Of a stretch of 64,000 nucleotides of DNA, positions 1 through 64,000 are shown in pieces (positions within the stretch are counted from its first letter, which is position 1; every line of letters starts with the position of its first letter). This DNA is from Melioribacteraceae bacterium (GTDB taxonomy: Bacteria; Bacteroidota; Ignavibacteria; Ignavibacteriales; Melioribacteraceae): positions 1 to 64,000 of the forward strand of contig JAFGMI010000049.1 in assembly GCA_016927595.1 (NCBI GenBank), written 5' to 3'. A program made the position numbers and the translations under genes. A model generated the notes under the pieces. The model saw only the letters and a list, made by a program, of their open reading frames with translations, ran no database searches and was not told the origin of the DNA.

Positions 1-105
1 GATGATAAGAATAAAACAACTTATTTAGAACAAGTGGATGCTTCTGATAATGGTGAAATTAATATTACTATCCAGCCTAACGGCGGTTTTGTGTTAAAGA
101 ATTAA
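1..105 (+). CDS. C-terminal end of an unidentified, probably secreted, protein (partial)
   Basis: The window opens inside a reading frame that encodes 34 residues and stops with TAA at 103-105. The tail ends in N-I-T-I-Q-P-N-G-G-F-V-L-K-N. That is the kind of final beta-strand seen in the C-terminal sandwich domains of many glycoside hydrolases, so a carbohydrate-active enzyme is plausible in this locus, but too little is left to name a family. It lies 82 bases upstream of the GH29 gene on the same strand and could be the preceding member of the same operon. Confidence 0.5.
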   Translation, partial: DDKNKTTYLEQVDASDNGEINITIQPNGGFVLKN

Positions 106-187
106 AAAAAGATGCGTGTTTGTATGTAACATTTATTTCGTTCGAATAGATCACAAGAGTCAATACATCTTCAATTGGGAAATATAT

Positions 188-2605
188 ATGAATTCAGCTA
201 AAATATTTTTGGTCGTATTTTTTCTAACTCTGTTAACTGCCGGAATTATTAGTGAGATTTCTGCTCAAACCCGTAAGCAGGAATTTCAACCTACCTTTGA
301 ATCTTTGGAAAAGGCTGATCCGGTTCCCGAGTGGTTTCAAGATGCTAAGTTCGGCATTTATTTTCATTGGGGTGTTTACTCTGTTCCGGCATATTCAAAC
401 GAATGGTATCCCCGTACAATGTACATAGAGGGGACTCCGGAAAATAAATACCATATTGAAAATTACGGCGATCCGTCACTATGGCCGTATAACTACTTTA
501 TAACCGGGGCAGAAGATAAAGAAGGAAACTTTGTTCAATTTGCACCCAAGCTAAAATCGGAAGGTGGAAAGTTTGATCCTGAAGAATGGGCACAGCTTTT
601 TGCTGATGCGGGCGCAAAATATGCAGGTCCTGTGGCTGAGCATCACGACGGCTTTTCGATGTGGGCTAGCATAGTTAATTCCTGGAACGCAAAAGATACG
701 GGACCGAAACTTGATCTTGTGGGTTTGTTAACCGATGCAATCCGTAAAAAAAATATGAAAATAATTCTTTCAATGCATCATGCCTATAACATTACGGGTT
801 ATTATGAAGCTGTGCCCCAAACAAATGATCCAAAGCTTCGGATACTTTACGGGCAGTTGGGAAAAGAAAAAAACGAAGCTATTTGGCTAGAAAAGCATAA
901 AGAAATTATAAGCATTTATGAACCTGATATTATTTGGCAGGATTTCAATTTACATGTTATTTCACAATCCGTTCTTCTTAAGTTTTTATCTTACTATTAT
1001 AACCAGGCATCGGAATGGAACAAGGAAGTAGTTGCTACTTATAAAGACGGTTTGAATACCAAGTGCGCAGTGCTTGACTATGAACGCGGAGGTCCTCCCG
1101 ATATTACTGAAAATTATTGGCTTACTGATGATGCTATTAGTTCCTCAAGTTGGTGCTATACTGAAGGAATTGGGTATTATTCTAAGAAACAAATTCTTCA
1201 CGGTTTTTTAGACAGGATAAGTAAAAACGGAAATTTACTTCTCAACATATCCCCCAAGGCGGATGGTTCAATACCTCAGGAACAAAAAGATATTTTACTT
1301 GCTATCGGCGCATGGCTGAAAAAATACGGTGAAGCGGTCTATGCAACACGCGCATGGAAAAGATACGGTGAAGGTCCCACAAAAATGGGAAGCGGGCATG
1401 GTATATTTACTGCCCCGGCAGAAGGAACTGCGGAAGATATTCGTTATACAAGATCGAAAGATAACTCAACACTTTATGCGATTTTACTCGGCTGGCAAAA
1501 TACTCAGAAAGAAGTTGTATTGAACTCATTATCGGTCGACAGAATTGATTTTACAAATCTGAAATCCGTTGAATTAATAAATGGTGAAGCCGGAAAATAT
1601 CTCCCGTTAAGTTTTAAACAAGATTCAAAGGGATTAACAGTTAGCTTGCCCGAACGTACTTTCGAAGAAATGGCATACGTTTTAAAGCTTAACTTTGCCG
1701 GTAAAATTCCTCCGTTTAATAACTACACAGATCTTAACTGTACTCCTGGTTATCATCTTGTACCGGGAGATAATTCGGGTAATTTAGTGCTTGGGTCGGA
1801 TTTAGTGCTGACTGATGAAAGAAAAAACACTTCAAATCAATGGAAGCTGGAATCTTTCGGTAAAGGATTTTATAAAATTCAAAATCGTAAAAATAATGAA
1901 AAGGTAATCGCGCTTAATACTTCTAATGATGGTTTGGAATTATCAGATTATAACGGTGACGACAATCAACACTGGAAAATTAATGATGCATATAATGATT
2001 TATACACAATTTTGAACAAACAATTTCCTAATATTATTTTATCCGTAAACTCAAATCCGGTTGAAGGAAGCAAAGCCGGATTGCTCAATTCTGCAAATGG
2101 TTCATCTTTTGTATGGAAACTTATTGAAGTATGCGAGATTAAACAAGAAGCTTTCAAACCTCATATCATACCGGGAATTATTGAAGCGGAGGATTATGAT
2201 ATCGGATGTCCTGATGATGCATATCTTGATTCAGACGAGGTAAATCAGGGCGGGAAATATCGTCCAATTGAAGGTGTGGATATTGACACCTGCTCTGAGG
2301 GTGGATATACGTTAGGCTGGATAAATGCCGGGGAGTGGGTCAAATATACGGTCAATGTGAGCAAGGATGCAACATACAAGATCTCATTTCATACAGCAAC
2401 TATTTCCGATAAGGCTGAGATGCATATCGAATGTGACGGTGAAAACAAAACAGGAATAATTTCTGTCCCAAATACAGCAGGATTTCAAAATTGGACTGAA
2501 ATAGAAAAAACGATTGGACTTAAAGCCGGTAAACAAATTTTGAAAATTGTTTTTGACGGCGGTCCGTTTAATCTTGATAAAATAGTTTTTGAAGAATTGA
2601 AATGA
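188..2605 (+). CDS. Secreted GH29 alpha-L-fucosidase with ricin-type lectin and CBM6 domains
   Basis: Predicted to release terminal alpha-L-fucose from plant or host glycans. Residues 1 to about 27 are a signal peptide. The GH29 barrel spans about 40-430 and shows K-F-G-I-Y-F-H-W-G-V-Y, the E-H-H-D-G-F-S-M-W motif, and I-I-W-Q-D-F with the expected nucleophile at D252. The family end block N-L-L-L-N-I-S-P-K-A-D-G is also present. A beta-trefoil (ricin/CBM13-like) domain covers about 515-650 and a CBM6 about 658-805. The frame is open from 116, but ATG 188 starts directly at the signal peptide and is preferred. There is no T9SS tail, unlike most secreted enzymes downstream, so it may stay periplasmic or leave by another route. 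The family call is firm; the substrate (xyloglucan, pectin or other fucosylated glycan) is not shown. Confidence 0.9.
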   Translation: MNSAKIFLVVFFLTLLTAGIISEISAQTRKQEFQPTFESLEKADPVPEWFQDAKFGIYFHWGVYSVPAYSNEWYPRTMYIEGTPENKYHIENYGDPSLWPYNYFITGAEDKEGNFVQFAPKLKSEGGKFDPEEWAQLFADAGAKYAGPVAEHHDGFSMWASIVNSWNAKDTGPKLDLVGLLTDAIRKKNMKIILSMHHAYNITGYYEAVPQTNDPKLRILYGQLGKEKNEAIWLEKHKEIISIYEPDIIWQDFNLHVISQSVLLKFLSYYYNQASEWNKEVVATYKDGLNTKCAVLDYERGGPPDITENYWLTDDAISSSSWCYTEGIGYYSKKQILHGFLDRISKNGNLLLNISPKADGSIPQEQKDILLAIGAWLKKYGEAVYATRAWKRYGEGPTKMGSGHGIFTAPAEGTAEDIRYTRSKDNSTLYAILLGWQNTQKEVVLNSLSVDRIDFTNLKSVELINGEAGKYLPLSFKQDSKGLTVSLPERTFEEMAYVLKLNFAGKIPPFNNYTDLNCTPGYHLVPGDNSGNLVLGSDLVLTDERKNTSNQWKLESFGKGFYKIQNRKNNEKVIALNTSNDGLELSDYNGDDNQHWKINDAYNDLYTILNKQFPNIILSVNSNPVEGSKAGLLNSANGSSFVWKLIEVCEIKQEAFKPHIIPGIIEAEDYDIGCPDDAYLDSDEVNQGGKYRPIEGVDIDTCSEGGYTLGWINAGEWVKYTVNVSKDATYKISFHTATISDKAEMHIECDGENKTGIISVPNTAGFQNWTEIEKTIGLKAGKQILKIVFDGGPFNLDKIVFEELK

Positions 2606-2700
2606 ATATTGTGAATGAAATGCATTTTGCATTCATAAACATATAGTAAAATGGGCTCGGGAATTTAAATGAATTAGCTCAGTTATTATTGATAAACAAC

Positions 2701-2927
2701 TGGAAAATAATTACTTCGGATATAATTAGTAGTTCAGGTACATTTGCCGGAACTGCTGAAGTTAGTTTGATCAATGTTGAATCGTTCGATGAACCGTTTT
2801 TCTATGACATAAAGAACACTATGAGCCTGTAATTAAGGAGATTAAAGTTGACGGGAATAAGTTTACATGCTCTTTTCCGGCTCATTCTTTTACACAGATT
2901 AAAGTCGGGATTAAAAGAAATAATTAA
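2701..2927 (+). pseudogene. Remnant of a GH51-like alpha-L-arabinofuranosidase C-terminus, frameshifted
   Basis: The 472-base gap between the GH29 and protease genes is not empty. Frame 1 from 2701 reads W-K-I-I-T-S-D and then A-E-V-S-L-I-N-V-E-S-F-D-E-P. A one-base shift near 2820 continues as Y-E-P-V-I-K-E-I-K-V-D-G-N-K-F, then F-P-A-H-S-F-T-Q-I-K-V, and stops with TAA at 2925-2927. This order resembles the C-terminal sandwich of bacterial GH51 arabinofuranosidases (N-T-F-..-P-..-V-.-P, then V-D-G-N-.-F and P-A-H-S-F-T). Stop codons stand upstream (2644-2649) and no catalytic domain remains. It is probably what is left of a lost arabinoxylan gene. The family assignment is from memory of the motif only. 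Confidence 0.5.
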
Positions 2928-3009
2928 GATTTGAATTGAAGAATAGAAGTGATCCGATAGAGCGGTTATAGTATATATGCAGTTAGAGAATCCGGTATTC
3001 TGCAGAAAG

Positions 3010-3048
3010 GACGACGTTAACAGTAGTAATATGCAGATATTCGTCGTC
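3010..3048. repeat. Inverted repeat upstream of the S8 protease gene
   Basis: GACGACG at 3010-3016 is matched by CGTCGTC at 3042-3048 with 25 bases between, 30 bases before the protease start. It could be an mRNA hairpin or a paired protein-binding site. The arms are only 7 bases, so chance is possible. Confidence 0.2.
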
Positions 3049-3077
3049 TCAACAAACTAAGTTTTTAGGATACTTTA

Positions 3078-5951
3078 ATGGAAAATTTATTCCTGTTTTT
3101 AGAATTGATTGCTGTCCCTATAGGATTATGTTTTCTGTATATTCAAATATTCAGCAGAAAATATTGCCTTATTTTTCTCTCTATAACTTTGTCGATCTCA
3201 TCGCTCTCAGCCCAGCAAGTAATTCAGGAAGGTAAGACTTTATATCTTTCAAACACACTAGTGGTAAAAATGAAAAGCGGTACCACACCGGCACTGCTAA
3301 ACAATATTTTGGCAAATTATTCCATAAATAGTGCAAAGGAAATATATCCATCAAATGACAAATTAAATAAATTTAGAAATACAGAAATTTTAACCGGCAT
3401 TTATCTTATTAAATATAATTCAACGGAAGATCCGGCTGGATTTGCATCGAAAGTGGCAAAACTACCCGGGGTATTATGGGCTGAGCCTAAATATGTTCGG
3501 CGGATATGTTATTTTCCTTCTGATTCACTATTCCAGAATGGCAAGCAGGAATATCTCGCACAAATAGGTGCGATGAATGCCTGGGATAAAACTACTGGGA
3601 ATAAGAAAGTAATAATTGCTGTTATAGATACTGGTGTCGATTGGCTACATCCGGATCTGGCTGCAAATATTTATATGGAAAATGGCTTTCTTATTCCGGG
3701 CTCAGATCTTGGAGGGCTAAACGGAATACCGGACGACGATCCACTGGAAGATGCAGACTCTAGTAATCATTATCACGGTACTCTTGTTGCGGGAATCGCA
3801 AGTGCGGTAACTGATAACAAAATCGGGGTTGCATCCATTGGTTTTAATTGCTCTATCCTACCGGTAAAAGTAACGAAGGATAATTCCCGGATAAACGGCG
3901 TGCCAAACATTCTGTATGGATTCGAAGGTATTAAATGGGCTGTTGATCATGGTGCGAAAATAATTAATTGTAGCTGGGGAGGATATCCTTATTCTTCTTA
4001 TGAACAATCTGTAATTGACTATGCAGTCGCTAATGATGCGGTTGTAGTTGCCTCTTACGGTAATGATTCATCGAATACCTGTTTTTATCCTGCCGCTTAT
4101 AAGGGTGTTTTATCAGTAGGCTGGGCAAATACAGGTATTGGGGTCAAAACTATAAATCCGGCGGCAAATTATGGTGAAAGAATAAAAGTGTTTGCACCGG
4201 GCACGGCAATTTTCTCAACCTGGCAGCGTCCTTCAGAATCATCAGAAGGAATTTATAATGAAGGCAGCGGGTCGTCTTTATCGGCACCTCTTGTGAGTGG
4301 ACTTGCCGGTCTGGTGTGGTCAAAATTTCCTTTTTTTACTTCAAGGCAGGTTTTAGAACGTATAAGAGTAACTTCTGATTTTATCGATGATTATCGTGAA
4401 AGCTCGCTCAGGAATTTGCTTGGACATGGTCTGATTAATGCATCCCGTGCGGTTGATGAAAACATAAAAGCTATATCGGTCCGTGCAGATAGTATACATT
4501 TTGTTGGCAGTGGAAACCAGGAAGGAATTTTTGGACCAGGTGAGGAAATTACCGTTGAAGTTGATTTTACAAATTACCTTTCAGCTGTTAATAACGTCGT
4601 AGTTACATTAATCTCAACAGACAAATATATAACAATTAAGAACAGCACATTCAATACCGGGCAAATGGGTGCTCTCACAACTATATCGAATGAGTCGAAT
4701 GAATTTAAATTCAGAATCGCTCAAAACGCACCGGATAATCACACGGTACATTTATTGCTGGAATATTCCGATGGAGAAGGTTATTACGATTTTCAATGGA
4801 CAACTATGAAAGTTACGAATACCTTCTACACGCTTTCGAATAATAATTATACATTAACCGTGACAAGCAAAGGCACATTAGGCTTTAGTGATTTCCCTTA
4901 TAATCTTGTTGGCGAAGGCTTTAAATACGCGAGCAGCGAGAATTTGCTTTTCGAGGGAGCATTTATGTACGGAACAAGCTCAACCCGGGTTATGAATGCA
5001 GCTCGTATTCTTTATCAGCAAAAAAATGATTTTAAGTTCATCGCTCCTATAAAAACATGGTCGGATGAAGATACATATATCGGGATCACCTATTTCTCCG
5101 ATGCTGGTGCCGGGAAAAATGCTTTAGGCATAGAAACAACTCAAACATCCGTAAGTTATTCGCAGGGTTCAGAAAGCAAATATATCCTGCTAATAAGTAG
5201 CCTAAATAATATTACCTCTAATGATATCAAACAGCTGTATGCCGGATATTTTATTGACTGGAACATTCCCGATAGTAACAGCCAGCAGGATACTACTTAC
5301 TTCGACAATGTTTATAAAACAGCTATCGCCTGCGATATAAACGATACTTCCGCACCTTATACTGCGATGGCATTAATATCAGCGGAAAACGATTTTGGTT
5401 TTTACGCAATTGATAATAATTCAACATCCGGACCTGTCCAAATAGGTGATTCTGATGGATTTACTGATGCCGAAAAATGGTACGCATTGTCAAACGGTGT
5501 AAAACAGTCATCAGCAGGTATTGGCGATATTTCGTATGTTATCTCCGGAGGTCCTTACGATATCCCTGCCGGTCAAGACGTAGTAGTTAAATTTGCAATG
5601 GCAGCCGGTTCAACACTCCAGGAAGTACATGACGCAATTAAGTCATGCAGGCAGAGATTTGGCATCGAACCGGTAGAAACAAAGCCTCTTGTTTTCCGGC
5701 TTTTTCAGAATTATCCTAATCCCTTTAACACGGAGACAACAATAAAATATTATATTGCTAAAACATCGGCAGTAACCCTGAAAATTTATGATATACTGGG
5801 AAGAGAAGTAAGAACATTGGTAAAGGAAAACAAAGCGCCAGGCGAATATACTGCAAAACTTATTGGTGCAAGATTAAGCAGCGGAGTTTATTACTATACA
5901 TTGCAGGCAGGCAATTTTATACAGGCGAGAAAATTAGTCTTGCTTAAGTGA
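3078..5951 (+). CDS. Secreted subtilisin-like (S8) serine protease with T9SS sorting domain
   Basis: A 957-residue precursor of an extracellular protease. A hydrophobic export signal ends near S-L-S-A-Q-Q (about residue 47). A propeptide-like region (about 55-140) is followed by the S8 domain. The catalytic triad is visible: D184 in A-V-I-D-T-G-V-D, H233 in H-Y-H-G-T, and S400 in G-S-S-L-S-A-P (the usual G-T-S-M-A-x-P, altered at two places). A long beta-sandwich region follows, and the last 80 residues are a T9SS tail (N-Y-P-N-P-F at about 878-883, ending in a basic-hydrophobic K-L-V-L-L-K). The N-terminus is unusually long for a signal peptide and has two hydrophobic stretches (about 3-24 and 29-44); a later non-ATG start is possible. 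Its role in the xylan locus is unclear: it could process other secreted proteins or degrade cell-wall protein. Confidence 0.88.
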   Translation: MENLFLFLELIAVPIGLCFLYIQIFSRKYCLIFLSITLSISSLSAQQVIQEGKTLYLSNTLVVKMKSGTTPALLNNILANYSINSAKEIYPSNDKLNKFRNTEILTGIYLIKYNSTEDPAGFASKVAKLPGVLWAEPKYVRRICYFPSDSLFQNGKQEYLAQIGAMNAWDKTTGNKKVIIAVIDTGVDWLHPDLAANIYMENGFLIPGSDLGGLNGIPDDDPLEDADSSNHYHGTLVAGIASAVTDNKIGVASIGFNCSILPVKVTKDNSRINGVPNILYGFEGIKWAVDHGAKIINCSWGGYPYSSYEQSVIDYAVANDAVVVASYGNDSSNTCFYPAAYKGVLSVGWANTGIGVKTINPAANYGERIKVFAPGTAIFSTWQRPSESSEGIYNEGSGSSLSAPLVSGLAGLVWSKFPFFTSRQVLERIRVTSDFIDDYRESSLRNLLGHGLINASRAVDENIKAISVRADSIHFVGSGNQEGIFGPGEEITVEVDFTNYLSAVNNVVVTLISTDKYITIKNSTFNTGQMGALTTISNESNEFKFRIAQNAPDNHTVHLLLEYSDGEGYYDFQWTTMKVTNTFYTLSNNNYTLTVTSKGTLGFSDFPYNLVGEGFKYASSENLLFEGAFMYGTSSTRVMNAARILYQQKNDFKFIAPIKTWSDEDTYIGITYFSDAGAGKNALGIETTQTSVSYSQGSESKYILLISSLNNITSNDIKQLYAGYFIDWNIPDSNSQQDTTYFDNVYKTAIACDINDTSAPYTAMALISAENDFGFYAIDNNSTSGPVQIGDSDGFTDAEKWYALSNGVKQSSAGIGDISYVISGGPYDIPAGQDVVVKFAMAAGSTLQEVHDAIKSCRQRFGIEPVETKPLVFRLFQNYPNPFNTETTIKYYIAKTSAVTLKIYDILGREVRTLVKENKAPGEYTAKLIGARLSSGVYYYTLQAGNFIQARKLVLLK

Positions 5952-6185
5952 AAGTAATTATAGAAGACAATATGACATAATAAAGAAAATAAATTGAGTT
6001 TTACGAGAAAACTATTTCGGGTAAAATAATCACTTTATGAATTTATGATCTGAACAAATTTCCGGAGAATTTATTCACCGGACACCGGGTTTAACTGACG
6101 GTTAACAGCGTCTGAAATTTAATAGAATAAATTTAAAATTTGAAAAATATTTAAAACATAGATAAATAAAAATAAGGGTGAAGTA

Positions 6186-8834
6186 ATGAGAACCATGAAT
6201 CCAGGAAATAATGAATTGAAAGGATCGCATCAGAATTTAATCAGGCGTTCATTCAAATCCTTAAAACTAACGCCAGCTGCTTCAATGTTGGCAGTATTAT
6301 TTCTATTAGTTAACAGTTCTGTTTTTAGTCAATTGTTAAAGTTGAATGATCAGGAATATTTCGAAACGGCTGGCGTTAATGTATTGGTCTTCAGCAACCA
6401 GTATAATGGTTTCTTCTTTGACGAAAAAACTGCAGGTATTGAAATAATTCACCATGGTGTAAGAACAGCCACAGGTGGAGCTGTGCGGCTGCAGAATACT
6501 CCTGAACAATGGGACTTAGTTCCGTCCGTTGTAGAACGGAAAGCAGATAAGAAAAATAACAGCATTGATGTGGTTTTGCGTTACGAGGAATTTGATTTTA
6601 ATTCGAGGATCAATGTTACTTCAGAAGATAATGCTGTAGTAATAAGTGTTTTCCTGGATAAACCACTTCCTGCAAAACTGGAAGGCAATGCCGGATTTAA
6701 CCTGGAATTTCTGCCTTCGGCTTATTTTGAGAAACTATATATGATTGATAATATTCCTGCTAATTTCCCCAGGTATCCGTCTGGCACCACGAAAGTTGAA
6801 GCGATAAGTAACAAAATAATTCAGTTTGCAGGACATAGCACATTTGACGACAGGGGACGAGGGGAATTTATTGTGCCTCAACCTCTTGCAACCGGCAAAA
6901 CGATTTTATTAGCTCCTGAAGATCCGGAATGCTTTGTTAAAATAAAAAGTATGGATGCAGATCTGATGTTATTCGACGGTCGTAACCTCGCACAGAACGG
7001 GTGGTTTATACTACGCAGTTTAATTCCTGCAAAAAAGACCGGGAAAGTGTTGAGCTGGTCTATTGCACCGAATGCTATACCGAACTGGATCAGAACGCCT
7101 AATATTGGATTTTCGCAGGTCGGCTATACCCCGGATCAGGAAAAAATTGCGATTATAGAGTTAGATCAGAATGATACTCATTTAGCAACAGCATCCCTTT
7201 TTCAGATACAGCAGAATGGCGAGCAGATTGAAAAATTCAGAGGCGAAGTAAATGTTTGGGGGAAATACCTTCGTTATAATTATGCAAAGTTCGATTTCAG
7301 TACAGTAAAAGAAACAGGTATTTATTATATACAATACGGTAATCAGAAAACCAACAGTTTCAAAATAAGCAATGATGTATACGATGATGTTTGGTCTCCG
7401 ACCCTGGATGTTTGGTTTCCAGTACAAATGGATCACATGAAAGTAAACGAGGCATACAGGACATGGCATGGCGCTCCGTACCTCGATGATTGCCTTCAGG
7501 CTCCTCTTAATGCACAGCATTTCGACGGATACAGAATGGGTGATACAACTGATACTAAATACAAACCGTTGGAACGAATCCCCAACATGGCTGTCGGCGG
7601 CTGGTTCGATGCTGGTGATTTTGACATTCAAACCGGCTCGCATAATGGAGTGGTATCAAGTTTTGTGGATATCTGGGAAGAGTTTAAAGTTGTTAGGGAT
7701 CAAACGTATATTGATCAGAAAACCCGTTATGTAGATATTCATCGCCCGGATGGAACACCGGATATATTACAGCAGCTTGAACATGGTACTTTAAACTTAG
7801 TTGCTCAATGCGAAAACATCGGACACCCTGTCAGAGGAATTGTTGTACCTGAACTGCATCAATATCATCATCTCGGTGACGCGGTAACCGGAACTGATAA
7901 TCTGCCTTACAATTCAAACTTAAAACCATATGAAACCGACGGTAAATCAAGTGGAACCCCTGATGACCGCTGGGCGTTTACAACCCGTTCGCCGTTTCTG
8001 GATTATCAGACAGCCGCATCCCTGGCTCAGGCGAGCAGAGCGCTGAAGGGCTACAATGATGATCTGGCTGAAAGAAGTCTGGTAAATGCAATTAGATTAT
8101 TAGAGGAAGCTGATGAGTCGATGAAAAAACCAACTGATAGCGAAAATCCTTTTATGAGAAGGTGGTTCAGGGGTGTTGATGTAAATGCTGCTCTTCAGCT
8201 TTATATCACAACAAGGGAGAAGAAATATGCCGACAGGTTCCTGGACAGGATCTGGGCATTGCTCGAGGAACCATTGGAAGGATTGGAATTCGGACAAATA
8301 TTCTTCGCAAGCAGAAGACTAAATCCTGCATTAAAAGCCGTTCCATATATGGATGATAGATACAAAGAAAAACTGAGAGATCATGTTGCTAAGTTTAAAG
8401 AAACAGTAGACGAAATGGATAAGGAAAATCCTTATGGAGTGCCTATTGCCTCAGGTGGCTGGGGTGGCAGCGGAAGTGTTGTGAATTCAGCTATCACAAA
8501 CTATTACGCGTATAAAGCTTATCCCGAAATAATGAGTAAGGAAGATGTTATAAGAGGTATTAATTATATTTTCGGCTGTCATCCGTATTCCAATATTTCC
8601 TTTGTAAATGCTGTCGGGACGCGTTCTAAAAAAGTTGCTTATGGTACTAACCGGGCGGATTTCACAACGATTGCAGGCGGTATTGTACCCGGTGTAATGC
8701 TTTTGAAACCTGACTTTCTTGAAAATAAAGATGATTGGCCGTTTCTTTGGGGTGAAAATGAAGTTACAATAACAGGCAGTGCGGAATTTATTTACCTTGC
8801 AAACGCTGTTTATGATTTACTGAACCAAAGGTGA
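6186..8834 (+). CDS. GH9 glycoside hydrolase with N-terminal Ig-like domain
   Basis: A secreted GH9 enzyme, the family of inverting endoglucanases and some exo-beta-glucosidases or glucosaminidases. A signal sequence lies at about 25-48 behind a basic start. An unassigned beta-rich domain (about 50-300) precedes the cellulase Ig-like domain that begins at F-S-Q-V-G-Y (about 307). The catalytic (alpha/alpha)6 domain runs from about 400 to 882. The base motif G-W-F-D-A-G-D-F is at 472-479 (D475 and D478), and the acid is in G-E-N-E-V-T-I-T (E859 expected). A ribosome site AAGGGTG lies about 6 bases before ATG 6186. There is no T9SS tail. The natural substrate (beta-glucan, xyloglucan backbone or cello-oligosaccharides) cannot be read from sequence; its presence suggests the locus handles whole plant cell wall rather than xylan only. 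Confidence 0.88.
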   Translation: MRTMNPGNNELKGSHQNLIRRSFKSLKLTPAASMLAVLFLLVNSSVFSQLLKLNDQEYFETAGVNVLVFSNQYNGFFFDEKTAGIEIIHHGVRTATGGAVRLQNTPEQWDLVPSVVERKADKKNNSIDVVLRYEEFDFNSRINVTSEDNAVVISVFLDKPLPAKLEGNAGFNLEFLPSAYFEKLYMIDNIPANFPRYPSGTTKVEAISNKIIQFAGHSTFDDRGRGEFIVPQPLATGKTILLAPEDPECFVKIKSMDADLMLFDGRNLAQNGWFILRSLIPAKKTGKVLSWSIAPNAIPNWIRTPNIGFSQVGYTPDQEKIAIIELDQNDTHLATASLFQIQQNGEQIEKFRGEVNVWGKYLRYNYAKFDFSTVKETGIYYIQYGNQKTNSFKISNDVYDDVWSPTLDVWFPVQMDHMKVNEAYRTWHGAPYLDDCLQAPLNAQHFDGYRMGDTTDTKYKPLERIPNMAVGGWFDAGDFDIQTGSHNGVVSSFVDIWEEFKVVRDQTYIDQKTRYVDIHRPDGTPDILQQLEHGTLNLVAQCENIGHPVRGIVVPELHQYHHLGDAVTGTDNLPYNSNLKPYETDGKSSGTPDDRWAFTTRSPFLDYQTAASLAQASRALKGYNDDLAERSLVNAIRLLEEADESMKKPTDSENPFMRRWFRGVDVNAALQLYITTREKKYADRFLDRIWALLEEPLEGLEFGQIFFASRRLNPALKAVPYMDDRYKEKLRDHVAKFKETVDEMDKENPYGVPIASGGWGGSGSVVNSAITNYYAYKAYPEIMSKEDVIRGINYIFGCHPYSNISFVNAVGTRSKKVAYGTNRADFTTIAGGIVPGVMLLKPDFLENKDDWPFLWGENEVTITGSAEFIYLANAVYDLLNQR

Positions 8835-8900
8835 TTTTGTTTTTATAGTATAAAATAAATTGATTCTATTTTATTTTGGAAAATATATGGAGAAATTAAT

Positions 8901-9941
8901 ATGGGCTTTCCACTTTTTATTTCTTTCACACTTACAAATGCATGCAATCTACGCTGCAGTATGTGCGGTCAATGGAGCGATTCGGGTTATGTTAGAAATA
9001 AGATTGTTGATGTTAATCCGGGATTAAATGTGGATGACTGGAAAAGTCTTGTTGATGAAATATCAGGTCATAAAATAAGATTTATTTTAATAAGAGGGGG
9101 AGAACCGTTTCTTTATCCGGGTATAATGGATCTGTTAGAATATATAAACGGCAAAGGCATATTTATGTCAATTGATACGAACGGGACGGTTATTAATAAG
9201 TATGCTGCCGGTCTTGTAAAATTGGGGAATATGCACATTACTTTCTCAGTTGACGGACCGGAACATATTCACGATGAAGTACGGGGTATGCAAGGAAGTT
9301 TTAATAAAATAAAAGAGAACATTGCTTTATTCAATAAACTTGAGAATGAAAGCAGCAAAAAAATAAGCAAGAGCATTTGTTTTACAATAAGTAAATATTC
9401 GTATAAAGGATTAGGGGAAATGCCCGCAGTTGCAAGAGATATGGGAATAACATCCATCAGTATAGTCCCGTCTTACTATTTCTCTGCTGAAACCGGTGAA
9501 AAATATGAGTCTGAGTTTAGAGATATTTTTAAATCGGATACTTATTCCTGGAGAGGATTTCATCAGAATGGATCGGGGATTGACTTTAATGTATTTGAAA
9601 AAGAATATGCAAAATATATTTCTGCACTTGACGGTATAGAGAACTACCCGTTTATGCCCTTCGGACTTGATCAGTATAAAATGTGGTTTGAAAGCACCGA
9701 TACAGTGGTCGGATCTTCGGAATGCATGAATGTTGAAAAATTAATGGATATACAGCCTAACGGTGATGCCAATTTCTGTATCGATTTTCCTGACTACTCC
9801 ATTGGTAATGTTAAAGAAATGTCCATTGAAGAAATCTGGAATGGCGAAAAAGCAAATTTTTTCAGAAAGTATAGAAGGGAAAAGCCGCTGGCTGTCTGTT
9901 ACAGATGCGGTGCTAAATACTGTTCGGAGATAGAAGAATAA
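8901..9941 (+). CDS. Radical SAM protein with SPASM-like C-terminal cysteine region
   Basis: A cytosolic iron-sulfur enzyme of 346 residues. The radical SAM cluster is C15-x3-C19-x2-C22 in N-A-C-N-L-R-C-S-M-C, almost at the start. R-G-G-E-P-F and S-I-D-T-N-G-T follow as expected for S-adenosylmethionine binding. The C-terminus has the SPASM pattern: a C in S-S-E-C-M-N, P-N-G-D-A-N-F-C, and the cluster C-Y-R-C-G-A-K-Y-C at the end, for one or two auxiliary 4Fe-4S clusters. The family includes peptide-modifying enzymes, sulfatase maturases and many unknowns. No precursor peptide or sulfatase is seen next to it. It starts 67 bases after the GH9 gene with GGAGA before the ATG, and the next gene is GH43, so it may be co-transcribed. 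Function unknown. Confidence 0.8.
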   Translation: MGFPLFISFTLTNACNLRCSMCGQWSDSGYVRNKIVDVNPGLNVDDWKSLVDEISGHKIRFILIRGGEPFLYPGIMDLLEYINGKGIFMSIDTNGTVINKYAAGLVKLGNMHITFSVDGPEHIHDEVRGMQGSFNKIKENIALFNKLENESSKKISKSICFTISKYSYKGLGEMPAVARDMGITSISIVPSYYFSAETGEKYESEFRDIFKSDTYSWRGFHQNGSGIDFNVFEKEYAKYISALDGIENYPFMPFGLDQYKMWFESTDTVVGSSECMNVEKLMDIQPNGDANFCIDFPDYSIGNVKEMSIEEIWNGEKANFFRKYRREKPLAVCYRCGAKYCSEIEE

Positions 9942-10172
9942 TCCATTAAAAGATATTTTAACAGAAGTAAAGAAAGTACATTTTAAACCGCTTCGGACAA
10001 CAAGAATTTTAGCCCTCAATTTACCGATTTGACGTATATTGGTTATTTAATTATTCAAAGTGGCTACTTTGTAAATCAATTCATAATTAAATTTATAAAA
10101 ATGCTTCCTGCACTTGCAGATCGATCATTTCTGTAAAAAAAGTTTGTGTATAATTGAATTGGAGTGTTTTTA

Positions 10173-12437
10173 ATGAAGTTGAGCAGGTTAATTCTTATTT
10201 ATCTTATTTTATTTCTCTGTAAAGTATTCGCGCAACCGGTATCTTTAAAGACATTTATGAATCCTGTAATACCCGGCGATCACCCGGATCCGACATTAAC
10301 CAGAATCGGCAATCATTTTTATACTTCCGGTTCATCGTTTAATCCAACACCAAAGATATATCATTCAACCGACCTTGTACATTGGGAGGTTATTTCACAA
10401 CCGGTATCACCTGATTGGTCTCAATATGGGGATGAACCCGGAGGTGGTATTTGGGGCGGACATACAGTTTTTTATGACGGTAAATACTGGCACTACTTCG
10501 GAAGAGGCGGTGGCAGTATGTATTTCGTTACAGCAAATCAACCCGAAGGTCCCTGGAGTGAACCGACCACTGTACTGGTACCGGCAGGTCTGTGGAGTTT
10601 AGGTGTGGACAATTCAATTTTTATTGATGAGGATACCGGGAAATGGTATTTGCTAACAAAAGCAGGTCCTCAAAATAATCATATTGTTGAGTTGGGAAAT
10701 GATGGTCAGCCAACGGGTAAAATTCTGGATTTAACATGGCTCAATCCGGATGCAGACGGAAATCCTTACGGCTGGGCTGAAGGTCCGGTAATGTGGAAGC
10801 ATAACGGTTACTATTACTATAGCTTTGCACAACACCTGGTCGGGGATCAGTACGTAATGCGAAGCGATACTTTAACGGATGACGAATCTGCATGGACCAT
10901 TTACAACGGTAGTATATTTACCGGTTCCCGAGCCACATTTAACAGACCCAATCATATTTCACCTGCAGTATTATTGGATGACGGTACGAGCTGGGTTATA
11001 GCACATAGTTATCACAGCAGCAGCAGCTGGTACGCGCATGGAAGGCAGGGCTTACTCTGCCAGGTAACTTACAATGACCAGGGATTCCCCGTTATACAAT
11101 ATCCGCCCGACGATGCCTTACAAGCACCCGATCTTCCTAGCAGCGGAATCCCATGGATGGTTCCGAAATCGGATATGTTCGATGAAACAACACTTAAACC
11201 GGAATGGTCGTTCCTTGGTTATACTGCTCAGGGTACTTATTCGCTGGATGTGCAGGAGGGTTGGTTGTATCTGGAACCTTACGGCGGAAGCAATACTGTA
11301 ATACAGAACGACGGCGAACATAGCTATTCACTGATAACAAGAGTGGAATTCGAACCTGCATCAACTTCGGATGAAGCTGGTTTATGGATAATAAACGGAC
11401 CGGAAACTCTTAGTGCAAAAGTTTATAGTACAAAAAACAGCGACGGTGAGAAAGCACTTGCGTTCAGTTTTGATAAAACATTGTTCTCCGTGGTAAATAA
11501 AATCGGTTCCATCGTCTGGCTTAAATTAGTCCGTGCCGAACACATGATCTCAGGATATTACAGTTCCGATGGAATTGCATGGACTCAGATTGGTGAAGCC
11601 ATAAACGCTTCATCGATGGATGTGCAGCAAACTGACTTTAATAATTTCACAGGCAACCAGCAGGGACTCTATGTAAAAGGCAACTATGCTTTCTTTGATC
11701 TTTACATATATCGTGATGCGTACTCACAGATAATTGCTGCGCATCCTGCAAATCAGTATGGGACTGATGTAACAACCAACAGGTATCCCCCTAATTCACT
11801 GGATCTGATTGAAAACAATGACTGGGCAATGTACGCAGGTGTTGAATTCGGGGGAAACACTGGTTACAACAAAACACCTGACTCACTAGAAATTTCCGCA
11901 GCCTGCACTTCATCCGGTGGCATTGTTGAAATCTGGATTGATTCTCTTGATACCGGAGAAAAAATTGCCGAATGCAATATAGAAAACACCGGCAGCTCAT
12001 CGGATTTTCAGATATTTAAAGCACCTGTAGAAAATGTCAGCGGAAGTCATGATGTATATTTAAGATTTACAGGAGATGGTACATCAAGACTTTTCAGAAT
12101 TAATTGGTTCAGGTTCAAAAGCAATTTAGAGGCACCAAACGCGGTGGATAATAATGCCAATAGTCCTGGAGTGAATGATTTTCATCTGAATCAGAATTTT
12201 CCTAATCCATTCAATCCTGCGACAAATATTAGTTATTACATTCCGCGGAGCAGCAGTATAACCTTAAAAATCTATAATCTGCTGGGGCAGGAAATTATGA
12301 CCTTGTTCGAAGGTATTCGAAATCAGGGTAATTATACTGAAACTATCGATGCCGGAAATTTGTCGAATGGTGTCTACATCTATACTCTGACTTCCGAAAA
12401 TTTTGCTGAGTCAAAAAAGCTCATGATTTTAAAATAA
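10173..12437 (+). CDS. Secreted GH43 beta-xylosidase/arabinofuranosidase with CBM6-like domain and T9SS tail (copy 1)
   Basis: A 754-residue precursor acting on xylan side chains or xylo-oligosaccharides at the cell surface. Order: signal peptide (1-21), five-bladed GH43 propeller (about 25-325), a GH43 C-terminal sandwich (about 330-515), a CBM6-like sandwich (about 525-655) and a T9SS tail (F-P-N-P-F at about 676). The catalytic base is D39 in G-D-H-P-D-P-T and the acid E203 in W-A-E-G-P-V-M-W. ATG 10173 has GGAG nine bases upstream; the GTG at 10164 is a worse choice. The next gene is a clear paralogue with the same architecture. Beta-xylosidase versus alpha-arabinofuranosidase cannot be decided from sequence. 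Confidence 0.9.
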   Translation: MKLSRLILIYLILFLCKVFAQPVSLKTFMNPVIPGDHPDPTLTRIGNHFYTSGSSFNPTPKIYHSTDLVHWEVISQPVSPDWSQYGDEPGGGIWGGHTVFYDGKYWHYFGRGGGSMYFVTANQPEGPWSEPTTVLVPAGLWSLGVDNSIFIDEDTGKWYLLTKAGPQNNHIVELGNDGQPTGKILDLTWLNPDADGNPYGWAEGPVMWKHNGYYYYSFAQHLVGDQYVMRSDTLTDDESAWTIYNGSIFTGSRATFNRPNHISPAVLLDDGTSWVIAHSYHSSSSWYAHGRQGLLCQVTYNDQGFPVIQYPPDDALQAPDLPSSGIPWMVPKSDMFDETTLKPEWSFLGYTAQGTYSLDVQEGWLYLEPYGGSNTVIQNDGEHSYSLITRVEFEPASTSDEAGLWIINGPETLSAKVYSTKNSDGEKALAFSFDKTLFSVVNKIGSIVWLKLVRAEHMISGYYSSDGIAWTQIGEAINASSMDVQQTDFNNFTGNQQGLYVKGNYAFFDLYIYRDAYSQIIAAHPANQYGTDVTTNRYPPNSLDLIENNDWAMYAGVEFGGNTGYNKTPDSLEISAACTSSGGIVEIWIDSLDTGEKIAECNIENTGSSSDFQIFKAPVENVSGSHDVYLRFTGDGTSRLFRINWFRFKSNLEAPNAVDNNANSPGVNDFHLNQNFPNPFNPATNISYYIPRSSSITLKIYNLLGQEIMTLFEGIRNQGNYTETIDAGNLSNGVYIYTLTSENFAESKKLMILK

Positions 12438-12677
12438 TTGAAAACAGTACTGGAGTGAAGCAGATTTTATTTTTGGCTTGTAAATATCATTTGAAAATTT
12501 TTATGTTTAATAAAATTAAAAAGCAGCAGGATTATTAAAGTTTTAGTAAGACAAAAAAAGTAAAGAGAAATTAAACAGAAAGAATATTCCGGTACTGAAA
12601 GCCCGGTTAAATTATTACAGCATCGTGAAAATTTCACCGGGCAGAATGCAATTCGGATTTATATGAGGATGTTTGAA

Positions 12678-14939
12678 ATGAGAGGATCTATCAGAACAAC
12701 TATATGCTTCTTCATATTTGCATTCAGTGTATATTGCCAATCGGTATCTTTTCAAACATATATGAATCCGATAATACCCGGCGATCATCCGGATCCAACG
12801 TTGACCAAAATCGGAATTCATTTTTATACTTCAGGTTCATCGTTTAACATTACTCCCAGAATTTATCACTCAACAGATCTTGTACACTGGGAAGTTATAT
12901 CGCAGCCTGTACCTGCATCATGGAATTTGTACGGCGATCAGCCTGCAGGAGGTGTTTGGGGTGGTCACATGGTATATTACAATGGATCATACTGGCATTT
13001 TTTTGCACGTGCAGGCACAATGTACTTTGTTAAAGCTGATGATCCTGAAGGTCCATGGAGTTCACCGGTTCGGATTAATGTAGTATCAGGAATTTCCGGC
13101 TATGGTCAGGACAACTCTATATTTATAGATGATGATAACAGATGGTACTTGCTGGCTAAGAACGGGCAGTCGGGCAACTGGATTGTAGAATTGAATGATA
13201 ATGGACAGCCAACAGGTGTTGTACATGATCTGACTTGGATAAATCCTGGTCCGGCTTATCCTTACAGCTGGGCTGAGGGTCCGGTAATGTGGAAACGGGA
13301 CGGATACTATTACTACTGCTTTGCTAGAAATGTTGCCGGCGGGCAGCATATAATGAGAAGCGAAGAGCTTACAGGCGATCAAGCCTATTGGTGGGCAATT
13401 ACAGATTTTTATGAAACAGTGGACAATCCGAATGAAATCTTATTTAAAGGTCCCAACCATTGTTCCCCTGCAGTTACGCTTGATGACGGTACGAGCTGGG
13501 TTTTAAGTCAGGCTTATTCTAGCGGCACATTGGAATGGCATGGACAGGGGCGGCAGGGAATACTGAATCAGGTTCGATATGATCCAGGCGGAAATGCTGT
13601 TGCCGACTATACTTCAAACGACGCAGTTACAGCACCAGACCTGCCCAGCAGCGGTATTCCATGGATGGTGCCTCACTCCGATTTTTTTGATAGTGATGTA
13701 TTAAATCCTGAGTGGTCTTTCTCGGGATATACACCCGACAATTCGCACTCGATCACTGAGCGTCCCGGCTGGTTTAAATTATCACCCAGAGGAAAAGCGA
13801 ATACTATTGTTAAGAATGACGGAGAATACAATTATTCATTAATTACGCGCATAGATTTTGATCCGTCCTCCACAGAAGATGAGGCAGGTTTCTGGTTGTT
13901 CAACGGACTGGAAACTATTTATGCAAAACTTAACAGTACACTAAACAGTTCGGGTAATAAAGTTATTAGTTTCAGTTTTACCGGAGGTACATACTACGAA
14001 ACGGAAAATACTGTCGGTAATATTGTATGGCTTAAACTTATCCGTGCCAGCCATCTGCTTACCGGACATTTTAGTGAAGATGGAGAAAACTGGACACAGG
14101 TCGGCGAAGCTATTAATGTTTCGGCTATGGATAAAAATCAACCTAATTATAACGGCTGGATAGGTACACAGCAGGGATTGTATGTAAAAGGAAAAACCGC
14201 TTATTTCGACTTCTATATTTATCGTGATGCTTATACTCCTATAAAGGCGCATCATCCTGCTAACCAGTTAGGTACTTTGAGAGTTCTTAATGGGAAAGCA
14301 CCGGATTATCTGGAGAATATTGACAACAATGACTGGGCAATGTATGCCGGAGTGGAATTTTCAGGAAAAGATTTTTACAAGAAACCTGTATCTATTGAAA
14401 TATCGGCTGCCAGTGCGGGTTCAGGCGGAGTTGTTGAAGTATGGCTCGATTCAATTGAAACGGGCAATATGATTGCTGAATGTACAATTGAAAACACAGG
14501 AGGGTGGAATAATTTCCAGACATTTACTGCCGATGTTGATTCGGTTTCCGGGAATCATGATGTCTATTTAAGATTCACAGGCTCCGGGGAACTTTTCATT
14601 ATAGATTGGTTTAAATTTATCGGAGAAAACTATATCCCGACTTCGGTCAAGACAGAAGATAGAACAAGTATTATCGGCAAATATAATCTGGAACAAAACT
14701 ATCCGAATCCTTTCAATCCCGTAACAACCATTAGTTACACAATTCCTGAAAAAAGTTATCATTCGTTGAAAGTTTTTAATGTTACCGGAGAAGAAATAAA
14801 AACACTTTTCGTTGGCTTTCGCGATGCAGGAAGCTATACCGAAACTTTTGACGCTGAAGAATTATCCAGCGGCGTTTATTTTTATCAGTTGAAAACAGAA
14901 GGAATTGTGTATACTAAGAAACTTGTGCTGTTAAAATAA
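12678..14939 (+). CDS. Secreted GH43 beta-xylosidase/arabinofuranosidase with CBM6-like domain and T9SS tail (copy 2)
   Basis: A tandem paralogue of the preceding GH43 gene: 753 residues with the same five parts in the same order. The signal peptide is 1-20. The base is D39 in G-D-H-P-D-P-T and the acid E200 in W-A-E-G-P-V-M-W. The T9SS tail has N-Y-P-N-P-F at about 674-679. The copies match strongly in the propeller (for example H-S-T-D-L-V-H-W-E-V-I-S-Q-P-V in both) and less in the tail, and copy 2 has a longer loop before the H-C-S-P-A-V block. ATG 12678 has GAGG nine bases upstream and is preferred over in-frame ATGs at 12663 and 12669. The pair may split the work between substrates, as is common for duplicated GH43 genes. 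Confidence 0.9.
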   Translation: MRGSIRTTICFFIFAFSVYCQSVSFQTYMNPIIPGDHPDPTLTKIGIHFYTSGSSFNITPRIYHSTDLVHWEVISQPVPASWNLYGDQPAGGVWGGHMVYYNGSYWHFFARAGTMYFVKADDPEGPWSSPVRINVVSGISGYGQDNSIFIDDDNRWYLLAKNGQSGNWIVELNDNGQPTGVVHDLTWINPGPAYPYSWAEGPVMWKRDGYYYYCFARNVAGGQHIMRSEELTGDQAYWWAITDFYETVDNPNEILFKGPNHCSPAVTLDDGTSWVLSQAYSSGTLEWHGQGRQGILNQVRYDPGGNAVADYTSNDAVTAPDLPSSGIPWMVPHSDFFDSDVLNPEWSFSGYTPDNSHSITERPGWFKLSPRGKANTIVKNDGEYNYSLITRIDFDPSSTEDEAGFWLFNGLETIYAKLNSTLNSSGNKVISFSFTGGTYYETENTVGNIVWLKLIRASHLLTGHFSEDGENWTQVGEAINVSAMDKNQPNYNGWIGTQQGLYVKGKTAYFDFYIYRDAYTPIKAHHPANQLGTLRVLNGKAPDYLENIDNNDWAMYAGVEFSGKDFYKKPVSIEISAASAGSGGVVEVWLDSIETGNMIAECTIENTGGWNNFQTFTADVDSVSGNHDVYLRFTGSGELFIIDWFKFIGENYIPTSVKTEDRTSIIGKYNLEQNYPNPFNPVTTISYTIPEKSYHSLKVFNVTGEEIKTLFVGFRDAGSYTETFDAEELSSGVYFYQLKTEGIVYTKKLVLLK

Positions 14940-15025
14940 TGTGTTTGGGGAAAAATTTTTTTATTAAAAATTTTCGTTGTATAAGATCTTTAAAAAATAA
15001 TCAATTCATATTAAAGGAGGAAAAA

Positions 15026-17428
15026 ATGAAGAATAAATTTCTACTCTTACGAAGGCATCTATTCTATTTATTAGCATTAATTATTTCTATGGGATTAACG
15101 GATATAAATGCTCAGCTTGTAACAAATGGCAGTTTCGAAGAAACGGAACCCGATACTGTAGCCGGCGATCTTACAGGTATTGATGGATGGGTACTCCAGT
15201 TGATGGATGGAGCTGTTGCGGATTTTGAAATAACCGCTGATTCTGCTCAACACGGAAATAATTCACTGAAGGTGTTACCCACGACAATCGGCACAAATCA
15301 ATGGTCGATACAGGCAGTTGCAGACAGCATCCCCGTAATACCGGGAGATACCTATACTTTAACTGTCTGGGCTAAAGCTGAAACAGCCGGCGCTCAGATT
15401 AATATTACTGCCGGAAATTACTCTTACAGCGAATACGGCGCCTTGCGTCCCGTTACTCTCACTACTGAATGGCAACAATTCACATTGGAATTTACAATTA
15501 CAGATAACCAGACAGTTATAAGAGCACCAATTCATTTCAACTACGCAGTAAACAGCAATAATCCGGTCTATATAGATAATCTCGTGATTAAAAATGCAGC
15601 CGCAGCCGAGGAAGCCATGAAGCCAGTAATTGTTGAGGCAGAATCAGGCGTAGTCGGAAGCGATTATAGTGTTCTGCAGGAGGACAGTACAAACTATGTA
15701 GCTATACAAACTAACTCAACAGCTTATAATCCTGGAAGCAGTGCCCGGGTTATTTCCTTTGAAGTTACATTCGCCGATACTGGTTCCTATGATCTTTTCG
15801 TTCGGCTGCGTGTCGGATCGGGTACGTTTGATGACGACAGCTTCTTCTACGGAAATGGTTTCGGGGAGAAGGAAACCGCAGTTGACAGTCATTGGGTTTC
15901 TATTAACGGTCTTGCTGCTGCAGGTTTTTCTGAGCCAAACGAGGTTGTACGTGATGCCGGTGGGCTCGGATCCGGAGTGTGGAAATGGGTAAATCTTTCC
16001 AGGAATGTATATCAGGGTGATCTGGAAGCACTTGTCACTTTTAAGATTGAAGATCAGGATAATTTAACAAAGACGTTTCAGATAGGCGCGCGTGAAGACG
16101 GTTTGGAAATAGACAAGATTGCATTCGGAAAATCGTATTTATATTACACGGTTGGCAATCTTGATAACGGTCAGGCAGGTTCAGAAGAAGCTGGCGGCAA
16201 TGAGGTCTGGGAAGGTCCTCCTTTGGCATCGAAGCAGCCGAAATTTGTGGGTAATATATACAGTACTCCGCAAGTCACAAATTTTGAGGCGTACTGGAAC
16301 CAGGTTACTCCTGAAAATGCGGGTAAGTGGGGCAGTGTTGAAGGCACCAGAGATAATATGAGTTGGAACGAACTTGATAATGCATACGAACTTGCGAAGG
16401 ATAATGATTTTCCGTTCCATTTTCATGTGCTGGTATGGGGCGCTCAGCAGCCTTCATGGATAAGCAATTTACAGCCAGATGAACAGCTCGAGGAAATAAG
16501 AGAATGGTTCGAAGCAGTAGCTCAGAGATATCCTGAAATTGATTTCCTCGAAGTAGTGAATGAGCCCTTACCGGGTCATAATCCGCCCGACGGTACAAGT
16601 GGCAGGGCAAATTATAAAGAAGCTCTGGGCGGAGATGGTACTACAGGCTGGGATTGGGTGATAAATGCCTTTAAAATGGCTCGCGAAATATTCCCTGCTG
16701 AAACTAAATTAATGATTAATGATTTTAATATTATCAGCAGTTCAACCAGTACGTCCAATTATCTTAAAATCATAAGACTTCTGAAAGCTGAAGGATTAAT
16801 CGACATAATAGGTGTACAGGGTCATGCTTTCAGCACTACGGCACCTGTTGTTACGATGAAGCGTAATCTTGATTCTCTTGCCACAGTAGGGATTCCTATT
16901 CAGGTTACCGAACTGGATATCGACGGACCTTCGGATGCCGTGCAGTTGCAGAGTTATCAAAGGATTTTTCCTGTACTCTACGAACATCCTAAAGTTGAAG
17001 GTATAACACTGTGGGGATGGAGAAGAGGTCTGTGGCGGGACACTCAGGGTGCGTATATCGTTAACCAGGATGGTTCGGAGCGACCTGCACTCGAATGGCT
17101 GAGAGGCTACCTGGATACATTACAGGTTGATCCGGTTTCCGTCGAGAGAATTGCAGGAACACCTGATGAATATCAACTCGGGGATAATTATCCGAATCCG
17201 TTTAATCCTGCTACGCAGATTAATTATTCAATTCCTGCTAACGGATATATCAAACTCAAGGTTTATAATCTGCTCGGTGAAGCAGTAGCAACTTTGTTCG
17301 AAGGTTACCAGACAGCAGGAAATTATACAGCAACATTTAATGCTGAAGGATTATCAAGTGGAATTTATCTATACAGATTAGAGTCTCGGGATTTTGTAGC
17401 AACCAAGAAACTTGTACTACTGAAATAA
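15026..17428 (+). CDS. Secreted GH10 endo-1,4-beta-xylanase with two binding modules and T9SS tail
   Basis: The main backbone-cutting xylanase of the locus, 800 residues. The start is set by a perfect AGGAGG five bases before ATG 15026, the best ribosome site in the cluster. The frame upstream to 14939 is not likely translated. Order: signal peptide (1-31), CBM4/9-type sandwich (about 33-195, opening L-V-T-N-G-S-F-E-E), a second sandwich module often seen in Bacteroidota GH10 enzymes (about 200-370), GH10 barrel (about 400-700) and T9SS tail (Y-P-N-P-F at 722). Catalytic residues are the acid/base E513 in V-V-N-E-P-L and the nucleophile E629 in V-T-E-L-D-I. It follows the second GH43 by 86 bases and is followed by a strong hairpin, suggesting a transcription unit end. 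Confidence 0.95.
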   Translation: MKNKFLLLRRHLFYLLALIISMGLTDINAQLVTNGSFEETEPDTVAGDLTGIDGWVLQLMDGAVADFEITADSAQHGNNSLKVLPTTIGTNQWSIQAVADSIPVIPGDTYTLTVWAKAETAGAQINITAGNYSYSEYGALRPVTLTTEWQQFTLEFTITDNQTVIRAPIHFNYAVNSNNPVYIDNLVIKNAAAAEEAMKPVIVEAESGVVGSDYSVLQEDSTNYVAIQTNSTAYNPGSSARVISFEVTFADTGSYDLFVRLRVGSGTFDDDSFFYGNGFGEKETAVDSHWVSINGLAAAGFSEPNEVVRDAGGLGSGVWKWVNLSRNVYQGDLEALVTFKIEDQDNLTKTFQIGAREDGLEIDKIAFGKSYLYYTVGNLDNGQAGSEEAGGNEVWEGPPLASKQPKFVGNIYSTPQVTNFEAYWNQVTPENAGKWGSVEGTRDNMSWNELDNAYELAKDNDFPFHFHVLVWGAQQPSWISNLQPDEQLEEIREWFEAVAQRYPEIDFLEVVNEPLPGHNPPDGTSGRANYKEALGGDGTTGWDWVINAFKMAREIFPAETKLMINDFNIISSSTSTSNYLKIIRLLKAEGLIDIIGVQGHAFSTTAPVVTMKRNLDSLATVGIPIQVTELDIDGPSDAVQLQSYQRIFPVLYEHPKVEGITLWGWRRGLWRDTQGAYIVNQDGSERPALEWLRGYLDTLQVDPVSVERIAGTPDEYQLGDNYPNPFNPATQINYSIPANGYIKLKVYNLLGEAVATLFEGYQTAGNYTATFNAEGLSSGIYLYRLESRDFVATKKLVLLK

Positions 17429-17520
17429 ATTATTTCAGTTTGATGAAGATATAATTACTGCCAACCGATGTATAATTTCTGCAATAGTACGGTAGTAAAA
17501 GTATAACTAAATACACACAA

Positions 17521-17563
17521 AATATTATCAGACTTGTTGTTACAGGGCAAGTCTGATAATATT
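17521..17563. terminator. Probable terminator hairpin after the GH10 xylanase gene
   Basis: A perfect 16-base inverted repeat (17521-17536 and 17548-17563) with an 11-base loop lies 92 bases after the xylanase stop. The stem is AT-rich with GACTTG/CAAGTC at the loop end. Only a T-rich stretch, not a clean T-run, follows, so it could also be an RNA-stabilising or processing structure. Confidence 0.5.
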
Positions 17564-17627
17564 CATTATTTGAACGAGAAACGATTGAATATGAATTTGA
17601 ATACATGCAGTAGTGTCTTTTAAAATT

Positions 17628-18926
17628 ATGGTTAGAAACAAAAAAAATGCAAGAAGACATTACAAAAATTTACATAATTCAGTTAAAGTTCCTCTTGTAA
17701 TTATTGCTGTATCATTTGCTGTTTGTTTTATAACCATATCCTGTAATTTTTTATCGGGAACAGCCGGCGATAACCCGAAATGGGTCGGGACATGGAGTAC
17801 TGCTCAGCAATTGGTAGAACCGCACAATAATCCTCCAAGCCCCGGATTAAGCAATAATACTATCAGACAAATTGTTCGGGTTTCCATGGGTGGAAAAATT
17901 TTGAGGATTAAATTCTCAAATGAATTCAGTACAAGCCCCGTAACGTTAAAATCTGTTCATACTGCGGTCTCGGAAGGAAACGGAAAAATAGATTCTTCTA
18001 CCGACAAAGAATTGTTCTTTAACGGGACATCTGAGATTAGGATTGAACCCGGCACAACCGTTGTCTCAGATTCATGTAAATTTAATCTGAAGCCTCTTTC
18101 AGATTTAGCGATCACTATTTACTTCGGTGATACATCACCCGATGTTACGGGTCATCCCGGTTCGAGGACAACATCGTATATTCTTCCGGGTAACAAGGTC
18201 TCGCAAACTGATTTTTCTGCAGCAATCAGTACAGATCACTGGTATGTAATTAACACAATCGATGTGAAAGCACCGGGTTCTGCCGGCTCGTTGGTTATAC
18301 TCGGAAATTCGATTACGGATGGTCGCGGTTCGGGTACGAATAAGCAAAACCGATGGACGGATGAACTTGCCCGCAGACTTCAGGCAAATACGAATACTCA
18401 GCAGATATCGGTCCTTAATTCGGGGATAGGCGGTAATTGTGTATTGGGTAATTGCTTAGGTCCCTCTGCCCTGAGCAGGTTTAACAGAGATGTATCAGAG
18501 CAGAATGGAGTCAGGTGGCTGATTATTTTTGAAGGAATTAATGATATCGGTAACGCCGGGCAAAGGGGAGTGGGAAATAAGTTAATTGATGCTTTCAGTC
18601 AGATGATACGAAGTGCGCATTCAAAAGGTATTATTGTGTTCGGGGCTACACTGCTTCCTATGAAAGGATCGTCATACTTCTCTGTGTCTAATGAGGCTGA
18701 GAGAATGATTGTAAATAATTGGATCCGAAACAGCGGCGAGTTCGATGATGTAATTGATCTTGATAAGGCTCTGCGCAGTCCGGCGGATACTCTGAGTATG
18801 CGTCCCGAGGCTGATACGGGGGATCACCTGCATCCTAACGAATCCGGTCACCGGATGATTGCGGAAGCGGTTGACCTCGGTTTGTTTATTGGTAAAGATT
18901 CACTGGATTATACTACTTCTCCGTGA
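17628..18926 (+). CDS. SGNH/GDSL-family esterase, likely lipoprotein
   Basis: A 432-residue esterase of the SGNH hydrolase fold; in this locus deacetylation of xylan or xylo-oligosaccharides is the likely job. The N-terminus is basic, then hydrophobic, ending in I-T-I-S-C, a usable lipobox at about residue 39-43. A beta-rich N-terminal domain (about 55-220) precedes the SGNH domain. Block I is G-N-S-I-T-D-G with nucleophile S228, block II contains S-G-I-G-G-N, block III is F-E-G-I-N-D, and block V is D-H-L-H-P-N with D399 and H402. ATG 17628 is chosen over GTG 17613; neither has a good ribosome site. No T9SS tail. The exact CAZy esterase family is not certain. Confidence 0.78.
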   Translation: MVRNKKNARRHYKNLHNSVKVPLVIIAVSFAVCFITISCNFLSGTAGDNPKWVGTWSTAQQLVEPHNNPPSPGLSNNTIRQIVRVSMGGKILRIKFSNEFSTSPVTLKSVHTAVSEGNGKIDSSTDKELFFNGTSEIRIEPGTTVVSDSCKFNLKPLSDLAITIYFGDTSPDVTGHPGSRTTSYILPGNKVSQTDFSAAISTDHWYVINTIDVKAPGSAGSLVILGNSITDGRGSGTNKQNRWTDELARRLQANTNTQQISVLNSGIGGNCVLGNCLGPSALSRFNRDVSEQNGVRWLIIFEGINDIGNAGQRGVGNKLIDAFSQMIRSAHSKGIIVFGATLLPMKGSSYFSVSNEAERMIVNNWIRNSGEFDDVIDLDKALRSPADTLSMRPEADTGDHLHPNESGHRMIAEAVDLGLFIGKDSLDYTTSP

Positions 18927-18995
18927 ATAACTTTAGTTTTAATATGACATAAAAAATCATTATGATTAAATTTTAGTAATATTTAAAGGCTGATT

Positions 18996-20546
18996 ATGAA
19001 TACGAAATATTTTCAGGGTAACCGAATGCAAAAAATAATAATTACAATTTCTTTCCTGCTGCAGTTTTCAATTTTTACTTTAGGTCAGAATCCGGCAATA
19101 ATAAATTTGGATAGCACGCATCAGGTAATACGGGGATTCGGAGCTGCTAATATACTTCCCTGGCGTCCCGATATGACTCAGGATGAAATCAATACGGCTT
19201 TTGGAACCAATGAAGGTCAGCTTGGTTTTTCAATCCTTCGTCTCAGGCTTCCTTCATCGGTTAATGAATTTGCAATGAATGTCCCTACAGCACAGGCAGC
19301 GCATGAAATGGGTGTAACATTAATAGCCTCACCATGGTCTCCACCGGCATCAATGAAGACCAATAACAACACGGTTGGAGGTGAATTAAAAGAGAACAGT
19401 TATTCAGATTATGCGGCTCATTTAAAAAGTTTTGCCGATTATATGAATGATAACAATGCACCAATTTATGCGATATCGGTTCAGAACGAACCTGATGTTA
19501 CGGTAACCTATGAGTCTTGTGACTGGAATGCGGATCAGATGCTTAAATTCGTTAAGGAAAATGCTCCCGCAATCGGTACCAAAGTTATTGCCCCGGAGTC
19601 TTTTCAGTTTCGCAGAAATCTTTCCGATCCTCTTCTTAACGACTCTATTGCATGTGCAAATTTTGATATTCTTGGAGGGCATATTTACGGCGGCGGACTT
19701 TCGTCGTATCCTCTAGCTGAAAGCAAAGGTAAAGAAATATGGATGACGGAGCACCTGATACTGGAAACAGATTGGGAGAGCAGTCTTTCCACGGGAAAAG
19801 ATATGAATGATTGCATGACTGCCGGAATGAGTGCGTACATATGGTGGTACATTGTAAGATTTTACGGACCAATCTATGATGATGACTACCGCAGACCTGC
19901 CGGAACCGCGAAGGGACAGGTTTCAAAACGAGGTTTTGTTATGTCGAATTATTCCAGATTCATTCGACCGGGCTATTACAGAGTTGAAGCTGACTCATCA
20001 CCACAGTCCGATGTATTTGTGACTGCATATAAAAGCGATTCTACAATTGTTATCGTGGCTTTGAATATGTCGTCGGAAGATAAAACACAAACTTTTCAGC
20101 TGCAGAATGGTAATGTATCTTATTTTACACCGTACATTACTTCAGAAACGAAAAACTGCACACAGGAAACAGAAATTGATGTATCTGGTAATAGTATTAC
20201 TGCAGTTCTTGAACCGTTGAGCATCACAACGTTTGTATCCTCTGTTTATACTACATCTGTAAATACCGGATCTGCGAAGCCGGGTTCGTTCAAGCTGTAT
20301 CAGAATTATCCGAATCCGTTTAATCCTGAAACTACAATAAGTTTCTATGTGTCCAATTCGTCTTATGTTACGCTTAAAGTATTTGATGTTGTAGGCAGAG
20401 AAATCGAGACTCTTGTCGACGGAATTAAATCGCCGGGATACTATAATATGAACTTTGATGCATTCAGATTATCGAGCGGTATTTATTTTTATCAATTAAG
20501 AGCTGGTAATTATATCGAAACAAAAAAATTAGTTCTTCAGAAATAA
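18996..20546 (+). CDS. Secreted GH30 (glucuronoxylanase-like) with T9SS tail
   Basis: A 516-residue GH30 enzyme resembling subfamily 8 glucuronoxylanases, which cut the xylan backbone next to (4-O-methyl)glucuronate branches. A signal peptide ends at about residue 32. The (beta/alpha)8 barrel plus side sandwich spans about 35-425. The acid/base is E165 in S-V-Q-N-E-P-D and the nucleophile E252 in W-M-T-E-H-L. The T9SS tail begins near 430, with N-Y-P-N-P-F at 437-442. ATG 18996 has AAAGG six bases upstream; ATG 19026 is a second option closer to the signal peptide. A paralogue at 27437 shares R-G-F-G-A-A-N-I-L, P-E-S-F-Q-F-R-R-N and G-G-H-I-Y-G-G-G-L-like blocks but lacks the tail. The subfamily is inference. 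Confidence 0.88.
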   Translation: MNTKYFQGNRMQKIIITISFLLQFSIFTLGQNPAIINLDSTHQVIRGFGAANILPWRPDMTQDEINTAFGTNEGQLGFSILRLRLPSSVNEFAMNVPTAQAAHEMGVTLIASPWSPPASMKTNNNTVGGELKENSYSDYAAHLKSFADYMNDNNAPIYAISVQNEPDVTVTYESCDWNADQMLKFVKENAPAIGTKVIAPESFQFRRNLSDPLLNDSIACANFDILGGHIYGGGLSSYPLAESKGKEIWMTEHLILETDWESSLSTGKDMNDCMTAGMSAYIWWYIVRFYGPIYDDDYRRPAGTAKGQVSKRGFVMSNYSRFIRPGYYRVEADSSPQSDVFVTAYKSDSTIVIVALNMSSEDKTQTFQLQNGNVSYFTPYITSETKNCTQETEIDVSGNSITAVLEPLSITTFVSSVYTTSVNTGSAKPGSFKLYQNYPNPFNPETTISFYVSNSSYVTLKVFDVVGREIETLVDGIKSPGYYNMNFDAFRLSSGIYFYQLRAGNYIETKKLVLQK

Positions 20547-20738
20547 ATTAATTCAGTATTTGTACAAATTGGATAATCTTATTATAACCTGAAATGCGGC
20601 AGATATAATCCGATGCTATGAAGTTGATAAATATAATGAATTGTTTAACTTAAGTTTACCAAGCACATTCATATTGTGAAAATAAAGATTTATTATTATT
20701 AGTATTATTGTTTTTTAATCATAACATTCATTCAGATT

Positions 20739-22073
20739 ATGAATAAACTTATAATAACAATATTTATATGTCTTTACTGTTATTCACAGACATCTGCACA
20801 GTTTTCGCAGCAGGAAAGAGACAGTATTTATAATCTAAATTCCGTAGATCATCAGTTAATGATGATGAAATTAGGAATTAATGAATTACGACCCGGACCA
20901 TCGGGCAATCCCGATGCCCCCAATGCTGCAAACTCTGATGAGTCGAAAGCAAAACAATATGAAAGTCTTCCTGACCCACTGATTTTTAATGATGGTAACC
21001 TGGTAAAGTCGGCTGAAGACTGGAGCAAACGCAGATTGGAAATTGTTGAAGATTTCGACAGAGAAGTTTACGGAAGGCTTCCTGAAAATATTCCATCGGT
21101 TACATGGAAAATTGATGAAGTCAAAGATACTTCGATCGGTATTTATCCGGTACACATAAAGTATCTAAAGGGACATGTCGACAATTCATCTTTCCCCCAA
21201 ATTAATGTTAATATTGAAATGACATTAACCACTCCGAAAGATATATCAGAGCCGGTTCCCGTTATTCTTGAATTCGGATGGGTGCTGCCGAAAGGCTGGA
21301 AACTTCCCGAACCAGAAGGACCAACATGGCAGGAACAACTTTTAGCAAAAGGCTGGGGATATGCGGTGTTAATTCCAACAAGTTTTCAGGCTGATAATGG
21401 AGCCGGACTAAGAGAAGGTATAATCGGGCTCGTGAATAAAGGTCAGCCTAGAAAGCCCGATGACTGGGGAACTCTTCGGGCCTGGGCTTGGGGAGCCAGC
21501 AGAGCTATTGATTACTTTGAAACTGACGAAAATGTAGATGAAAAAAGAATTGGTGTCGAAGGGTTATCTCGTTACGGTAAAGCTGCAATAGTTGCAATGG
21601 CTTATGAGCCGCGGATCGCTGTTGGTCTTATCGGTTCCGCCGGCGCGGGTGGCACAAAAATATTACGGAGAATTTTCGGTGAACAGGTAGAGAACCTTGC
21701 CTCATCGTGGGAATACCACTGGTTTGCTCCTAATTTTATTAACTATGCCGGACCTTTAACGGTGAATGATTTACCCGTGGATGCACATCAGCTCGTTGCA
21801 TTATGCGCACCGAGACCGTTGTTTATAAGTGCAGGCTCCCCGGATGTTGAGGGTAATTGGGTTGATGCAAAGGGAATGTTTCTTTCGGGAGTACATGCGT
21901 CGCCGGTTTTTGAGCTTTTGGGTAAAAGAGGACTTGAAATCTCGAAGTATCCCCATGAGGGAACTACATGGATCAGAGGTGATATAGCTTTTCGCCAGCA
22001 TTCAGGTGGTCATACCGTTGGACCTAACTGGTCTTCATTTATAGAGTTTGCGGAAAAATATTTTAACAAATGA
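20739..22073 (+). CDS. CE15 glucuronoyl esterase
   Basis: Cleaves ester bonds between lignin alcohols and (4-O-methyl)glucuronate of xylan. The protein has 444 residues with a signal peptide (1-20). The alpha/beta-hydrolase shows nucleophile S277 in G-L-S-R-Y-G-K-A-A, the family form of G-C-S-R-x-G-K with Leu in place of Cys. It also shows the C-A-P-R-P-L-F-I-S strand and the catalytic histidine region Q-H-S-G-G-H (H421, H425). Length and the fold around D-D-W-G-T-L-R-A-W-A-W-G match bacterial CE15. No T9SS tail and no extra domains. No clear ribosome site precedes ATG 20739. It sits beside the GH30, and both act at glucuronate branches, which supports a glucuronoxylan focus. Confidence 0.88.
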   Translation: MNKLIITIFICLYCYSQTSAQFSQQERDSIYNLNSVDHQLMMMKLGINELRPGPSGNPDAPNAANSDESKAKQYESLPDPLIFNDGNLVKSAEDWSKRRLEIVEDFDREVYGRLPENIPSVTWKIDEVKDTSIGIYPVHIKYLKGHVDNSSFPQINVNIEMTLTTPKDISEPVPVILEFGWVLPKGWKLPEPEGPTWQEQLLAKGWGYAVLIPTSFQADNGAGLREGIIGLVNKGQPRKPDDWGTLRAWAWGASRAIDYFETDENVDEKRIGVEGLSRYGKAAIVAMAYEPRIAVGLIGSAGAGGTKILRRIFGEQVENLASSWEYHWFAPNFINYAGPLTVNDLPVDAHQLVALCAPRPLFISAGSPDVEGNWVDAKGMFLSGVHASPVFELLGKRGLEISKYPHEGTTWIRGDIAFRQHSGGHTVGPNWSSFIEFAEKYFNK

Positions 22074-22154
22074 TATGGGAAATTCCCAACCATTCTGAAA
22101 AATTTCAATTGGATATTAAAATTTTTATCAGCTGATAGGGAATTATATAAAACT

Positions 22155-25109
22155 ATGAAAAATATACCATTATTAATTGTCCTGTTTTTTACTTCAGCCA
22201 TAATCTATTCGCAGAATGTAGTGATCAACGAAATAATGTCTTCAAATACTGAAACCATTTCTGATGAAGATGGTGAATCTTCCGACTGGATTGAGTTATA
22301 TAATACGGGATCAGGTTCGGTTGATCTTACTGGTTATTATCTGAGTGACGATTCCCTTAATATTATGAAATGGCAATTCGGTGATGCAGTTATTGAACCC
22401 AATAGTTACTTAATAGTGTTCGCTTCGGATAAAGATACTTTTATTGGTTACTGGCATACAAATTTTAAAATAAGTGCCGACGGCGAGTCAATAATTCTGA
22501 GCGATATAAATGGTGATGTTAAAGACAAAGTTGATATACCCCCTTTACCGGCAGATGTCTCTTTTGCAAGAATCATTGATGGTGACTTGTTATGGGTTTT
22601 GCAGGAACCAACACCGGGTTTTCAGAATTCAGGGGGGGAAATTCATGTTCTCACTGATACAGTCTCTGTTTCCTTGCCCGGAGGATTTTATAGTTCATCT
22701 TTAAATGTCGAATTGTCATCCGGTACTAACAATATTTATTATACCCTGGATGGCAGCGATCCGGATGAAAATTCATTGAAATATTCCGGAGCAATTCACC
22801 TAACTGAGACTACTGTATTGAAAGCTATCAGTATTGATCAAAATTATTTTGCTTCACCGGCAGTGCATCATACATATTTCATAAATGAAGATTCGAATCT
22901 CCCTGTAATTTCGCTGATATCCGACCCGTATAATTTGTTCGACTTTAACTACGGTATTTACGAAATGGGACCTGGTGCTTCCGCTGTTCCGCCTTATCAC
23001 GGGGCAAATTTCTGGATGGATTGGGAACGTCCTGCTCATGTTCAGTTTTTTGATGAGGAGAAAAAGTTAGGATTCTCAAAAAACTGCGGCCTTGAAATCT
23101 ATGGCGGCTATACGAGGTCGTTTCCACAGAAATCGTTCGCGGTTAAATTCAAGAATGATTATAATGCCACCGCACTTGAATATCCGCTGTTCCCAGGCTT
23201 TTATGTTAATACATTTAAATCTTTTGTTCTCCGGAATTCAGGAAACGATTTTCAGTTCACGCATATACGAGATGCAATGATGCAGTCGCTGATTGAGGAT
23301 CTTGAAATAGATTATCTCGAATACCGTCCGGCTGCTGCATATATTAACGGTGAGTACTGGGGTATTTATAATATAAGGGAAAAAATCAGCGAGCATTACC
23401 TGGCGAACAGACACGGTGTTGATCCTGATAATATTGACTTGCTCGAAGGCAATATGGAGGTGATTCATGGTGACACTCTGCACTACGCGGCTTTGCTGGA
23501 TTATATCTCGAACAACGATATGAGTACCGACGAAGCTTACGATTACGTCAATAGCAGAATCGATCTGGATAATTGTCTTTTGTATTGGGCTTCTCATACA
23601 TATTATAATAGCCAGGACTGGCCCGCAAATAATTTGAAGTATTGGAGAGAGAGAAGTGAAAACGGTAAGTGGCGATGGATATTATTCGATCTGGATTTTG
23701 GTTTTAACTTGTATGAAACCACTGGTCAGTCTGAAGACCATGTGTATTATATTTTCTCAGGTGTTGAGACTCGTCCGGGATCAAATCCTCCCTGGTCGAC
23801 CTTACTGCCAAGAAAGCTGGTTGAAAATCCAAGGTTAAAAGCTCAGTTCATAAATCTGATCGCAGATTTACTTAATACAAAATTTTCAAGTGACCGCGTA
23901 GTAAATGTTATTAATAATATGGCTGATAATCTGGGTAGTGAAGGTGTAAAGCACAGAGAACGGTGGAATATAAGTCAGTGGACATTCGACAGTCATATAC
24001 AGAGGATGATCACATTCGCGAATGAACGTCCGTCTAATTTGCGTAATTTCGTTCGAAACTTCTTCGACTGCGGTACTAATAGCCAGATTAATCTGAATAT
24101 TTCTGAAGGCGGAACCGTAAAATTAAACTCACTATGTATTGATCAGTCCGACTCTCCCTGGAGCGGATTATATTTTTACGGGAATCCCGTTTCACTTAAA
24201 GCTTTTCCGGAAAAAGGATTTAAATTTGACGGCTGGAGCGGATCAATAGATTCAAACACAGATTCAATAGAAGTTATAAATACCCGGACCGCTAATTTAT
24301 ATGCTTCTTTTTCTATAGACAGTGCTTCGGCTAATGATGTTGTAATAAATGAAATCAATTATAATTCGCCGGATGATTTTGATTCCGGGGATTGGATTGA
24401 ATTGTACAACAGAAGCGGTAATTCAATCGATATAAGCGGCTGGTGTTTTTCGGATAGTGACAGTGCTCATAAATTTATTGTACCAACCGGGACTATATTA
24501 AATCCGGATAGCTATTTAGTTATAATAGAAAACGACAGTGCATTTAAAGTAAGTTTCCCGGATGTAAGCAACTTTATCGGGGAAACAGGTTTCGGGCTTA
24601 ATGGCACAGGAGAATTTATAAAACTTGCGAATATAAATAATGAAATAGTTGACTCGTTGACATATGATGATGATTTGCCCTGGCCTCCAGATGCCGACGG
24701 TAAAGGTGCAACACTTGAATTAACAAATTCAGCAAGCGATAATTCCGTGGGTACATTCTGGAAGGATTCGAAGGATCATGGAACTCCGGGCAGAGTAAAT
24801 TCCTATGCTACCGCTATAGGAGAAAATGTTATTGCTATTACTCCTTCCGGATTTTCATTGCATCAGAACTATCCTAATCCGTTTAATCCGGTTACCAGCA
24901 TATCGTATTCTATTCCGACGTATAGTTCTGTTACTTTGAAAGTCTATGATATACTGGGAAGTGAATTATCGACGCTGGTGAATCAAAAACAAAAAGCAGG
25001 ATATTATACCGTTCAGTTCGATGGAAATAAACTGGCGAGCGGAGTATATTTTTATCGATTACTGTCTGAAAATTACAGCGAAATAAAAAAAATGGTACTG
25101 CTCAGGTAA
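22155..25109 (+). CDS. Large secreted CotH-kinase-family protein with two lamin-tail domains and T9SS tail
   Basis: A 984-residue surface protein. Order: signal peptide (1-19); lamin-tail domain (about 20-155, V-I-N-E-I-M-S-S-N); a chitobiase/hexosaminidase C-terminal-like domain (about 165-235, Y-Y-T-L-D-G-S-D-P); CotH domain (about 245-610). The CotH domain has I-N-G-E-Y-W-G-I-Y-N-I-R-E-K and W-I-L-F-D-L-D-F-G-F. Then come an InlB-B-like repeat (F-K-F-D-G-W-S-G-S, about 640-720), a second lamin-tail domain (about 725-860, V-I-N-E-I-N-Y) and a T9SS tail (N-Y-P-N-P-F at 905-910). CotH proteins are atypical protein kinases in Bacillus spore coats; homologues occur in polysaccharide-degrading bacteria, where their role is not settled. 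Here it may be structural, binding polysaccharide or cell envelope. Confidence 0.85.
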   Translation: MKNIPLLIVLFFTSAIIYSQNVVINEIMSSNTETISDEDGESSDWIELYNTGSGSVDLTGYYLSDDSLNIMKWQFGDAVIEPNSYLIVFASDKDTFIGYWHTNFKISADGESIILSDINGDVKDKVDIPPLPADVSFARIIDGDLLWVLQEPTPGFQNSGGEIHVLTDTVSVSLPGGFYSSSLNVELSSGTNNIYYTLDGSDPDENSLKYSGAIHLTETTVLKAISIDQNYFASPAVHHTYFINEDSNLPVISLISDPYNLFDFNYGIYEMGPGASAVPPYHGANFWMDWERPAHVQFFDEEKKLGFSKNCGLEIYGGYTRSFPQKSFAVKFKNDYNATALEYPLFPGFYVNTFKSFVLRNSGNDFQFTHIRDAMMQSLIEDLEIDYLEYRPAAAYINGEYWGIYNIREKISEHYLANRHGVDPDNIDLLEGNMEVIHGDTLHYAALLDYISNNDMSTDEAYDYVNSRIDLDNCLLYWASHTYYNSQDWPANNLKYWRERSENGKWRWILFDLDFGFNLYETTGQSEDHVYYIFSGVETRPGSNPPWSTLLPRKLVENPRLKAQFINLIADLLNTKFSSDRVVNVINNMADNLGSEGVKHRERWNISQWTFDSHIQRMITFANERPSNLRNFVRNFFDCGTNSQINLNISEGGTVKLNSLCIDQSDSPWSGLYFYGNPVSLKAFPEKGFKFDGWSGSIDSNTDSIEVINTRTANLYASFSIDSASANDVVINEINYNSPDDFDSGDWIELYNRSGNSIDISGWCFSDSDSAHKFIVPTGTILNPDSYLVIIENDSAFKVSFPDVSNFIGETGFGLNGTGEFIKLANINNEIVDSLTYDDDLPWPPDADGKGATLELTNSASDNSVGTFWKDSKDHGTPGRVNSYATAIGENVIAITPSGFSLHQNYPNPFNPVTSISYSIPTYSSVTLKVYDILGSELSTLVNQKQKAGYYTVQFDGNKLASGVYFYRLLSENYSEIKKMVLLR

Positions 25110-25428
25110 ACATTATTCTCGGGAACGAAAACAATTTATTCTAGCATTTGGATTAAAGAATGTCGGCAATTGCTCTTTATAAATACCTGAGCATAATTCT
25201 GTATTAAAACAGGAGGATAATGAAAAAAATTTGTAAATTTTACATAAGTTTTGAACCGTTTTAATATCATAATAATCGTTTTAAGGATTTTGTTCTTTTT
25301 TATTGCTCCTCTGAATTTAAGAATTGAATCATTCCCGGTTTTGCAGTGAGCAAGAATAAGATTAATAATTTGCAAGTATTAAAATCATTTGTTTTTTTAA
25401 TCTCCAAAAGAATTACTTGGGTAAACTC
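25110..25428 (+). other. Non-coding gap between the CotH and acetylesterase genes
   Basis: About 319 bases, AT-rich. I see no gene, strong hairpin or recognised operator on either strand. Its length, and the change from T9SS-tailed to tail-less enzymes at this point, make a promoter for the downstream genes likely, but no clear Bacteroidota promoter pair could be picked. Confidence 0.4.
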
Positions 25429-27375
25429 ATGACATTCCTATCAAAATTTATTAGAAACGTTTTTATTCTTTCGGCTCTTTTGCACTTAATGGTGCTGGGT
25501 CAGGTCAAATTACCGAAATTGATAAGTGACGGCTTGGTACTGCAGCGCAATACAGAATTAAAAATATGGGGATGGGCGGCAGCTGGCGAAAAGATTGAAG
25601 TTCAGTTTATCGATTCGGTTTATTCTGCTATTGCTCAAAGTAATGGCAACTGGAGTATTATTCTTCCGGAGTTACATGCAGGCGGTCCTTATGACATGAC
25701 TGTCAGCGCAAGTAATTCAATAAAAGTACGCGATATCTTAATAGGGGATGTTTGGATTTGTTCCGGACAATCGAATATGGAATTAAATATGCAGAGGGTT
25801 AGTCCGCTTTACGAAAAAGAAATCGCGTCTTCGGAGAATCAGTTTATCCGGTATTTCGAAGTACCCGACAAGTTCAACTTTGTTGCCCCTCAAAAAGACT
25901 TACCATCGGGAGAATGGCTGAAAGCTGATCCTGAAAATGTTTTAAAGTTTTCTGCCGTATCCTATTTTTTTGGGAAGGAACTGTACGATAGATATAAAGT
26001 TCCGGTTGGATTAGTAAATGCCGCATTAGGTGGTTCGCCTATAGCCAGTTGGATAAGCGAAGAAGGACTAAAGGAATTTCCTGAATTCTACGAAGAAGCA
26101 CTTAAATTTAAAGACAGCACTTTAATTCAGAGAATAAGAAATGAGGATAACGCAAGAATCAGCGAATGGTATAACAGACAGAGTAAAAATGATGAAGGTT
26201 ATTCAAATCCTGAAATGCCTTGGTACGATCCCGAATATGACGCCACCGGTTGGTCAGTTATGCAGGTCCCGGGCTATTGGGCAAATACAAGTCTCGGCTT
26301 TACAAATGGTGTTGTATGGTACAGAAAAGAAATTGAACTACCATTATCTTTAGCGGGTAAAAAAGCAAATCTAAATCTTGGCAGAATTATCGATGCCGAT
26401 TCTGTATTTGTAAACGGTGTTTTTGTCGGTACAACTTCTTATCAATATCCTCCGAGAAGATATGAGATACCTGAAGATGTGCTTAAAGAAGGGAAAAACG
26501 TTTTAGTAGTCAGAGTTATAAGCAACTGGGGCAGAGGCGGTTTTGAGGTTGATAAACCTTATGAACTGGTAATCGGAAAAGAGCGAATAGATTTAAAAGG
26601 TGAATGGAAGTATAAACTTGGTGTGAAAATGGAACCCTTAAAGGGGGAGACTTTTATACGATGGAAACCGCTGGGTTTATATAATGCAATGATAGCTCCG
26701 CTGCTTAACATGTCTATAAAAGGTGTTATCTGGTATCAGGGAGAATCGGATGCGGGCAGACCGGAAAAATATAGGGAAATGTTTCCGGCGATGATAAGCG
26801 ACTGGCGGATGAACTGGGGACAGGGAGATTTTCCCTTTTTGTTTGTACAACTTCCCAATTTTATGAGTCCCAGATCCGAACCGTCTGAAAGCAACTGGGC
26901 TATGACTCGCGAAGTTCAGCTGAATACGTTGTCGGTTACTAATACGGGAATGGCAGTTACTATTGATATTGGCGAGTGGAATGATATTCATCCGCTTAAT
27001 AAAAAAGATGTTGGCAAGAGGCTGGCTTTGGCGGCATATAAAATTGCTTATGGTGAAGATGACATTGTTTACTCGGGACCGATTTATAAATCGATGAAGG
27101 TTGAGGGTAATAAAATTATCATTTCTTTTTCAAATACAGGAAGCGGTTTATTTATAAAAAATGGAAACGAATTGAAAGAATTTGCAATATGCGGTGATGA
27201 AAAGAAGTTTGTATGGGCAAATGCAAAAATTAAAGACGATAAAGTGATTGTCTGGAGCGATGACATACCGAATCCTGTAGCGGTGAGGTATGCATGGGCT
27301 GATAATCCTGAAGGGGCAAATTTATTCAACAGGGAAGGATTGCCGGCGTCGCCTTTCAGAACAGATGATTTCTGA
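25429..27375 (+). CDS. SASA-family (CE20-like) carbohydrate acetylesterase with inserted jelly-roll domain
   Basis: A 648-residue secreted esterase of the sialate O-acetylesterase fold, in plant-cell-wall bacteria usually a xylan or xyloglucan deacetylase rather than a sialic acid enzyme. The signal peptide is 1-24. The SGNH-type core is split: nucleophile S115 in C-S-G-Q-S-N-M-E at the front, and D519/H521 in D-I-H-P-L-N-K-K near the end. Between the halves (about 280-395) lies a GH2-like jelly-roll domain (V-P-G-Y-W, then V-W-Y-R-K-E, then D-S-V-F-V-N-G). This split arrangement is the pattern described for family CE20. ATG 25429 is preferred over the TTG at 25417. No T9SS tail, so probably periplasmic. 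Confidence 0.85.
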   Translation: MTFLSKFIRNVFILSALLHLMVLGQVKLPKLISDGLVLQRNTELKIWGWAAAGEKIEVQFIDSVYSAIAQSNGNWSIILPELHAGGPYDMTVSASNSIKVRDILIGDVWICSGQSNMELNMQRVSPLYEKEIASSENQFIRYFEVPDKFNFVAPQKDLPSGEWLKADPENVLKFSAVSYFFGKELYDRYKVPVGLVNAALGGSPIASWISEEGLKEFPEFYEEALKFKDSTLIQRIRNEDNARISEWYNRQSKNDEGYSNPEMPWYDPEYDATGWSVMQVPGYWANTSLGFTNGVVWYRKEIELPLSLAGKKANLNLGRIIDADSVFVNGVFVGTTSYQYPPRRYEIPEDVLKEGKNVLVVRVISNWGRGGFEVDKPYELVIGKERIDLKGEWKYKLGVKMEPLKGETFIRWKPLGLYNAMIAPLLNMSIKGVIWYQGESDAGRPEKYREMFPAMISDWRMNWGQGDFPFLFVQLPNFMSPRSEPSESNWAMTREVQLNTLSVTNTGMAVTIDIGEWNDIHPLNKKDVGKRLALAAYKIAYGEDDIVYSGPIYKSMKVEGNKIIISFSNTGSGLFIKNGNELKEFAICGDEKKFVWANAKIKDDKVIVWSDDIPNPVAVRYAWADNPEGANLFNREGLPASPFRTDDF

Positions 27376-27436
27376 TATCAAAAAAAACAAGGCAAATTTT
27401 TAACAATTCTTAAAGAGTAAAAGGATGTAGTATAAT

Positions 27437-29359
27437 ATGAAATTTATTGAATTAGATTCTCAAAAGCTCAGTAGATTTATTCAAATTTACATTTGTTTGA
27501 TCTGTATACTGATTACAATGCAATTATCTGCTCAATCAATTACTATAAACGGCAGAGTTACTTATTCAAGAATCCCTGTTCAGTTTGTATCCGTCACTTT
27601 TATCGATAATGAAGATACTACAAAACAGTTTACAACTATGACCGATGACCGGGGCAATTATGAAATCGGTTTAATCACGGATGTAAATGATGATGAGAGT
27701 AATACTCCAACCAGGTTTAGCCTGGGACAAAGTTATCCCAATCCGTTTTCCTCATCTGCTGCTATACCTTACGGTTTAACTGAAGAATCTAACGTGGAGG
27801 TAACGATATATGATATACTCGGCAGACTAGTCCGAAAGTATGACGCCGGCAGGCAAATTGCCGGATTGCACAGTGTCATATGGGACGGCAGAAACAGACT
27901 CGGGCAGACGGTAGCTAACGGGATTTATTTTTACAGGCTGATTGCAGACGGTGAACCGCAAGTAAAAAAAATGATCTTCAATCAGAACGGGAATGGATCT
28001 TTTATGATACCGGGATCATTTTCTGTGAATCATAGTTCATTAAAGAAAACAAATGTGAATACAAATATATTTTCTAACACTTTTAAGGTAAGGATTCAAA
28101 ACACAAGCACAACCAATCCTATAATCATTCCGGAAACATTAGAAAATGTAGTAGTTCAAAACGATACTACGATAAATATTTCAGCGACACCTCTTCCGTT
28201 AGTAAAAATTGACTGCGACAGTCTGCACCAGGTTATAAGGGGTTTCGGTGCCGCTAATATACTAATGTGGAGACCCGATATGACGGATTATGAAATCGAA
28301 ACTGCTTTTGGAAATGAAGATGGTCAGCTCGGTTTTACTATTCTCAGGATTATGGTTGAACCTGATAGCAACCGATGGAGTGCCTCTGTTCCTTCTGCCC
28401 AAAAAGCTCTTGATCTGGGAGCAATTATAATTGCAGCTCCGTGGTATGCACCGTCAAATATGGTTGAAAACTATGATAATCGAAGCAGAGTACGACCTGA
28501 TATGTATGACGAGTATGCCGGGCACCTCAATGCGTTTGTAAAATACATGAATAGAAATAGCGTTCCAATATATGGTTTGTCAATACAGAATGAACCGGAT
28601 ATTACGGACAGCTGGACAAGCTGGAGTCCCGATGAAATGCTCACATTTATGCGGGATTATGCGGATGCTATTGAAGGAACATTAGTGATGGCTCCGGAAT
28701 CATTTCAATTCAGGAGAAATATGACTGACCCGATACTTAATGATTCAGCCGCTACGGCTAACACCGATATTATCTGCGGACATATTTACGGCGGCGGGTT
28801 AGCCGTATATCCGCTGGCTGAAGAAAAAGGGAAGGAAGTCTGGATGACCGAGCATTTATCAGGTGAAGACAGCCAGGCAAACGATTGGGATTGGGCTGTA
28901 GAAGTCGCTAACGAAATGAACGCAGTAATGCAGGCAAACATGAGTGCGTATGTCTGGTGGTATCTCGTCAGATATTATGGACCAATAAGCGATGGTACAA
29001 ATAACAGTGGAAGAAAAAGTGAGGTAACTAAAAAAGGTTACGTAATGTCGCAGTTCTCAAGATTTATACGCCCCGGGTATTTCAGAGTGGAAAGCAATGT
29101 TTCTCCTTTTAATAGCGACGTTGAGGTTACTGCTTATAAAGACCCTTTATCGTCCAAAATCGTGATAGTTGCCATTAACAACGGACCCACATCAATTGAT
29201 CATACATTTATGCTGGAGAATATAGCAACAACAACCTTTGCTACATACACCACAACTATAACAAAAAATTGCCGGAAGGGTGATGAATATGTTGTGACAA
29301 ATGGTACTTTTAATTTTACGCTTGATCCTATAAGTATAACAACTTTTGTTTCCGAGTAA
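27437..29359 (+). CDS. GH30 glucuronoxylanase-like enzyme with an internal T9SS/FlgD-like domain near its N-terminus
   Basis: A paralogue of the GH30 at 18996 with a different layout, 640 residues. After the signal peptide (1-32) comes a carboxypeptidase-regulatory-like segment (about 34-85, ending in D-R-G-N-Y-E-I-G-L). Then comes a full FlgD/T9SS-type sandwich at about 94-181 (S-Y-P-N-P-F at 99-104, G-I-Y-F-Y-R-L, V-K-K-M-I-F), a linker, and the GH30 domain at about 256-640 with E386 (S-I-Q-N-E-P-D) and E472 (W-M-T-E-H-L). The protein ends with the GH30 sandwich itself, T-T-F-V-S-E, so the sorting-like domain cannot act as a normal C-terminal signal. It may instead be a spacer. The next gene starts 20 bases later, indicating an operon. 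Confidence 0.88.
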   Translation: MKFIELDSQKLSRFIQIYICLICILITMQLSAQSITINGRVTYSRIPVQFVSVTFIDNEDTTKQFTTMTDDRGNYEIGLITDVNDDESNTPTRFSLGQSYPNPFSSSAAIPYGLTEESNVEVTIYDILGRLVRKYDAGRQIAGLHSVIWDGRNRLGQTVANGIYFYRLIADGEPQVKKMIFNQNGNGSFMIPGSFSVNHSSLKKTNVNTNIFSNTFKVRIQNTSTTNPIIIPETLENVVVQNDTTINISATPLPLVKIDCDSLHQVIRGFGAANILMWRPDMTDYEIETAFGNEDGQLGFTILRIMVEPDSNRWSASVPSAQKALDLGAIIIAAPWYAPSNMVENYDNRSRVRPDMYDEYAGHLNAFVKYMNRNSVPIYGLSIQNEPDITDSWTSWSPDEMLTFMRDYADAIEGTLVMAPESFQFRRNMTDPILNDSAATANTDIICGHIYGGGLAVYPLAEEKGKEVWMTEHLSGEDSQANDWDWAVEVANEMNAVMQANMSAYVWWYLVRYYGPISDGTNNSGRKSEVTKKGYVMSQFSRFIRPGYFRVESNVSPFNSDVEVTAYKDPLSSKIVIVAINNGPTSIDHTFMLENIATTTFATYTTTITKNCRKGDEYVVTNGTFNFTLDPISITTFVSE

Positions 29360-29379
29360 GCTACCTGAAGGTAAAAAGC

Positions 29380-30411
29380 ATGAAAGCAGCAGTTTTAATC
29401 GGTATAAGAAATTTCGAAATTCAGGAAATTCCTGAACCTAAGATCGTCAATGATAACGATGTTTTAATACGAATTAAAATGGTGGGTGTATGCGGATCGG
29501 ATATTCATTATTATACAACCGGCAGAATCGGTTCGCAGATTGTAAAATATCCTTTCATAGTCGGACACGAAGCCGCCGGAGTGGTTGAACAGGTTGGCAG
29601 CAAGGTTACCAGGGTGAAACCCGGACAGAAAATAGCAATAGATCCTGCAATATCTTGTGGTAAGTGTGATCAGTGCCTTGCTGGTAGAGAGAACACTTGC
29701 CGTGAACTTGTATTTATGGGAAATCCAAAAGAAAGAAACGGAGCATTATGTGAATACATTGTTCATAATGAGAATAGTTGTTATCCGGTATCTGAAAGTA
29801 TAACCTTCGAACAGGCGGTGATGTCTGAACCGCTTGCAATTGCAGTATATGCGGTTGATGGAACCCGGAATAAAGCAGGATCTAATATAGGGATATTTGG
29901 TGCCGGTCCTATCGGTATGTCGGTGTTTCATGTTTTACGGACTACCGATGCTGGCAATATTTATGTAACAGATAAAATTAAAGAACGTCTGGATTTTGCT
30001 CAGCAATTGAATCCAGCATGGAGCGGTAATCCTGCTGATGCAGTAATGGAGATTAAAAATCGCGAAGCGGAAGGGCTCGATGTTGTTTATGAATGCAGCG
30101 GTGACCCGGATGTATTCGATCAAGCCGCTGAATTACTGAAACCAGGAGGTATTTTATCGATCATCGGTATTCCTGAAGTTGACCGTATATCGCTTCCGGT
30201 CCATGAAATGAGAAGAAAAGAAATTACTATTATTAATGTTCGCCGTCAATCCGGCAGCACTCAGAAAGCGATTGATCTGCTTGAGGGCAATCGTGTTAGT
30301 ATCGATTCAATGGCTTCTCATCATTATCAGTTAGAGGATACACAAGCAGCATTCGACCTGGTAGCAGGTTACCGGGACGGTGTAATGAAAGCTATGATTT
30401 CCCTGGATTAA
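29380..30411 (+). CDS. Zinc-dependent polyol dehydrogenase (xylitol/sorbitol dehydrogenase type)
   Basis: A cytosolic medium-chain NAD(P)-dependent dehydrogenase, 343 residues, a normal length. Catalytic zinc ligands are C38, H63 and E64 (V-C-G-S-D and G-H-E-A-A-G). The structural zinc site is complete with C93, C96, C99 and C107. The Rossmann motif G-I-F-G-A-G-P-I-G-M is present. Closest family feel is sorbitol/xylitol dehydrogenase: the D-I-H-Y-Y that follows the catalytic Cys is typical. It is 16 bases upstream of a xylulokinase-like gene, so xylitol to xylulose, or an arabinitol oxidation, is a reasonable assignment. No aldose reductase or xylose isomerase is present in the window, so where its substrate comes from is open. 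Confidence 0.82.
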   Translation: MKAAVLIGIRNFEIQEIPEPKIVNDNDVLIRIKMVGVCGSDIHYYTTGRIGSQIVKYPFIVGHEAAGVVEQVGSKVTRVKPGQKIAIDPAISCGKCDQCLAGRENTCRELVFMGNPKERNGALCEYIVHNENSCYPVSESITFEQAVMSEPLAIAVYAVDGTRNKAGSNIGIFGAGPIGMSVFHVLRTTDAGNIYVTDKIKERLDFAQQLNPAWSGNPADAVMEIKNREAEGLDVVYECSGDPDVFDQAAELLKPGGILSIIGIPEVDRISLPVHEMRRKEITIINVRRQSGSTQKAIDLLEGNRVSIDSMASHHYQLEDTQAAFDLVAGYRDGVMKAMISLD

Positions 30412-30427
30412 TAAAAAATTATAAAAA

Positions 30428-31954
30428 ATGCCGCCAAAGTATAATTCAAGAAGTTTGGTTATCGGACTCGACATTAGTACAACTAGCACAAAAATAGTTG
30501 CTGTAAATGAGAGCGGTAAAATATTTGCTAATGCAAAACGTCCGTTGTCCTTAATAAGTTCTCACCCCGGTTATTACGAACAGAAACCTGAAGATTGGTG
30601 GCGGGCGACATGTAATTCATTAAAGGAAATTACAAAACGGGTTAATCCCAGAAATATTAAAGCACTTGCCGTTTCCAACCAGCGTGAAACATTTGTTGCC
30701 CTGGATAGTAAAGGTATCAAACTGCGTAATGCAATTATATGGCTCGATGAACGATGCAAAGATGAAGTTGAGCCTTTCGCAGAAAAGATCGGGAAAAACA
30801 AAATACACCGTATAACAGGAAAACCTGTTGATTACGCTCCTGTAGTATATCGTCTTGCATGGATGAAGAAGTACGAACCGCATTTATATAAGAGAATTGC
30901 AAAAGTATGCGACGTTCAGTCGTACCTCGTGTGGAAACTCACAGGTGCTTTTTCTACAAGCCGGGCAAGTGCAGACCCTACCGGCATCTTTGATATTAAA
31001 AATAATAAGTGGTCTTGCGAAATTTTACGCGCATTAAATTTGGATTATAGCAATATGCCCGAACCTTTTCAGCCTGGTTCTGTATTGGGAAAAATATCAG
31101 AAGCAGCAGCAGAACAAACAGGTTTGTTGGCGGGGACACTTATTGCAGCAGGCGGAGGCGATGGTCAGGCTGCCGCTCTAGGGTCTGATACTCTTATAAA
31201 GAAACGAGCTTATGTTAATGTAGGCACAGCAGTTGTTGCGGGTGTTTACTCAGAGAAATATAAAACAAGCAGGACTTTCCGGACATTGACAGCATGCGCT
31301 GAAAAGGGTTTCATATTCGAAAGTAGTTTAAGATCAGGGACATTAGCTTTGGATTGGTTTATACAAAATATTTTAAGCATTGACTCATCTGCACAGCCCG
31401 GGGTTTACAAAAAATTAACCGGTGAAGCACAAAACATTTCCGAAGGAAGTAACGGATTGTTATTCTTACCGTATTTAAATGGTGTTATGAATCCCTATTG
31501 GGATATAAGAGCGAGAGGAGTTTTAATCGGATTATTATCTTCTCATAAACGTGGTCATATATTCAGATCCATAATGGAAGGCATTGCTTACGAGACTCTG
31601 CTGGCTGTCAATATGATAGAAAAGAAAACCGGCATGCGAATTAATGAACTCGTGATCATCGGAGGCGGTGCTTCAAACAGACTCTGGTGCCGGATTTTTG
31701 CAGATGTTACTAACAGAAATATCTGTCTTCTGAAAAATCCTGAAGCATCGGGATTAGGTGCAGCAATATGCGCAGCAATCGGTGCCGGCTGGTTTAAATA
31801 TTTTCAGGAAGCTGCCGATGCGATGTGCGGAATCACTGAAATTATTAAACCTGATTCCGGCAGGAATAAAATATATAAACGATATTATACTGCATACAAA
31901 AAAATATATGACAGCACAATACCAATAAACTCGATTCTATCTGATGTGAATTAA
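30428..31954 (+). CDS. xylB: FGGY-family carbohydrate kinase, probable xylulokinase
   Basis: Phosphorylates a ketose, most likely D-xylulose to xylulose 5-phosphate, for the pentose phosphate pathway. The 508 residues are a full-length FGGY kinase. The phosphate-1 loop is G-L-D-I-S-T-T-S-T-K. I-I-W-L-D-E-R-C and Y-E-Q-K-P-E-D-W-W are the substrate-side motifs of this family. The catalytic base is expected at D245 in G-G-G-D-G-Q-A-A-A-L-G. The C-terminal half has G-G-G-A-S-N-R-L-W and E-A-S-G-L-G-A-A. The gene follows the polyol dehydrogenase by 16 bases, as expected for a xylitol/xylulose pair. Glycerol or gluconate kinase activity is less likely from context. Confidence 0.82.
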   Translation: MPPKYNSRSLVIGLDISTTSTKIVAVNESGKIFANAKRPLSLISSHPGYYEQKPEDWWRATCNSLKEITKRVNPRNIKALAVSNQRETFVALDSKGIKLRNAIIWLDERCKDEVEPFAEKIGKNKIHRITGKPVDYAPVVYRLAWMKKYEPHLYKRIAKVCDVQSYLVWKLTGAFSTSRASADPTGIFDIKNNKWSCEILRALNLDYSNMPEPFQPGSVLGKISEAAAEQTGLLAGTLIAAGGGDGQAAALGSDTLIKKRAYVNVGTAVVAGVYSEKYKTSRTFRTLTACAEKGFIFESSLRSGTLALDWFIQNILSIDSSAQPGVYKKLTGEAQNISEGSNGLLFLPYLNGVMNPYWDIRARGVLIGLLSSHKRGHIFRSIMEGIAYETLLAVNMIEKKTGMRINELVIIGGGASNRLWCRIFADVTNRNICLLKNPEASGLGAAICAAIGAGWFKYFQEAADAMCGITEIIKPDSGRNKIYKRYYTAYKKIYDSTIPINSILSDVN

Positions 31955-32045
31955 TAAGTATTTTATGGTTCTGATCACTAAATGATAATTAAAATCTATT
32001 ATTAAAAATTTATAAGTATAAATTAATAAACAGAAAGGTGAAGAA

Positions 32046-33932
32046 ATGATAATAAGGTTATTTATAAAAAAAAATTTCAATATGAGAATTAAAAGCCGGT
32101 ATATCATTTCGGCTTTACTTGTTATTATTCTGGTTGCAGGAGTTAATGCTCAACCGAGTGGCGGACCGTACGGACCGGTTAATAAATCGTACGAAATTCC
32201 GAAAACTTCAGGTGAAATATATTATGTGGCAGTTGACGGAAAAGCAGAGTCATCGGGTCATTCAATTGAAAATCCCACTACTATTGAAAATGCAATAAGC
32301 AATGTTGTTACAGGTGATGTTATTATCATGCGTGGCGGGATCTACCGTACAGGCGACCTTTATTTGAATCAGGGAATCACAATACAACCATATAAGAATG
32401 AAAAACCAGTAGTAAAAGGGACTTATATCGCCGACAAATGGATTCAACAGGGCAACGGTTTATGGGTTACGAAATGGAACAGGCTGTTCCCTGAAAAACC
32501 ACAGGACTGGTGGCGCCGTAACCGCGAGGGCGCTAAAACGCCCCAGCATCGTTTTAATAATGATATGGTATTTGCTGACGGCAAATTTCTTCAATCTGCG
32601 GGTTGGGAGGGCGAACTTGATGATAATTATTATTATATAGATTACGAATCGGGACTGGTTTATATTAGTTTCGATCCCACCGATAAATTGATGGAAATTA
32701 CCGCTTTCGAAGGCGGTTTAATACGAACCACGCGGGATGTGCATGGAAAATCTTCGGATAAAAGAGGTCCCGTTGTGAGAGGTATAGCATTTACCCAGTA
32801 CGCATACCGTGCTGTCGAAATTGAGGGATATTATCCTGAAGCTTTATCAAATGAAACCGACCATGGGAAAGATGTTATAGGAACTACGTTTGAAAATTGT
32901 ACAATAACGTTTTGTTCACGTGTTGCCGGATATTTTAAGGGCGATAGTCTTAAAATTAAAAACTGCAAGGTAAGCGATACGAGTACTGAAGGTATTTATA
33001 TAATTGCATCATCTGATGTTTTACTCGAAAAGAATATTTTCACCCGAAATAACATTGAAAGAATCACAGGATATTATCCTGCCGCCGTAAAAATATTCAA
33101 CCAGAGTTACCGCGTTACGTGTAATGATAACCTGGTGATTGATCTTCCCTACTCAAATGGGATCTGGTATGATGTGGGTAACGTAGACGGTGTATTTACA
33201 AACAACTGGATTGAAAATGTTGGACATAACGATTATAAGATAAGAACTAATCATCTGTGGCCGAGTGACAACGGTTTCTTTTTCGAAATTTCCAAGGGAG
33301 CTGTTTGTGCCGGCAATGTATTTGTAAACTGCGATCACGGATTAATGATTCTCAACAGTTCTGACGTCAGGATGTATAATAACACATTTATAAACAGCAT
33401 TTCTGCAATAGGACGTAATGAACGGAGTGCACAGGGGGATCATTTCGGATGGCATCCTAGTACCGGTCCTGATGTGGATGAGAGAGACGGACATGTATTT
33501 GTTAATAACCTGATGACAAGTACCAAAGACTTCAATAGACCACTACTGTTTGTGTGGCAGTCACCGGTTATTTGTGAAACTATTACGAATCAGCAGTTCA
33601 AACAGCTGGATCATAACATTTACGTAAGCGCCGGCGACAGGAATATTGTGCCATCTATTTTATGGGGTCCTGTAAAAAATGAAATTTGTCAGGTAAGCTT
33701 TAATACTGTTTCCGATTTGAATTCATCATTCAATGAGTTCGGTGTAAACAGTAGACTATTTAATTGTTATGAAGGTCCGTTGTTTAAAAGTTTGGAGTTG
33801 GGAAATTTTCAGGTCCTAAAAAGTTTTAAGGGAATTGAATATGGAATGAGAATGCCATCTGAAGTTAGAAAACTATTACCGATGAATAAACAGGCTGATA
33901 TTTACGTCGGAGCTTATCCTCCTGAAATGTAG
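32046..33932 (+). CDS. Secreted right-handed beta-helix protein (pectate-lyase-like fold), possible polysaccharide-active enzyme
   Basis: A 628-residue exported protein. A signal peptide ends at V-N-A-Q-P (about residue 36); the upstream part from ATG 32046 is supported by AAAGGTG at about 32035-32041, and ATG 32082 is an alternative. The N-terminal strand block Y-Y-V-A-V-D-G-K-A and D-V-I-I-M-R-G-G-I-Y-R is the usual entry into a parallel beta-helix. Later coils show N-C-T-I, N-C-K-V-S, N-I-F-T-R-N-N, D-N-L-V-I and Y-N-N-T-F-I-N. GH141 enzymes (fucosidase or xylanase) and several lyases share this form, but no catalytic residues could be fixed by eye. No T9SS tail. Context between the xylulokinase and the GH115 suggests a role on xylan or pectin oligosaccharides. 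Confidence 0.65.
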   Translation: MIIRLFIKKNFNMRIKSRYIISALLVIILVAGVNAQPSGGPYGPVNKSYEIPKTSGEIYYVAVDGKAESSGHSIENPTTIENAISNVVTGDVIIMRGGIYRTGDLYLNQGITIQPYKNEKPVVKGTYIADKWIQQGNGLWVTKWNRLFPEKPQDWWRRNREGAKTPQHRFNNDMVFADGKFLQSAGWEGELDDNYYYIDYESGLVYISFDPTDKLMEITAFEGGLIRTTRDVHGKSSDKRGPVVRGIAFTQYAYRAVEIEGYYPEALSNETDHGKDVIGTTFENCTITFCSRVAGYFKGDSLKIKNCKVSDTSTEGIYIIASSDVLLEKNIFTRNNIERITGYYPAAVKIFNQSYRVTCNDNLVIDLPYSNGIWYDVGNVDGVFTNNWIENVGHNDYKIRTNHLWPSDNGFFFEISKGAVCAGNVFVNCDHGLMILNSSDVRMYNNTFINSISAIGRNERSAQGDHFGWHPSTGPDVDERDGHVFVNNLMTSTKDFNRPLLFVWQSPVICETITNQQFKQLDHNIYVSAGDRNIVPSILWGPVKNEICQVSFNTVSDLNSSFNEFGVNSRLFNCYEGPLFKSLELGNFQVLKSFKGIEYGMRMPSEVRKLLPMNKQADIYVGAYPPEM

Positions 33933-34025
33933 ATTGAAAAATTATAACGTTTTGATTCCTGAAAAATATTGCAACGGATTCAAGAGAGAAAATTTTATTT
34001 AAAACCAGCTGTGGGAAACTCTATC

Positions 34026-36953
34026 ATGAAAAGAATTATTAAAATCATATCCGGTTTGAGAGAAATCAGAAAAAGTGTTGCTGCGTTAATTCCAGTTATC
34101 TTTATTAATACAATTATATCAGCAGGCACGGGGGATTCTTATATCAGCAGGACAACTGGTTCCTTCACAATGTCCTCAGGTGTAAACTCTGCGGCTATTT
34201 TTATTAGTCCTGACGATTACCCGGGAGTAATAAGAGTTGCTAAACTTTTGCAGACTGATATTGAGAAAGTAACAGGTATCAGACCAGAACTACGTACCAA
34301 TGACAAGCCCGAAGGCAAAGAGGTTATCATTGCCGGAACTATCGGTAAAAGCCTACTGCTGGATGAATTGATCCGTACGAATAAAATTAATGTAGATGAT
34401 ATAAGAGGGAAATGGGAAGCATCGGTTCTGCAGGTGGTTGATAAACCTTTTGATGGTGTTGAAAAGGCATTCGTTATTGCCGGAAGCGATAAAAGAGGTA
34501 CTATATTCGGTATCTTCGATCTTTCTGAGAAGATAGGTGTATCGCCATGGTACTGGTGGGCGGATGTACCTGTCAAAAAAAGTGATAAGCTATTCGTAAA
34601 ATCCGGGAGGTATACTTACGGTGAACCAAAGGTTAAATACCGCGGTATATTTATTAATGATGAAGCCCCTGCGTTATCCGGCTGGTCACAGGCAAAATAC
34701 GGAACCGTTCAGTTCAATCATCATCTTTATGAAAATGTATTCGAATTAATACTCAGACTTAAGGGCAATTTTTTATGGCCTGCAATGTGGGGCAGGGCAT
34801 TTTACGACGATGATCCCATTAATCCGCAGCTGGCTGATGAATACGGAATCGTGATAGGTACTTCACATCATGAACCGATGATGCGTGCGCACGTTGAATG
34901 GCAGCGATACGGATCCGGGCCATGGAACTATGAGAAAAATGAAGTGACCTTAAAAGACTTCTGGAAAAAAGGTATAGAAAGAATGGGCTCATACGAGAGT
35001 ATTGTTACTTTAGCTATGCGGGGGGATGGTGACGAAGCTATGAGTTCTACTGCTAATGTTGAACTGCTTCAGAGAATTGTTAATGATCAGAGAGAAATAC
35101 TCACAGAAGTAACCGGTAAAGAGATTACAGAAATTCCGCAGGTGTGGGCACTTTATAAAGAAGTGCAGGAATATTATGACAAAGGGATGAGAGTACCTGA
35201 TGACGTTACTTTGTTATTGTGCGACGATAACTGGGGAAATATTCGTAAGCTTCCTAATTTAAATGAAAAACCCAGGTCGGGTGGTTACGGAATGTATTAT
35301 CATTACGACTATGTCGGCGGTCCGAGAAATTATAAGTGGCTTAACACAAACCAGATTGAACGCGTATGGCAGCAAATGACACTGGCTTACGAATATGGTG
35401 TGAAGGAAATCTGGATAGTAAATGTCGGGGATATCAAACCGATGGAATTCCCTATTGATTTTTTCCTCGACCTTGCATGGGATCCGGAAAAAATTTCAGC
35501 GGAAGACCTTCCCGCATATTATAAACATTGGGCTGAAGAACAATTCGGTTCTGATTATATTGATGATGTAGCGGAGATTTTAAGCAAGTACACAAAATTC
35601 AATTCCAGACGTAAACCCGAACTGCTTGCCCCAGATACTTATAGCCTGATTCATTATCAGGAAGCCGAACAAATTGTGAATGACTACAAGGAACTTGAGG
35701 AAAAGGCTTTATCTGTTTATGATGAGATCCCTCAGAGTTACAGAGATGCATTTTATCAGCTTGTACTTCATCCTGTAGAAGCATGTGCGAATTTAAACGA
35801 AATGCTGGTAACCATCGGAAAAAACCGGTTGTATGCGAAACAGGGAAGAGCTCTTACAAACAAACTTGCCGACAAAGCAGAAGAACTGTTTGAAAGAGAT
35901 GCAGAAATAACTTTTTATTATAACGAAGTAATGGCTGACGGGAAATGGAAACATATGATGGATCAGACTCATATCGGTTATACTTCCTGGCAGCAGCCGG
36001 ATGAAAATGTAATGCCGGAAGTTAGACGAATTAACATTTCCGGATCGGCTGAAATGGGTGTCGCTATACAGGGAACTGAAACCTGGTTCCCGGAAGATAA
36101 ACGCAAATTTATTTTACCCGTGTTTGATTCATTCAATAAACAGAATTATTATATTGATATTTTTAACCGGGGGGAAGAACCATTTGAATATTCAATTAAG
36201 TCTGATTCAGACTGGATTGTGCTTACTAAACCGTTCAGCGAAATAATTACGACAGAACAACGTATCCAGGTAAGTATTGACTGGGATAAGGCTCCGAAAG
36301 GTATGAATATCTCTAATATTAAAATTTCCGGACCTGCTAATGAAACCGTAATCGTCGATGTTGTAATTAACAACCAGGAAATTAATGAAGCAGATTTTAC
36401 TAATCGTTTTATCGAAAGTAATGGTTATATCTCTATAGAAGCAGAGAATTATTCTGATGCGATTAATTCTGATGGGACATCATGGGCTGTAATTCCGAAT
36501 CTCGGTAAAACTGCCTCTGCCGTGACCTTAACTCCATATACAGAAGTTAATCAAGTACCCGGAGACGGAGGTTCATGTCTTAAATATGATTTATATCTCT
36601 TTTCAAGCGGGGAAGTAAAAGTCAATATGTATTTCTCACCCACATTGAATTATGGTTACTCCGACGGATTATACTACGGTGTATCTTTTAACGATAAAAA
36701 ACCAAAAGTTATTAATATTACTGAAGGGGATACTCCCGATTGGAAATACCCTCAATACTGGAATCAGCAGGTGAGTAATAATATTAGAATAAAAAGTACA
36801 AAACATGTGATTTCAAAACCAGGTAAACATGTTCTGAAATTCTGGGCTGTAAATCCCGGAGTAGTTCTTCAGAAAATAGTAATTGATTTCGGCGGTGTAA
36901 AAGAAAGTTATCTCGGGCCTCCCGAGAGTTTTAACAGTATGATCATAAATTAA
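34026..36953 (+). CDS. GH115 alpha-1,2-glucuronidase acting on xylan
   Basis: Removes (4-O-methyl-)glucuronate side chains from xylan and its oligomers. The protein has 975 residues, the normal size for GH115. An export signal occupies about 1-33. The N-terminal domain (about 40-190) shows G-S-D-K-R-G-T-I-F-G-I. The catalytic barrel follows with Y-W-W-A-D-V-P, K-Y-R-G-I-F-I-N-D-E, L-K-G-N-F-L-W-P-A-M-W and G-T-S-H-H-E-P-M. Also present are R-G-D-G-D-E-A-M, D-D-N-W-G-N-I-R and V-N-V-G-D-I-K-P-M-E-F. Its C-terminal beta-sandwich (from about 800) opens G-Y-I-S-I-E-A-E-N-Y. The in-frame region upstream from TTG 33969 is unlikely to be translated. The family call is very firm. It is the enzyme that would supply the substrate for the downstream methyl-transfer and Uxu genes. 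Confidence 0.93.
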   Translation: MKRIIKIISGLREIRKSVAALIPVIFINTIISAGTGDSYISRTTGSFTMSSGVNSAAIFISPDDYPGVIRVAKLLQTDIEKVTGIRPELRTNDKPEGKEVIIAGTIGKSLLLDELIRTNKINVDDIRGKWEASVLQVVDKPFDGVEKAFVIAGSDKRGTIFGIFDLSEKIGVSPWYWWADVPVKKSDKLFVKSGRYTYGEPKVKYRGIFINDEAPALSGWSQAKYGTVQFNHHLYENVFELILRLKGNFLWPAMWGRAFYDDDPINPQLADEYGIVIGTSHHEPMMRAHVEWQRYGSGPWNYEKNEVTLKDFWKKGIERMGSYESIVTLAMRGDGDEAMSSTANVELLQRIVNDQREILTEVTGKEITEIPQVWALYKEVQEYYDKGMRVPDDVTLLLCDDNWGNIRKLPNLNEKPRSGGYGMYYHYDYVGGPRNYKWLNTNQIERVWQQMTLAYEYGVKEIWIVNVGDIKPMEFPIDFFLDLAWDPEKISAEDLPAYYKHWAEEQFGSDYIDDVAEILSKYTKFNSRRKPELLAPDTYSLIHYQEAEQIVNDYKELEEKALSVYDEIPQSYRDAFYQLVLHPVEACANLNEMLVTIGKNRLYAKQGRALTNKLADKAEELFERDAEITFYYNEVMADGKWKHMMDQTHIGYTSWQQPDENVMPEVRRINISGSAEMGVAIQGTETWFPEDKRKFILPVFDSFNKQNYYIDIFNRGEEPFEYSIKSDSDWIVLTKPFSEIITTEQRIQVSIDWDKAPKGMNISNIKISGPANETVIVDVVINNQEINEADFTNRFIESNGYISIEAENYSDAINSDGTSWAVIPNLGKTASAVTLTPYTEVNQVPGDGGSCLKYDLYLFSSGEVKVNMYFSPTLNYGYSDGLYYGVSFNDKKPKVINITEGDTPDWKYPQYWNQQVSNNIRIKSTKHVISKPGKHVLKFWAVNPGVVLQKIVIDFGGVKESYLGPPESFNSMIIN

Positions 36954-36965
36954 TAAACGAAAGTC

Positions 36966-38708
36966 ATGAAAAAGATAATTATAATTTCTGTTTTATCAGC
37001 GCTTATGTTTGCAGGCTGCGGGAAAGAACCTGAAAAAGAATTTTTCAATAATCCGATCTTAGCTGGTTTTTATCCTGATCCAAGTATTTGCAAAGTAGGT
37101 GATAACTACTACCTGGTTAATTCTACATTTTCCTATTTCCCCGGCATACCTGTTTTTCACAGCGGGGATCTGGTAAATTGGAAACTGATTGGACATGCGC
37201 TGGACAGACCGGAACAACTAAGCCTTAATGGGCTAGGGGTTTCAAGAGGAATATTTGCACCTGCAATAAGTTATAACAACGGAACGTTTTATGTGACTTG
37301 TACATTGGTTGACGGCGGGGGAAATTTTGTTGTAAAAGCAGATAAGCCCGAAGGTCCCTGGTCTGACTTAATATGGCTTCCTGAAATAAATGGAATAGAT
37401 CCTTCACTGTTTTTTGATGACGACGGGAGAGCTTATATAACTTTCAATAGCGATGCGCCTGATAACAAACCTTTGTATGAAGGACATCGTACTGTAAGAA
37501 TAGTTGAATTCGATATTACTGATATGAAAGTTATTAGCGAACCAAAAATACTAATAAACGGAGGCGTAGATTTAAGTAAAAAGCCGATTTGGATTGAAGG
37601 ACCTCACATTTACAAAATCAATAATATGTATTACTTGACAGCTGCAGAAGGAGGTACGGCTGAGGATCATTCGCAAGTTATTCTGCGAAGCGGGAATGTT
37701 GACGGGCCTTATATAGCCTACGAAAACAATCCGATACTAACCCAGCGACACCTTGATCCCGGACGTCAATTCCCGGTAACCTGCACGGGTCATGCTGATT
37801 TCGTACAAAATGACAAAGGGAACTGGTGGGCAGTATTTCTCGGATGCAGACCGTATGAACCCTTCGGGGAAAATTTTTATAATACAGGAAGGGAAACATT
37901 TCTTGCACCTGTAAAATGGATAACGGATAACGACTCAACCGGAATAGGGTGGCCTGTAATAAATCCTGATTACGAGGAAGTCCAGTATAAATATCCTTTA
38001 CCTATAAAACCTGCCGGCGAAGAAGCAGATATACCATACAACGGAAACTTTACTTTAAGAGATAATTTTGATTCCGAACTTCTTCACCCCAGCTGGATTT
38101 TTCTTCGTACACCGCATGAAAAGTGGTATGAACTTAACGGTACTGATAATTATCTTTCAATCGATCTGCGTCCGGAAACCTGTTCAGGCGAAATGAATCC
38201 GAGCTTTATTGCCAGGAGACAGCAGCATTCAAACGGATATGCTATGACAGAATTCAATTTCGTTCCTGAAGCAGAGCACGAAAAAGCAGGGCTGTTGATT
38301 TTTCAGGACGAAACTCACTTTTATTTCATCTGCAAGTCGATGAAGGACAATGTACAAATGATCGAGTTGTATAAATCTTCCAACGACCATGATAACAATT
38401 TAGAACTGATAAAGGCTGATACATTGAGTGATTCGTATTATAATGAAAATATGATATTTAAAATTGAGACTCGCGGAAGGTATTATAATTTTTATTACGG
38501 CATTAATGAAAATGGACTTAAATTGTTAGCAGATAATATTGATGCGACTTATCTAAGCATCAGGAAAGCCTGGGGATTTACAGGCAACGTTTTTGCTATG
38601 TACGCGACTTCGCTGGGTAATGCTTCGTATAATAATGCAGTCTACAGCTGGTTTGAATATTCCGGCAATGATAGAGTATATCACAAAAATAATATGGACA
38701 CAAAATGA
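36966..38708 (+). CDS. Lipoprotein GH43 beta-xylosidase/arabinofuranosidase
   Basis: A 580-residue GH43 with a lipobox at L-M-F-A-G-C (Cys18), so membrane-anchored and probably facing the periplasm. The propeller (about 25-335) has base D38 in F-Y-P-D-P-S-I, the pKa-tuning Asp in G-I-D-P-S-L-F-F-D-D-D, and acid E211 in W-I-E-G-P-H-I-Y. A C-terminal sandwich (about 355-570) resembles the second domain of GH43 xylosidases (subfamilies 1, 11 and 12 type). It is not closely related to the two T9SS-tailed GH43 copies. It starts 12 bases after the GH115 gene and its stop overlaps the corrinoid protein start (ATGA at 38705-38708), so translation of carbohydrate and corrinoid genes is coupled. Confidence 0.9.
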   Translation: MKKIIIISVLSALMFAGCGKEPEKEFFNNPILAGFYPDPSICKVGDNYYLVNSTFSYFPGIPVFHSGDLVNWKLIGHALDRPEQLSLNGLGVSRGIFAPAISYNNGTFYVTCTLVDGGGNFVVKADKPEGPWSDLIWLPEINGIDPSLFFDDDGRAYITFNSDAPDNKPLYEGHRTVRIVEFDITDMKVISEPKILINGGVDLSKKPIWIEGPHIYKINNMYYLTAAEGGTAEDHSQVILRSGNVDGPYIAYENNPILTQRHLDPGRQFPVTCTGHADFVQNDKGNWWAVFLGCRPYEPFGENFYNTGRETFLAPVKWITDNDSTGIGWPVINPDYEEVQYKYPLPIKPAGEEADIPYNGNFTLRDNFDSELLHPSWIFLRTPHEKWYELNGTDNYLSIDLRPETCSGEMNPSFIARRQQHSNGYAMTEFNFVPEAEHEKAGLLIFQDETHFYFICKSMKDNVQMIELYKSSNDHDNNLELIKADTLSDSYYNENMIFKIETRGRYYNFYYGINENGLKLLADNIDATYLSIRKAWGFTGNVFAMYATSLGNASYNNAVYSWFEYSGNDRVYHKNNMDTK

Positions 38709-39373
38709 GTGAATTGATCGAACAAATCAGCAAGTGTATTGAACGAGGTAAAGTAGATAAAGTATCGCCCTATCCTCCTGATATGAGGGATCAGGAAGGT
38801 GCAGATGAACTTTCTGCGCGAGCAATTGAAGAAGGTCTCGGCGCCGATGAAATTCTTAAAGCCTGTAATTCGGGTATGCAGAACATCGGTGACCGCTTCG
38901 GACGAGGTGAAGTATTCGTCCCCGAATTACTGATGTCTGCTAGGGCAATGAACGCGGTAATGAAACACCTTAAGCCGTTCTTTCAATCCGGCACCGTAAA
39001 GGCAAAAGGAAAATTTATAATAGGAACGGTTGCCGGTGACTTGCATGATATCGGTAAAAATCTTGTATCAATGGTAGTTGAGGGTAACGGATGGGAAGTT
39101 ATTGATCTTGGGGTAGATGTAAAAACGAATAAGTTCATCGAAACAATAAAACAGCATCCGGATTCAATGGTGGGTCTGAGCGCACTGCTTACAACAACAA
39201 TGGGGAATATGGCAAATACAGTTAAAGAAATAAAATCTTTGTTCCCTCAAACAAAGGTAATTGTAGGCGGCGCACCTTTAACCAGAGAGGCGGCTGATCA
39301 AATGGGTGCAGATGGATATGCACGCGACCCTCAAGGTGCGGTTGGATTTTTAAATGGTATGCTGTATTCATAA
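38705..39373 (+). CDS. Corrinoid (cobalamin-binding) methyltransferase protein
   Basis: A cytosolic methyl carrier of 222 residues, the typical MtaC/MtbC/MttC size. The N-terminal helical cap (about 1-90) has the M-Q-N-I-G-D-R-F-G-R-G-E form. The B12-binding Rossmann domain (about 100-222) carries the base-off signature D112-L-H114-D-I-G117, with H114 as lower cobalt ligand, followed by the G-L-S-A-L and G-G-A-P-L blocks. Such proteins take a methyl group from a substrate methyltransferase and hand it to an acceptor enzyme. The start codon overlaps the GH43 stop in ATGA, and the acceptor-type homocysteine methyltransferase is 33 bases downstream. The placement inside a glucuronoxylan operon is the unusual feature here. 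Confidence 0.9.
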   Translation: MSELIEQISKCIERGKVDKVSPYPPDMRDQEGADELSARAIEEGLGADEILKACNSGMQNIGDRFGRGEVFVPELLMSARAMNAVMKHLKPFFQSGTVKAKGKFIIGTVAGDLHDIGKNLVSMVVEGNGWEVIDLGVDVKTNKFIETIKQHPDSMVGLSALLTTTMGNMANTVKEIKSLFPQTKVIVGGAPLTREAADQMGADGYARDPQGAVGFLNGMLYS

Positions 39374-39406
39374 CAGAAATTTTCAGATTTAACTTAAGAG
39401 CTTAAA

Positions 39407-40297
39407 ATGAGAAGTCTGCTAAAATCTCTTAAATCCGGTAAAGTACTTATTTCCGACGGGGCATGGGGTACGTTCCTTCATGAGAAGGGATTGAAATCAG
39501 GTGAATGTCCGGAATTGTGGAATATATCTAATCGTAATGCTGTACTCGAAATTGCAAAAAGCTATGTGGCTGCAGGTTCGGATATGATTCTTACAAATAG
39601 TTTCGGTGGAAGCCCTGTAAAACTCAATCATTATGGTTTGGAAGACAGAGCATACGAGTTGAATAAAGCAGCTGCGGAAATATCTCGTGAGGCTGCAGGG
39701 AATAGTTGTTTGGTGCTCGGATCAATCGGACCGACTGGAAAAGTGCTGATGATGGAGGAAGTGTCGGAGTCTGATATGTACGACGGTTTCTATCTGCAGG
39801 CTCAGGCATTAAAGGCAGGCGGTGCAGATGCAATATGTGTGGAAACCATGTCTGCTATTGATGAAGCCTCTTTAGCGGTGCGGGCAGCAAAGAAAGCAAC
39901 AAACCTTGAAATAATCTGCACTTTTACTTTCGATAAAACAAAAGCCGGTGAATACAGAACAATGATGGGAGTATCTCCGGCTGAAATGGTAAATACAGTA
40001 AAAGAAGCCGGAGCAGACGTTATAGGCACAAACTGCGGCAACGGATTTGTGAACATGATTGACATAGTAAAAGAAATAAGAAATGTTGACGCATACACAC
40101 CCGTGCTGGTGCATGCAAATGCCGGAATACCCGTCCTGGTTGATGGTGTATCAGTATTTCCCGATACTCCGGAATTTATGGCATCGCATATTAAAGAGCT
40201 TATTGATTGCGGAGCGAATATAATCGGAGGATGCTGCGGTACTACTCCGGCACACATCAGAGCAATGGTTACAGAAATTAATAAGATTTCTCAGTAA
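39407..40297 (+). CDS. Stand-alone homocysteine S-methyltransferase domain protein
   Basis: A 296-residue (beta/alpha)8 protein matching only the first, homocysteine-binding domain of cobalamin-dependent methionine synthase. It starts with D-G-A-W-G-T-F-L. The three zinc cysteines are visible: C210 in G-T-N-C-G-N-G, and C276 and C277 in G-G-C-C-G-T-T-P. There is no methyl-tetrahydrofolate domain, cobalamin domain or reactivation domain in the chain. The cobalamin part is supplied by the gene just upstream and the methyl-donor part is probably supplied by the URO-D-like gene downstream. The likely reaction is methyl-corrinoid plus homocysteine to methionine. It could instead use an S-methyl donor directly, like BHMT or MmuM. 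Confidence 0.85.
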   Translation: MRSLLKSLKSGKVLISDGAWGTFLHEKGLKSGECPELWNISNRNAVLEIAKSYVAAGSDMILTNSFGGSPVKLNHYGLEDRAYELNKAAAEISREAAGNSCLVLGSIGPTGKVLMMEEVSESDMYDGFYLQAQALKAGGADAICVETMSAIDEASLAVRAAKKATNLEIICTFTFDKTKAGEYRTMMGVSPAEMVNTVKEAGADVIGTNCGNGFVNMIDIVKEIRNVDAYTPVLVHANAGIPVLVDGVSVFPDTPEFMASHIKELIDCGANIIGGCCGTTPAHIRAMVTEINKISQ

Positions 40298-40349
40298 TAA
40301 ATTTCTAAAAAATAATTAATGTAAAAAATAATGTTCAATGGAGTGTGAA

Positions 40350-41378
40350 ATGACCGACAGGCAATGGGAAACACTGGTTAATATTATAAATGGAGAAAGA
40401 ACAGAAAAACTACCCGTGGGATTTATTATTGATAGTCCCTGGTTGCCGAATTGGTATGGTATTAAAATAATCGATTATTTCTCAAATGATGATCTATGGC
40501 TGAAGGCAAATCTGAAAGCTATCAATGACTTTCCGGAGGCAATATTCTTACCCGGTTTCTGGTCCGAGTTCGGCATGTGTACTGAACCGTCAGCTTTCGG
40601 TGCAAGAGTAACTTTCCCACCTGATGAGTTTCCGCATGCACATAAAATTATTAATTCTGCCGATGATATTGATGATCTGGTTGAACCCAACCCCAAAACA
40701 GATGGTCTGCTTCCCTTCATGCTGAATCGTTTGAAACTTGCACAACCTAAGATCGAGGATGCTGGACATAAAATTAAATTTGCCGTTGCACGTGGTCCGC
40801 TTAATATAGCAAGTTATCTTATGGGAACAACCGAGTTCCTGACAACATTGATGATGCAGCCGGATAAAGCAGAAATGCTGGTAAGGAAAATAACTTCTTA
40901 TCTTAAGAACTGGATAGAACTCCAGCGGGCAACATTCCCGACAATTGACGGCATCTTACTGCTTGATGATATAATCGGGTTTATGGGAGAGCCTGAGTTC
41001 AGAACTTTCGGACTGCCTTATTTCAAAGAACTTTTCGATGTGGATGTTACCGTGAGATTTTTGCATAACGATGCCCCTTGTAAAGTATCAGCTCCTATTC
41101 TTCCTGAAATGAATGTAAACCTTTTTAATATGGGTTTTGATGTTACGCTGAATGAACTAAAGGAAATTACTCAGCATAAGGTTACAATGCTTGGGAATAT
41201 ACCTCCGCGGGATGTATTAGCAGCAGGCAGTGCTGAGGATGTAACTCATGCTGTCATCGAATTGATTCAATCACTGGAAGACAGGAAACATGTTATAATT
41301 TCCTGCGGCGGAGGAATGCCACCCGATGTGAAAACGGAGAATATCAAAGCTTTCATCGAAGCAGTGAATAATAATTAA
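40350..41378 (+). CDS. URO-D superfamily methyltransferase, probable substrate-specific O-demethylase component
   Basis: A 342-residue barrel of the uroporphyrinogen decarboxylase superfamily, in the methyltransferase branch. The putative zinc set is H239 and C244 (L-H-N-D-A-P-C) with C319 (I-S-C-G-G-G-M-P-P). It ends with the P-D-V-K-T-E-N-I-K-A-F form seen in corrinoid methyltransferases rather than haem enzymes. The H-x4-C spacing differs from the H-x-C of coenzyme-M type MtaA/MtbA. Some aromatic O-demethylases use URO-D-type methyltransferases at the substrate step, so this is my candidate for methyl removal from 4-O-methyl-glucuronate. ATG 40350 has GGAG six bases upstream and is preferred to ATG 40338. 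Methylated aromatic acids freed by esterases are an alternative substrate. Confidence 0.75.
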   Translation: MTDRQWETLVNIINGERTEKLPVGFIIDSPWLPNWYGIKIIDYFSNDDLWLKANLKAINDFPEAIFLPGFWSEFGMCTEPSAFGARVTFPPDEFPHAHKIINSADDIDDLVEPNPKTDGLLPFMLNRLKLAQPKIEDAGHKIKFAVARGPLNIASYLMGTTEFLTTLMMQPDKAEMLVRKITSYLKNWIELQRATFPTIDGILLLDDIIGFMGEPEFRTFGLPYFKELFDVDVTVRFLHNDAPCKVSAPILPEMNVNLFNMGFDVTLNELKEITQHKVTMLGNIPPRDVLAAGSAEDVTHAVIELIQSLEDRKHVIISCGGGMPPDVKTENIKAFIEAVNNN

Positions 41379-41385
41379 CCGGAGA

Positions 41386-42495
41386 ATGAACTTGAAGACA
41401 CAAATTACGATAGTATTAATTCTTTTATGCTCCTTTTTTTCACAAGCGCAACAAGGTGTCGCTACAATTGATAATAATGCTCCTGATGTTGAAATAAAAG
41501 GGACACAGGTCCAAAAAATATTTTCAGAGATTATGAACCAGGAATATGAACTTCATGTGAATATCCCGAGATTTTATGAGGATACTAGTCGCAGTTTTCC
41601 TGTTCTCTTTCTTCTTGATTCGCAGTGGGATTTTCCCCTGATGCAGGCAATATATGGCGAACAATACTATGACGGATTTGTACCGGAATTATTAATCATA
41701 GGAATTACCTGGGCGGGGGAAAATGTTAATATCGATAAGCTGCGTGCACGGGATTTCACACCCACTAAAGCAAAATTTCAATATGAAACCGGTAAGGCAC
41801 CTGAGTTCTTAAAGTTCTTCAGAAATGAATTAATCCCGTTTATTGAAAAAAATTACAGGGTAACCGGCAATCGTTCTCTTGCCGGCAGTTCATTCGGCGG
41901 ATTGTTTACTTTATTCGCAATGTTTACTGAGACCGATCTTTTTACGAATTATATTTTAACAAGCCCCGCGCTTGAGTGGGATGAAAGAATATTGTTTGCT
42001 GTAGAAAATGAATACTCCCGTAACAATTCTGATTTAAACGCAAGACTGTATATGGCAATCGGATCTTATGAGTTTCTTGATGTTTTTAATGAACTGGTTA
42101 ATATTCTCAATTCAAGAAAGTATGAAGGATTAAAGTATGAATATAAAATACTTGACGGTATTGGACACTCGGGCAGTAAAGCTGAAGGTTATACCAGGGG
42201 TATTCAATTTGTGTTTGAAATTCCGGAAGCAACTGTCGACGAAAAAATACTTAGAAGTTATGAAGGGGAGTATTCTACAGCAGATGGAGTTAATATTGAA
42301 ATAGTCTTTAGGGAGAGTATTTTATTTGCAGTACTTCCCGGTGAAGCTGAATTCCCACTGTATCCTAAATCCGAAACAGATTTTTACGTCAAAGGGGCTT
42401 ACAACAGAGTGCATTTTCAAAGAGATAATTCAGGGCGTGTAAACGGAATGAAAGTGGAACAGTTCAGCGAACAATTATCATTAAAGAAATTATAA
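41386..42495 (+). CDS. Secreted CE1/esterase-D-like alpha/beta hydrolase (feruloyl or acetyl esterase candidate)
   Basis: A 369-residue exported esterase. The signal peptide ends at F-F-S-Q-A-Q (about 23). The esterase-D fold has nucleophile S169 in L-A-G-S-S-F-G-G and catalytic H261 in I-G-H-S-G-S-K. The oxyanion strand region is F-P-V-L-F-L-L-D-S. A small extra domain of about 90 residues follows (Y-E-G-E-Y-S-T-A-D-G). GGAG at 41381-41384 is only one base from ATG 41386 but seven from TTG 41392, so TTG 41392 may be the true start. In a glucuronoarabinoxylan locus it probably removes ferulate or acetate; siderophore esterases share the fold but do not fit the context. It is 7 bases after the URO-D gene. 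Confidence 0.75.
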   Translation: MNLKTQITIVLILLCSFFSQAQQGVATIDNNAPDVEIKGTQVQKIFSEIMNQEYELHVNIPRFYEDTSRSFPVLFLLDSQWDFPLMQAIYGEQYYDGFVPELLIIGITWAGENVNIDKLRARDFTPTKAKFQYETGKAPEFLKFFRNELIPFIEKNYRVTGNRSLAGSSFGGLFTLFAMFTETDLFTNYILTSPALEWDERILFAVENEYSRNNSDLNARLYMAIGSYEFLDVFNELVNILNSRKYEGLKYEYKILDGIGHSGSKAEGYTRGIQFVFEIPEATVDEKILRSYEGEYSTADGVNIEIVFRESILFAVLPGEAEFPLYPKSETDFYVKGAYNRVHFQRDNSGRVNGMKVEQFSEQLSLKKL

Positions 42496-42519
42496 ATTAC
42501 TGCAAAGACAATAGATAAA

Positions 42520-43794
42520 ATGCTAAATAAGTTGAAATTTATTTATCTAAAACATTTTTTAATAATAATTCTTACTGCATTTTTCCTGCTTCTTTTACCT
42601 TTAACCACGAGTGCATTCAAAGATAGTGCCGACAGCACAAAATTTATATCATTAGTCAGTAAAGTGATTGATGATGCATCTTTTAAATTTATTGATTATG
42701 AATCCGGTGAAGTTTATTCTAATCCCAATTCGGCTTCACAGAATGTTTTTCTCAACCTGCAAAGCGCTTACAACGACTGGCGTTACTGGAACGGTGTATT
42801 AAACATTGCCATGCTGAATCTGAGTGAAGTTACAGGGGATGAAAGTTACAGGGATTTCGCTGTACGAAATGTTGGATTCGGATTCAACACTTATGGTTAT
42901 TACAAGAAAAAATATAGCGGGCAGAATAAATGGTCTTATCCTTTCGGACAGTTTTTTACTATTGAGGAACTTGACGACTGCGGTGCAATAGGCGCAAGTG
43001 TTATCGAGGTACATAAAATCTCCCCGCATGATATTTATGAAAAATACATAATACAATCGGCTGAACATATTTCATACAAACAAAGCAGACTTAATGACGG
43101 TACCTTTGTAAGGTCTTTTCCCTTTAAATGGACTTTGTGGGCGGATGATCTTTACATGTCGGTTTCATTCCTTTCAAGGATGTACGAATACAGCGGGGAC
43201 GAAAAGTATCTTAATGATGCTGTCCTGCAGGTATTGAACTTCAATAATTATCTGTTTGATGAAAACAAAGGTTTAATGTGCCATAACTGGTACTCTGATC
43301 TGAACCAGAAAGGTGTTGCTTTCTGGGGAAGAGCTAACGGATGGGCTTTGCTGGCTCAGGTTGATTTGCTGGATGTAATGCCGGAGACGCATTCATCAAG
43401 AGAGCAACTGATAAAACTTCTAAACAGACATGTGCTCGGTATTATAAAATATCAGTCCGCATCCGGTTTATGGCATCAACTGCTGGATAAAAACGATTCA
43501 TACCTCGAAACATCTTGTTCAGCAATGTTTACATACACTATCGCCAGGGCAGTTAACAAGGGTTTTTTAGATAAACGTTTTACTTCTGCCGCCATAAGAG
43601 GTTGGGAAGGTGTGCTGTCTAAAATAAGACCTGACGGGATGGTGGAAGGTGTGTGCACCGGGACTGTTGTGAGTGATAACCTTGTTGATTATTATAATCG
43701 CCCGGCTCCCCTTAATGATGTTCATGGAATCGGGACAGTTATTCTTGCCGGCTCGGAAATCTTAATATTAAATAAAATCAATAAATTGAATTAA
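42520..43794 (+). CDS. GH105-like unsaturated uronyl hydrolase
   Basis: A 424-residue exported (alpha/alpha)6 enzyme resembling YteR/RhiN, which hydrolyses unsaturated uronic acid from the non-reducing end of oligosaccharides made by lyases. The N-terminus has a basic then strongly hydrophobic signal (about 8-32). Family blocks include W-A-D-D-L-Y-M-S with the expected catalytic D209, F-W-G-R-A-N-G-W-A-L-L-A, Y-L-E-T-S-C-S-A-M-F, and a C-terminal G-I-G-T-V-I-L-A. No polysaccharide lyase is recognised with certainty in the window; the beta-helix protein at 32046 is the only candidate partner. The gene lies 24 bases after the esterase in the operon. Confidence 0.8.
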   Translation: MLNKLKFIYLKHFLIIILTAFFLLLLPLTTSAFKDSADSTKFISLVSKVIDDASFKFIDYESGEVYSNPNSASQNVFLNLQSAYNDWRYWNGVLNIAMLNLSEVTGDESYRDFAVRNVGFGFNTYGYYKKKYSGQNKWSYPFGQFFTIEELDDCGAIGASVIEVHKISPHDIYEKYIIQSAEHISYKQSRLNDGTFVRSFPFKWTLWADDLYMSVSFLSRMYEYSGDEKYLNDAVLQVLNFNNYLFDENKGLMCHNWYSDLNQKGVAFWGRANGWALLAQVDLLDVMPETHSSREQLIKLLNRHVLGIIKYQSASGLWHQLLDKNDSYLETSCSAMFTYTIARAVNKGFLDKRFTSAAIRGWEGVLSKIRPDGMVEGVCTGTVVSDNLVDYYNRPAPLNDVHGIGTVILAGSEILILNKINKLN

Positions 43795-43901
43795 TCGGTT
43801 CTTCATTAGCATTAATAAAAATTATTCAGCTACAAGTAATAGCATAAAGAAACGCTATAATCTGAATACTTTTATATTTATGGAATGATAAAAAGTCATG
43901 A

Positions 43902-44930
43902 GTGAATAAATTGAAAAAATTACTATCCAATTCTTTAAAGGTTGCAAATTTACAGAGACGCAGAATGGTTTTTCCTCTTATAGGTTTCCCCGGGTTAAAT
44001 TTAACCGGGGGCACTATCAAACTGGCTCAGCAGAACTACGGTGAACATTACAAGGTAGTAAAAGCTCTTGCCGATGAATTTAAACCGGATGCAATATTCC
44101 CCCTGATGGATCTTTCAGTAGAAGCCAATGCGCTTGGGCGTCTGACGGTATTTCCTAAGAAGGAATCGGCAACGGTTGTAAAAGATGAGTTTAGTATGGA
44201 TGAACTTAAATCATTTGAAAATATTAATATTGCTTATGATACAAGATTGCATGGATACGTAGAAACTATGAAAATGATGAGCATTGGTCTGCCAAAGGAC
44301 ATTTTGCGCGGAGCCTATGTTTCAGGTCCATATACACTTACAGCTCTGATTATGGGAGCCGATGAAGCTGCAATTTTAACAATTATGAATCCTGAATTGT
44401 TAATGCAGGTGTGTGAAGTTGCAACTGAAAAAATTCTGGAGTATGTAAGACTCCTTGTAGCCTCGGGTGCACAAATGATATGTGTTCTCGAGCCTAGCGC
44501 GGTGATGCTCGGTCCCGAACAGTTTAAACAATTTTCGGCAGATTATGTCGGGAGAATTGTTAATAGTCTCAGATATTCCGATGTGGCTGTAATTTATCAT
44601 GTTTGCGGGAACTCGATGCATCTGATAGAAACAATGTGCTCATCAGGTGTTGATGCGCTAAGCCTCGATTCATCCGATATGGGAATTGATCTTCCGCTTG
44701 CGGCATATAAGGTACCTGATAGTGTAATAATTATTGGAAACATCAGTCCGACTAAAAATCTGCTGAGAGGGAATCCGCATGATATTGAATCGGATGTACA
44801 GGAATTACTTGATCAAATGAAATCTTTTCCGAATTATATTTTAAGTTCGGGATGTGATCTTCCTCAGGAAACTCCGGTCGAAAATATCCATGCATTTATG
44901 AACGCCGGAAGAAAATATAAGTTGCAATAG
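43902..44930 (+). CDS. URO-D superfamily methyltransferase of the MtaA/MtbA type (methyl-corrinoid handling)
   Basis: The second URO-D-like methyltransferase of the cluster, 342 residues. It has the canonical corrinoid methyltransferase zinc site: H233-x-C235 in Y-H-V-C-G-N, and C318 in S-S-G-C-D-L-P, followed by T-P-V-E-N-I-H-A. This is the pattern of MtaA/MtbA, which move methyl groups between a corrinoid protein and a thiol. It differs from the gene at 40350, which has a wider H-x4-C. It could be the second methyltransferase of the pathway or an enzyme for another methylated substrate. No ATG lies near the start; GTG 43902 or TTG 43911 must be used, because ATG 43965 would cut conserved residues. 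A terminator follows. Confidence 0.8.
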   Translation: MNKLKKLLSNSLKVANLQRRRMVFPLIGFPGLNLTGGTIKLAQQNYGEHYKVVKALADEFKPDAIFPLMDLSVEANALGRLTVFPKKESATVVKDEFSMDELKSFENINIAYDTRLHGYVETMKMMSIGLPKDILRGAYVSGPYTLTALIMGADEAAILTIMNPELLMQVCEVATEKILEYVRLLVASGAQMICVLEPSAVMLGPEQFKQFSADYVGRIVNSLRYSDVAVIYHVCGNSMHLIETMCSSGVDALSLDSSDMGIDLPLAAYKVPDSVIIIGNISPTKNLLRGNPHDIESDVQELLDQMKSFPNYILSSGCDLPQETPVENIHAFMNAGRKYKLQ

Positions 44931-44954
44931 TCAGCCTTCCGATTTTACGCGGTG

Positions 44955-44974
44955 TTCTAATCACTAGATTAGAA
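44955..44974. terminator. Bidirectional terminator between convergent operons
   Basis: Perfect 8-base arms TTCTAATC (44955-44962) and GATTAGAA (44967-44974) with a four-base loop ACTA, followed by a T-rich stretch (to about 44990). It lies between the plus-strand xylan operon end (44930) and the minus-strand TRAP operon end (45031), as expected for a shared terminator. Confidence 0.65.
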
Positions 44975-45030
44975 TATATTGTTTGTTTTTAATGGTTTGT
45001 TGCTGGGTGTGGACTATTTATATAATCACA

Positions 45031-46329
45031 TTAAAATCCGAAAAAACGCGGCAGCCACAGACTCAACTCGGGAAAATAAGTTACTATTATTAAAGTAACT
45101 ATCATTGCTCCGTAAAAAGGTAAAAGGGGTTTTACTACCTGTTCGATCTTTACATTAGCAACACTGCACCCTATGAATAAAACTGATCCTACCGGAGGTG
45201 TACATAAGCCTACGCATAAGTTCATTATCAGAATAATACCGAAATGTATGGGATCAACACCTAAGTTAATGACGACGGGTAAAAATATGGGTGTAAATAT
45301 TAAGACAGCAGGTGTCATGTCCATAAAAACGCCTACAAAAAGAAGGACTAAATTAATAATTAAGAATATAGCTATTTTGCTGTCGCTGAAACTTAGCAAC
45401 GTAGCACTAATGCTTTGAGGAATATTTTCGAATGATAATACCCATGATAGTGCTATAGATGTAGCGATAAGCAGCATAACGATTGCAACAATTTTAACAG
45501 TGTTAAGTATTATTGCGGGTAGGTCGCGTAGTTTTATTTGTCGATAGATGAAGGATAAAATCAGTGCATATAATACAGCAACCGTGGAAGCTTCCGTTGC
45601 GGTAAATATACCTGCGATTATGCCGCCGATTACTACAACCAGTAAAAACAAACTGGGTAACGCATCAAGAAATTTAATTACGGCAAATTTTATACTGACT
45701 TTTTCAGCGACCTGAACACCGAACTGACGGGCATGATATCCGGCTACCAACATTAAAGCCAGTCCAATTAATATTCCAGGAATATATCCGGCTATGAACA
45801 ATGCAGCAATTGAAACACCTCCGCTGGCAAGTGAATACACAATTAAAATATTACTTGGTGGGATTATTAATCCGGTTGTAGCTGAAGTAATATTCACGGC
45901 GGCGCTGAACGGTTTTTGGTAACCTTCTTTTTCCATGACAGGTGTCATGAATCCGCCTATTGCCGAAGCGGATGCACCCGCTGAACCCGATATAGCACCA
46001 AATAACATATTTGCTAAAATATTCACAAATGCAAGCCCGCCCGGTAGTCTGCCCACCAGCACTTTGGCGAAGTCGATTAATTTTATTGCAATACCTCCTT
46101 TGTTCATTAATTCTCCTGCGAGAATAAAGAATGGTATGGCGAGCAGAGTAAAACTGTCTAATCCTGTTGCCATTCGCTGCGCTAAAGCTGTAAATGAGGG
46201 AAGAGAGTCCACGCTTACAATTAATGTAAGAACTGCCGAAAGCCCCAGGCTATATGCAACGGGGACACCAAAGACCAGAAATACAATAAAACTTATTACA
46301 AGGATTATTATTCCAATTGTTTCCATCAT
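45031..46329 (-). CDS. TRAP transporter large permease (DctM family)
   Basis: The 12-helix-type membrane subunit of a tripartite ATP-independent transporter that imports an organic acid driven by an ion gradient. The 432 residues match DctM/SiaM length. Family blocks are F-F-I-L-A-G-E-L-M-N-K-G-G, G-A-I-S-G-S-A-G-A-S-A-S-A, I-I-P-P-S-N and F-T-A-T-E-A-S-T-V-A-V. N-L-C-V-G-L-C-T-P-P-V-G follows near the end. It is the last gene of a five-gene minus-strand operon, 8 bases after the DctQ gene. Two ATGs stand side by side at 46329 and 46326; AAAGGA is 3 or 6 bases upstream, so the second may be used. Genes for glucuronate breakdown in the same operon point to glucuronate as substrate. Confidence 0.92.
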   Translation of the reverse strand: MMETIGIIILVISFIVFLVFGVPVAYSLGLSAVLTLIVSVDSLPSFTALAQRMATGLDSFTLLAIPFFILAGELMNKGGIAIKLIDFAKVLVGRLPGGLAFVNILANMLFGAISGSAGASASAIGGFMTPVMEKEGYQKPFSAAVNITSATTGLIIPPSNILIVYSLASGGVSIAALFIAGYIPGILIGLALMLVAGYHARQFGVQVAEKVSIKFAVIKFLDALPSLFLLVVVIGGIIAGIFTATEASTVAVLYALILSFIYRQIKLRDLPAIILNTVKIVAIVMLLIATSIALSWVLSFENIPQSISATLLSFSDSKIAIFLIINLVLLFVGVFMDMTPAVLIFTPIFLPVVINLGVDPIHFGIILIMNLCVGLCTPPVGSVLFIGCSVANVKIEQVVKPLLPFYGAMIVTLIIVTYFPELSLWLPRFFGF

Positions 46330-46337
46330 ATATCCTT

Positions 46338-46829
46338 TTAATCCAGATACTTTTTAGTGTTGTTTGACTTCATGCCAATAATTAAATCGAACAGGGAGTA
46401 ATAGATTATCAGCAGACCGCTGATTGGTATAACCGCGTACACATACCCAATCGGAACTAACAGCGCAGCCGAAGTATTTCCTAATTTTAGAAGGATATAA
46501 ATTAAATTGGTTCCTCCGATAACCATAACGGTAAGCGCAAAAATGGATACGGCAATATTGATAAGATTATTGATGAGTGCCCTGTTTTTTTCGTTGAATT
46601 TGTTTACAATTACGTCGATAGCCAGATGCAGTTTTTTGCCGGTAGCGTATGCAGAACCGAGTATTCCCACCCATATAAGAAGGAACCTTGCGAGTTCATC
46701 AGTGAATGAACTAGGTGACTTTAAAATATATCTTGAAACAACCTGCCACAGTACATCTGCTACCAGAACAGCAACAATCAGTATAAGGAAAAACTCAAGT
46801 GCTTTGTCAATACCTTTTCGTAATTTCAT
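46338..46829 (-). CDS. TRAP transporter small permease (DctQ family)
   Basis: The four-helix small membrane subunit of the TRAP transporter, 163 residues. Hydrophobic segments lie at about 9-32, 46-62, 87-112 and 128-152. The family features S-F-T-D-E-L-A-R-F-L-L-I-W and G-I-L-G-S-A-Y-A-T-G-K are in place between the first and second helices. The gene starts 12 bases after the DctP gene and ends 8 bases before DctM, the usual PQM order. Confidence 0.92.
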   Translation of the reverse strand: MKLRKGIDKALEFFLILIVAVLVADVLWQVVSRYILKSPSSFTDELARFLLIWVGILGSAYATGKKLHLAIDVIVNKFNEKNRALINNLINIAVSIFALTVMVIGGTNLIYILLKLGNTSAALLVPIGYVYAVIPISGLLIIYYSLFDLIIGMKSNNTKKYLD

Positions 46830-46841
46830 AGTATTATTTAA

Positions 46842-47849
46842 TCATTTAAGATTTCTGATTCTACTTAGAAGTGAATAAATTTCATCATCATTTTTATACT
46901 TTTCATACATTGGTTCTACTTTCTTCATAAAAGGTTCTTTATCCGGATGAATAATTTTAACGCCCGCTTTTTCTAATTCTTCTAAAGCATGTTTTTCTGA
47001 TTCTTCCCAAAGTTTTCTCTGATAAAGTGCAGATTCCACAGCGGCTTCTTTTATCCATTTTTTTTCGGTATAGTTTAATTCTTCCCAGAGTCTTGTGCTT
47101 ATAATAAGTACATCCGGAATTGAAGCGTGCTCATCCAAAGAGTAATATTTGCAAACTTCGTAGTGATGTGATAAATAAAAGCTTGGAGGATTATTCTCTG
47201 CCGCATCAACCACACCGCCCTGCAATGCAGTATATAATTCACCCCATGAAATCGGGGTAGCCGAGCCTCCAAGGTAATCGATCATTTGAATTGCGGTGTT
47301 GCTCTGCATTACACGGATTTTCATTCCGGCTAAATCGGACGGATGTTCAATAAGCCTGTCTCTGCTGTAAAAGCTTCTGCTTCCTGCATCGTAATAACAC
47401 AATCCCCTCAGCCAGTATTCTTCTCCGGCTGCCAGCAGTTCCTCTCCCAACTCACCGTCAAGTACTCTGAAGTAGTGTTCTTTATTCTTAAAAATGTAAG
47501 GGAAGCTTAATACTTTATACTCAGGAACAATACCTTCCATTACAGCAGCCGATACTTTAGTGATTCCTATAACACCAATCTGAAGTAATTCCAGGCACTG
47601 TCCTTCCGTACCAAGCTGCTGGCTGGGGTAAATGTTGACTTCAATTTGACCATTCGATTTTTCTTTAATCTTCTCAGCCATATATTCCATCGCTTCATGA
47701 ACAGGGTGCGAAGTATCAAGAGCATGTGCCAGTTTTATAATTTTTTTATTTTGCTCTGTACAGCCGGATATTTGTAATGATACAATAGTTAAGCACAAAC
47801 TTAAAAATACAAATCTGATGGGGTGGAAATTCGATTTTATTTGCATCAT
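46842..47849 (-). CDS. TRAP transporter substrate-binding lipoprotein (DctP family), probable uronate binder
   Basis: The periplasmic binding protein of the TRAP system, 335 residues. A signal with lipobox L-Q-I-S-G-C suggests it is lipid-anchored. The DctP pattern includes H-A-L-D-T-S-H-P-V-H-E-A and I-Y-P-S-Q-Q-L-G, followed by M-K-I-R-V-M-Q-S. The Arg of that last motif normally holds the ligand carboxylate. Further on are W-G-E-L-Y-T-A-L-Q-G-G-V-V-D-A-A-E-N. ATG 47849 is chosen; the frame extends to a TTG at 47876, and ATG 47846 is also possible. It lies 100 bases after uxuA, with a perfect palindrome in that gap. Neighbour genes suggest glucuronate (or 4-O-methyl-glucuronate) as ligand. 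Confidence 0.88.
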   Translation of the reverse strand: MMQIKSNFHPIRFVFLSLCLTIVSLQISGCTEQNKKIIKLAHALDTSHPVHEAMEYMAEKIKEKSNGQIEVNIYPSQQLGTEGQCLELLQIGVIGITKVSAAVMEGIVPEYKVLSFPYIFKNKEHYFRVLDGELGEELLAAGEEYWLRGLCYYDAGSRSFYSRDRLIEHPSDLAGMKIRVMQSNTAIQMIDYLGGSATPISWGELYTALQGGVVDAAENNPPSFYLSHHYEVCKYYSLDEHASIPDVLIISTRLWEELNYTEKKWIKEAAVESALYQRKLWEESEKHALEELEKAGVKIIHPDKEPFMKKVEPMYEKYKNDDEIYSLLSRIRNLK

Positions 47850-47896
47850 ATAATAGCGGGCTTCATTATTATTCAATAATTTCTATGTTAATACTG

Positions 47897-47911
47897 CACT
47901 AAAGTTTAGTG
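47897..47911. promoter_or_regulatory. Perfect 15-base palindrome in front of the TRAP genes
   Basis: CACTAAA-G-TTTAGTG between uxuA and the DctP gene. With one central base it cannot form a good hairpin, so a protein-binding site for a dimeric regulator of the transporter genes is more likely than a terminator. No relative was found elsewhere in the window. Confidence 0.3.
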
Positions 47912-47949
47912 AATCTCAAAACCAAGTTAATAAACAATTCACATTGTAT

Positions 47950-49143
47950 CTATTTTATTCCAAGTGTTTGAATTATTCCCTTTTCCATTCCCCGCAGTTC
48001 AGCAAGTCCTCTCAGTCTTCCCATAAGAGAATATCCCGGGTAGATACCTTCCTTATTCTGCTCGGCAGTCATTAAATTACCGTGATCCGGACGCATAGGC
48101 ATCCTCGTGTCTTTTCTGCCATTTTGTTTGCGACGTTCCTGTTCGAGTAATAAAATTTTAATAATGCTGTATATATCTATATGTCCGTCAAGGTGATAAG
48201 ATTCCGTAAAATCACCATCTTCATTTCTGGTAAGATTCCTTAGATGAACAAAATTAATTCTATGGGCAAAACTCTCAGCCATCAAAACAAGATCATTATT
48301 GAAGCCTGCCCCCAAAGAGCCTGTACAGAAAGTAATTCCGTTGGAAGGCGAATCGATAACATTAAGAATTTTCTGAATGTCATTTTTGTTGCCGACAATT
48401 CTTGGGAGTCCCAATAGCTGCCATGGCGGATCATCGGGATGAATTGCCATTCTAACACCCGATTCTTCTGCAACCGGGATAATTTCCTTAATGAAACTGT
48501 AAAGATTTTCGCGCACCTTATCTTCACCAATTCGGTTAAATTCCAGAACAGCTTCCTTAAAATCTTCAAGATTATAGGCTTCAAGTGAGCCCGGCAAACC
48601 GAAGAGAATTGTTTTTGTTAATTCCTCTTTCCCGGCTTCGGACATATTGTTAAAATGCTCTTCGGCTAACTTAATTTGTTTTTCGGTATACTGATTAGCA
48701 GCACCAGGACGTTTTAATATGAACAGATCAAATGCTGCAAATACTTTTGATTCGAATCTTGTGGTTATTGACCCGTCGCTTGAGGTAACTTTCAGATTTG
48801 TACGCGACCAGTCCAGAACCGGCATGAAATTATATGCAATTGTATTAATACCGCATTCGGAAAGGTTTCTTACAGATTGCTTGTAGTTTTCAATTAACTC
48901 TTTAAAGTTATCTTTACCCCTTTTTATATTTTCATGCACCGGAAGACTTTCTACTACAGACCATTTTAATTCTTCATCTTCAATCATCTTTTTTCTTTTC
49001 AGGATTTCATCAACCGACCATATTTTACCCACAGGTATCTGATGAAGAGCTGTTACAATACCGACTGCACCGGTCTGTTTAATTTCCGTTAATGAAATAG
49101 GATCATTCGGACCGAACCATCTCCAGGTTTGTTCAAATGCCAT
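47950..49143 (-). CDS. uxuA: Mannonate dehydratase
   Basis: Converts D-mannonate to 2-keto-3-deoxygluconate in glucuronate catabolism. The 397 residues match UxuA length. Family signs are the start M-A-F-E-Q-T-W-R-W-F-G, V-T-A-L-H-Q-I-P, and N-F-M-P-V-L-D-W-S-R-T. Metal-binding strands include M-A-I-H-P-D-D-P-P, F-C-T-G-S-L-G, F-V-H-L-R-N-L and R-P-D-H-G. GAGGAAG lies about 5 bases before ATG 49143. It is the second gene of the operon, 20 bases after the SDR gene. Glucuronate isomerase (uxaC), which would act before this pair, is not in the window. Confidence 0.95.
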   Translation of the reverse strand: MAFEQTWRWFGPNDPISLTEIKQTGAVGIVTALHQIPVGKIWSVDEILKRKKMIEDEELKWSVVESLPVHENIKRGKDNFKELIENYKQSVRNLSECGINTIAYNFMPVLDWSRTNLKVTSSDGSITTRFESKVFAAFDLFILKRPGAANQYTEKQIKLAEEHFNNMSEAGKEELTKTILFGLPGSLEAYNLEDFKEAVLEFNRIGEDKVRENLYSFIKEIIPVAEESGVRMAIHPDDPPWQLLGLPRIVGNKNDIQKILNVIDSPSNGITFCTGSLGAGFNNDLVLMAESFAHRINFVHLRNLTRNEDGDFTESYHLDGHIDIYSIIKILLLEQERRKQNGRKDTRMPMRPDHGNLMTAEQNKEGIYPGYSLMGRLRGLAELRGMEKGIIQTLGIK

Positions 49144-49163
49144 AAATTCTTCCTCGAAAATTT

Positions 49164-49988
49164 TTATACTCCGCTGAACACGCTGAATCCGCCGTCAATA
49201 GGTATAATTGCACCTGTAACAAATCTTGAAGCATCGCTTGCCAGCCATAAAACCGGACCAACCATCTCCTCTGGCTCACCGAAACGCCTGAAGGGAGTAA
49301 TACTGATTATTGTTTTGCCCCTTTCAGTTAATGATCCGTCTTCGTTTGTAAGCAGTGCTCTGTTCTGATCGGTAAGCAGGAAACCGGGTGCAATTGCGTT
49401 TACTCTGACGCCGCTGCCGAATTTTGTCGCCATTTCCACAGCCATCCACTTGGTAAAATTATCCACCGCGGCTTTAGCAGCAGAATAACCTACCACGCGG
49501 GTTATCGCTCTGTAAGATGCCATAGATGAGATATTTATAATTGACCCCTTTTGCTGTTCAGCCATTACTTTGCCAAATGTTAAAGTAGGTAGTACTGTCC
49601 CGTTGAAGTTAAGATCTGTTACTTTTTTAAATGCATCAATTTTCAGATCGAAAATATTCTGGTCGACACCGATTGTAGCTCCTGTCATATTTCCTCCGGC
49701 GGCATTTACCAGAATGTCAATTTTATTAAATTTACTGAGTATTTCAGATTTAACATCCTCTAAATTATTTTGATCGAGAACGTTACAGGTTATTCCAGAA
49801 ACATTATCCTTAAAATCAACCAGCTTTTTAATACTTCTATCCAGATTTTCTTTATTGATATCGAGTAAAATTACTTTTGCACCGGCATATAAAAATCCCT
49901 TAGCCATTTCACCAGCCAGAATACCGCCACCGCCGGTAAGCACTGCAACTCTGTTTTTTATATCGAACAGTGAACTTAAATATTCCAT
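49164..49988 (-). CDS. uxuB: SDR-type D-mannonate oxidoreductase (fructuronate reductase)
   Basis: Reduces fructuronate to mannonate with NAD(P)H, just before mannonate dehydratase. It is a 274-residue short-chain dehydrogenase, like the Bacillus UxuB/YjmF type and unlike the long-chain E. coli UxuB. The nucleotide loop is T-G-G-G-G-I-L-A-G. N-A-A-G-G-N-M and the catalytic Ser in I-N-I-S-S-M-A-S are present, with Y-S-A-A-K. The C-terminus has G-G-F-S-V-F. AGGTGA is just before ATG 49988. It is the first gene of the operon, with an operator-like palindrome 73-90 bases upstream. The SDR fold is certain; the substrate is from context. Confidence 0.85.
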   Translation of the reverse strand: MEYLSSLFDIKNRVAVLTGGGGILAGEMAKGFLYAGAKVILLDINKENLDRSIKKLVDFKDNVSGITCNVLDQNNLEDVKSEILSKFNKIDILVNAAGGNMTGATIGVDQNIFDLKIDAFKKVTDLNFNGTVLPTLTFGKVMAEQQKGSIINISSMASYRAITRVVGYSAAKAAVDNFTKWMAVEMATKFGSGVRVNAIAPGFLLTDQNRALLTNEDGSLTERGKTIISITPFRRFGEPEEMVGPVLWLASDASRFVTGAIIPIDGGFSVFSGV

Positions 49989-50060
49989 TTTTCACCTGTC
50001 AAATGTATTTATTAATTGTATAATGAAAATTAGATTTGTCTAATCTGCAAGTTCAATTTT

Positions 50061-50078
50061 TATTGAAACGATTCAATA
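50061..50078. promoter_or_regulatory. LacI-family-type operator upstream of the Uxu/TRAP operon
   Basis: TATTGAAACGATTCAATA is an 18-base palindrome centred on CG with a single mismatched pair. This is the classic form bound by LacI-family regulators (compare KdgR/CcpA sites). It lies 73-90 bases before the uxuB start, suitable for repression of the minus-strand operon, and about 200 bases before the plus-strand gene at 50271. No LacI-family gene is in the window. Confidence 0.55.
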
Positions 50079-50270
50079 ATATGAATATATGATTAAAATG
50101 TCAATTTTATTTATAAGCATACCGGGAGTATTAAAAATCAATAAGTATTTATTCAATCTTATTAACCGGTACGATAAAACTATTTTGTAATCTATCTGAC
50201 ATGATTTGTATAAAAAGCCTACTTTATAACTGAGGAATATTTTTATATCTTTCTATAAAAAAAAATCAAA

Positions 50271-51053
50271 ATGAAACTATCCGCATTTATACAGGTCCTT
50301 TTATTCTTTGTTCTTTTTTCATTCTCATTCGCTCAGCAAAAGAACGTATTAATCTATAGAGGTTATGCTCAGGAATCGAACGGAGAACCTTCAGATGGTC
50401 AGTATGACATCAGAGTGATGCTAATTAATCCTATCAATTATAACGATGTATACTGGAGCAGAATTTTTCTAAATGTTGTAGTGGAGGACGGATACTATAA
50501 TCTGAATCTTGAAGAAGGGATGAATCCTGCATCTGAAATAATGAAACAGTACGACAAATTTTTACTAAAGATTATTATTCTGGATAATAATTTTACGATT
50601 GAACAGTATCTTTCGCAGAAGACAATAGATCAAATTTTTGAAAGTAAAGAGATAATCGCTGAAAATTCACCCGAATTTGAACTGGATGAAGAAGCCCAAA
50701 TACAGGCGTCATTGATTCCGCCCAAATTCTACAGCCCTTTTATAAGATTTGATAGTGCAACTCACGGAAAAATAGTAATTGAGATAATTAATTACGGAAA
50801 CACGCCGGCAGAAAACCGTTTGATTTTATACGGTATTAAGAATAGTGTTTATCTGAAAAGTTTCAGCATAGAATCAAAGAATATTTGGGTAGATACATTA
50901 TATTCAGAAGATTTCGGAGATGAATTTATCGGCTGGTTTGAGTTGTTGTCGTTTAGCAACTCACTTCTGCCGGGCGGATATACATTACTTGATTCGGATA
51001 GTCTTAAAACGAAATCGCCGGTTATGTGGATGAAACTTGGCGAGAAGAAATGA
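50271..51053 (+). CDS. Secreted protein of unknown function
   Basis: A 260-residue protein with a clear signal peptide (1-22, cut near S-F-A-Q-Q). The first half reads as a beta-rich domain with G-Y-A-Q-E-S-N-G-E-P-S-D-G-Q-Y-D-I-R-V, the form of a small Ig-like or transthyretin-like surface domain. The second half (from about 145) has another beta-rich domain without recognised motifs. Upstream, TATCTTTC at 50246-50253 resembles a Bacteroidota -7 box. It stands alone between the Uxu operon and the small RNA region. No function can be assigned. Confidence 0.6.
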   Translation: MKLSAFIQVLLFFVLFSFSFAQQKNVLIYRGYAQESNGEPSDGQYDIRVMLINPINYNDVYWSRIFLNVVVEDGYYNLNLEEGMNPASEIMKQYDKFLLKIIILDNNFTIEQYLSQKTIDQIFESKEIIAENSPEFELDEEAQIQASLIPPKFYSPFIRFDSATHGKIVIEIINYGNTPAENRLILYGIKNSVYLKSFSIESKNIWVDTLYSEDFGDEFIGWFELLSFSNSLLPGGYTLLDSDSLKTKSPVMWMKLGEKK

Positions 51054-51340
51054 GGTAAGTCTCAGTTGACTATTACAGCCCACGGATACATGGTAAAATT
51101 TATTAGACCAGCAATATGATAGTTCTTAATTATTCTTCAGACCGGGTTTTAAAGTATATTATCCGATTTTTTTTGATTGTAATATTCAATAGTGTTAGCA
51201 ATTTTTATAAAAGAAACCAGTATTTTAGTCAGGCACCAGACGCCAGCTTTTTTAGTTAAATTAAATCTAACAATTAGTAAATATTCATTTAATTTGTGAT
51301 CTTTATCATTAATTCTAATCTAATAAGCTTGTATATTTCT

Positions 51341-51419
51341 GCCTGGTAGCTCAGTGGCGAGGCTGGGAAGACACTGAGTTGAATTTTGGGGAAGGAGACT
51401 AATACTCCTTCCCTTTTTT
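51341..51419 (+). ncRNA. Probable structured small RNA or leader ending in a strong terminator
   Basis: A stretch in the 481-base gap between the gene at 50271 and the ROK kinase; I saw nothing else in its first 280 bases. AGCTCAGTG (51348-51356) pairs with CACTGAGTT (51372-51380), 9 pairs with one G-U. The loop contains AGGC (51360-51363), which can pair back to GCCT at 51341-51344, giving an H-type pseudoknot. The strong terminator follows. TATATTTC at 51332-51339 could be a Bacteroidota -7 box. The 5' part looks like a tRNA D-arm (G-G-T-A-G-C-T-C-A-G-T-G-G), and G-A-G-T-T-G-A-A-T-T looks like a worn T-arm, but the length (about 56 bases) and lack of a proper anticodon arm exclude a working tRNA. 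No known RNA family was recognised. Confidence 0.4.
51389..51419 (+). terminator. Rho-independent terminator
   Basis: Perfect 9-base arms GGGAAGGAG (51389-51397) and CTCCTTCCC (51405-51413), loop ACTAATA, followed at once by six T (51414-51419). This is the clearest intrinsic terminator in the window, 115 bases before the ROK gene start. No coding frame ends near it, which implies that it closes an RNA gene or acts as an attenuator. Confidence 0.8.
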
Positions 51420-51486
51420 AATTTATCCGTCAGGTATTAAACCTTTATTTTCACGCCGTACATTCCCTACTTAATTAATTATTTTA

Positions 51487-51494
51487 TACTTTTG
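51487..51494 (+). promoter_or_regulatory. Candidate -7 box for the ROK kinase gene
   Basis: TACTTTTG fits the Bacteroidota -7 consensus TAnnTTTG and lies 41 bases before ATG 51535. The -33 TTTG element is not clear, so confidence is low. Confidence 0.3.
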
Positions 51495-51534
51495 TACCTG
51501 AAATTAAAATCGAATTCAATTAACGGAAGTTTTT

Positions 51535-52509
51535 ATGAAAACTGAACAGCTGACACTAGGCATTGATATCGGAGGAACAAATACTGCTCTTGCATTTGTT
51601 GATAGGGAGGGAGGCATCATAGCGAAAGATATTATCCCGACAAACGCAATGGATCCGGCTGCCGATTTGTTCAAGCGGCTCTTTAATAAAGCCGGTAAAA
51701 TATTCGAAGGCTTGGTTAAGAAAAATTATGAATTAGCAGGTATTGGAATCGGTGCACCTAATGCTAATTATTACAAAGGTACAATAGAAAACCCTCCTAA
51801 TCTTAATTGGGGAATGGTAAATGTAAAAGAAATTGTAAAACAATATTACGATTTACCTGTAGCCGTTACTAATGATGCAAATGCAGCGGCTCTCGGCGAG
51901 ATGCGTTTTGGTGTCGCAAAAGGGATGAAAAATTTTATTCAGATTACACTCGGGACGGGACTTGGAAGCGGAATTGTAGTTAATGGTGAACTGTTATACG
52001 GTTCAGATGGCTTCGCAGGAGAAATGGGACATATTACGATTGTAAGAGACGGCAGAAAATGTGCGTGCGGAAAAAGGGGATGTCTGGAAACTTATGTTTC
52101 GGCTCCGGGAATTAAACGAACTGTCTTCGAACTGCTTGCAGAATCAACCGATAAAAGCAAGTTAAGGGAAGCTTCATTCGAGGGTCTTACCTCTAAAAAT
52201 ATATACGATGCAGCAATAACAGGAGATAAAATCGCACTGGCAGCCTTTAAATTGACAGGCAAATATCTTGGTCAGGCAATGGCGGATGCAGTTGCGTTTC
52301 TGAGTCCCGAAGCATTTGTTATATTCGGCGGTCTCGCGAAGGCGGGGGATTTGCTTTTACAACCGGCACAGAAACACCTGGAAGCTAATTTATTAAAAGT
52401 ATTCAGCGGGAAAATAAAAATTCTTGAATCAGGTTTGCCGGAAGGTGATGCGGCAGTTCTTGGTGCATCTGCATTGATCTGGCATGAGCTGTCAGTTAAT
52501 AAAGACTAG
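51535..52509 (+). CDS. ROK-family sugar kinase, probable glucokinase
   Basis: A cytosolic kinase that most likely phosphorylates glucose. The 324 residues match ROK kinases without a DNA-binding domain. The ATP loop is G-I-D-I-G-G-T-N-T-A. The catalytic region is T-N-D-A-N-A-A-A-L-G-E. The ROK signature with its zinc site follows: H166, then C176-A-C178-G-K-R-G-C183-L-E. G-T-G-L-G-S-G-I-V-V-N-G and F-A-G-E-M-G-H are typical of glucokinase. Fructokinase or N-acetylglucosamine kinase remain possible. Its 3' end overlaps the convergent downstream gene by 14 bases. Confidence 0.88.
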   Translation: MKTEQLTLGIDIGGTNTALAFVDREGGIIAKDIIPTNAMDPAADLFKRLFNKAGKIFEGLVKKNYELAGIGIGAPNANYYKGTIENPPNLNWGMVNVKEIVKQYYDLPVAVTNDANAAALGEMRFGVAKGMKNFIQITLGTGLGSGIVVNGELLYGSDGFAGEMGHITIVRDGRKCACGKRGCLETYVSAPGIKRTVFELLAESTDKSKLREASFEGLTSKNIYDAAITGDKIALAAFKLTGKYLGQAMADAVAFLSPEAFVIFGGLAKAGDLLLQPAQKHLEANLLKVFSGKIKILESGLPEGDAAVLGASALIWHELSVNKD

Positions 52510-53770
52510 CTTCTGCAGAAAGTATATGAGGCAGGAGATCATCGAGTTCAACAGGTCTTTTCTGGTCGTCCAGATTGACTACTATCAAAAATCCTTTTAG
52601 TCTGTTTGTTGAATAAAATGCATTAATCAATTTTACCTGATCGCTTTCAATACACTTTCCGGTTTGACCGTCCCAAATTTCTTTTGCGGTTAAACATCCC
52701 TTTGAAGGAGTCAAAGGATAAAAATTTTTATTACTGTAAAACATCAAATCATCCGTTGATCCATGCATTACTATCAAACGTCGTCCGTTCTTCCCGGCAT
52801 AATACGATTCATAAACCGGTAAGTATTCTTTCCATTTTACAGGAAGTAAATCGGAATAGTTATCAATCGTCCATGAACTCTGCGCTGCTTTATCATGAAA
52901 AAAAACAGCAGGACTCACCTCAAATGGAATCCTGGTAATAATATTTGGTGTCGGACCTATCGATTTTGTTTCGCTTACGTATAATCCCACTACCGAATAA
53001 ATACCTTCGGGAGTATTTCCCTGACTTATAATACCAGGCAGATTCGAAGTTGATAATGCAAGCTGCGGTATATAAAATATAGTGCTGTCCATGTTCCGGA
53101 CAAACCTTCCATCAGGCTTTTTAATAACAGTTATTCCCTGAAAATTTCTATCCTCCCTGTGGAAGGAATAAATAATTGTACTATTCTTCTGAAAGTCATG
53201 GCTTAGCAGATCACCAATTGGAGGAAGGTCGTGAGCATCCAAAAGTCTTTCTGAATATAAATTAAGAATAGGATTACCCTTAAAACCGGGGAAACGTGAT
53301 TCTAATATATTATATACGGTGCTGTCTGTCATTCCGTATTCATTACACATTAATAAATACTCTGCAGAGGCACAAAACACCTGCTCATCTTGTGTGGAAT
53401 CCAGCAATTGTCTTACTTTAGCTGAGTAACTGTAATCCTGAAATGTCAATAAAAGTTCGAGAATGGAATGTTGAAATCGGGGAGTGGAATTCATTAAATA
53501 ATTTGCAGCAGACTTGATGATTTTTTCAACCTTATCATCATAGTAATAAGTCAGTTCCATTTCTCTGAACAGACTTCTGAATTTTTTTTCATTTATTCTG
53601 TTGAATTCAAGATCAGAATATTCTGAAATTTTCTTCCCGAGATAGTTCCGGTAGTTATTGCGGGTGGAATCCAACACAAAATCGGATTTCAGTGCATCCT
53701 TACTGATAAAAACCTGACCGGGGTTATTGCTGTAAAAAACAAAAAATGTAAGAAGGACAATTAGTTTCAT
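52496..53770 (-). CDS. Exported protein with an L,D-transpeptidase-like catalytic motif
   Basis: A 424-residue protein whose true start is probably ATG 53770, at the head of a short signal peptide (M-K-L-I-V-L-L-T-F-F-V-F). The open frame reaches 53905 but would overlap the upstream gene. The first half is helical without recognised motifs. The second half ends in a segment with V-M-H336-G-S and, 23 residues on, T-P-S-K-G-C359-L. This H-G then S-x-G-C arrangement is the active-site pattern of YkuD-type L,D-transpeptidases, which cross-link or anchor proteins to peptidoglycan. The rest of the fold is not obvious, so this is a weak assignment. It could be a murein enzyme or a relative of unknown role. 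Confidence 0.5.
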   Translation of the reverse strand: MKLIVLLTFFVFYSNNPGQVFISKDALKSDFVLDSTRNNYRNYLGKKISEYSDLEFNRINEKKFRSLFREMELTYYYDDKVEKIIKSAANYLMNSTPRFQHSILELLLTFQDYSYSAKVRQLLDSTQDEQVFCASAEYLLMCNEYGMTDSTVYNILESRFPGFKGNPILNLYSERLLDAHDLPPIGDLLSHDFQKNSTIIYSFHREDRNFQGITVIKKPDGRFVRNMDSTIFYIPQLALSTSNLPGIISQGNTPEGIYSVVGLYVSETKSIGPTPNIITRIPFEVSPAVFFHDKAAQSSWTIDNYSDLLPVKWKEYLPVYESYYAGKNGRRLIVMHGSTDDLMFYSNKNFYPLTPSKGCLTAKEIWDGQTGKCIESDQVKLINAFYSTNRLKGFLIVVNLDDQKRPVELDDLLPHILSAEASLY

Positions 53771-53861
53771 TAAGGTAAATATAATTTGACCTAAATATAT
53801 GGAAAGAAATAGAAAAGGGCTGTAACTTAAATAGTACTTAATTAAGCACAGCCCCTTAAAT

Positions 53862-55046
53862 TCAGAATGCTGAAACGAAACCGATTCCAAAAATTGGTGC
53901 TTCATTTTTAATATCGTACTTGAATTCGCCTACTATCCGTATATTTCTTCTGAGCATATATCCTGCATGAAGTGCTAAGGTTTTATAGTCAAGGTCATTT
54001 ATATCCGAATCAACCCAGTTGAACAAACCAACACCGTACCACTTGCTGTTGTCGCCTTCCGGCATGTAAACCAGTTCTGCAAGTGCGCCTTTGGTTTCGA
54101 CTTCGGTTTCGGGGATAAAAGCATTTATGTAATTCCACTTATCGAGTCTTTGAACGTATTGCAGATTCAGTTCCACTTTATCCTCGAACGAGAATGTAAT
54201 ATCGGGACCGAACATTGTCATGGTATTGGTAAGTTGATTAAACGCATCTCTGTGCTGAACTTCTTTGCCAGTGTATCCAAAAGCCCCGACTCTTAAAAAT
54301 TCCCCGACATCCTGTGAAATTCTTCCAAAAAAATTCTTGTAATTGTCTGAATCGAAAAAATATTCTTCGTCGGCATCTGCAAGCCCATTCCCGTTTAAAA
54401 CCTCAACCATTATATCAGTACCAGTCTCGAATCCGTATGTAAGCATAATGCCTCTGTCGTATGCGAGGTTAAAATCTGATGCACCGACTTTGGTTTTATA
54501 CACCTGATAATCTTCCATAGTTAATCTTACTTCTCTTTTAAATAGCGGATCGGAAATTTGGAATTGCCCGATGTAGAGATCCAGCTCGCTTCCAAACAGA
54601 TTATTAAACATCAGGTACGCATCCTCAACACCAGCAACTTCACCCCGTTCGTCAAAATACATGTAAAAGTAATATGCCAGGTTATCTGCCAGTGAACCGC
54701 CCGAGAGAAGTTTCAGAAGATACGGAGCTTTGAAGTCACCTTTAGCCGGTTCGTTAGCTTTATATGTTACAAAGGCTTCCATTCTTACTGCCAGAGGAAA
54801 ATCCCGGATAAGCGATAAGGTTTCATCACCGGTATCGACGAAGTATCTTGTAGCCTGCTGATCCGACAGCACAAAGCCGTTTCCGGCAAATTCATCACCG
54901 TAGCTTTTTAATTTTGGGAAAGGTGCATGACAGGTCTGGCAACTCATCCTGTATTTTCTTGCGAAAGCGGGAATTGCATATGCGGATTCGTATAAAAAAA
55001 TCAGTACAAAAAACATTACAAATATTGAAGTAAAATTTTTTTTCAT
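53862..55046 (-). CDS. Outer-membrane beta-barrel protein with one N-terminal haem site (cytochrome-porin type)
   Basis: A 394-residue exported protein. After the signal peptide (1-24) comes A-R-K-Y-R-M-S-C-Q-T-C-H-A-P-F-P-K-L, a single C-x2-C-H haem c site with the P-K-L..G-D-E-F-A-G-N-G-F extension. About 330 residues of alternating amphipathic strands follow, ending in aromatic F-V-S-A-F, as in outer-membrane barrels. This layout recalls one-haem cytochrome-porin fusions such as Cyc2-like proteins that pass electrons across the outer membrane, but similarity to Cyc2 itself was not established. A perfect AGGAGG precedes ATG 55046. The adjacent upstream gene (8 bases away) is a five-haem cytochrome, so the two probably form one electron-transfer unit. 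Confidence 0.7.
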   Translation of the reverse strand: MKKNFTSIFVMFFVLIFLYESAYAIPAFARKYRMSCQTCHAPFPKLKSYGDEFAGNGFVLSDQQATRYFVDTGDETLSLIRDFPLAVRMEAFVTYKANEPAKGDFKAPYLLKLLSGGSLADNLAYYFYMYFDERGEVAGVEDAYLMFNNLFGSELDLYIGQFQISDPLFKREVRLTMEDYQVYKTKVGASDFNLAYDRGIMLTYGFETGTDIMVEVLNGNGLADADEEYFFDSDNYKNFFGRISQDVGEFLRVGAFGYTGKEVQHRDAFNQLTNTMTMFGPDITFSFEDKVELNLQYVQRLDKWNYINAFIPETEVETKGALAELVYMPEGDNSKWYGVGLFNWVDSDINDLDYKTLALHAGYMLRRNIRIVGEFKYDIKNEAPIFGIGFVSAF

Positions 55047-55054
55047 AAATCCTC

Positions 55055-56389
55055 CTAATCTATTATTTCAATTTCGGTAGTCTGTTCGTTTACAAGTATA
55101 ATTTCAGATTCCTCTTCCGGGACGTTCAGAAATTCAGCCACGGACGAAACAAGCTTCTGATAATTTAATCTGGCATTTATATTTAATCGTCCGATAGCTA
55201 TATTATCAGGAATGTTGAATGTAAAAGTTTCGATTTTAGTTTCCCGCGGTCCGATTCTGTAATCTGTTCCCAGCGATGCAGTGTACCACTGCTGAATTGT
55301 CATTCTGCCCTGTGGATCGAAGTAAGGCATTCTGAATATTCTGTTACCATAAGGAACCGCATCCCTTTGAACACCCTCAAAATTTTCTATTTCCTTTGGA
55401 ATACCCATATCTTGGTAAGCCAGCACATCTGAAGCAATTGTATATTCCTCTCCCTCGAACCCTTTTTTATCAACAGGCAGGTGATACACATTTCCTTCAG
55501 CATCTGTTGCTTCAACATGGAGCCATACAATCCTGTCTTCTACGGAGCCGGTTGGAAACTTGTGTCCGGTTTTCTGATTGAACAGCGTAACCGTAAACTT
55601 AACGGCATCACCCGGTTCTGCTTCTTTTATATCCGGGTATATTCTTAATTCAATAGTACCTTTCACTTTTCCCGGATCGTGCGCGCCGTTGAAAAGATGC
55701 GTTCTTGCATCTTTATAAACAGCTCCCATAGATGCCGTTCTGAATTCTGTTTTTGGCATATGGCAATCCTGGCATTGAACTCCTTCTTCAGAGTATGGTC
55801 CTTCTCGCCATTCAAGATGAGTTGATTTTACCCATACACCATAGGGGCTCATTTCATTATGGCATATACCGCAGAAGTCACCTGATTTATGTAAATCATT
55901 TACTTCAATTATGTGGGCCGGAGATTCCACGTCACCTTTGCGGGATGAAAATTTAGTTTTGCCGGGTTTAATAACATAGTTAAAATTGTAGGGAGTATCG
56001 CCTTCGAATCCTGTTATGGAATGGCATACATCGCACGAGACCGATTCATTCGCACGCGAGTTCATTTCAGGTCTTGGAGGAGGCACATCCCCAACAAGGA
56101 GAGCCATCGGTGTATGACATCCGTTGCAACTCTCTTTAACCTCGGCAACTTTTTCATCTTTTTCCGCGTGAGGCACCGCCAGGTCGAAATACTCTATTTC
56201 ATCCCAGTGATGAGTATATGCCTGCGACATCATAGCCTGCTGCCACTGCGCATAAAAATCTGTATGGCATGATGTACCACAATACTGCGGTGTGCTGAAG
56301 TCGTCGTATGTAAATTTGTGCTGTGCATTTACGCAGATTGAAAAGGTTACTGCGAAAAACGGTATCAGAATTGTGTTCATAATCTTCAT
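55055..56389 (-). CDS. Multihaem c-type cytochrome (cytochrome c554-like region plus sandwich domain)
   Basis: A 444-residue exported cytochrome. The haem sites in order are Y-C-G-T-S-C-H (C-x3-C-H, unusual), C-N-G-C-H, C-D-V-C-H, C-G-I-C-H and C-Q-D-C-H, all in the first 220 residues. Five haems are likely if the first site is used. The second half (about 235-440) is a beta-sandwich without haem sites. Spacing resembles cytochrome c554-family domains used in anaerobic respiration. ATG 56389 is preferred because the signal peptide starts there; the frame extends to 56434. It is transcribed with the downstream cytochrome-porin and diverges from the YwqK/TonB gene. Confidence 0.82.
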   Translation of the reverse strand: MKIMNTILIPFFAVTFSICVNAQHKFTYDDFSTPQYCGTSCHTDFYAQWQQAMMSQAYTHHWDEIEYFDLAVPHAEKDEKVAEVKESCNGCHTPMALLVGDVPPPRPEMNSRANESVSCDVCHSITGFEGDTPYNFNYVIKPGKTKFSSRKGDVESPAHIIEVNDLHKSGDFCGICHNEMSPYGVWVKSTHLEWREGPYSEEGVQCQDCHMPKTEFRTASMGAVYKDARTHLFNGAHDPGKVKGTIELRIYPDIKEAEPGDAVKFTVTLFNQKTGHKFPTGSVEDRIVWLHVEATDAEGNVYHLPVDKKGFEGEEYTIASDVLAYQDMGIPKEIENFEGVQRDAVPYGNRIFRMPYFDPQGRMTIQQWYTASLGTDYRIGPRETKIETFTFNIPDNIAIGRLNINARLNYQKLVSSVAEFLNVPEEESEIILVNEQTTEIEIID

Positions 56390-56492
56390 AATTGTCTCAC
56401 TTAGTAGTAATAATATTTCAACATAAACAATCAATAAAAGATAAGCAAGTCCATATTATCTGTATTTTATTATGTTTGTAAATCAATTTTAC

Positions 56493-56524
56493 TTTGTTGA
56501 AACAAAAAACGGTTTATATCTTTG
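56493..56524 (+). promoter_or_regulatory. Bacteroidota-type promoter for the YwqK/TonB-C gene
   Basis: TTTG (56493-56496), then 20 bases, then TATCTTTG (56517-56524), an exact fit to the -33/-7 consensus. The start codon is at 56533, so transcription would begin within a few bases of the ATG and the mRNA would be nearly leaderless. Confidence 0.65.
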
Positions 56525-56532
56525 TAAGAATC

Positions 56533-57732
56533 ATGAAGAAAACGTTTATCATACTATTAATTCTTACCTGTAACTCCGCTGCTCAAACAGGAGTAATTAA
56601 TTCCTATTATTTAAACAAAAATCTGAGAGAGAGTCTGTCTTTTGTAGATAATGTACTTGACGGAACGAGTTACTGGTTTTATGAAAACGGTAATATAAAA
56701 GAAGAAAAGACTTACTCAAGCGGGAAATTAAACGGTTGGATTAAGTATTATTATGAAAACGGATTATTGAAAGAAGAACATTATGTGCGCGATGCTGTGC
56801 GAGATGGAATTATGAAATCGTTTTATGAGAACGGCGCCCTTAAGGAAGTGAGAACGTACGAAAACGGCAGATTAATAAAACGGGTCAATCTCGGTTACGA
56901 TTCGCTTTACGTTCCTTCACTTGATGATTATGTCGGGAACAGACAGAAGGAGCTGCGACGCAACCGGGATCTTTTTCTGTGTCAGGTTGAAGTCTGCCCT
57001 AGACCGGCGGAAGGTATAGATGCAATTCAGAAAAATCTTGTATATCCCGAATATGCAAAGCTATACGGTCTCGAAGGGGAAGTATCTGTAATTGCAAAAA
57101 TAGATATGAAAGGTGGAGTAAAGAATGTAAGAGTAGTTAAAGGTTTGGGACTTGGCTGTGACGAAGCTGCAGTTGAAGCCGTTATGAAGACCAGGTTTCT
57201 ACCCGGTGCGGAAAACGGTTCGGCGGTTGAAGCGGATGTGATATTTAAAGTAAAATTCCAATTGGATGATAAAGATAAAAAACTTGCGGTGTTGCCTGAT
57301 CAGAAAATCACGGCGGAAAATACTGAATTGAGAGAAATGCTTGAGAGTCCGGAATACGCCGATAAAAATGAAGAAATATTCAACTCACAAAAAACAGAAG
57401 ATACAGGCGCTGAGTCCCCGGTAAACTTTGACTGTAAAGCAGATATTTGTCCCGAGCCAATTGGCGGTTTAAATTCCATTCTCGAAAACCTGGTTCTTCC
57501 GAAAAGAGTTGTAAGACTTAAATTAAACGGCGAAGTAGTTGTTGAAGCTGATGTAGATAAATATGGTCTAGTAAGAGACACAAAGGTTTTGAAAGGTATA
57601 GGTTACGGGGCAGACGACGCGGTTGAAGTGGCTATACTAAGCACGTTGTTTAATCCGGGCAAAATTAACAGCGAGGATGTCAGAACAAAGGTTGTTATTA
57701 CTGTTCCCGTTATTACGGATAAAACCGACTAG
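56533..57732 (+). CDS. Exported protein with YwqK/MORN-like repeats and two TonB C-terminal-like domains
   Basis: A 399-residue protein of unknown role. ATG 56533 begins a signal peptide (1-18, cut near C-N-S-A-A-Q). Residues about 40-115 hold three YwqK/MORN-type repeats (Y-E-N-G-N-I-K-E-E, Y-E-N-G-L-L-K-E-E, Y-E-N-G-A-L-K-E-V). Two TonB C-terminal-like domains follow, each with G-x-V-x-V-x-A-x-I/V-D: about 150-235 (P-R-P-A-E-G-I and V-V-K-G-L-G) and about 300-395 (P-E-P-I-G-G-L and V-L-K-G-I-G). There is no transmembrane anchor or proline-rich linker like true TonB, so energy coupling is not expected in the usual way. Its 3' end overlaps the convergent thioredoxin-like gene by 4 bases. Confidence 0.75.
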   Translation: MKKTFIILLILTCNSAAQTGVINSYYLNKNLRESLSFVDNVLDGTSYWFYENGNIKEEKTYSSGKLNGWIKYYYENGLLKEEHYVRDAVRDGIMKSFYENGALKEVRTYENGRLIKRVNLGYDSLYVPSLDDYVGNRQKELRRNRDLFLCQVEVCPRPAEGIDAIQKNLVYPEYAKLYGLEGEVSVIAKIDMKGGVKNVRVVKGLGLGCDEAAVEAVMKTRFLPGAENGSAVEADVIFKVKFQLDDKDKKLAVLPDQKITAENTELREMLESPEYADKNEEIFNSQKTEDTGAESPVNFDCKADICPEPIGGLNSILENLVLPKRVVRLKLNGEVVVEADVDKYGLVRDTKVLKGIGYGADDAVEVAILSTLFNPGKINSEDVRTKVVITVPVITDKTD

Positions 57733-58349
57733 GAAATTAGCTCCGAATTTACTAGTGCTGTAAGCAAATTAATAAACTCCGATTCCAGACTGGTTCCGCG
57801 GTTTTGTGCATACCATAAATGCAACTTCTCATTAAATTCATTCTTCTCCAACCCTTCACTTTTCCATAATTTTATGAGCTGCTGTGCATCGTCTGGTCTG
57901 GGACCCCACTGAAATAATTCGTTCCCGTCTTCATCGAAAGCAATTAATTTAGGGATGCTTCTGTTTCCATTGGTAAGATATCTGTCGATAATATCAGGAT
58001 ACTTGTCGCGTTCGATTATTCTTAAATCTATGTACGGGCTTAATTCTGTCATCTTTGAAAGATAGGGTAAGTTTTGTGCCGAATCGCCGCACCATCCTTC
58101 TGTGATTATAAGCCATGTCTGCTTTGAAGTTATCGAAAAAATAATTTTTGCAAGATTTTCACTTACCGTATACGTTTTATGAATTCTGTTTGTTCTATGC
58201 ACATTAAGTCTGGAGTATTCATAGTATACCTTCTCACCATTGTGCAGGTCAGCAGGATTGGCAGTATTTACATAGTTTTCAACAAACTGCCTGAATTCGT
58301 CATAAGAATAAGAACCTGCTAATACTTCCTGCAATCTTTTATCGAACAT
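57729..58349 (-). CDS. Thioredoxin-like protein with a C-G-D-S active-site variant
   Basis: A 206-residue cytosolic protein (no signal peptide). The thioredoxin-fold strand and helix appear at about 75-170, with I-T-E-G-W-C-G-D-S-A-Q, where the second Cys of the usual C-x-x-C is Ser, and the cis-proline in R-S-I-P-K-L-I-A-F. It is longer than thioredoxin, with a helical lead of about 70 residues and a tail. Single-Cys forms can act as isomerases, glutaredoxin-like enzymes or peroxide reductases. The role here is unknown. Confidence 0.7.
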   Translation of the reverse strand: MFDKRLQEVLAGSYSYDEFRQFVENYVNTANPADLHNGEKVYYEYSRLNVHRTNRIHKTYTVSENLAKIIFSITSKQTWLIITEGWCGDSAQNLPYLSKMTELSPYIDLRIIERDKYPDIIDRYLTNGNRSIPKLIAFDEDGNELFQWGPRPDDAQQLIKLWKSEGLEKNEFNEKLHLWYAQNRGTSLESEFINLLTALVNSELIS

Positions 58350-58456
58350 ATTTTCCTCTAAAGTAGTACTTTTGTATTATTCCGTCTGCCGAAGGAATTT
58401 TGTTTTAATTGGATCATTTGATGAGTTTTTAAGAAAAAGGATTCAAAGCCTGCAAT

Positions 58457-60115
58457 ATGTTGTCTCTAAATTCACATTCGTTTTACTCTCTGCTCAAAGG
58501 AACCATTTCTTTGGAAAAAATGGTTGATTTTGCAAAAAAAACGGGAAATTTATATGTATCAGTTACAGACGATAACGGAATGTACGGTGTCGTTCAGCTG
58601 GCAAAATTAGCCGCTGCCGCCGGATTAAAGCCGGTAATCGGTTCAACTATAAATGATCCGGAAGATGAAAATGAGGAGCTGACTATTCTTGCAAGAAATA
58701 ATAGCGGTTATTCAAAACTGTGCAAGATAATTACTACCAGGAAATTAAAGGATAATTTCAGAATTCATGACCTGTTGAAATCAACTGATGAGGATTTATT
58801 TATTCTTACCCATTCGCTTGGTTTATTAGAAACTGCGCAAGAAAATTCTATAGATAATATCTATGCTGAATTAATCATTACCGAAAAGCAAAAAAAGAGC
58901 ACACGCGAGATTTACAATTATTGTATCGAGAAGAATATTAAAATGTGCGCATCACATCCGTCATATTTTTTTGATGAAGAAGATTTTTTGATTCACCGGG
59001 TTGTAACTGCAATCGGGAAAAACGATACCCTGGAGAACCTGGATGAATCTGATTTACTGGATAAAGAATACTACCTAAAGTCTCCTTCGGAATTGCTTAA
59101 AATGTTTGATAAACTTCCGGATGCGATCCGCAACACGGAGTACATTGCTGCGCAGTGCAATGTTGATTTCCGTTTCGGTGAATATAAATTTCCGAAGTTT
59201 GAACTTCCGGCAGGGGAAACTTCGTATTCATATCTGTGGAAAATATGTTTTAAGGGGCTGGAAGATTTGTATAAGCCCATTACAGATAAAATCGTAAAGC
59301 GGTTGCAGTATGAACTTGAAGTTATAGATGAACTTGGTTTTTGCGATTACTTTCTTATTGTATGGGATATTGTTCGTGAAGCACAAAGAAGAAACATTAT
59401 CAGCATAGGGAGAGGGTCTGCTGCAAATAGTCTCGTTTCTTATTGTCTCGGATTAACGCAGGTTGATCCTATTGAGCAAAACCTCTATTTCGAACGGTTC
59501 CTGAACAAAGGCAGAACATCACCACCGGACGTTGATCTGGATTTTTCGTGGAAAGAAAGAGATGAAATAGTAAAGTATGTTTACGAAAAATACGGATATG
59601 ATAAAGTTGCGATGATATCTACCCACGTAACTTTCCGTGCCAGATCCGCTTTCAGGGAAACTGCAAAGTCTTTCGGTTTATCGGATGCTGAAATATCCCG
59701 CTACAGTAAATATATACCGTGGACCAGTGCCAAAAATCTGCCGGTTCTGGCAGAGAAATTTCCGGAGTCGAGGTCGCTGAAGTTCGATGAAGAGCCATGG
59801 AAAACGATTATATCAACAGCATCCAGGCTTTCTTCATTTCCTCGACACTTAAGCATTCATCCCGGTGGAATAGTAATTACACCTAATCCGATTACGGATT
59901 ATTTAGCTCTGGAATTTGCAAAGAACAAAGGTCTCGGATTAATAATTACTCAACCCGATATGTATTCCATAGAAGATATGGGGTTAATTAAGATCGATCT
60001 GCTGAGTCAGAGATCGCTGGGGGTTCTGCGTGATACGATGAATACAATTAAAGGTGATAATATTCTAAATAAGGAGATGAAAATATTTAAAATCGGGGAT
60101 GGCGATTCACAATGA
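58457..60115 (+). CDS. Truncated DnaE-type DNA polymerase III alpha subunit (PHP plus palm only)
   Basis: A 552-residue protein that matches roughly the first half of a bacterial replicative or error-prone DnaE (about 1,000 or more residues). The PHP domain at the start is degenerate: L-N-S-H-S-F-Y-S where H-x-H is usual, and V-T-D-D-N-G-M-Y-G where T-D-H is usual. The palm is intact: G-R-G-S-A-A-N-S-L-V, P-P-D-V-D-L-D-F (D358, D360, D362) and the third aspartate D514 in I-K-I-D-L-L. It stops in K-I-F-K-I-G-D-G-D-S-Q, at a point resembling the conserved G-D-T-x-G-x-F-Q block, so fingers, beta-clamp and OB parts are missing. The next gene, on the other strand, begins 5 bases after the stop. 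Probably a decayed second DnaE (ImuC type), or a short form with another role. Confidence 0.75.
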   Translation: MLSLNSHSFYSLLKGTISLEKMVDFAKKTGNLYVSVTDDNGMYGVVQLAKLAAAAGLKPVIGSTINDPEDENEELTILARNNSGYSKLCKIITTRKLKDNFRIHDLLKSTDEDLFILTHSLGLLETAQENSIDNIYAELIITEKQKKSTREIYNYCIEKNIKMCASHPSYFFDEEDFLIHRVVTAIGKNDTLENLDESDLLDKEYYLKSPSELLKMFDKLPDAIRNTEYIAAQCNVDFRFGEYKFPKFELPAGETSYSYLWKICFKGLEDLYKPITDKIVKRLQYELEVIDELGFCDYFLIVWDIVREAQRRNIISIGRGSAANSLVSYCLGLTQVDPIEQNLYFERFLNKGRTSPPDVDLDFSWKERDEIVKYVYEKYGYDKVAMISTHVTFRARSAFRETAKSFGLSDAEISRYSKYIPWTSAKNLPVLAEKFPESRSLKFDEEPWKTIISTASRLSSFPRHLSIHPGGIVITPNPITDYLALEFAKNKGLGLIITQPDMYSIEDMGLIKIDLLSQRSLGVLRDTMNTIKGDNILNKEMKIFKIGDGDSQ

Positions 60116-60120
60116 AGATA

Positions 60121-61338
60121 CTATAAATTCTTGAGTATATCTGCAGCTTTAACCTTCTTGTAATATTTCTTAGCCAGTTCAAGCAGTTCTTCACCCTTAA
60201 GTTTCTTTTCGCTTTCATTGTATAATTTGGAAAGTTCCAGTTCAGCTTCAGCAAGGTTAACCTGATTCTGAAAATCTTCGTTAAGACGGATACTGTTTTC
60301 AAAGAATTCTTCGGACAGACTGTTGTTGTTTATAAGTTTATAAATGATTCCTTTCACTTTGTAGACGTCGGCTATAGATAACCTGTCATTTATTTTGTAT
60401 GCTATTTCAAAGGCTTTTTCTGCAAAAGCATCGGATAATTCCGCCTCCCCAAGCATAGAATAGGCACTTGCTTTGCCTATAAACGATATTGCACAATTGG
60501 ATAAATACCCTTTATCGATTGAAATCGTAATGCCCTGATCGAAATAATTTATAGCGGTCTTATAATCTCTCTGAGCCAGACTTAACATTCCTAAGTTATG
60601 ATAAACCCTTGCAACGTTTCGTGGTTCGTTAAGCCTTGAATAGTAGTTCAGCGATTCGCTCAAATTTTTCTTTGCTTCGTCGTATTTACCCAGCATGTTT
60701 GCAAGTACACCGATATTGGAAAATATCTTTGCCTTAAGTGAGTCATTGTTTTCTTCCTGCAGGTAGGAGATAGAGGTATAAAAATGTTTGAATGCCTTCT
60801 CAATATTGCCCTGCTCACCTTCAATTGTACCGAACATGTTTTCAGCGTATGCTAATCCAAGTGAGTTATTCAACTCTTCATATATCGATCTGGCTTTGGT
60901 GCAGAATGATCTGCTGGTCTTCCATTCTCCCTGGTTCCATTGAATTTTGGATTTCTGTAAATACATCTCTGCCGTAAGTTCCTGATCGATGGTTGCAAAT
61001 TTCTTCAGATACTCATCATTCAGATCACCGGCAAGTTCGAATTCACCATAGCTTATCATCAACTCGGTAAGACTGATCGCCAATTTTACATTAATGTTCT
61101 GTGTAACTCTTTTTTCAGTGAAGGTGAGAAGTTTGTCTATCTGGTCCCTTATTGTACTGCCTGAACCGAATGAATGATATATCTGTTTGTTGTTTTCTGC
61201 ACCGTAATCGATTTCTTCCTCAGCCTTTTTATCGGCTTCCAGAAGAAGTTTATATAATCTTTCAGATTCTTCTTCAGAAAAAAACTTATGAAGTTCTATA
61301 TATAGTTCGTCAATTATGGTTGAATGTTTATGAGCCAT
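60121..61338 (-). CDS. Tetratricopeptide-repeat protein (copy A)
   Basis: A 405-residue protein built almost wholly of TPR helices from about residue 85 on, with repeats such as G-L-A-Y-A-E-N-M-F-G-T-I-E-G-E-Q-G and A-R-V-Y-H-N-L-G-M-L-S-L-A-Q-R. No signal peptide, membrane segment or enzyme domain, so it is a cytosolic protein-interaction scaffold. It is a paralogue of the gene 15 bases upstream (61354-62592), with the same length and the same repeat order. Partner unknown. Confidence 0.78.
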   Translation of the reverse strand: MAHKHSTIIDELYIELHKFFSEEESERLYKLLLEADKKAEEEIDYGAENNKQIYHSFGSGSTIRDQIDKLLTFTEKRVTQNINVKLAISLTELMISYGEFELAGDLNDEYLKKFATIDQELTAEMYLQKSKIQWNQGEWKTSRSFCTKARSIYEELNNSLGLAYAENMFGTIEGEQGNIEKAFKHFYTSISYLQEENNDSLKAKIFSNIGVLANMLGKYDEAKKNLSESLNYYSRLNEPRNVARVYHNLGMLSLAQRDYKTAINYFDQGITISIDKGYLSNCAISFIGKASAYSMLGEAELSDAFAEKAFEIAYKINDRLSIADVYKVKGIIYKLINNNSLSEEFFENSIRLNEDFQNQVNLAEAELELSKLYNESEKKLKGEELLELAKKYYKKVKAADILKNL

Positions 61339-61353
61339 GTCTAACCGATTTTA

Positions 61354-62592
61354 TTAGTTCACTAAATTTTGTAAACGAACTTCTATGTTTTTAATGTGTT
61401 CCTGTGCGTTTATCTTTCTGTAATATTCAAGAGCCATCGATAAATTTTTCTTTTCTTCGTATGTGTTGTTCAATTCCGAATAAAGCACCGAAAGTTCAAA
61501 ATAACATTCAGCTATATTCAATTGTATATCCAGTTTCTTGTTAATTCTGAGTGCTGAAAGTAAATTGTTCTCTGAGGCATTATAATGATTGAGATACCTG
61601 TTGATTATTCCCTGTAATTTGTAGACTTCGGCAATTGTTATCTTATCTTCAAGTAAATGAGCGACTTCCATTGCTTTTTCAGATACTGCTGCAGCAAAGT
61701 TGTACTCTTCAAGTCCTAATAGTATTTCGGCTTTACTGATGTATGAAATTGCCAGTATAGGATGATATTCGTTTCTGATGGCTATGCTTATAGCAGAATC
61801 AAATTGCTGAAGTGCCGAATGATAATATTTTTGTTCCTTATACATCATGCCTATGTTGTGCCTTACTTCTGCAATTCTTCGCAGGTCGCCTATCTCTTCA
61901 AGTTTTCTCAGTGCGTCGTTGAAATGATCAAGTGCGGCGTCGTAGTCTTCATATATATTGTGAATTATCCCTAAATTTATTAGCAGCATTGCAGTCAGCT
62001 TTTTATCCTTAACTTCTTCAGCAAGTTTCAGGCTGCGTTCGAAATACTCTTTAGCCTTAATCAGATTTCCTCGTTCGCCGTAGATAGTACCTGTTATATT
62101 CTCGCAGTTCGCCAGACCAAGCAGGTCCTTCTCTTCTTCAAATATTTTCCTGGCTTTTCTTACTTCTACAAGACTATTGTTCCAGTTACCTCTTCTGGCG
62201 TAAATATCTGAGTTAACAAGCAGGGACTTGGCTATAACGTTTCTTAAACGGCTTTCGTTGCTAATCTTGGCAACAATCTCACGCGCAAAATTCATCATAC
62301 CGTGTGTAACGCAGAGTTCGCTTAGTTTTATCAATAAATTGGAATACTCTTCAGATCTCAGTTTTTTCTTTGCAATTGTAATGGTTCTGTCAATGTGGAA
62401 CCTGTTCTTTGCGGGTTTAACCTGAAATTCAAGCTGGCTTCGGTCGATGTCGCTGAGTCTGCTTATCTCGTCTTTTCTAAATTCAGTATCGATTAGAAAA
62501 TTGCGGCTGAACTCCAGCGCTTCAACTCTGGGGAAATAATTCCCTATTATTTGAATAAGATCGTCTTTGAATTCAGGATTTATTATTGTCAT
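61354..62592 (-). CDS. Tetratricopeptide-repeat protein (copy B)
   Basis: A 412-residue TPR protein, tandem paralogue of the gene downstream. Repeats include G-L-A-N-C-E-N-I-T-G-T-I-Y-G-E-R-G, M-L-L-I-N-L-G-I-I-H-N-I-Y and A-E-V-R-H-N-I-G-M-M-Y-K-E-Q. No export signal. The repeat pattern with long helices and N-x-G-x-I/M-Y-x-E-x-G resembles TPR-12-type domains used in bacterial signalling scaffolds, but no kinase or DNA-binding domain is attached. Confidence 0.78.
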   Translation of the reverse strand: MTIINPEFKDDLIQIIGNYFPRVEALEFSRNFLIDTEFRKDEISRLSDIDRSQLEFQVKPAKNRFHIDRTITIAKKKLRSEEYSNLLIKLSELCVTHGMMNFAREIVAKISNESRLRNVIAKSLLVNSDIYARRGNWNNSLVEVRKARKIFEEEKDLLGLANCENITGTIYGERGNLIKAKEYFERSLKLAEEVKDKKLTAMLLINLGIIHNIYEDYDAALDHFNDALRKLEEIGDLRRIAEVRHNIGMMYKEQKYYHSALQQFDSAISIAIRNEYHPILAISYISKAEILLGLEEYNFAAAVSEKAMEVAHLLEDKITIAEVYKLQGIINRYLNHYNASENNLLSALRINKKLDIQLNIAECYFELSVLYSELNNTYEEKKNLSMALEYYRKINAQEHIKNIEVRLQNLVN

Positions 62593-62613
62593 GGTTAAAC
62601 CCGATTATAAATA

Positions 62614-63204
62614 TTAATTAACAAAACCAAATCTTGAAAAATGCGGTAACTTAGCGTTAACAATCTGCAATGTTCCGGATTGAATATCTACATAAAGATT
62701 ATCATAATCAACCCTTTCGTATGTTCCATTCGGATTCATATATACGAATGCAATATCCGAAGGATTGATGCCGGAAAGGTCTAATCCTTTTACAGTCAAA
62801 TTATAAATAGCAGGTTTGAACCATAGTCCGTGAGGTGAAAATGTGCCCTCACCGGATTCATCGTCTATTGACATTGTAATGAACTTTTTCCCGGTAAACG
62901 AGTTTCTTTCAAAGAAAAGGCTTGCACTTACTGAAACCCAGCCTTTTCTCCAACTGAAATATCCGGTTCTAATTTCAAGCTCATTATCTAACCAGCTGTT
63001 GCACCATTTGCCTGTGGAATGGTTCTTAGGCAGTGACTGATCTTCAGGAGCCGGAAGTTTAATCCAGGATACGTCCCTGCCTTCAAACTTAAAAGTTTCA
63101 TTGACCTGCTGAAGTTGATTTGATGGGTCGACTATTAACTCCTGGTTATTACAGCCAATCATCATCAGCATCATTACGGTTAATATTGTGTACAGCTTTT
63201 TCAT
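62614..63204 (-). CDS. Small lipoprotein of a tandem family (copy 1)
   Basis: A 196-residue exported protein with a lipobox M-M-I-G-C near residue 18. ATG 63204 follows GAGAG and is preferred over upstream ATGs at 63219 and 63216. The body is beta-rich and has no recognised domain. It shares with the next two genes a C-terminal block: a predicted Y-V-D-I-Q-S-G-T-L strand and the end N-A-K-L-P-H-F-S-R-F-G-F-V-N. The middle also matches (F-S-P-H-G-L-W-F-K-P-A-I-Y-N against F-Y-P-H-I-V-F-Q-N-A-P-T-Y-N in copy 2). Function unknown; probably an outer-membrane or periplasmic lipoprotein. Confidence 0.72.
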   Translation of the reverse strand: MKKLYTILTVMMLMMIGCNNQELIVDPSNQLQQVNETFKFEGRDVSWIKLPAPEDQSLPKNHSTGKWCNSWLDNELEIRTGYFSWRKGWVSVSASLFFERNSFTGKKFITMSIDDESGEGTFSPHGLWFKPAIYNLTVKGLDLSGINPSDIAFVYMNPNGTYERVDYDNLYVDIQSGTLQIVNAKLPHFSRFGFVN

Positions 63205-63243
63205 TTTCTCTCTCATCACTATAATGTGAATAATAAGATGCTT

Positions 63244-63819
63244 TTAATTCAAAAATCCGTATCGTGAAAAGTGAGGAAGCTTGGCGTTCGATACAGATAA
63301 TGTACCTGAATCTACATCAACATTTATTCCATCGTAAGAAATGTATTCAACGTTACCATCTGAGTCCATAAAAACGAAATCTACCGTACTTGGATCGACA
63401 TTGGTCAGGTCGAGTCCGGTGTAAGTAACGTTGTAAGTCGGAGCATTCTGGAATACGATATGAGGATAGAATGTCTCAGATGTAGTTTCATCGTCAACGG
63501 TCATGGAAATATCGTACGATACATCATCCCCGCCGGAAAATGAAGCAGGTCCAAAATCGATAGTAGCATAAACTGTTACGTTTCTGCCGTCGGTTGCTGT
63601 ATAGCTGTCGTCGATTGTAAGACTTCCGCCGTTCACGTTGTCGATTACTCCTGTTATTGTAAATTGTTTTAATAATGAAGCGTCTTTTGGTTCAGGAAGC
63701 GGAATAAACTGTTTTGCTGTTGAAACGCTCTCGTTAGTATCGTAGTTAACAATACTGTCCTGAGTGTTACACGCCGATACTATCAGAAGAGCTGCGAATA
63801 TTGCTAATAACTTTTTCAT
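63244..63819 (-). CDS. Small lipoprotein of a tandem family (copy 2)
   Basis: A 191-residue paralogue of copy 1, with lipobox L-I-V-S-A-C and ATG 63819 preceded by AAGGA. The body is rich in Thr, Asp and Ser. The end is N-A-K-L-P-H-F-S-R-Y-G-F-L-N. It lies 39 bases upstream of copy 1 and 56 bases downstream of a third member, so all three probably share one transcript. Confidence 0.72.
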   Translation of the reverse strand: MKKLLAIFAALLIVSACNTQDSIVNYDTNESVSTAKQFIPLPEPKDASLLKQFTITGVIDNVNGGSLTIDDSYTATDGRNVTVYATIDFGPASFSGGDDVSYDISMTVDDETTSETFYPHIVFQNAPTYNVTYTGLDLTNVDPSTVDFVFMDSDGNVEYISYDGINVDVDSGTLSVSNAKLPHFSRYGFLN

Positions 63820-63875
63820 TTTGTGTTCCTTTTGATTAATGTTCAATTTTTATTTATTGTAAATAATTTTTTAAC

Positions 63876-64000
63876 TTATCTTAAAAATCCGTATCGTGAG
63901 AAATGATGCAGCTCAGCTCTGTTTACCATTATAAATCCCAGCTTTTCATTTACTACACAATTCTGGTAGTTTATTATTTCGGTATCGCCAGACTCGTCAA
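63876..64000 (-). CDS. Small lipoprotein family, copy 3 (partial, runs off the right edge)
   Basis: The last 41 codons of a third paralogue, read on the minus strand. The tail reads N-R-A-E-L-H-H-F-S-R-Y-G-F-L-R before a TAA at 63876-63878, matching the ends of the two preceding copies. The N-terminus and signal lie outside the window. Confidence 0.7.
   Translation of the reverse strand, partial: DESGDTEIINYQNCVVNEKLGFIMVNRAELHHFSRYGFLR

Follow-up and report, generated by a model that had tools for sequence, protein, structure and literature searches.

Organization of the GH30 gene and its neighborhood

The window analyzed here is a stretch of 64,000 nucleotides from a Melioribacteraceae genome. 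At positions 27437–29359 of its plus strand, translation gave an open reading frame of 640 amino acids with an ATG start and no interruption, in which translation and profile searches revealed a signal peptide, a nested CpD/T9SS module and a GH30 enzyme; all parts described below are also on the plus strand. The signal sequence (residues 1–32, 27437–27532) was recognized by reading of the sequence and coincides with a helix at residues 8–26 in the AlphaFold (AF2) model; it ends in SAQ and is without a lipobox. It is followed by the first half of a CpD domain (residues 33–81, 27533–27679), which is matched by positions 1–44 of the 82 of CarboxypepD_reg and modeled as four strands (33–43, 52–57, 64–68 and 74–81). 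A short variable linker (residues 82–91, 27680–27709; pLDDT below 50 at 82–90, 31% pairwise identity) leads to a T9SS type-A CTD/FlgD-like Ig domain (residues 92–184, 27710–27988), identified by profiles and structure alignment, and a long variable linker (residues 185–213, 27989–28075; pLDDT below 50 at 186–211, 14% pairwise identity) leads to the second half of the CpD domain (residues 214–252, 28076–28192), which was placed by AF2 strands at 214–221 and 233–240, structure alignment and an excision test. The GH30 glucuronoxylanase-like catalytic domain occupies residues 256–639 (28202–29353).

The catalytic domain consists of a TIM barrel and a beta domain (PF17189, 23.4 against 22) and resembles those of GH30 glucuronoxylanases (XynC-like; CtXynGH30, 4ckq; E-value 3e-101), with which it shares the NEPD and WMTE glutamates. 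These candidate catalytic residues (E386 and E472, respectively) were invariant in the alignment of relatives. The XynC model scored 383 bits, which is below the 650-bit cut-off of the NCBIfam XynC equivalog (NF052681). Unlike these enzymes, the protein carries its nested N-terminal module in place of a C-terminal tail or a C-terminal CBM. A paralogue (P0002, 18996–20546, plus strand) with 53% identity in the catalytic domain has an ordinary C-terminal T9SS type-A tail (residues 438–515, 20307–20540, plus strand; TIGR04183, 45.3 bits in the window and 48.6 bits in the genome search), as the original prediction had stated, whereas neither the sequence nor profile searches showed such a tail in the 27437 protein, which ends in ITTFVSE.

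Genes for a corrinoid-binding protein, a homocysteine S-methyltransferase-like protein and two UroD/MtaA-like methyltransferases lie at 38705–41378 and 43902–44930, within a xylan-degradation cluster, and similar genes were observed near GH30 genes at two other loci (L113 and L114). At a guess from their sequences and context, they may handle the methyl group of 4-O-methylglucuronate.

Identity of the internal domain

In this bacterial group, the T9SS tag normally forms the extreme end of exported proteins. T9SS signals have been defined as C-terminal, and substrate prediction searches for them there. In the 27437 protein, TIGR04183 (Por_Secre_tail) matched residues 100–180 with 36.9 bits (cut-off 23), the Pfam Por_Secre_tail model scored 31.5 bits (cut-off 27) and FlgD_ig (PF13860) scored 43.7 bits at residues 117–166 (cut-off 27), the highest Pfam score of this domain. 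The YPNPF, GIYFYRL and VKKMIF marks are all present. Thus, the proposal that an intact T9SS/FlgD-type domain precedes the catalytic domain of a tail-less protein was borne out by the profiles, at residues about 92–184.

In structure alignments of the predicted model, residues 91–184 matched the PorU CTD (VIA, Z 10.6, 27% identity), the PorZ CTD (Z 8.9) and 8gl8_D (TMt 0.67). The domain shares the seven-strand sandwich of T9SS type-A CTDs (TIGR04183/PF18962; PorU, PorZ and RemZ) and keeps their PNP, loop glycine, G-Y and lysine; unlike them, it is not C-terminal (about 455–460 residues come after it), lacks the terminal basic residue and is inserted within another domain. With the Ig-like domain of FlgD (PF13860; 3osv and 7eh9), to which 70 residues aligned at Z 9.1, it has in common the WDGRNxxGxxVxNG hairpin, whereas it has no flagellar context and begins with PNPF and ends with KK, as T9SS tails do. 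A chance profile match was rejected on the basis of two profiles above cut-off, structure and conservation.

Nesting of the CTD within one CpD domain

The original prediction placed a carboxypeptidase-regulatory-like stretch simply before the T9SS domain. The stretch is there, and the order had to be revised: a CpD part is also found past the CTD (residues 214–252), so that the CTD is nested, and nesting replaced a simple tandem arrangement. The first hint came from an M19 dipeptidase of the same genome, in which the CpD pattern picks up again past the T9SS domain. In the AF2 models (pLDDT 79 and 77), four strands, a disordered segment, the Ig domain, a second disordered segment and two further strands follow one another. 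Single contiguous CpD/CNA_B-like domains aligned with 84–86 residues spread across model residues 32–254; the two halves taken together matched 4iyk (Z 9.3, 84 residues), 6fwv (Z 9.4) and BcpA (Z 9.1 and 8.6). Since residues 33–81 and 214–252 match one CpD fold and residues 91–184 separately match CTD/FlgD structures, the CTD appears to be inserted in a CpD domain, which is like other CarboxypepD_reg/CNA_B-like domains (PF13620) except that the Ig domain splits it.

Profile searches agreed with the models. On the intact 27437 protein, CarboxypepD_reg scored 19.3 bits at residues 36–78 (cut-off 32.3) in the domain search and 26.2 bits in the excision comparison, where removal of the insert gave only 26.9 bits. 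The same excision raised the score from 26.7 to 37.7 bits in the M19 dipeptidase and from 36.1 to 45.1 bits in a GH30 relative (G067), and extended coverage of the 82-position profile from about 1–45 to 1–73 and 2–78, respectively. No gain was obtained with hand-scrambled second halves (25.3–26.9 versus 37.7 bits for M19; 34.6–35.7 versus 45.1 bits for G067). Relatives freed of the insert reached 45.1, 37.7 and 33.0 bits. In the predicted models, then, the CTD of the 27437 protein sits between strands four and five of a single CpD domain, a placement based on mutually agreeing models and weak-to-moderate profile gains.

Distribution and cargoes of the module

The home genome (3.85 Mb) contained 97 TIGR04183 matches, all but four near the end of their frames. 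Only the 27437 protein and the M19 dipeptidase (L010, 548 aa, contig C6) were true non-terminal cases; the other two proved artefactual, one being a stretch that resembles SdrD and the other a tail bordering on consecutive Ns. An apparent composite at C7:58397 turned out to be an ordinary tailed protein.

A search for this domain order in Ignavibacteria, which had been suggested as a check, identified orthologues in other assemblies and on several cargoes. Within the family, another 11 genes contained full-length relatives of the module at clear scores, and other families of the class had them as well. Of 391 genomes of the class, up to 78 carried it (E-value at most 1e-42, a few of the weakest rows being matches to the CTD only). 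Carriers were mostly labeled Ignavibacteria/Melioribacter, with some Neomarinimicrobiota, Kryptoniota and Calditrichaeota, although MAG labels may be wrong. Among 30 retrieved loci, 23 encoded GH30 enzymes (27437 included), five beta-propeller-like proteins and, in a single case each, a beta-helix and a CAP-associated-like protein; M19 dipeptidase, BNR/YCF48-like and GHL15 proteins were further cargoes. The idea that the module has been re-used is thus supported by its recurrence on cargoes unrelated in function. In the literature searched (open-licence papers), no description of an N-terminal or nested T9SS domain was found.

None of about 59 carriers examined, which represent few independent cargo lineages, had a C-terminal tail or a second PNPF tail. 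GH30 relatives from GTDB genomes carried the module in 16 cases (one of them adjoining a gap and visible only in part), a C-terminal tail in nine and a lipoprotein signal in four (judged by eye), and none combined two of these.

One 172-aa protein (L131; G017:C19, minus strand, about 2033–1515) consists of CpD half 1 and the CTD and ends in KKMLLLK followed by the stop, the module thus stopping directly past the CTD and making it a true tail; a protein on G557:C142 looks similar. Such a protein is possibly an ancestor or a breakdown product of the nested module.

A PorU sortase gene was present in the home genome (G000:C29:88873–92133, 966.7 bits) and in all 40 carrier genomes tested, a co-occurrence that does not discriminate between explanations because the class may carry the T9SS throughout. 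Many carrier genomes also encode another PorU-like protein of greater length (1600–2400 aa in most frames) that matches only positions ~4–740 of the model.

Conservation of the nested CTD

Across 16 carriers, pairwise identity was 0.53 in the CTD, 0.54 in the GH30 domain, 0.42 in each CpD half and 0.14 in the long linker. As the CTD equals the enzyme and exceeds its CpD host in identity, it is under strong constraint. This does not support the earlier suggestion of an idle spacer. Between two relatives (G050 and G051), dN was 0.067 in the CTD and 0.063 in GH30, with dS saturated for the CTD. Ordinary tails of neighboring enzymes were less conserved than their bodies (0.45–0.55 versus 0.53–0.69).

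The PNPF start was invariant across 59 distinct nested copies, and both the strand-7 lysine (K178) and the glycine of the L-beta3-beta4 loop (G129) were kept in 58 of them; the lysine was found in 83 of 91 tails. Other features have been lost. A terminal K/R was present in 87 of 91 home-genome tails versus two of 31 nested copies, the 27437 protein having N182-Q183 at the end of strand 7 where tails have a hydrophobic residue and then K/R. The PNPFNP form occurred in 81 of 91 tails versus four of 31 nested copies, all from M19 proteins, so that GH30-type copies have left it. M19 loci (L233–L256) showed a conserved KKM(I/V)QLDGG-G directly past the last CTD strand, and GH30 carriers a looser glycine-rich stretch (NQNGxG) where tails would end.

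The loop glycine is required for export of RgpB (PMC11285876). The motifs of type-A CTDs act chiefly in folding, a possible exception being a near-C-terminal lysine that contacts PorV (PMC10994853); retention of motif residues is for this reason weak evidence. By its place on strand 7, K178 would correspond to that lysine. In Porphyromonas gingivalis, RgpB shortened by two residues was trapped in the periplasm; C-terminal His-tag extensions were tolerated by PorU, PorZ and PPAD, whereas loss of the last residues was not (PMC11285876).

Evolution of the module and the enzyme

In the GH30 tree, forms with the N-terminal module, the C-terminal tail and the lipoprotein signal interleave, with at least two forced changes for the module, as expected of interchangeable addresses. 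The CTD of the 27437 protein is 74% identical to that of G050 and 44% identical to that of G067, and the corresponding values for the enzymes are 57% and 62%. On these sequence comparisons, module and enzyme appear to have partly different histories, and the difference in nearest relatives suggests that the N-terminal module has been exchanged between enzymes. The tree of nested CTDs contained two clades, a GH30-type (27 rows, other cargoes included) and an M19-type (four rows); GH30-type copies formed a clade of their own (SH-aLRT 99).

Possible roles of the nested CTD

Our best explanation is that the nested CTD still addresses the enzyme to the T9SS, probably uncleaved and with display through the N-terminus, a tentative reading to which we give somewhat less than an even chance. 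After Sec export, the CTD would fold as a lobe protruding from the CpD domain, and SprA/PorV could bind it as they do an ordinary CTD, through its fold and lysine. Nesting would let a non-terminal CTD be presented like a terminal lobe, with the linker at residues 185–213 returning to the host domain. The whole enzyme would be taken to the cell surface and stay displayed through its N-terminal module, the CTD probably not being removed, as in PorU and PorZ, whose CTDs are non-cleaved (PMC11285876). Grounds for this reading are that CTD profiles score above their cut-offs, the CTD is as conserved as the enzyme, recognition residues are kept, tails are excluded, address types are swapped and the domain resembles non-cleaved CTDs. 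Against it stand the loss of the terminal basic residue in 29 of 31 nested copies together with the trapping of truncated RgpB, and no working internal CTD was reported in the papers found. The original prediction held that a signal in such a place should not work, which may not hold; the general claim that the T9SS accepts an internal signal, so that a CTD in a loop of an N-terminal host domain takes C-terminally placed cargo across the outer membrane, seems less likely than not. A re-used docking module, close to the view of the original prediction with binding in place of spacing, is a serious competitor with a good minority chance of being right. Here the CTD fold would no longer be a T9SS address, the protein would be periplasmic with its signal peptide only, and the Ig domain would bind a partner or an oligosaccharide or rigidify the N-terminus. 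The mostly lost basic residue, the abandonment of PNPFNP by a separate GH30-type clade, the higher score of FlgD_ig than of Por_Secre_tail, the absence of tails from other enzymes of the cluster and the lack of precedent for an internal signal in those papers all fit docking, but K178 and G129 persist in 58 of 59 copies across functionally unrelated cargoes and C-terminal tails are completely excluded from the carriers examined. A GH30 enzyme that cuts polymer is, moreover, expected outside the cell rather than in the periplasm. Export by the T9SS is on this evidence slightly favored over docking.

The remaining explanations appeared much less probable. PorU might cut the linker at residues 82–91, in which case the CpD N-half would be coupled to lipopolysaccharide and the enzyme held by the packed CpD halves; a variable, unstructured linker directly before the CTD is where PorU cuts ordinary substrates, and the sortase is present in every genome tested, but the linker is short and the nearest structural matches are non-cleaved CTDs, which makes this two-piece form improbable. 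It is still harder to believe that the CTD is a functionless relic, surviving from a time when it was a tail, before fusion placed an enzyme domain after it. The short protein L131 could represent the source of such a fusion, but the CTD is as conserved as the enzyme, also in dN between G050 and G051, and the module occurs on several cargoes through the class. An assembly or annotation error fusing two genes, which had been named as a possible refutation, has a negligible probability and was rejected: nothing in its favor was found, and relatives 36–54% identical over the whole module show the same order in independent assemblies.

Implications for type IX secretion

Because the same arrangement occurs on other enzymes and in dozens of related genomes, the rule that the tag must come last needs testing. 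Existing profiles label proteins with a nested CTD as T9SS substrates, possibly wrongly. A conserved, portable internal CTD module would represent either a second route into the T9SS or an export signal that has been turned into another tool.

Follow-up and report, generated by a model that had tools for sequence, protein, structure and literature searches.

A gene cluster proposed for the corrinoid-dependent O-demethylation of 4-O-methylglucuronate in the glucuronoxylan locus of a Melioribacteraceae bacterium

The glucuronoxylan locus of a Melioribacteraceae bacterium was found to enclose genes for a corrinoid protein (CORR), a homocysteine S-methyltransferase (HMT) and two proteins of the URO-D fold (UROD1 and UROD2), which very probably constitute a module for the oxygen-independent O-demethylation of the methyl sugar acid of glucuronoxylan. 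Within this module UROD1 is most likely the corrinoid-dependent O-demethylase, whereby 4-O-methylglucuronate or one of its derived intermediates would serve as methyl donor and homocysteine as methyl acceptor. The genes in the window, i.e., the whole stretch of 64,000 nucleotides that was analysed, were called by Pfam and NCBIfam profile searches with curated cut-offs (Table 1), and genes, domains, motifs, conserved grouping and co-occurrence with alpha-glucuronidases were read directly from sequence. The CORR gene starts 702 bases upstream of the interval 39407-44930, to which the preliminary description referred. The substrate was missed there; the neighbouring genes point to 4-O-methylglucuronate, as the module is placed inside the glucuronoxylan locus with GH115, a family that releases (4-O-methyl)glucuronate from xylan, upstream and with TRAP transporter, UxuA and UxuB genes alongside.

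Table 1. Features of the glucuronoxylan locus, with window coordinates, strand and supporting evidence
Feature	Position	Strand	Evidence or remark
Remaining glucuronoxylan locus, carbohydrate part	10164..33932	+	GH43 (two), GH10 xylanase, GDSL esterase, GH30-like (two), CE15-type glucuronoyl esterase, SASA esterase
Remaining glucuronoxylan locus, other genes	10164..33932	+	zinc dehydrogenase, FGGY kinase (xylulokinase-like), beta-helix protein
GH115 alpha-glucuronidase	33969..36953	+	PF15979 523 bits, PF17829 212 bits
GH43, beta-xylosidase/arabinofuranosidase type	36966..38708	+	PF04616 and PF17851; 4-base overlap with CORR gene
CORR, methyl-carrying corrinoid protein	38705..39373	+	PF02607 and PF02310
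HMT, homocysteine S-methyltransferase	39407..40297	+	PF02574 230.6 bits
UROD1, URO-D fold, proposed 4-O-methylglucuronate:corrinoid protein O-demethylase (methyltransferase I)	40350..41378	+	PF01208 122.9 bits (frame 40338-41378)
Esterase PF00756 with DUF3471	41386..42495	+	probably secreted (signal-like N-terminal stretch, by eye)
PF07470 protein, uronyl hydrolase family of GH88/GH105/GH154 type	42520..43794	+	domain search
UROD2, MtaA-like URO-D methyltransferase, putatively accessory	43902..44930	+	PF01208 188.5 bits
TRAP transporter, proposed uronate uptake	45031..47876	-	three genes
TRAP large permease	45031-46329	-	TIGR00786 459.7 bits
TRAP small permease	46338-46829	-	PRK09877 39.9 bits
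TRAP binding protein	46842-47876	-	NF037995 240.2 bits
UxuA mannonate dehydratase	47950..49143	-	TIGR00695 506.4 bits, cut-off 199.55
UxuB-type D-mannonate oxidoreductase (SDR)	49164..49988	-	PRK08277 362.5 bits, cut-off 281

The combination by which an O-demethylase system is recognised, namely a URO-D methyltransferase I and a small corrinoid protein encoded in the same cluster, was found here. The earlier suggestion that one of the URO-D proteins works on the substrate side is supported for UROD1. The start of UROD1 was most likely placed correctly at 40350 and not at 40338, because the orthologues begin at the methionine of 40350; residue numbers are nevertheless counted from the ATG at 40338. 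The H-x4-C...C motif noted before is present as H243/C248/C323, with His243 conserved in all 88, Cys248 in 80 and Cys323 in 83 of the 88 sequences compared, but its reading as a fixed zinc site was weakened by a sister clade that is devoid of both cysteines and by profile alignment, in which Cys323 is off register with the second cysteine of UROD2 and Cys248 is reached only via a gap. The UROD1 model (pLDDT 91.8) revealed MtaA (4ay7) as best fold match (Z 31.8, rmsd 2.6, 325 aligned residues), and the same structure was matched by UROD2 (Z 36.0). The fold is thus shared with MtaA/MtbA and the Mlp proteins, whereas the H-x-C...C motif of these enzymes is found in UROD2 only; UROD1 possesses H-x-D where MtaA has H-x-C, its cysteines are shifted and the coenzyme M context is missing. 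With CdmB from the PDB set, the one reference compared for this branch of the URO-D family, the UROD1 profile reached only 42.7 bits; CdmB was absent from the fold-search matches, which was not taken as evidence.

For UROD2 the H-x-C...C motif described earlier was recovered (H233-x-C235...C318) and found to be conserved. Its score with TIGR01463 (113.6 bits) stays below the cut-off of 235.4 and it is present in a minority of the UROD1 loci only. UROD2 is taken as an MtaA-like, accessory protein and may be an acceptor-side enzyme, as its MtaA-type motif would allow. A haem-pathway function, considered beforehand as the finding that would speak against a methyltransferase role, was rejected for both proteins, as UROD1 (56.5 bits) and UROD2 (87.9 bits) score far under the hemE cut-off of 302.95 and a separate HemE-like gene resides on contig C32 (467.9 bits to PF01208). 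In a URO-D tree of 24 rows, the UROD1 A+B clade (98/98) and UROD2 (100/100) were well supported, and UROD2 and the third URO-D of this genome (UROD3) form distinct lineages; with HemE and several others on long branches, this tree is uninformative on the nearest known family.

The homocysteine and cobalamin parts of a methionine synthase had been described as separate genes without a methyl-tetrahydrofolate domain, and both points were borne out: HMT and CORR carry the respective domains on their own, and CORR, HMT, UROD1 and UROD2 all lack a folate domain. Throughout the genome only two matches to PF00809 were obtained, neither of them in the cluster, one being a 392-residue frame on contig C14 that was read as FolP and the other a part of a full-length MetH on contig C4, and no dedicated methylcorrinoid:tetrahydrofolate methyltransferase was found genome-wide. 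The base-off motif of CORR (DLHDIG, residues 112-117) is conserved at D112, H114 and G117 (alignment of 31 sequences), and the zinc-cysteine motifs of HMT (NCGN and GGCCG) are conserved at C210, C276 and C277 (alignment of 28 sequences). The term split methionine synthase therefore holds in the sense of a folate-free, MetH-like machine, but not in that of a simple fission of the metH gene, which is not favoured since MetH is not the family with which HMT and CORR score best (best NCBIfam match of CORR: MtgC with 183 bits, versus 134 bits for MetH).

As stated in the preliminary description, no reactivation protein is encoded in the window, and a genome-wide search for a corrinoid activase likewise failed to identify a PF14574 protein (RACo/RamA type) and instead revealed a stand-alone MetH activation-domain protein (PF02965) on another contig (C7:995-1369), whose gene adjoins those of a further corrinoid protein and UROD3. 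Such a stand-alone activation domain is known for the MetH of Thermotoga (TM0269). In relatives, an activation protein of this kind is encoded in the operon itself. The activation motifs are intact, as are those of HMT and CORR. PF14574 is absent from this genome (G000) and from G184, G255 and G039, and present in G014, G196, G116 and G224. CobS of the de novo B12 synthesis was absent from all six genomes searched, so B12 import is assumed. A cobalamin riboswitch lies directly before a TonB-dependent receptor gene of this genome; within the window no cobalamin or SAM riboswitch reached the Rfam thresholds.

Within the class, from which 391 genomes were sampled out of a larger group, UROD1 was identified in 45 genomes and GH115 in 43, with 40 genomes possessing both, while GH67 was found in 36, 31 of them together with UROD1 (Fisher p, uncorrected for kinship, 1.9e-45 for UROD1 and GH115 and 6.4e-30 for UROD1 and GH67). 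The two genes share a contig in 25 of the 40 genomes and lie at most 10 kb apart in 20. In the family of the window's organism UROD1 and GH115 occur in the same 10 genomes, and three genera (g1, g5 and g6) comprise species with both genes beside species with neither. Exceptions are four of the 45 UROD1 genomes, which are devoid of GH115 and GH67, and three of the 43 GH115 genomes, which are devoid of UROD1; outside the class, 38 genomes were found to have GH115 and no UROD1, hence other routes must exist. This pattern bears on the idea that the set is an alternative methionine synthase or a methyl-sulfur salvage system of the mlp type, residing in a xylan locus by chance, with UROD1 and UROD2 acting on methyl-sulfur donors or acceptors. 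The MtaA-type motif of UROD2 is one used for thiols, and mlp clusters with multiple MtaA-like proteins were proposed to function in methyl-sulfur and selenium metabolism (PMC10418091), but UROD1 follows the presence of alpha-glucuronidases species by species, the genome already encodes a complete MetH and the cluster lacks any recognised gene of sulfur metabolism, which renders this explanation highly improbable.

Gene neighbourhoods were compared for the best 80 of at least 569 UROD1 loci, a set which spans several phyla and leans to near relatives, whereby all open reading frames were searched by phmmer with a single query each and a bit cut-off of 80, so that single members of the trio can be missed. 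Among these best 80 of at least 569 loci, 23 combine UROD1 with CORR, HMT and the activation protein, 27 carry GH115 or GH67, and 34 are flanked by no gene that was recognised as serving xylan or uronate use, some of these flanks being long and many contigs short; the next recognised gene after UROD1 is GH88-like in eight and the PF00756 esterase in six. As judged from these comparisons, the arrangement is far beyond chance, because this set of genes was repeatedly found grouped in genomes that are unrelated. The cluster also occurs in a metagenome-assembled genome labelled Melioribacter roseus (L057). Locus L061 (Chitinispirillaceae) unites DctPQM, glucuronate isomerase, CORR, HMT, the activation protein and UROD1 with KDG kinase, KDPG aldolase, UxuB and UxuA, i.e., a complete glucuronate pathway, and glycoside-hydrolase queries against its contig gave zero matches. 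Xylans bearing ferulate are common, and UROD1 might in principle be an aromatic O-demethylase of the vanillate/ferulate type, acting on methoxyphenols of feruloylated xylan with ferulate being supplied by the PF00756 esterase, whose gene follows that of UROD1 in this locus as well. Characterised URO-D O-demethylases indeed use methoxylated aromatics (PMC13222342; PMC8630106). However, UROD1 is tied to alpha-glucuronidases of two unrelated families, the esterase is several times rarer in the best 80 of at least 569 loci than GH115 or GH67, and L061 pairs UROD1 with glucuronate catabolism where no glycoside hydrolase is recognised, making an aromatic substrate very improbable.

The sister clade of UROD1 (98/98) is accompanied by UxuA or GH10 in two of three loci, where RACo, a methyltransferase of the pterin-binding type and an MTHFR-like protein are encoded too, with a third PF00809 match adjoining UROD1 in G116 and G224; this clade thus appears to operate in the same context with a RACo activase and a folate arm instead. 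Other loci combine CORR and the activation protein with URO-D proteins of several kinds and have other neighbours, such as GH31 in L024. Together with the separate lineages of UROD2 and UROD3, this would fit a demethylase linked to glucuronoxylan whose substrate is some other methylated sugar or uronate, or one acting only after isomerisation, on 4-O-methyl-fructuronate, -mannonate or -KDG, with UROD2 and the third URO-D serving yet other methyl sugars. Both GH115 and GH67, however, are families of alpha-glucuronidases, and the methyl sugar commonly present in xylan is 4-O-methylglucuronate, so this reading as a whole is very improbable, although for the uronate of xylan itself demethylation may precede or follow isomerisation.

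Considering demethylation of 4-O-methylglucuronate by UROD1 as the preferred reading, we infer substrate, direction, acceptor and activation of the following route. Initially, the polymer would be opened by secreted xylanases, GH30 and CE15, and 4-O-methyl-D-glucuronate would be freed by GH115 (by GH67 elsewhere) and imported via the TRAP or an MFS carrier. Next, UROD1 is suggested to bind the methylated uronate, or an intermediate from it, and to transfer the 4-O-methyl group to Co(I) of CORR, from whose CH3-Co(III) state HMT, with its three-cysteine zinc site, would pass the methyl group on to homocysteine, yielding methionine. Oxidised Co(II) would be rescued by the stand-alone MetH-type activation protein and SAM, the gene for which lies on another contig here. 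Finally, glucuronate would be processed by UxaC, UxuB and UxuA to KDG and on to KDPG aldolase. By chemical reasoning, demethylation would have to take place, as the C4 hydroxyl must be free for retro-aldol cleavage, and a methylated uronate cannot pass KDPG aldolase with its methyl group retained. The methyl supply from xylan is estimated to exceed the methionine demand many-fold, hence a further methyl sink is needed. Enterobacter asburiae reportedly releases methanol when it ferments methylglucuronoxylose.

The proposed system resembles the three-component corrinoid O-demethylases that acetogens and methanogens possess (OdmB, VdmB, MtvB, MtoB and their partners) and which comprise a URO-D methyltransferase I, a small corrinoid protein and an ether as methyl donor (PMC13222342, PMC8630106). 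Those systems address aromatic ethers, deliver the methyl group to a tetrahydrofolate or tetrahydromethanopterin methyltransferase and depend on an ATP-driven activase, unlike the present one, for which context suggests a sugar ether, a homocysteine methyltransferase as partner and a MetH-type SAM domain as usual activator. MtgB-C-D-E of Ruegeria and Phaeobacter likewise possesses separate corrinoid and homocysteine subunits able to link a demethylase to methionine (PMC12478193, PMC5764234); its donor enzyme belongs to PF06253, its pterin subunit is kept and reactivation is carried out by RamA/DUF1638, whereas here the donor enzyme is of the URO-D type, the genome has no dedicated pterin subunit and in relatives only PF02965 accompanies the set. 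With MetH the set shares homocysteine and cobalamin modules whose motifs are of corresponding types, and an activation module with such motifs may be supplied by the protein on contig C7, but all as separate proteins and without the folate module. Removal of an O-methyl group from a polysaccharide-derived sugar is also known from the cytochrome P450 acting on 6-O-methyl-D-galactose of porphyran (PMC10033563, PMC12316285). That route employs an oxygen-using monooxygenase and yields formaldehyde, whereas the one proposed here would be anaerobic and would conserve the methyl group.

Within open-licence PMC text, no description of corrinoid-dependent demethylation of 4-O-methylglucuronate was found. 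It is somewhat probable that UROD1 represents the first corrinoid O-demethylase known to act on an aliphatic sugar ether, turning methoxyl groups into methionine methyl groups in anaerobic xylan degraders of many phyla, and that CORR, HMT and the activation protein form a reusable chassis which takes a different URO-D protein for each methyl sugar. Few plant polymers are as abundant as glucuronoxylan, and 4-O-methylglucuronic acid decorates the xylan of wood and straw. To the question of how sugar methyl groups are removed anaerobically, the cluster offers a named candidate enzyme and acceptor. If this holds true, xylan breakdown would be tied to vitamin B12 and methionine, and a sugar source would be added to the anaerobic one-carbon economy.

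In the genome carrying the window (3.85 Mb, 59 contigs), a plus-strand run of eight genes with intergenic gaps of -4 to 107 bases encodes GH115, GH43, the corrinoid protein CORR, the homocysteine methyltransferase HMT, UROD1, an esterase, a PF07470 glycosidase and UROD2, in this order. The run is preceded by two GH43, one GH10, two GH30-like genes and a CE15-type glucuronoyl esterase, as well as other esterases, and followed on the minus strand by a TRAP transporter, the mannonate dehydratase UxuA and D-mannonate oxidoreductase. This is a glucuronoxylan locus to which the initial steps of uronate catabolism are attached. Elsewhere in the window and unrelated to it, two proteins without Pfam match adjoin a multihaem-cytochrome-like protein.

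Positions of the features discussed
Feature	Contig	Positions	Strand
GH115	window	33969-36953	plus
CORR	window	38705-39373	plus
HMT	window	39407-40297	plus
UROD1	window	40350-41378	plus
PF07470 glycosidase	window	42520-43794	plus
UROD2	window	43902-44930	plus
Cytochrome-adjoining proteins	window	52496-56434	
Third URO-D group (L123)	C7	1-2499	

For UROD1, co-occurrence, gene position and the gene content of locus L061 point to a methylated uronate as substrate. Among 391 genomes of the class Ignavibacteria, UROD1 occurs in 45 and GH115 in 43, with 40 carrying both, and in 20 of these 40 the two lie within 10 kb; GH67, an alpha-glucuronidase unrelated to GH115, was found in 36, of which 31 share UROD1. 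Within the window's family UROD1 and GH115 are carried by the same ten genomes, and close species differ in both together. GH115 or GH67 is present, across several phyla, in 27 of 80 UROD1 loci (the best 80 of at least 569). L061, a Chitinispirillaceae contig, combines TRAP, glucuronate isomerase, CORR, HMT, the activation protein and UROD1 with further uronate genes (KDG kinase, KDPG aldolase, UxuB, UxuA) and gave no match to any glycoside-hydrolase query used; judged by these genes, it is a glucuronate pathway containing a putative demethylation module.

Against the uronate reading, no xylan or uronate genes were found in the covered flank of 34 of these best 80 of at least 569 loci, four class genomes possess UROD1 with neither alpha-glucuronidase, three possess GH115 without UROD1, and outside the class 38 GH115 genomes are without UROD1. 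In view of the esterase adjoining UROD1, an aromatic substrate is also possible. In the open-licence PMC literature no description of corrinoid demethylation of 4-O-methylglucuronate was found, and a passage of PMC12316285 calls the anaerobic demethylation of methyl galactose unsolved.

As to other neighbours, in eight of the best 80 of at least 569 loci (L056, L060, L063, L066 and L067 among them) the first gene recognised behind UROD1 is of PF07470 (GH88/GH105/GH154 type). Methanol elimination from a 4-O-methyl uronate would yield an unsaturated uronyl residue, one of the substrate types of this family, and a second route is therefore conceivable. UROD1 is often immediately preceded by an SDR dehydrogenase in loci without an adjacent trio of CORR, HMT and activation protein (L056, L059, L063, L064, L075, L119 and L198). 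UROD1 relatives in Bacteroidales or Bacteroidota MAGs (L118, L100, L105, L106) are accompanied by DUF6807 and GFO/IDH/MocA oxidoreductase families, not xylanases, which may point to other sugar chemistry or to a different methylated sugar.

The preliminary description had read both URO-D proteins as methyltransferases, and a haem-pathway identity was indeed rejected, both scoring far below the hemE cut-off and a separate HemE-like gene being present in the genome. The predicted structure of UROD1 fits MtaA (Z 31.8, rmsd 2.6, 325 aligned) and HemE (Z 31.1, rmsd 2.7, 325 aligned) about equally, as does that of UROD2 (Z 36.0 against both), so that the fold by itself is not decisive for function. 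MtaA-type enzymes possess the metal motif H-x-C...C, which had been correctly recognised in UROD2. The H-x4-C...C described for UROD1 is real as well, although no more than a putative zinc site: all three members of the UROD1 sister clade are without both cysteines. In UROD1 (numbered from the ATG at 40338), His and Asp of H243-N-D245 are each present in 88 of 88 sequences, Cys248 in 80 and Cys323 in 83 of them; in a profile alignment, Cys323 is off register with the second cysteine of UROD2 and Cys248 meets the first only via a gap. Excerpts of PMC13222342 give zinc as present in some O-demethylases and absent from others and from CdmB.

CORR possesses both corrinoid-protein domains and a D-x-H-D-x-G motif whose positions are conserved (alignment, n=31), HMT the likewise conserved cysteine motifs NCGN and GGCCG, which belong to the zinc homocysteine site (n=28), and a Pfam domain search found no folate module in the cluster, which bears out the split methionine-synthase-like set without folate domain suggested beforehand. 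Genome-wide, PF00809 has two matches only: the first lies in a 392-aa frame taken to be FolP, the second within a complete MetH. The suggested search for a corrinoid activase returned no RACo (ATP-driven, PF14574) in this genome but a stand-alone MetH activation-domain protein (PF02965) on contig C7, beside a further corrinoid protein and a third URO-D; in relatives, a protein of this type has its place in the operon between HMT and UROD1. Such proteins conserve an R-x-S-P-G-Y stretch (27 aligned), which we take to be the SAM-binding motif, and C-terminal cysteines C-x2-C-x4-C (27 rows, threshold 80% of rows), which may form a metal or iron-sulfur site that delivers electrons.

The sister clade of UROD1 (32-33% identity; support 98/98 in a 24-row URO-D tree) was found in three genomes, all with GH115. 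In G116 and G224 its neighbours are CORR, HMT, a pterin-binding protein, an MTHFR-like protein, RACo and UxuA; in G196, 20 kb around the gene gave no match to other query proteins. The putative demethylase is constant and the uronate context kept in two of three cases, with activation and methyl-export parts varying, as a substrate-side role of UROD1 would predict. Since no acceptor enzyme other than HMT was recognised in the cluster, we infer methionine as product of methyl transfer. By estimate, xylan methyl far exceeds the cellular methionine need, and therefore an additional sink is likely, which in the sister clade would be folate. CobS was absent from all six genomes examined, and one cobalamin riboswitch in the window's genome lies directly ahead of a TonB-dependent receptor gene, consistent with cobalamin import.

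UROD2 forms a separate, well-supported clade in the URO-D tree and occurs, by a loose count, in nine of the best 80 of at least 569 loci, seven scoring >280 bits; possible roles are the use of a second methyl donor and the transfer of surplus methyl to a thiol. The group on C7, comprising the second corrinoid protein, the activation protein and the very divergent third URO-D, lies at the end of its contig, with a ROK-like protein coming next, and may serve to demethylate a different methyl sugar. Corrinoid and activation proteins recur beside several different URO-D lineages in L024, L125, L124, L186 and L187, with three plus one lineages and also GH31 in L024. This gene arrangement suggests that the pair may be a common platform that is reused with other methyl donors.
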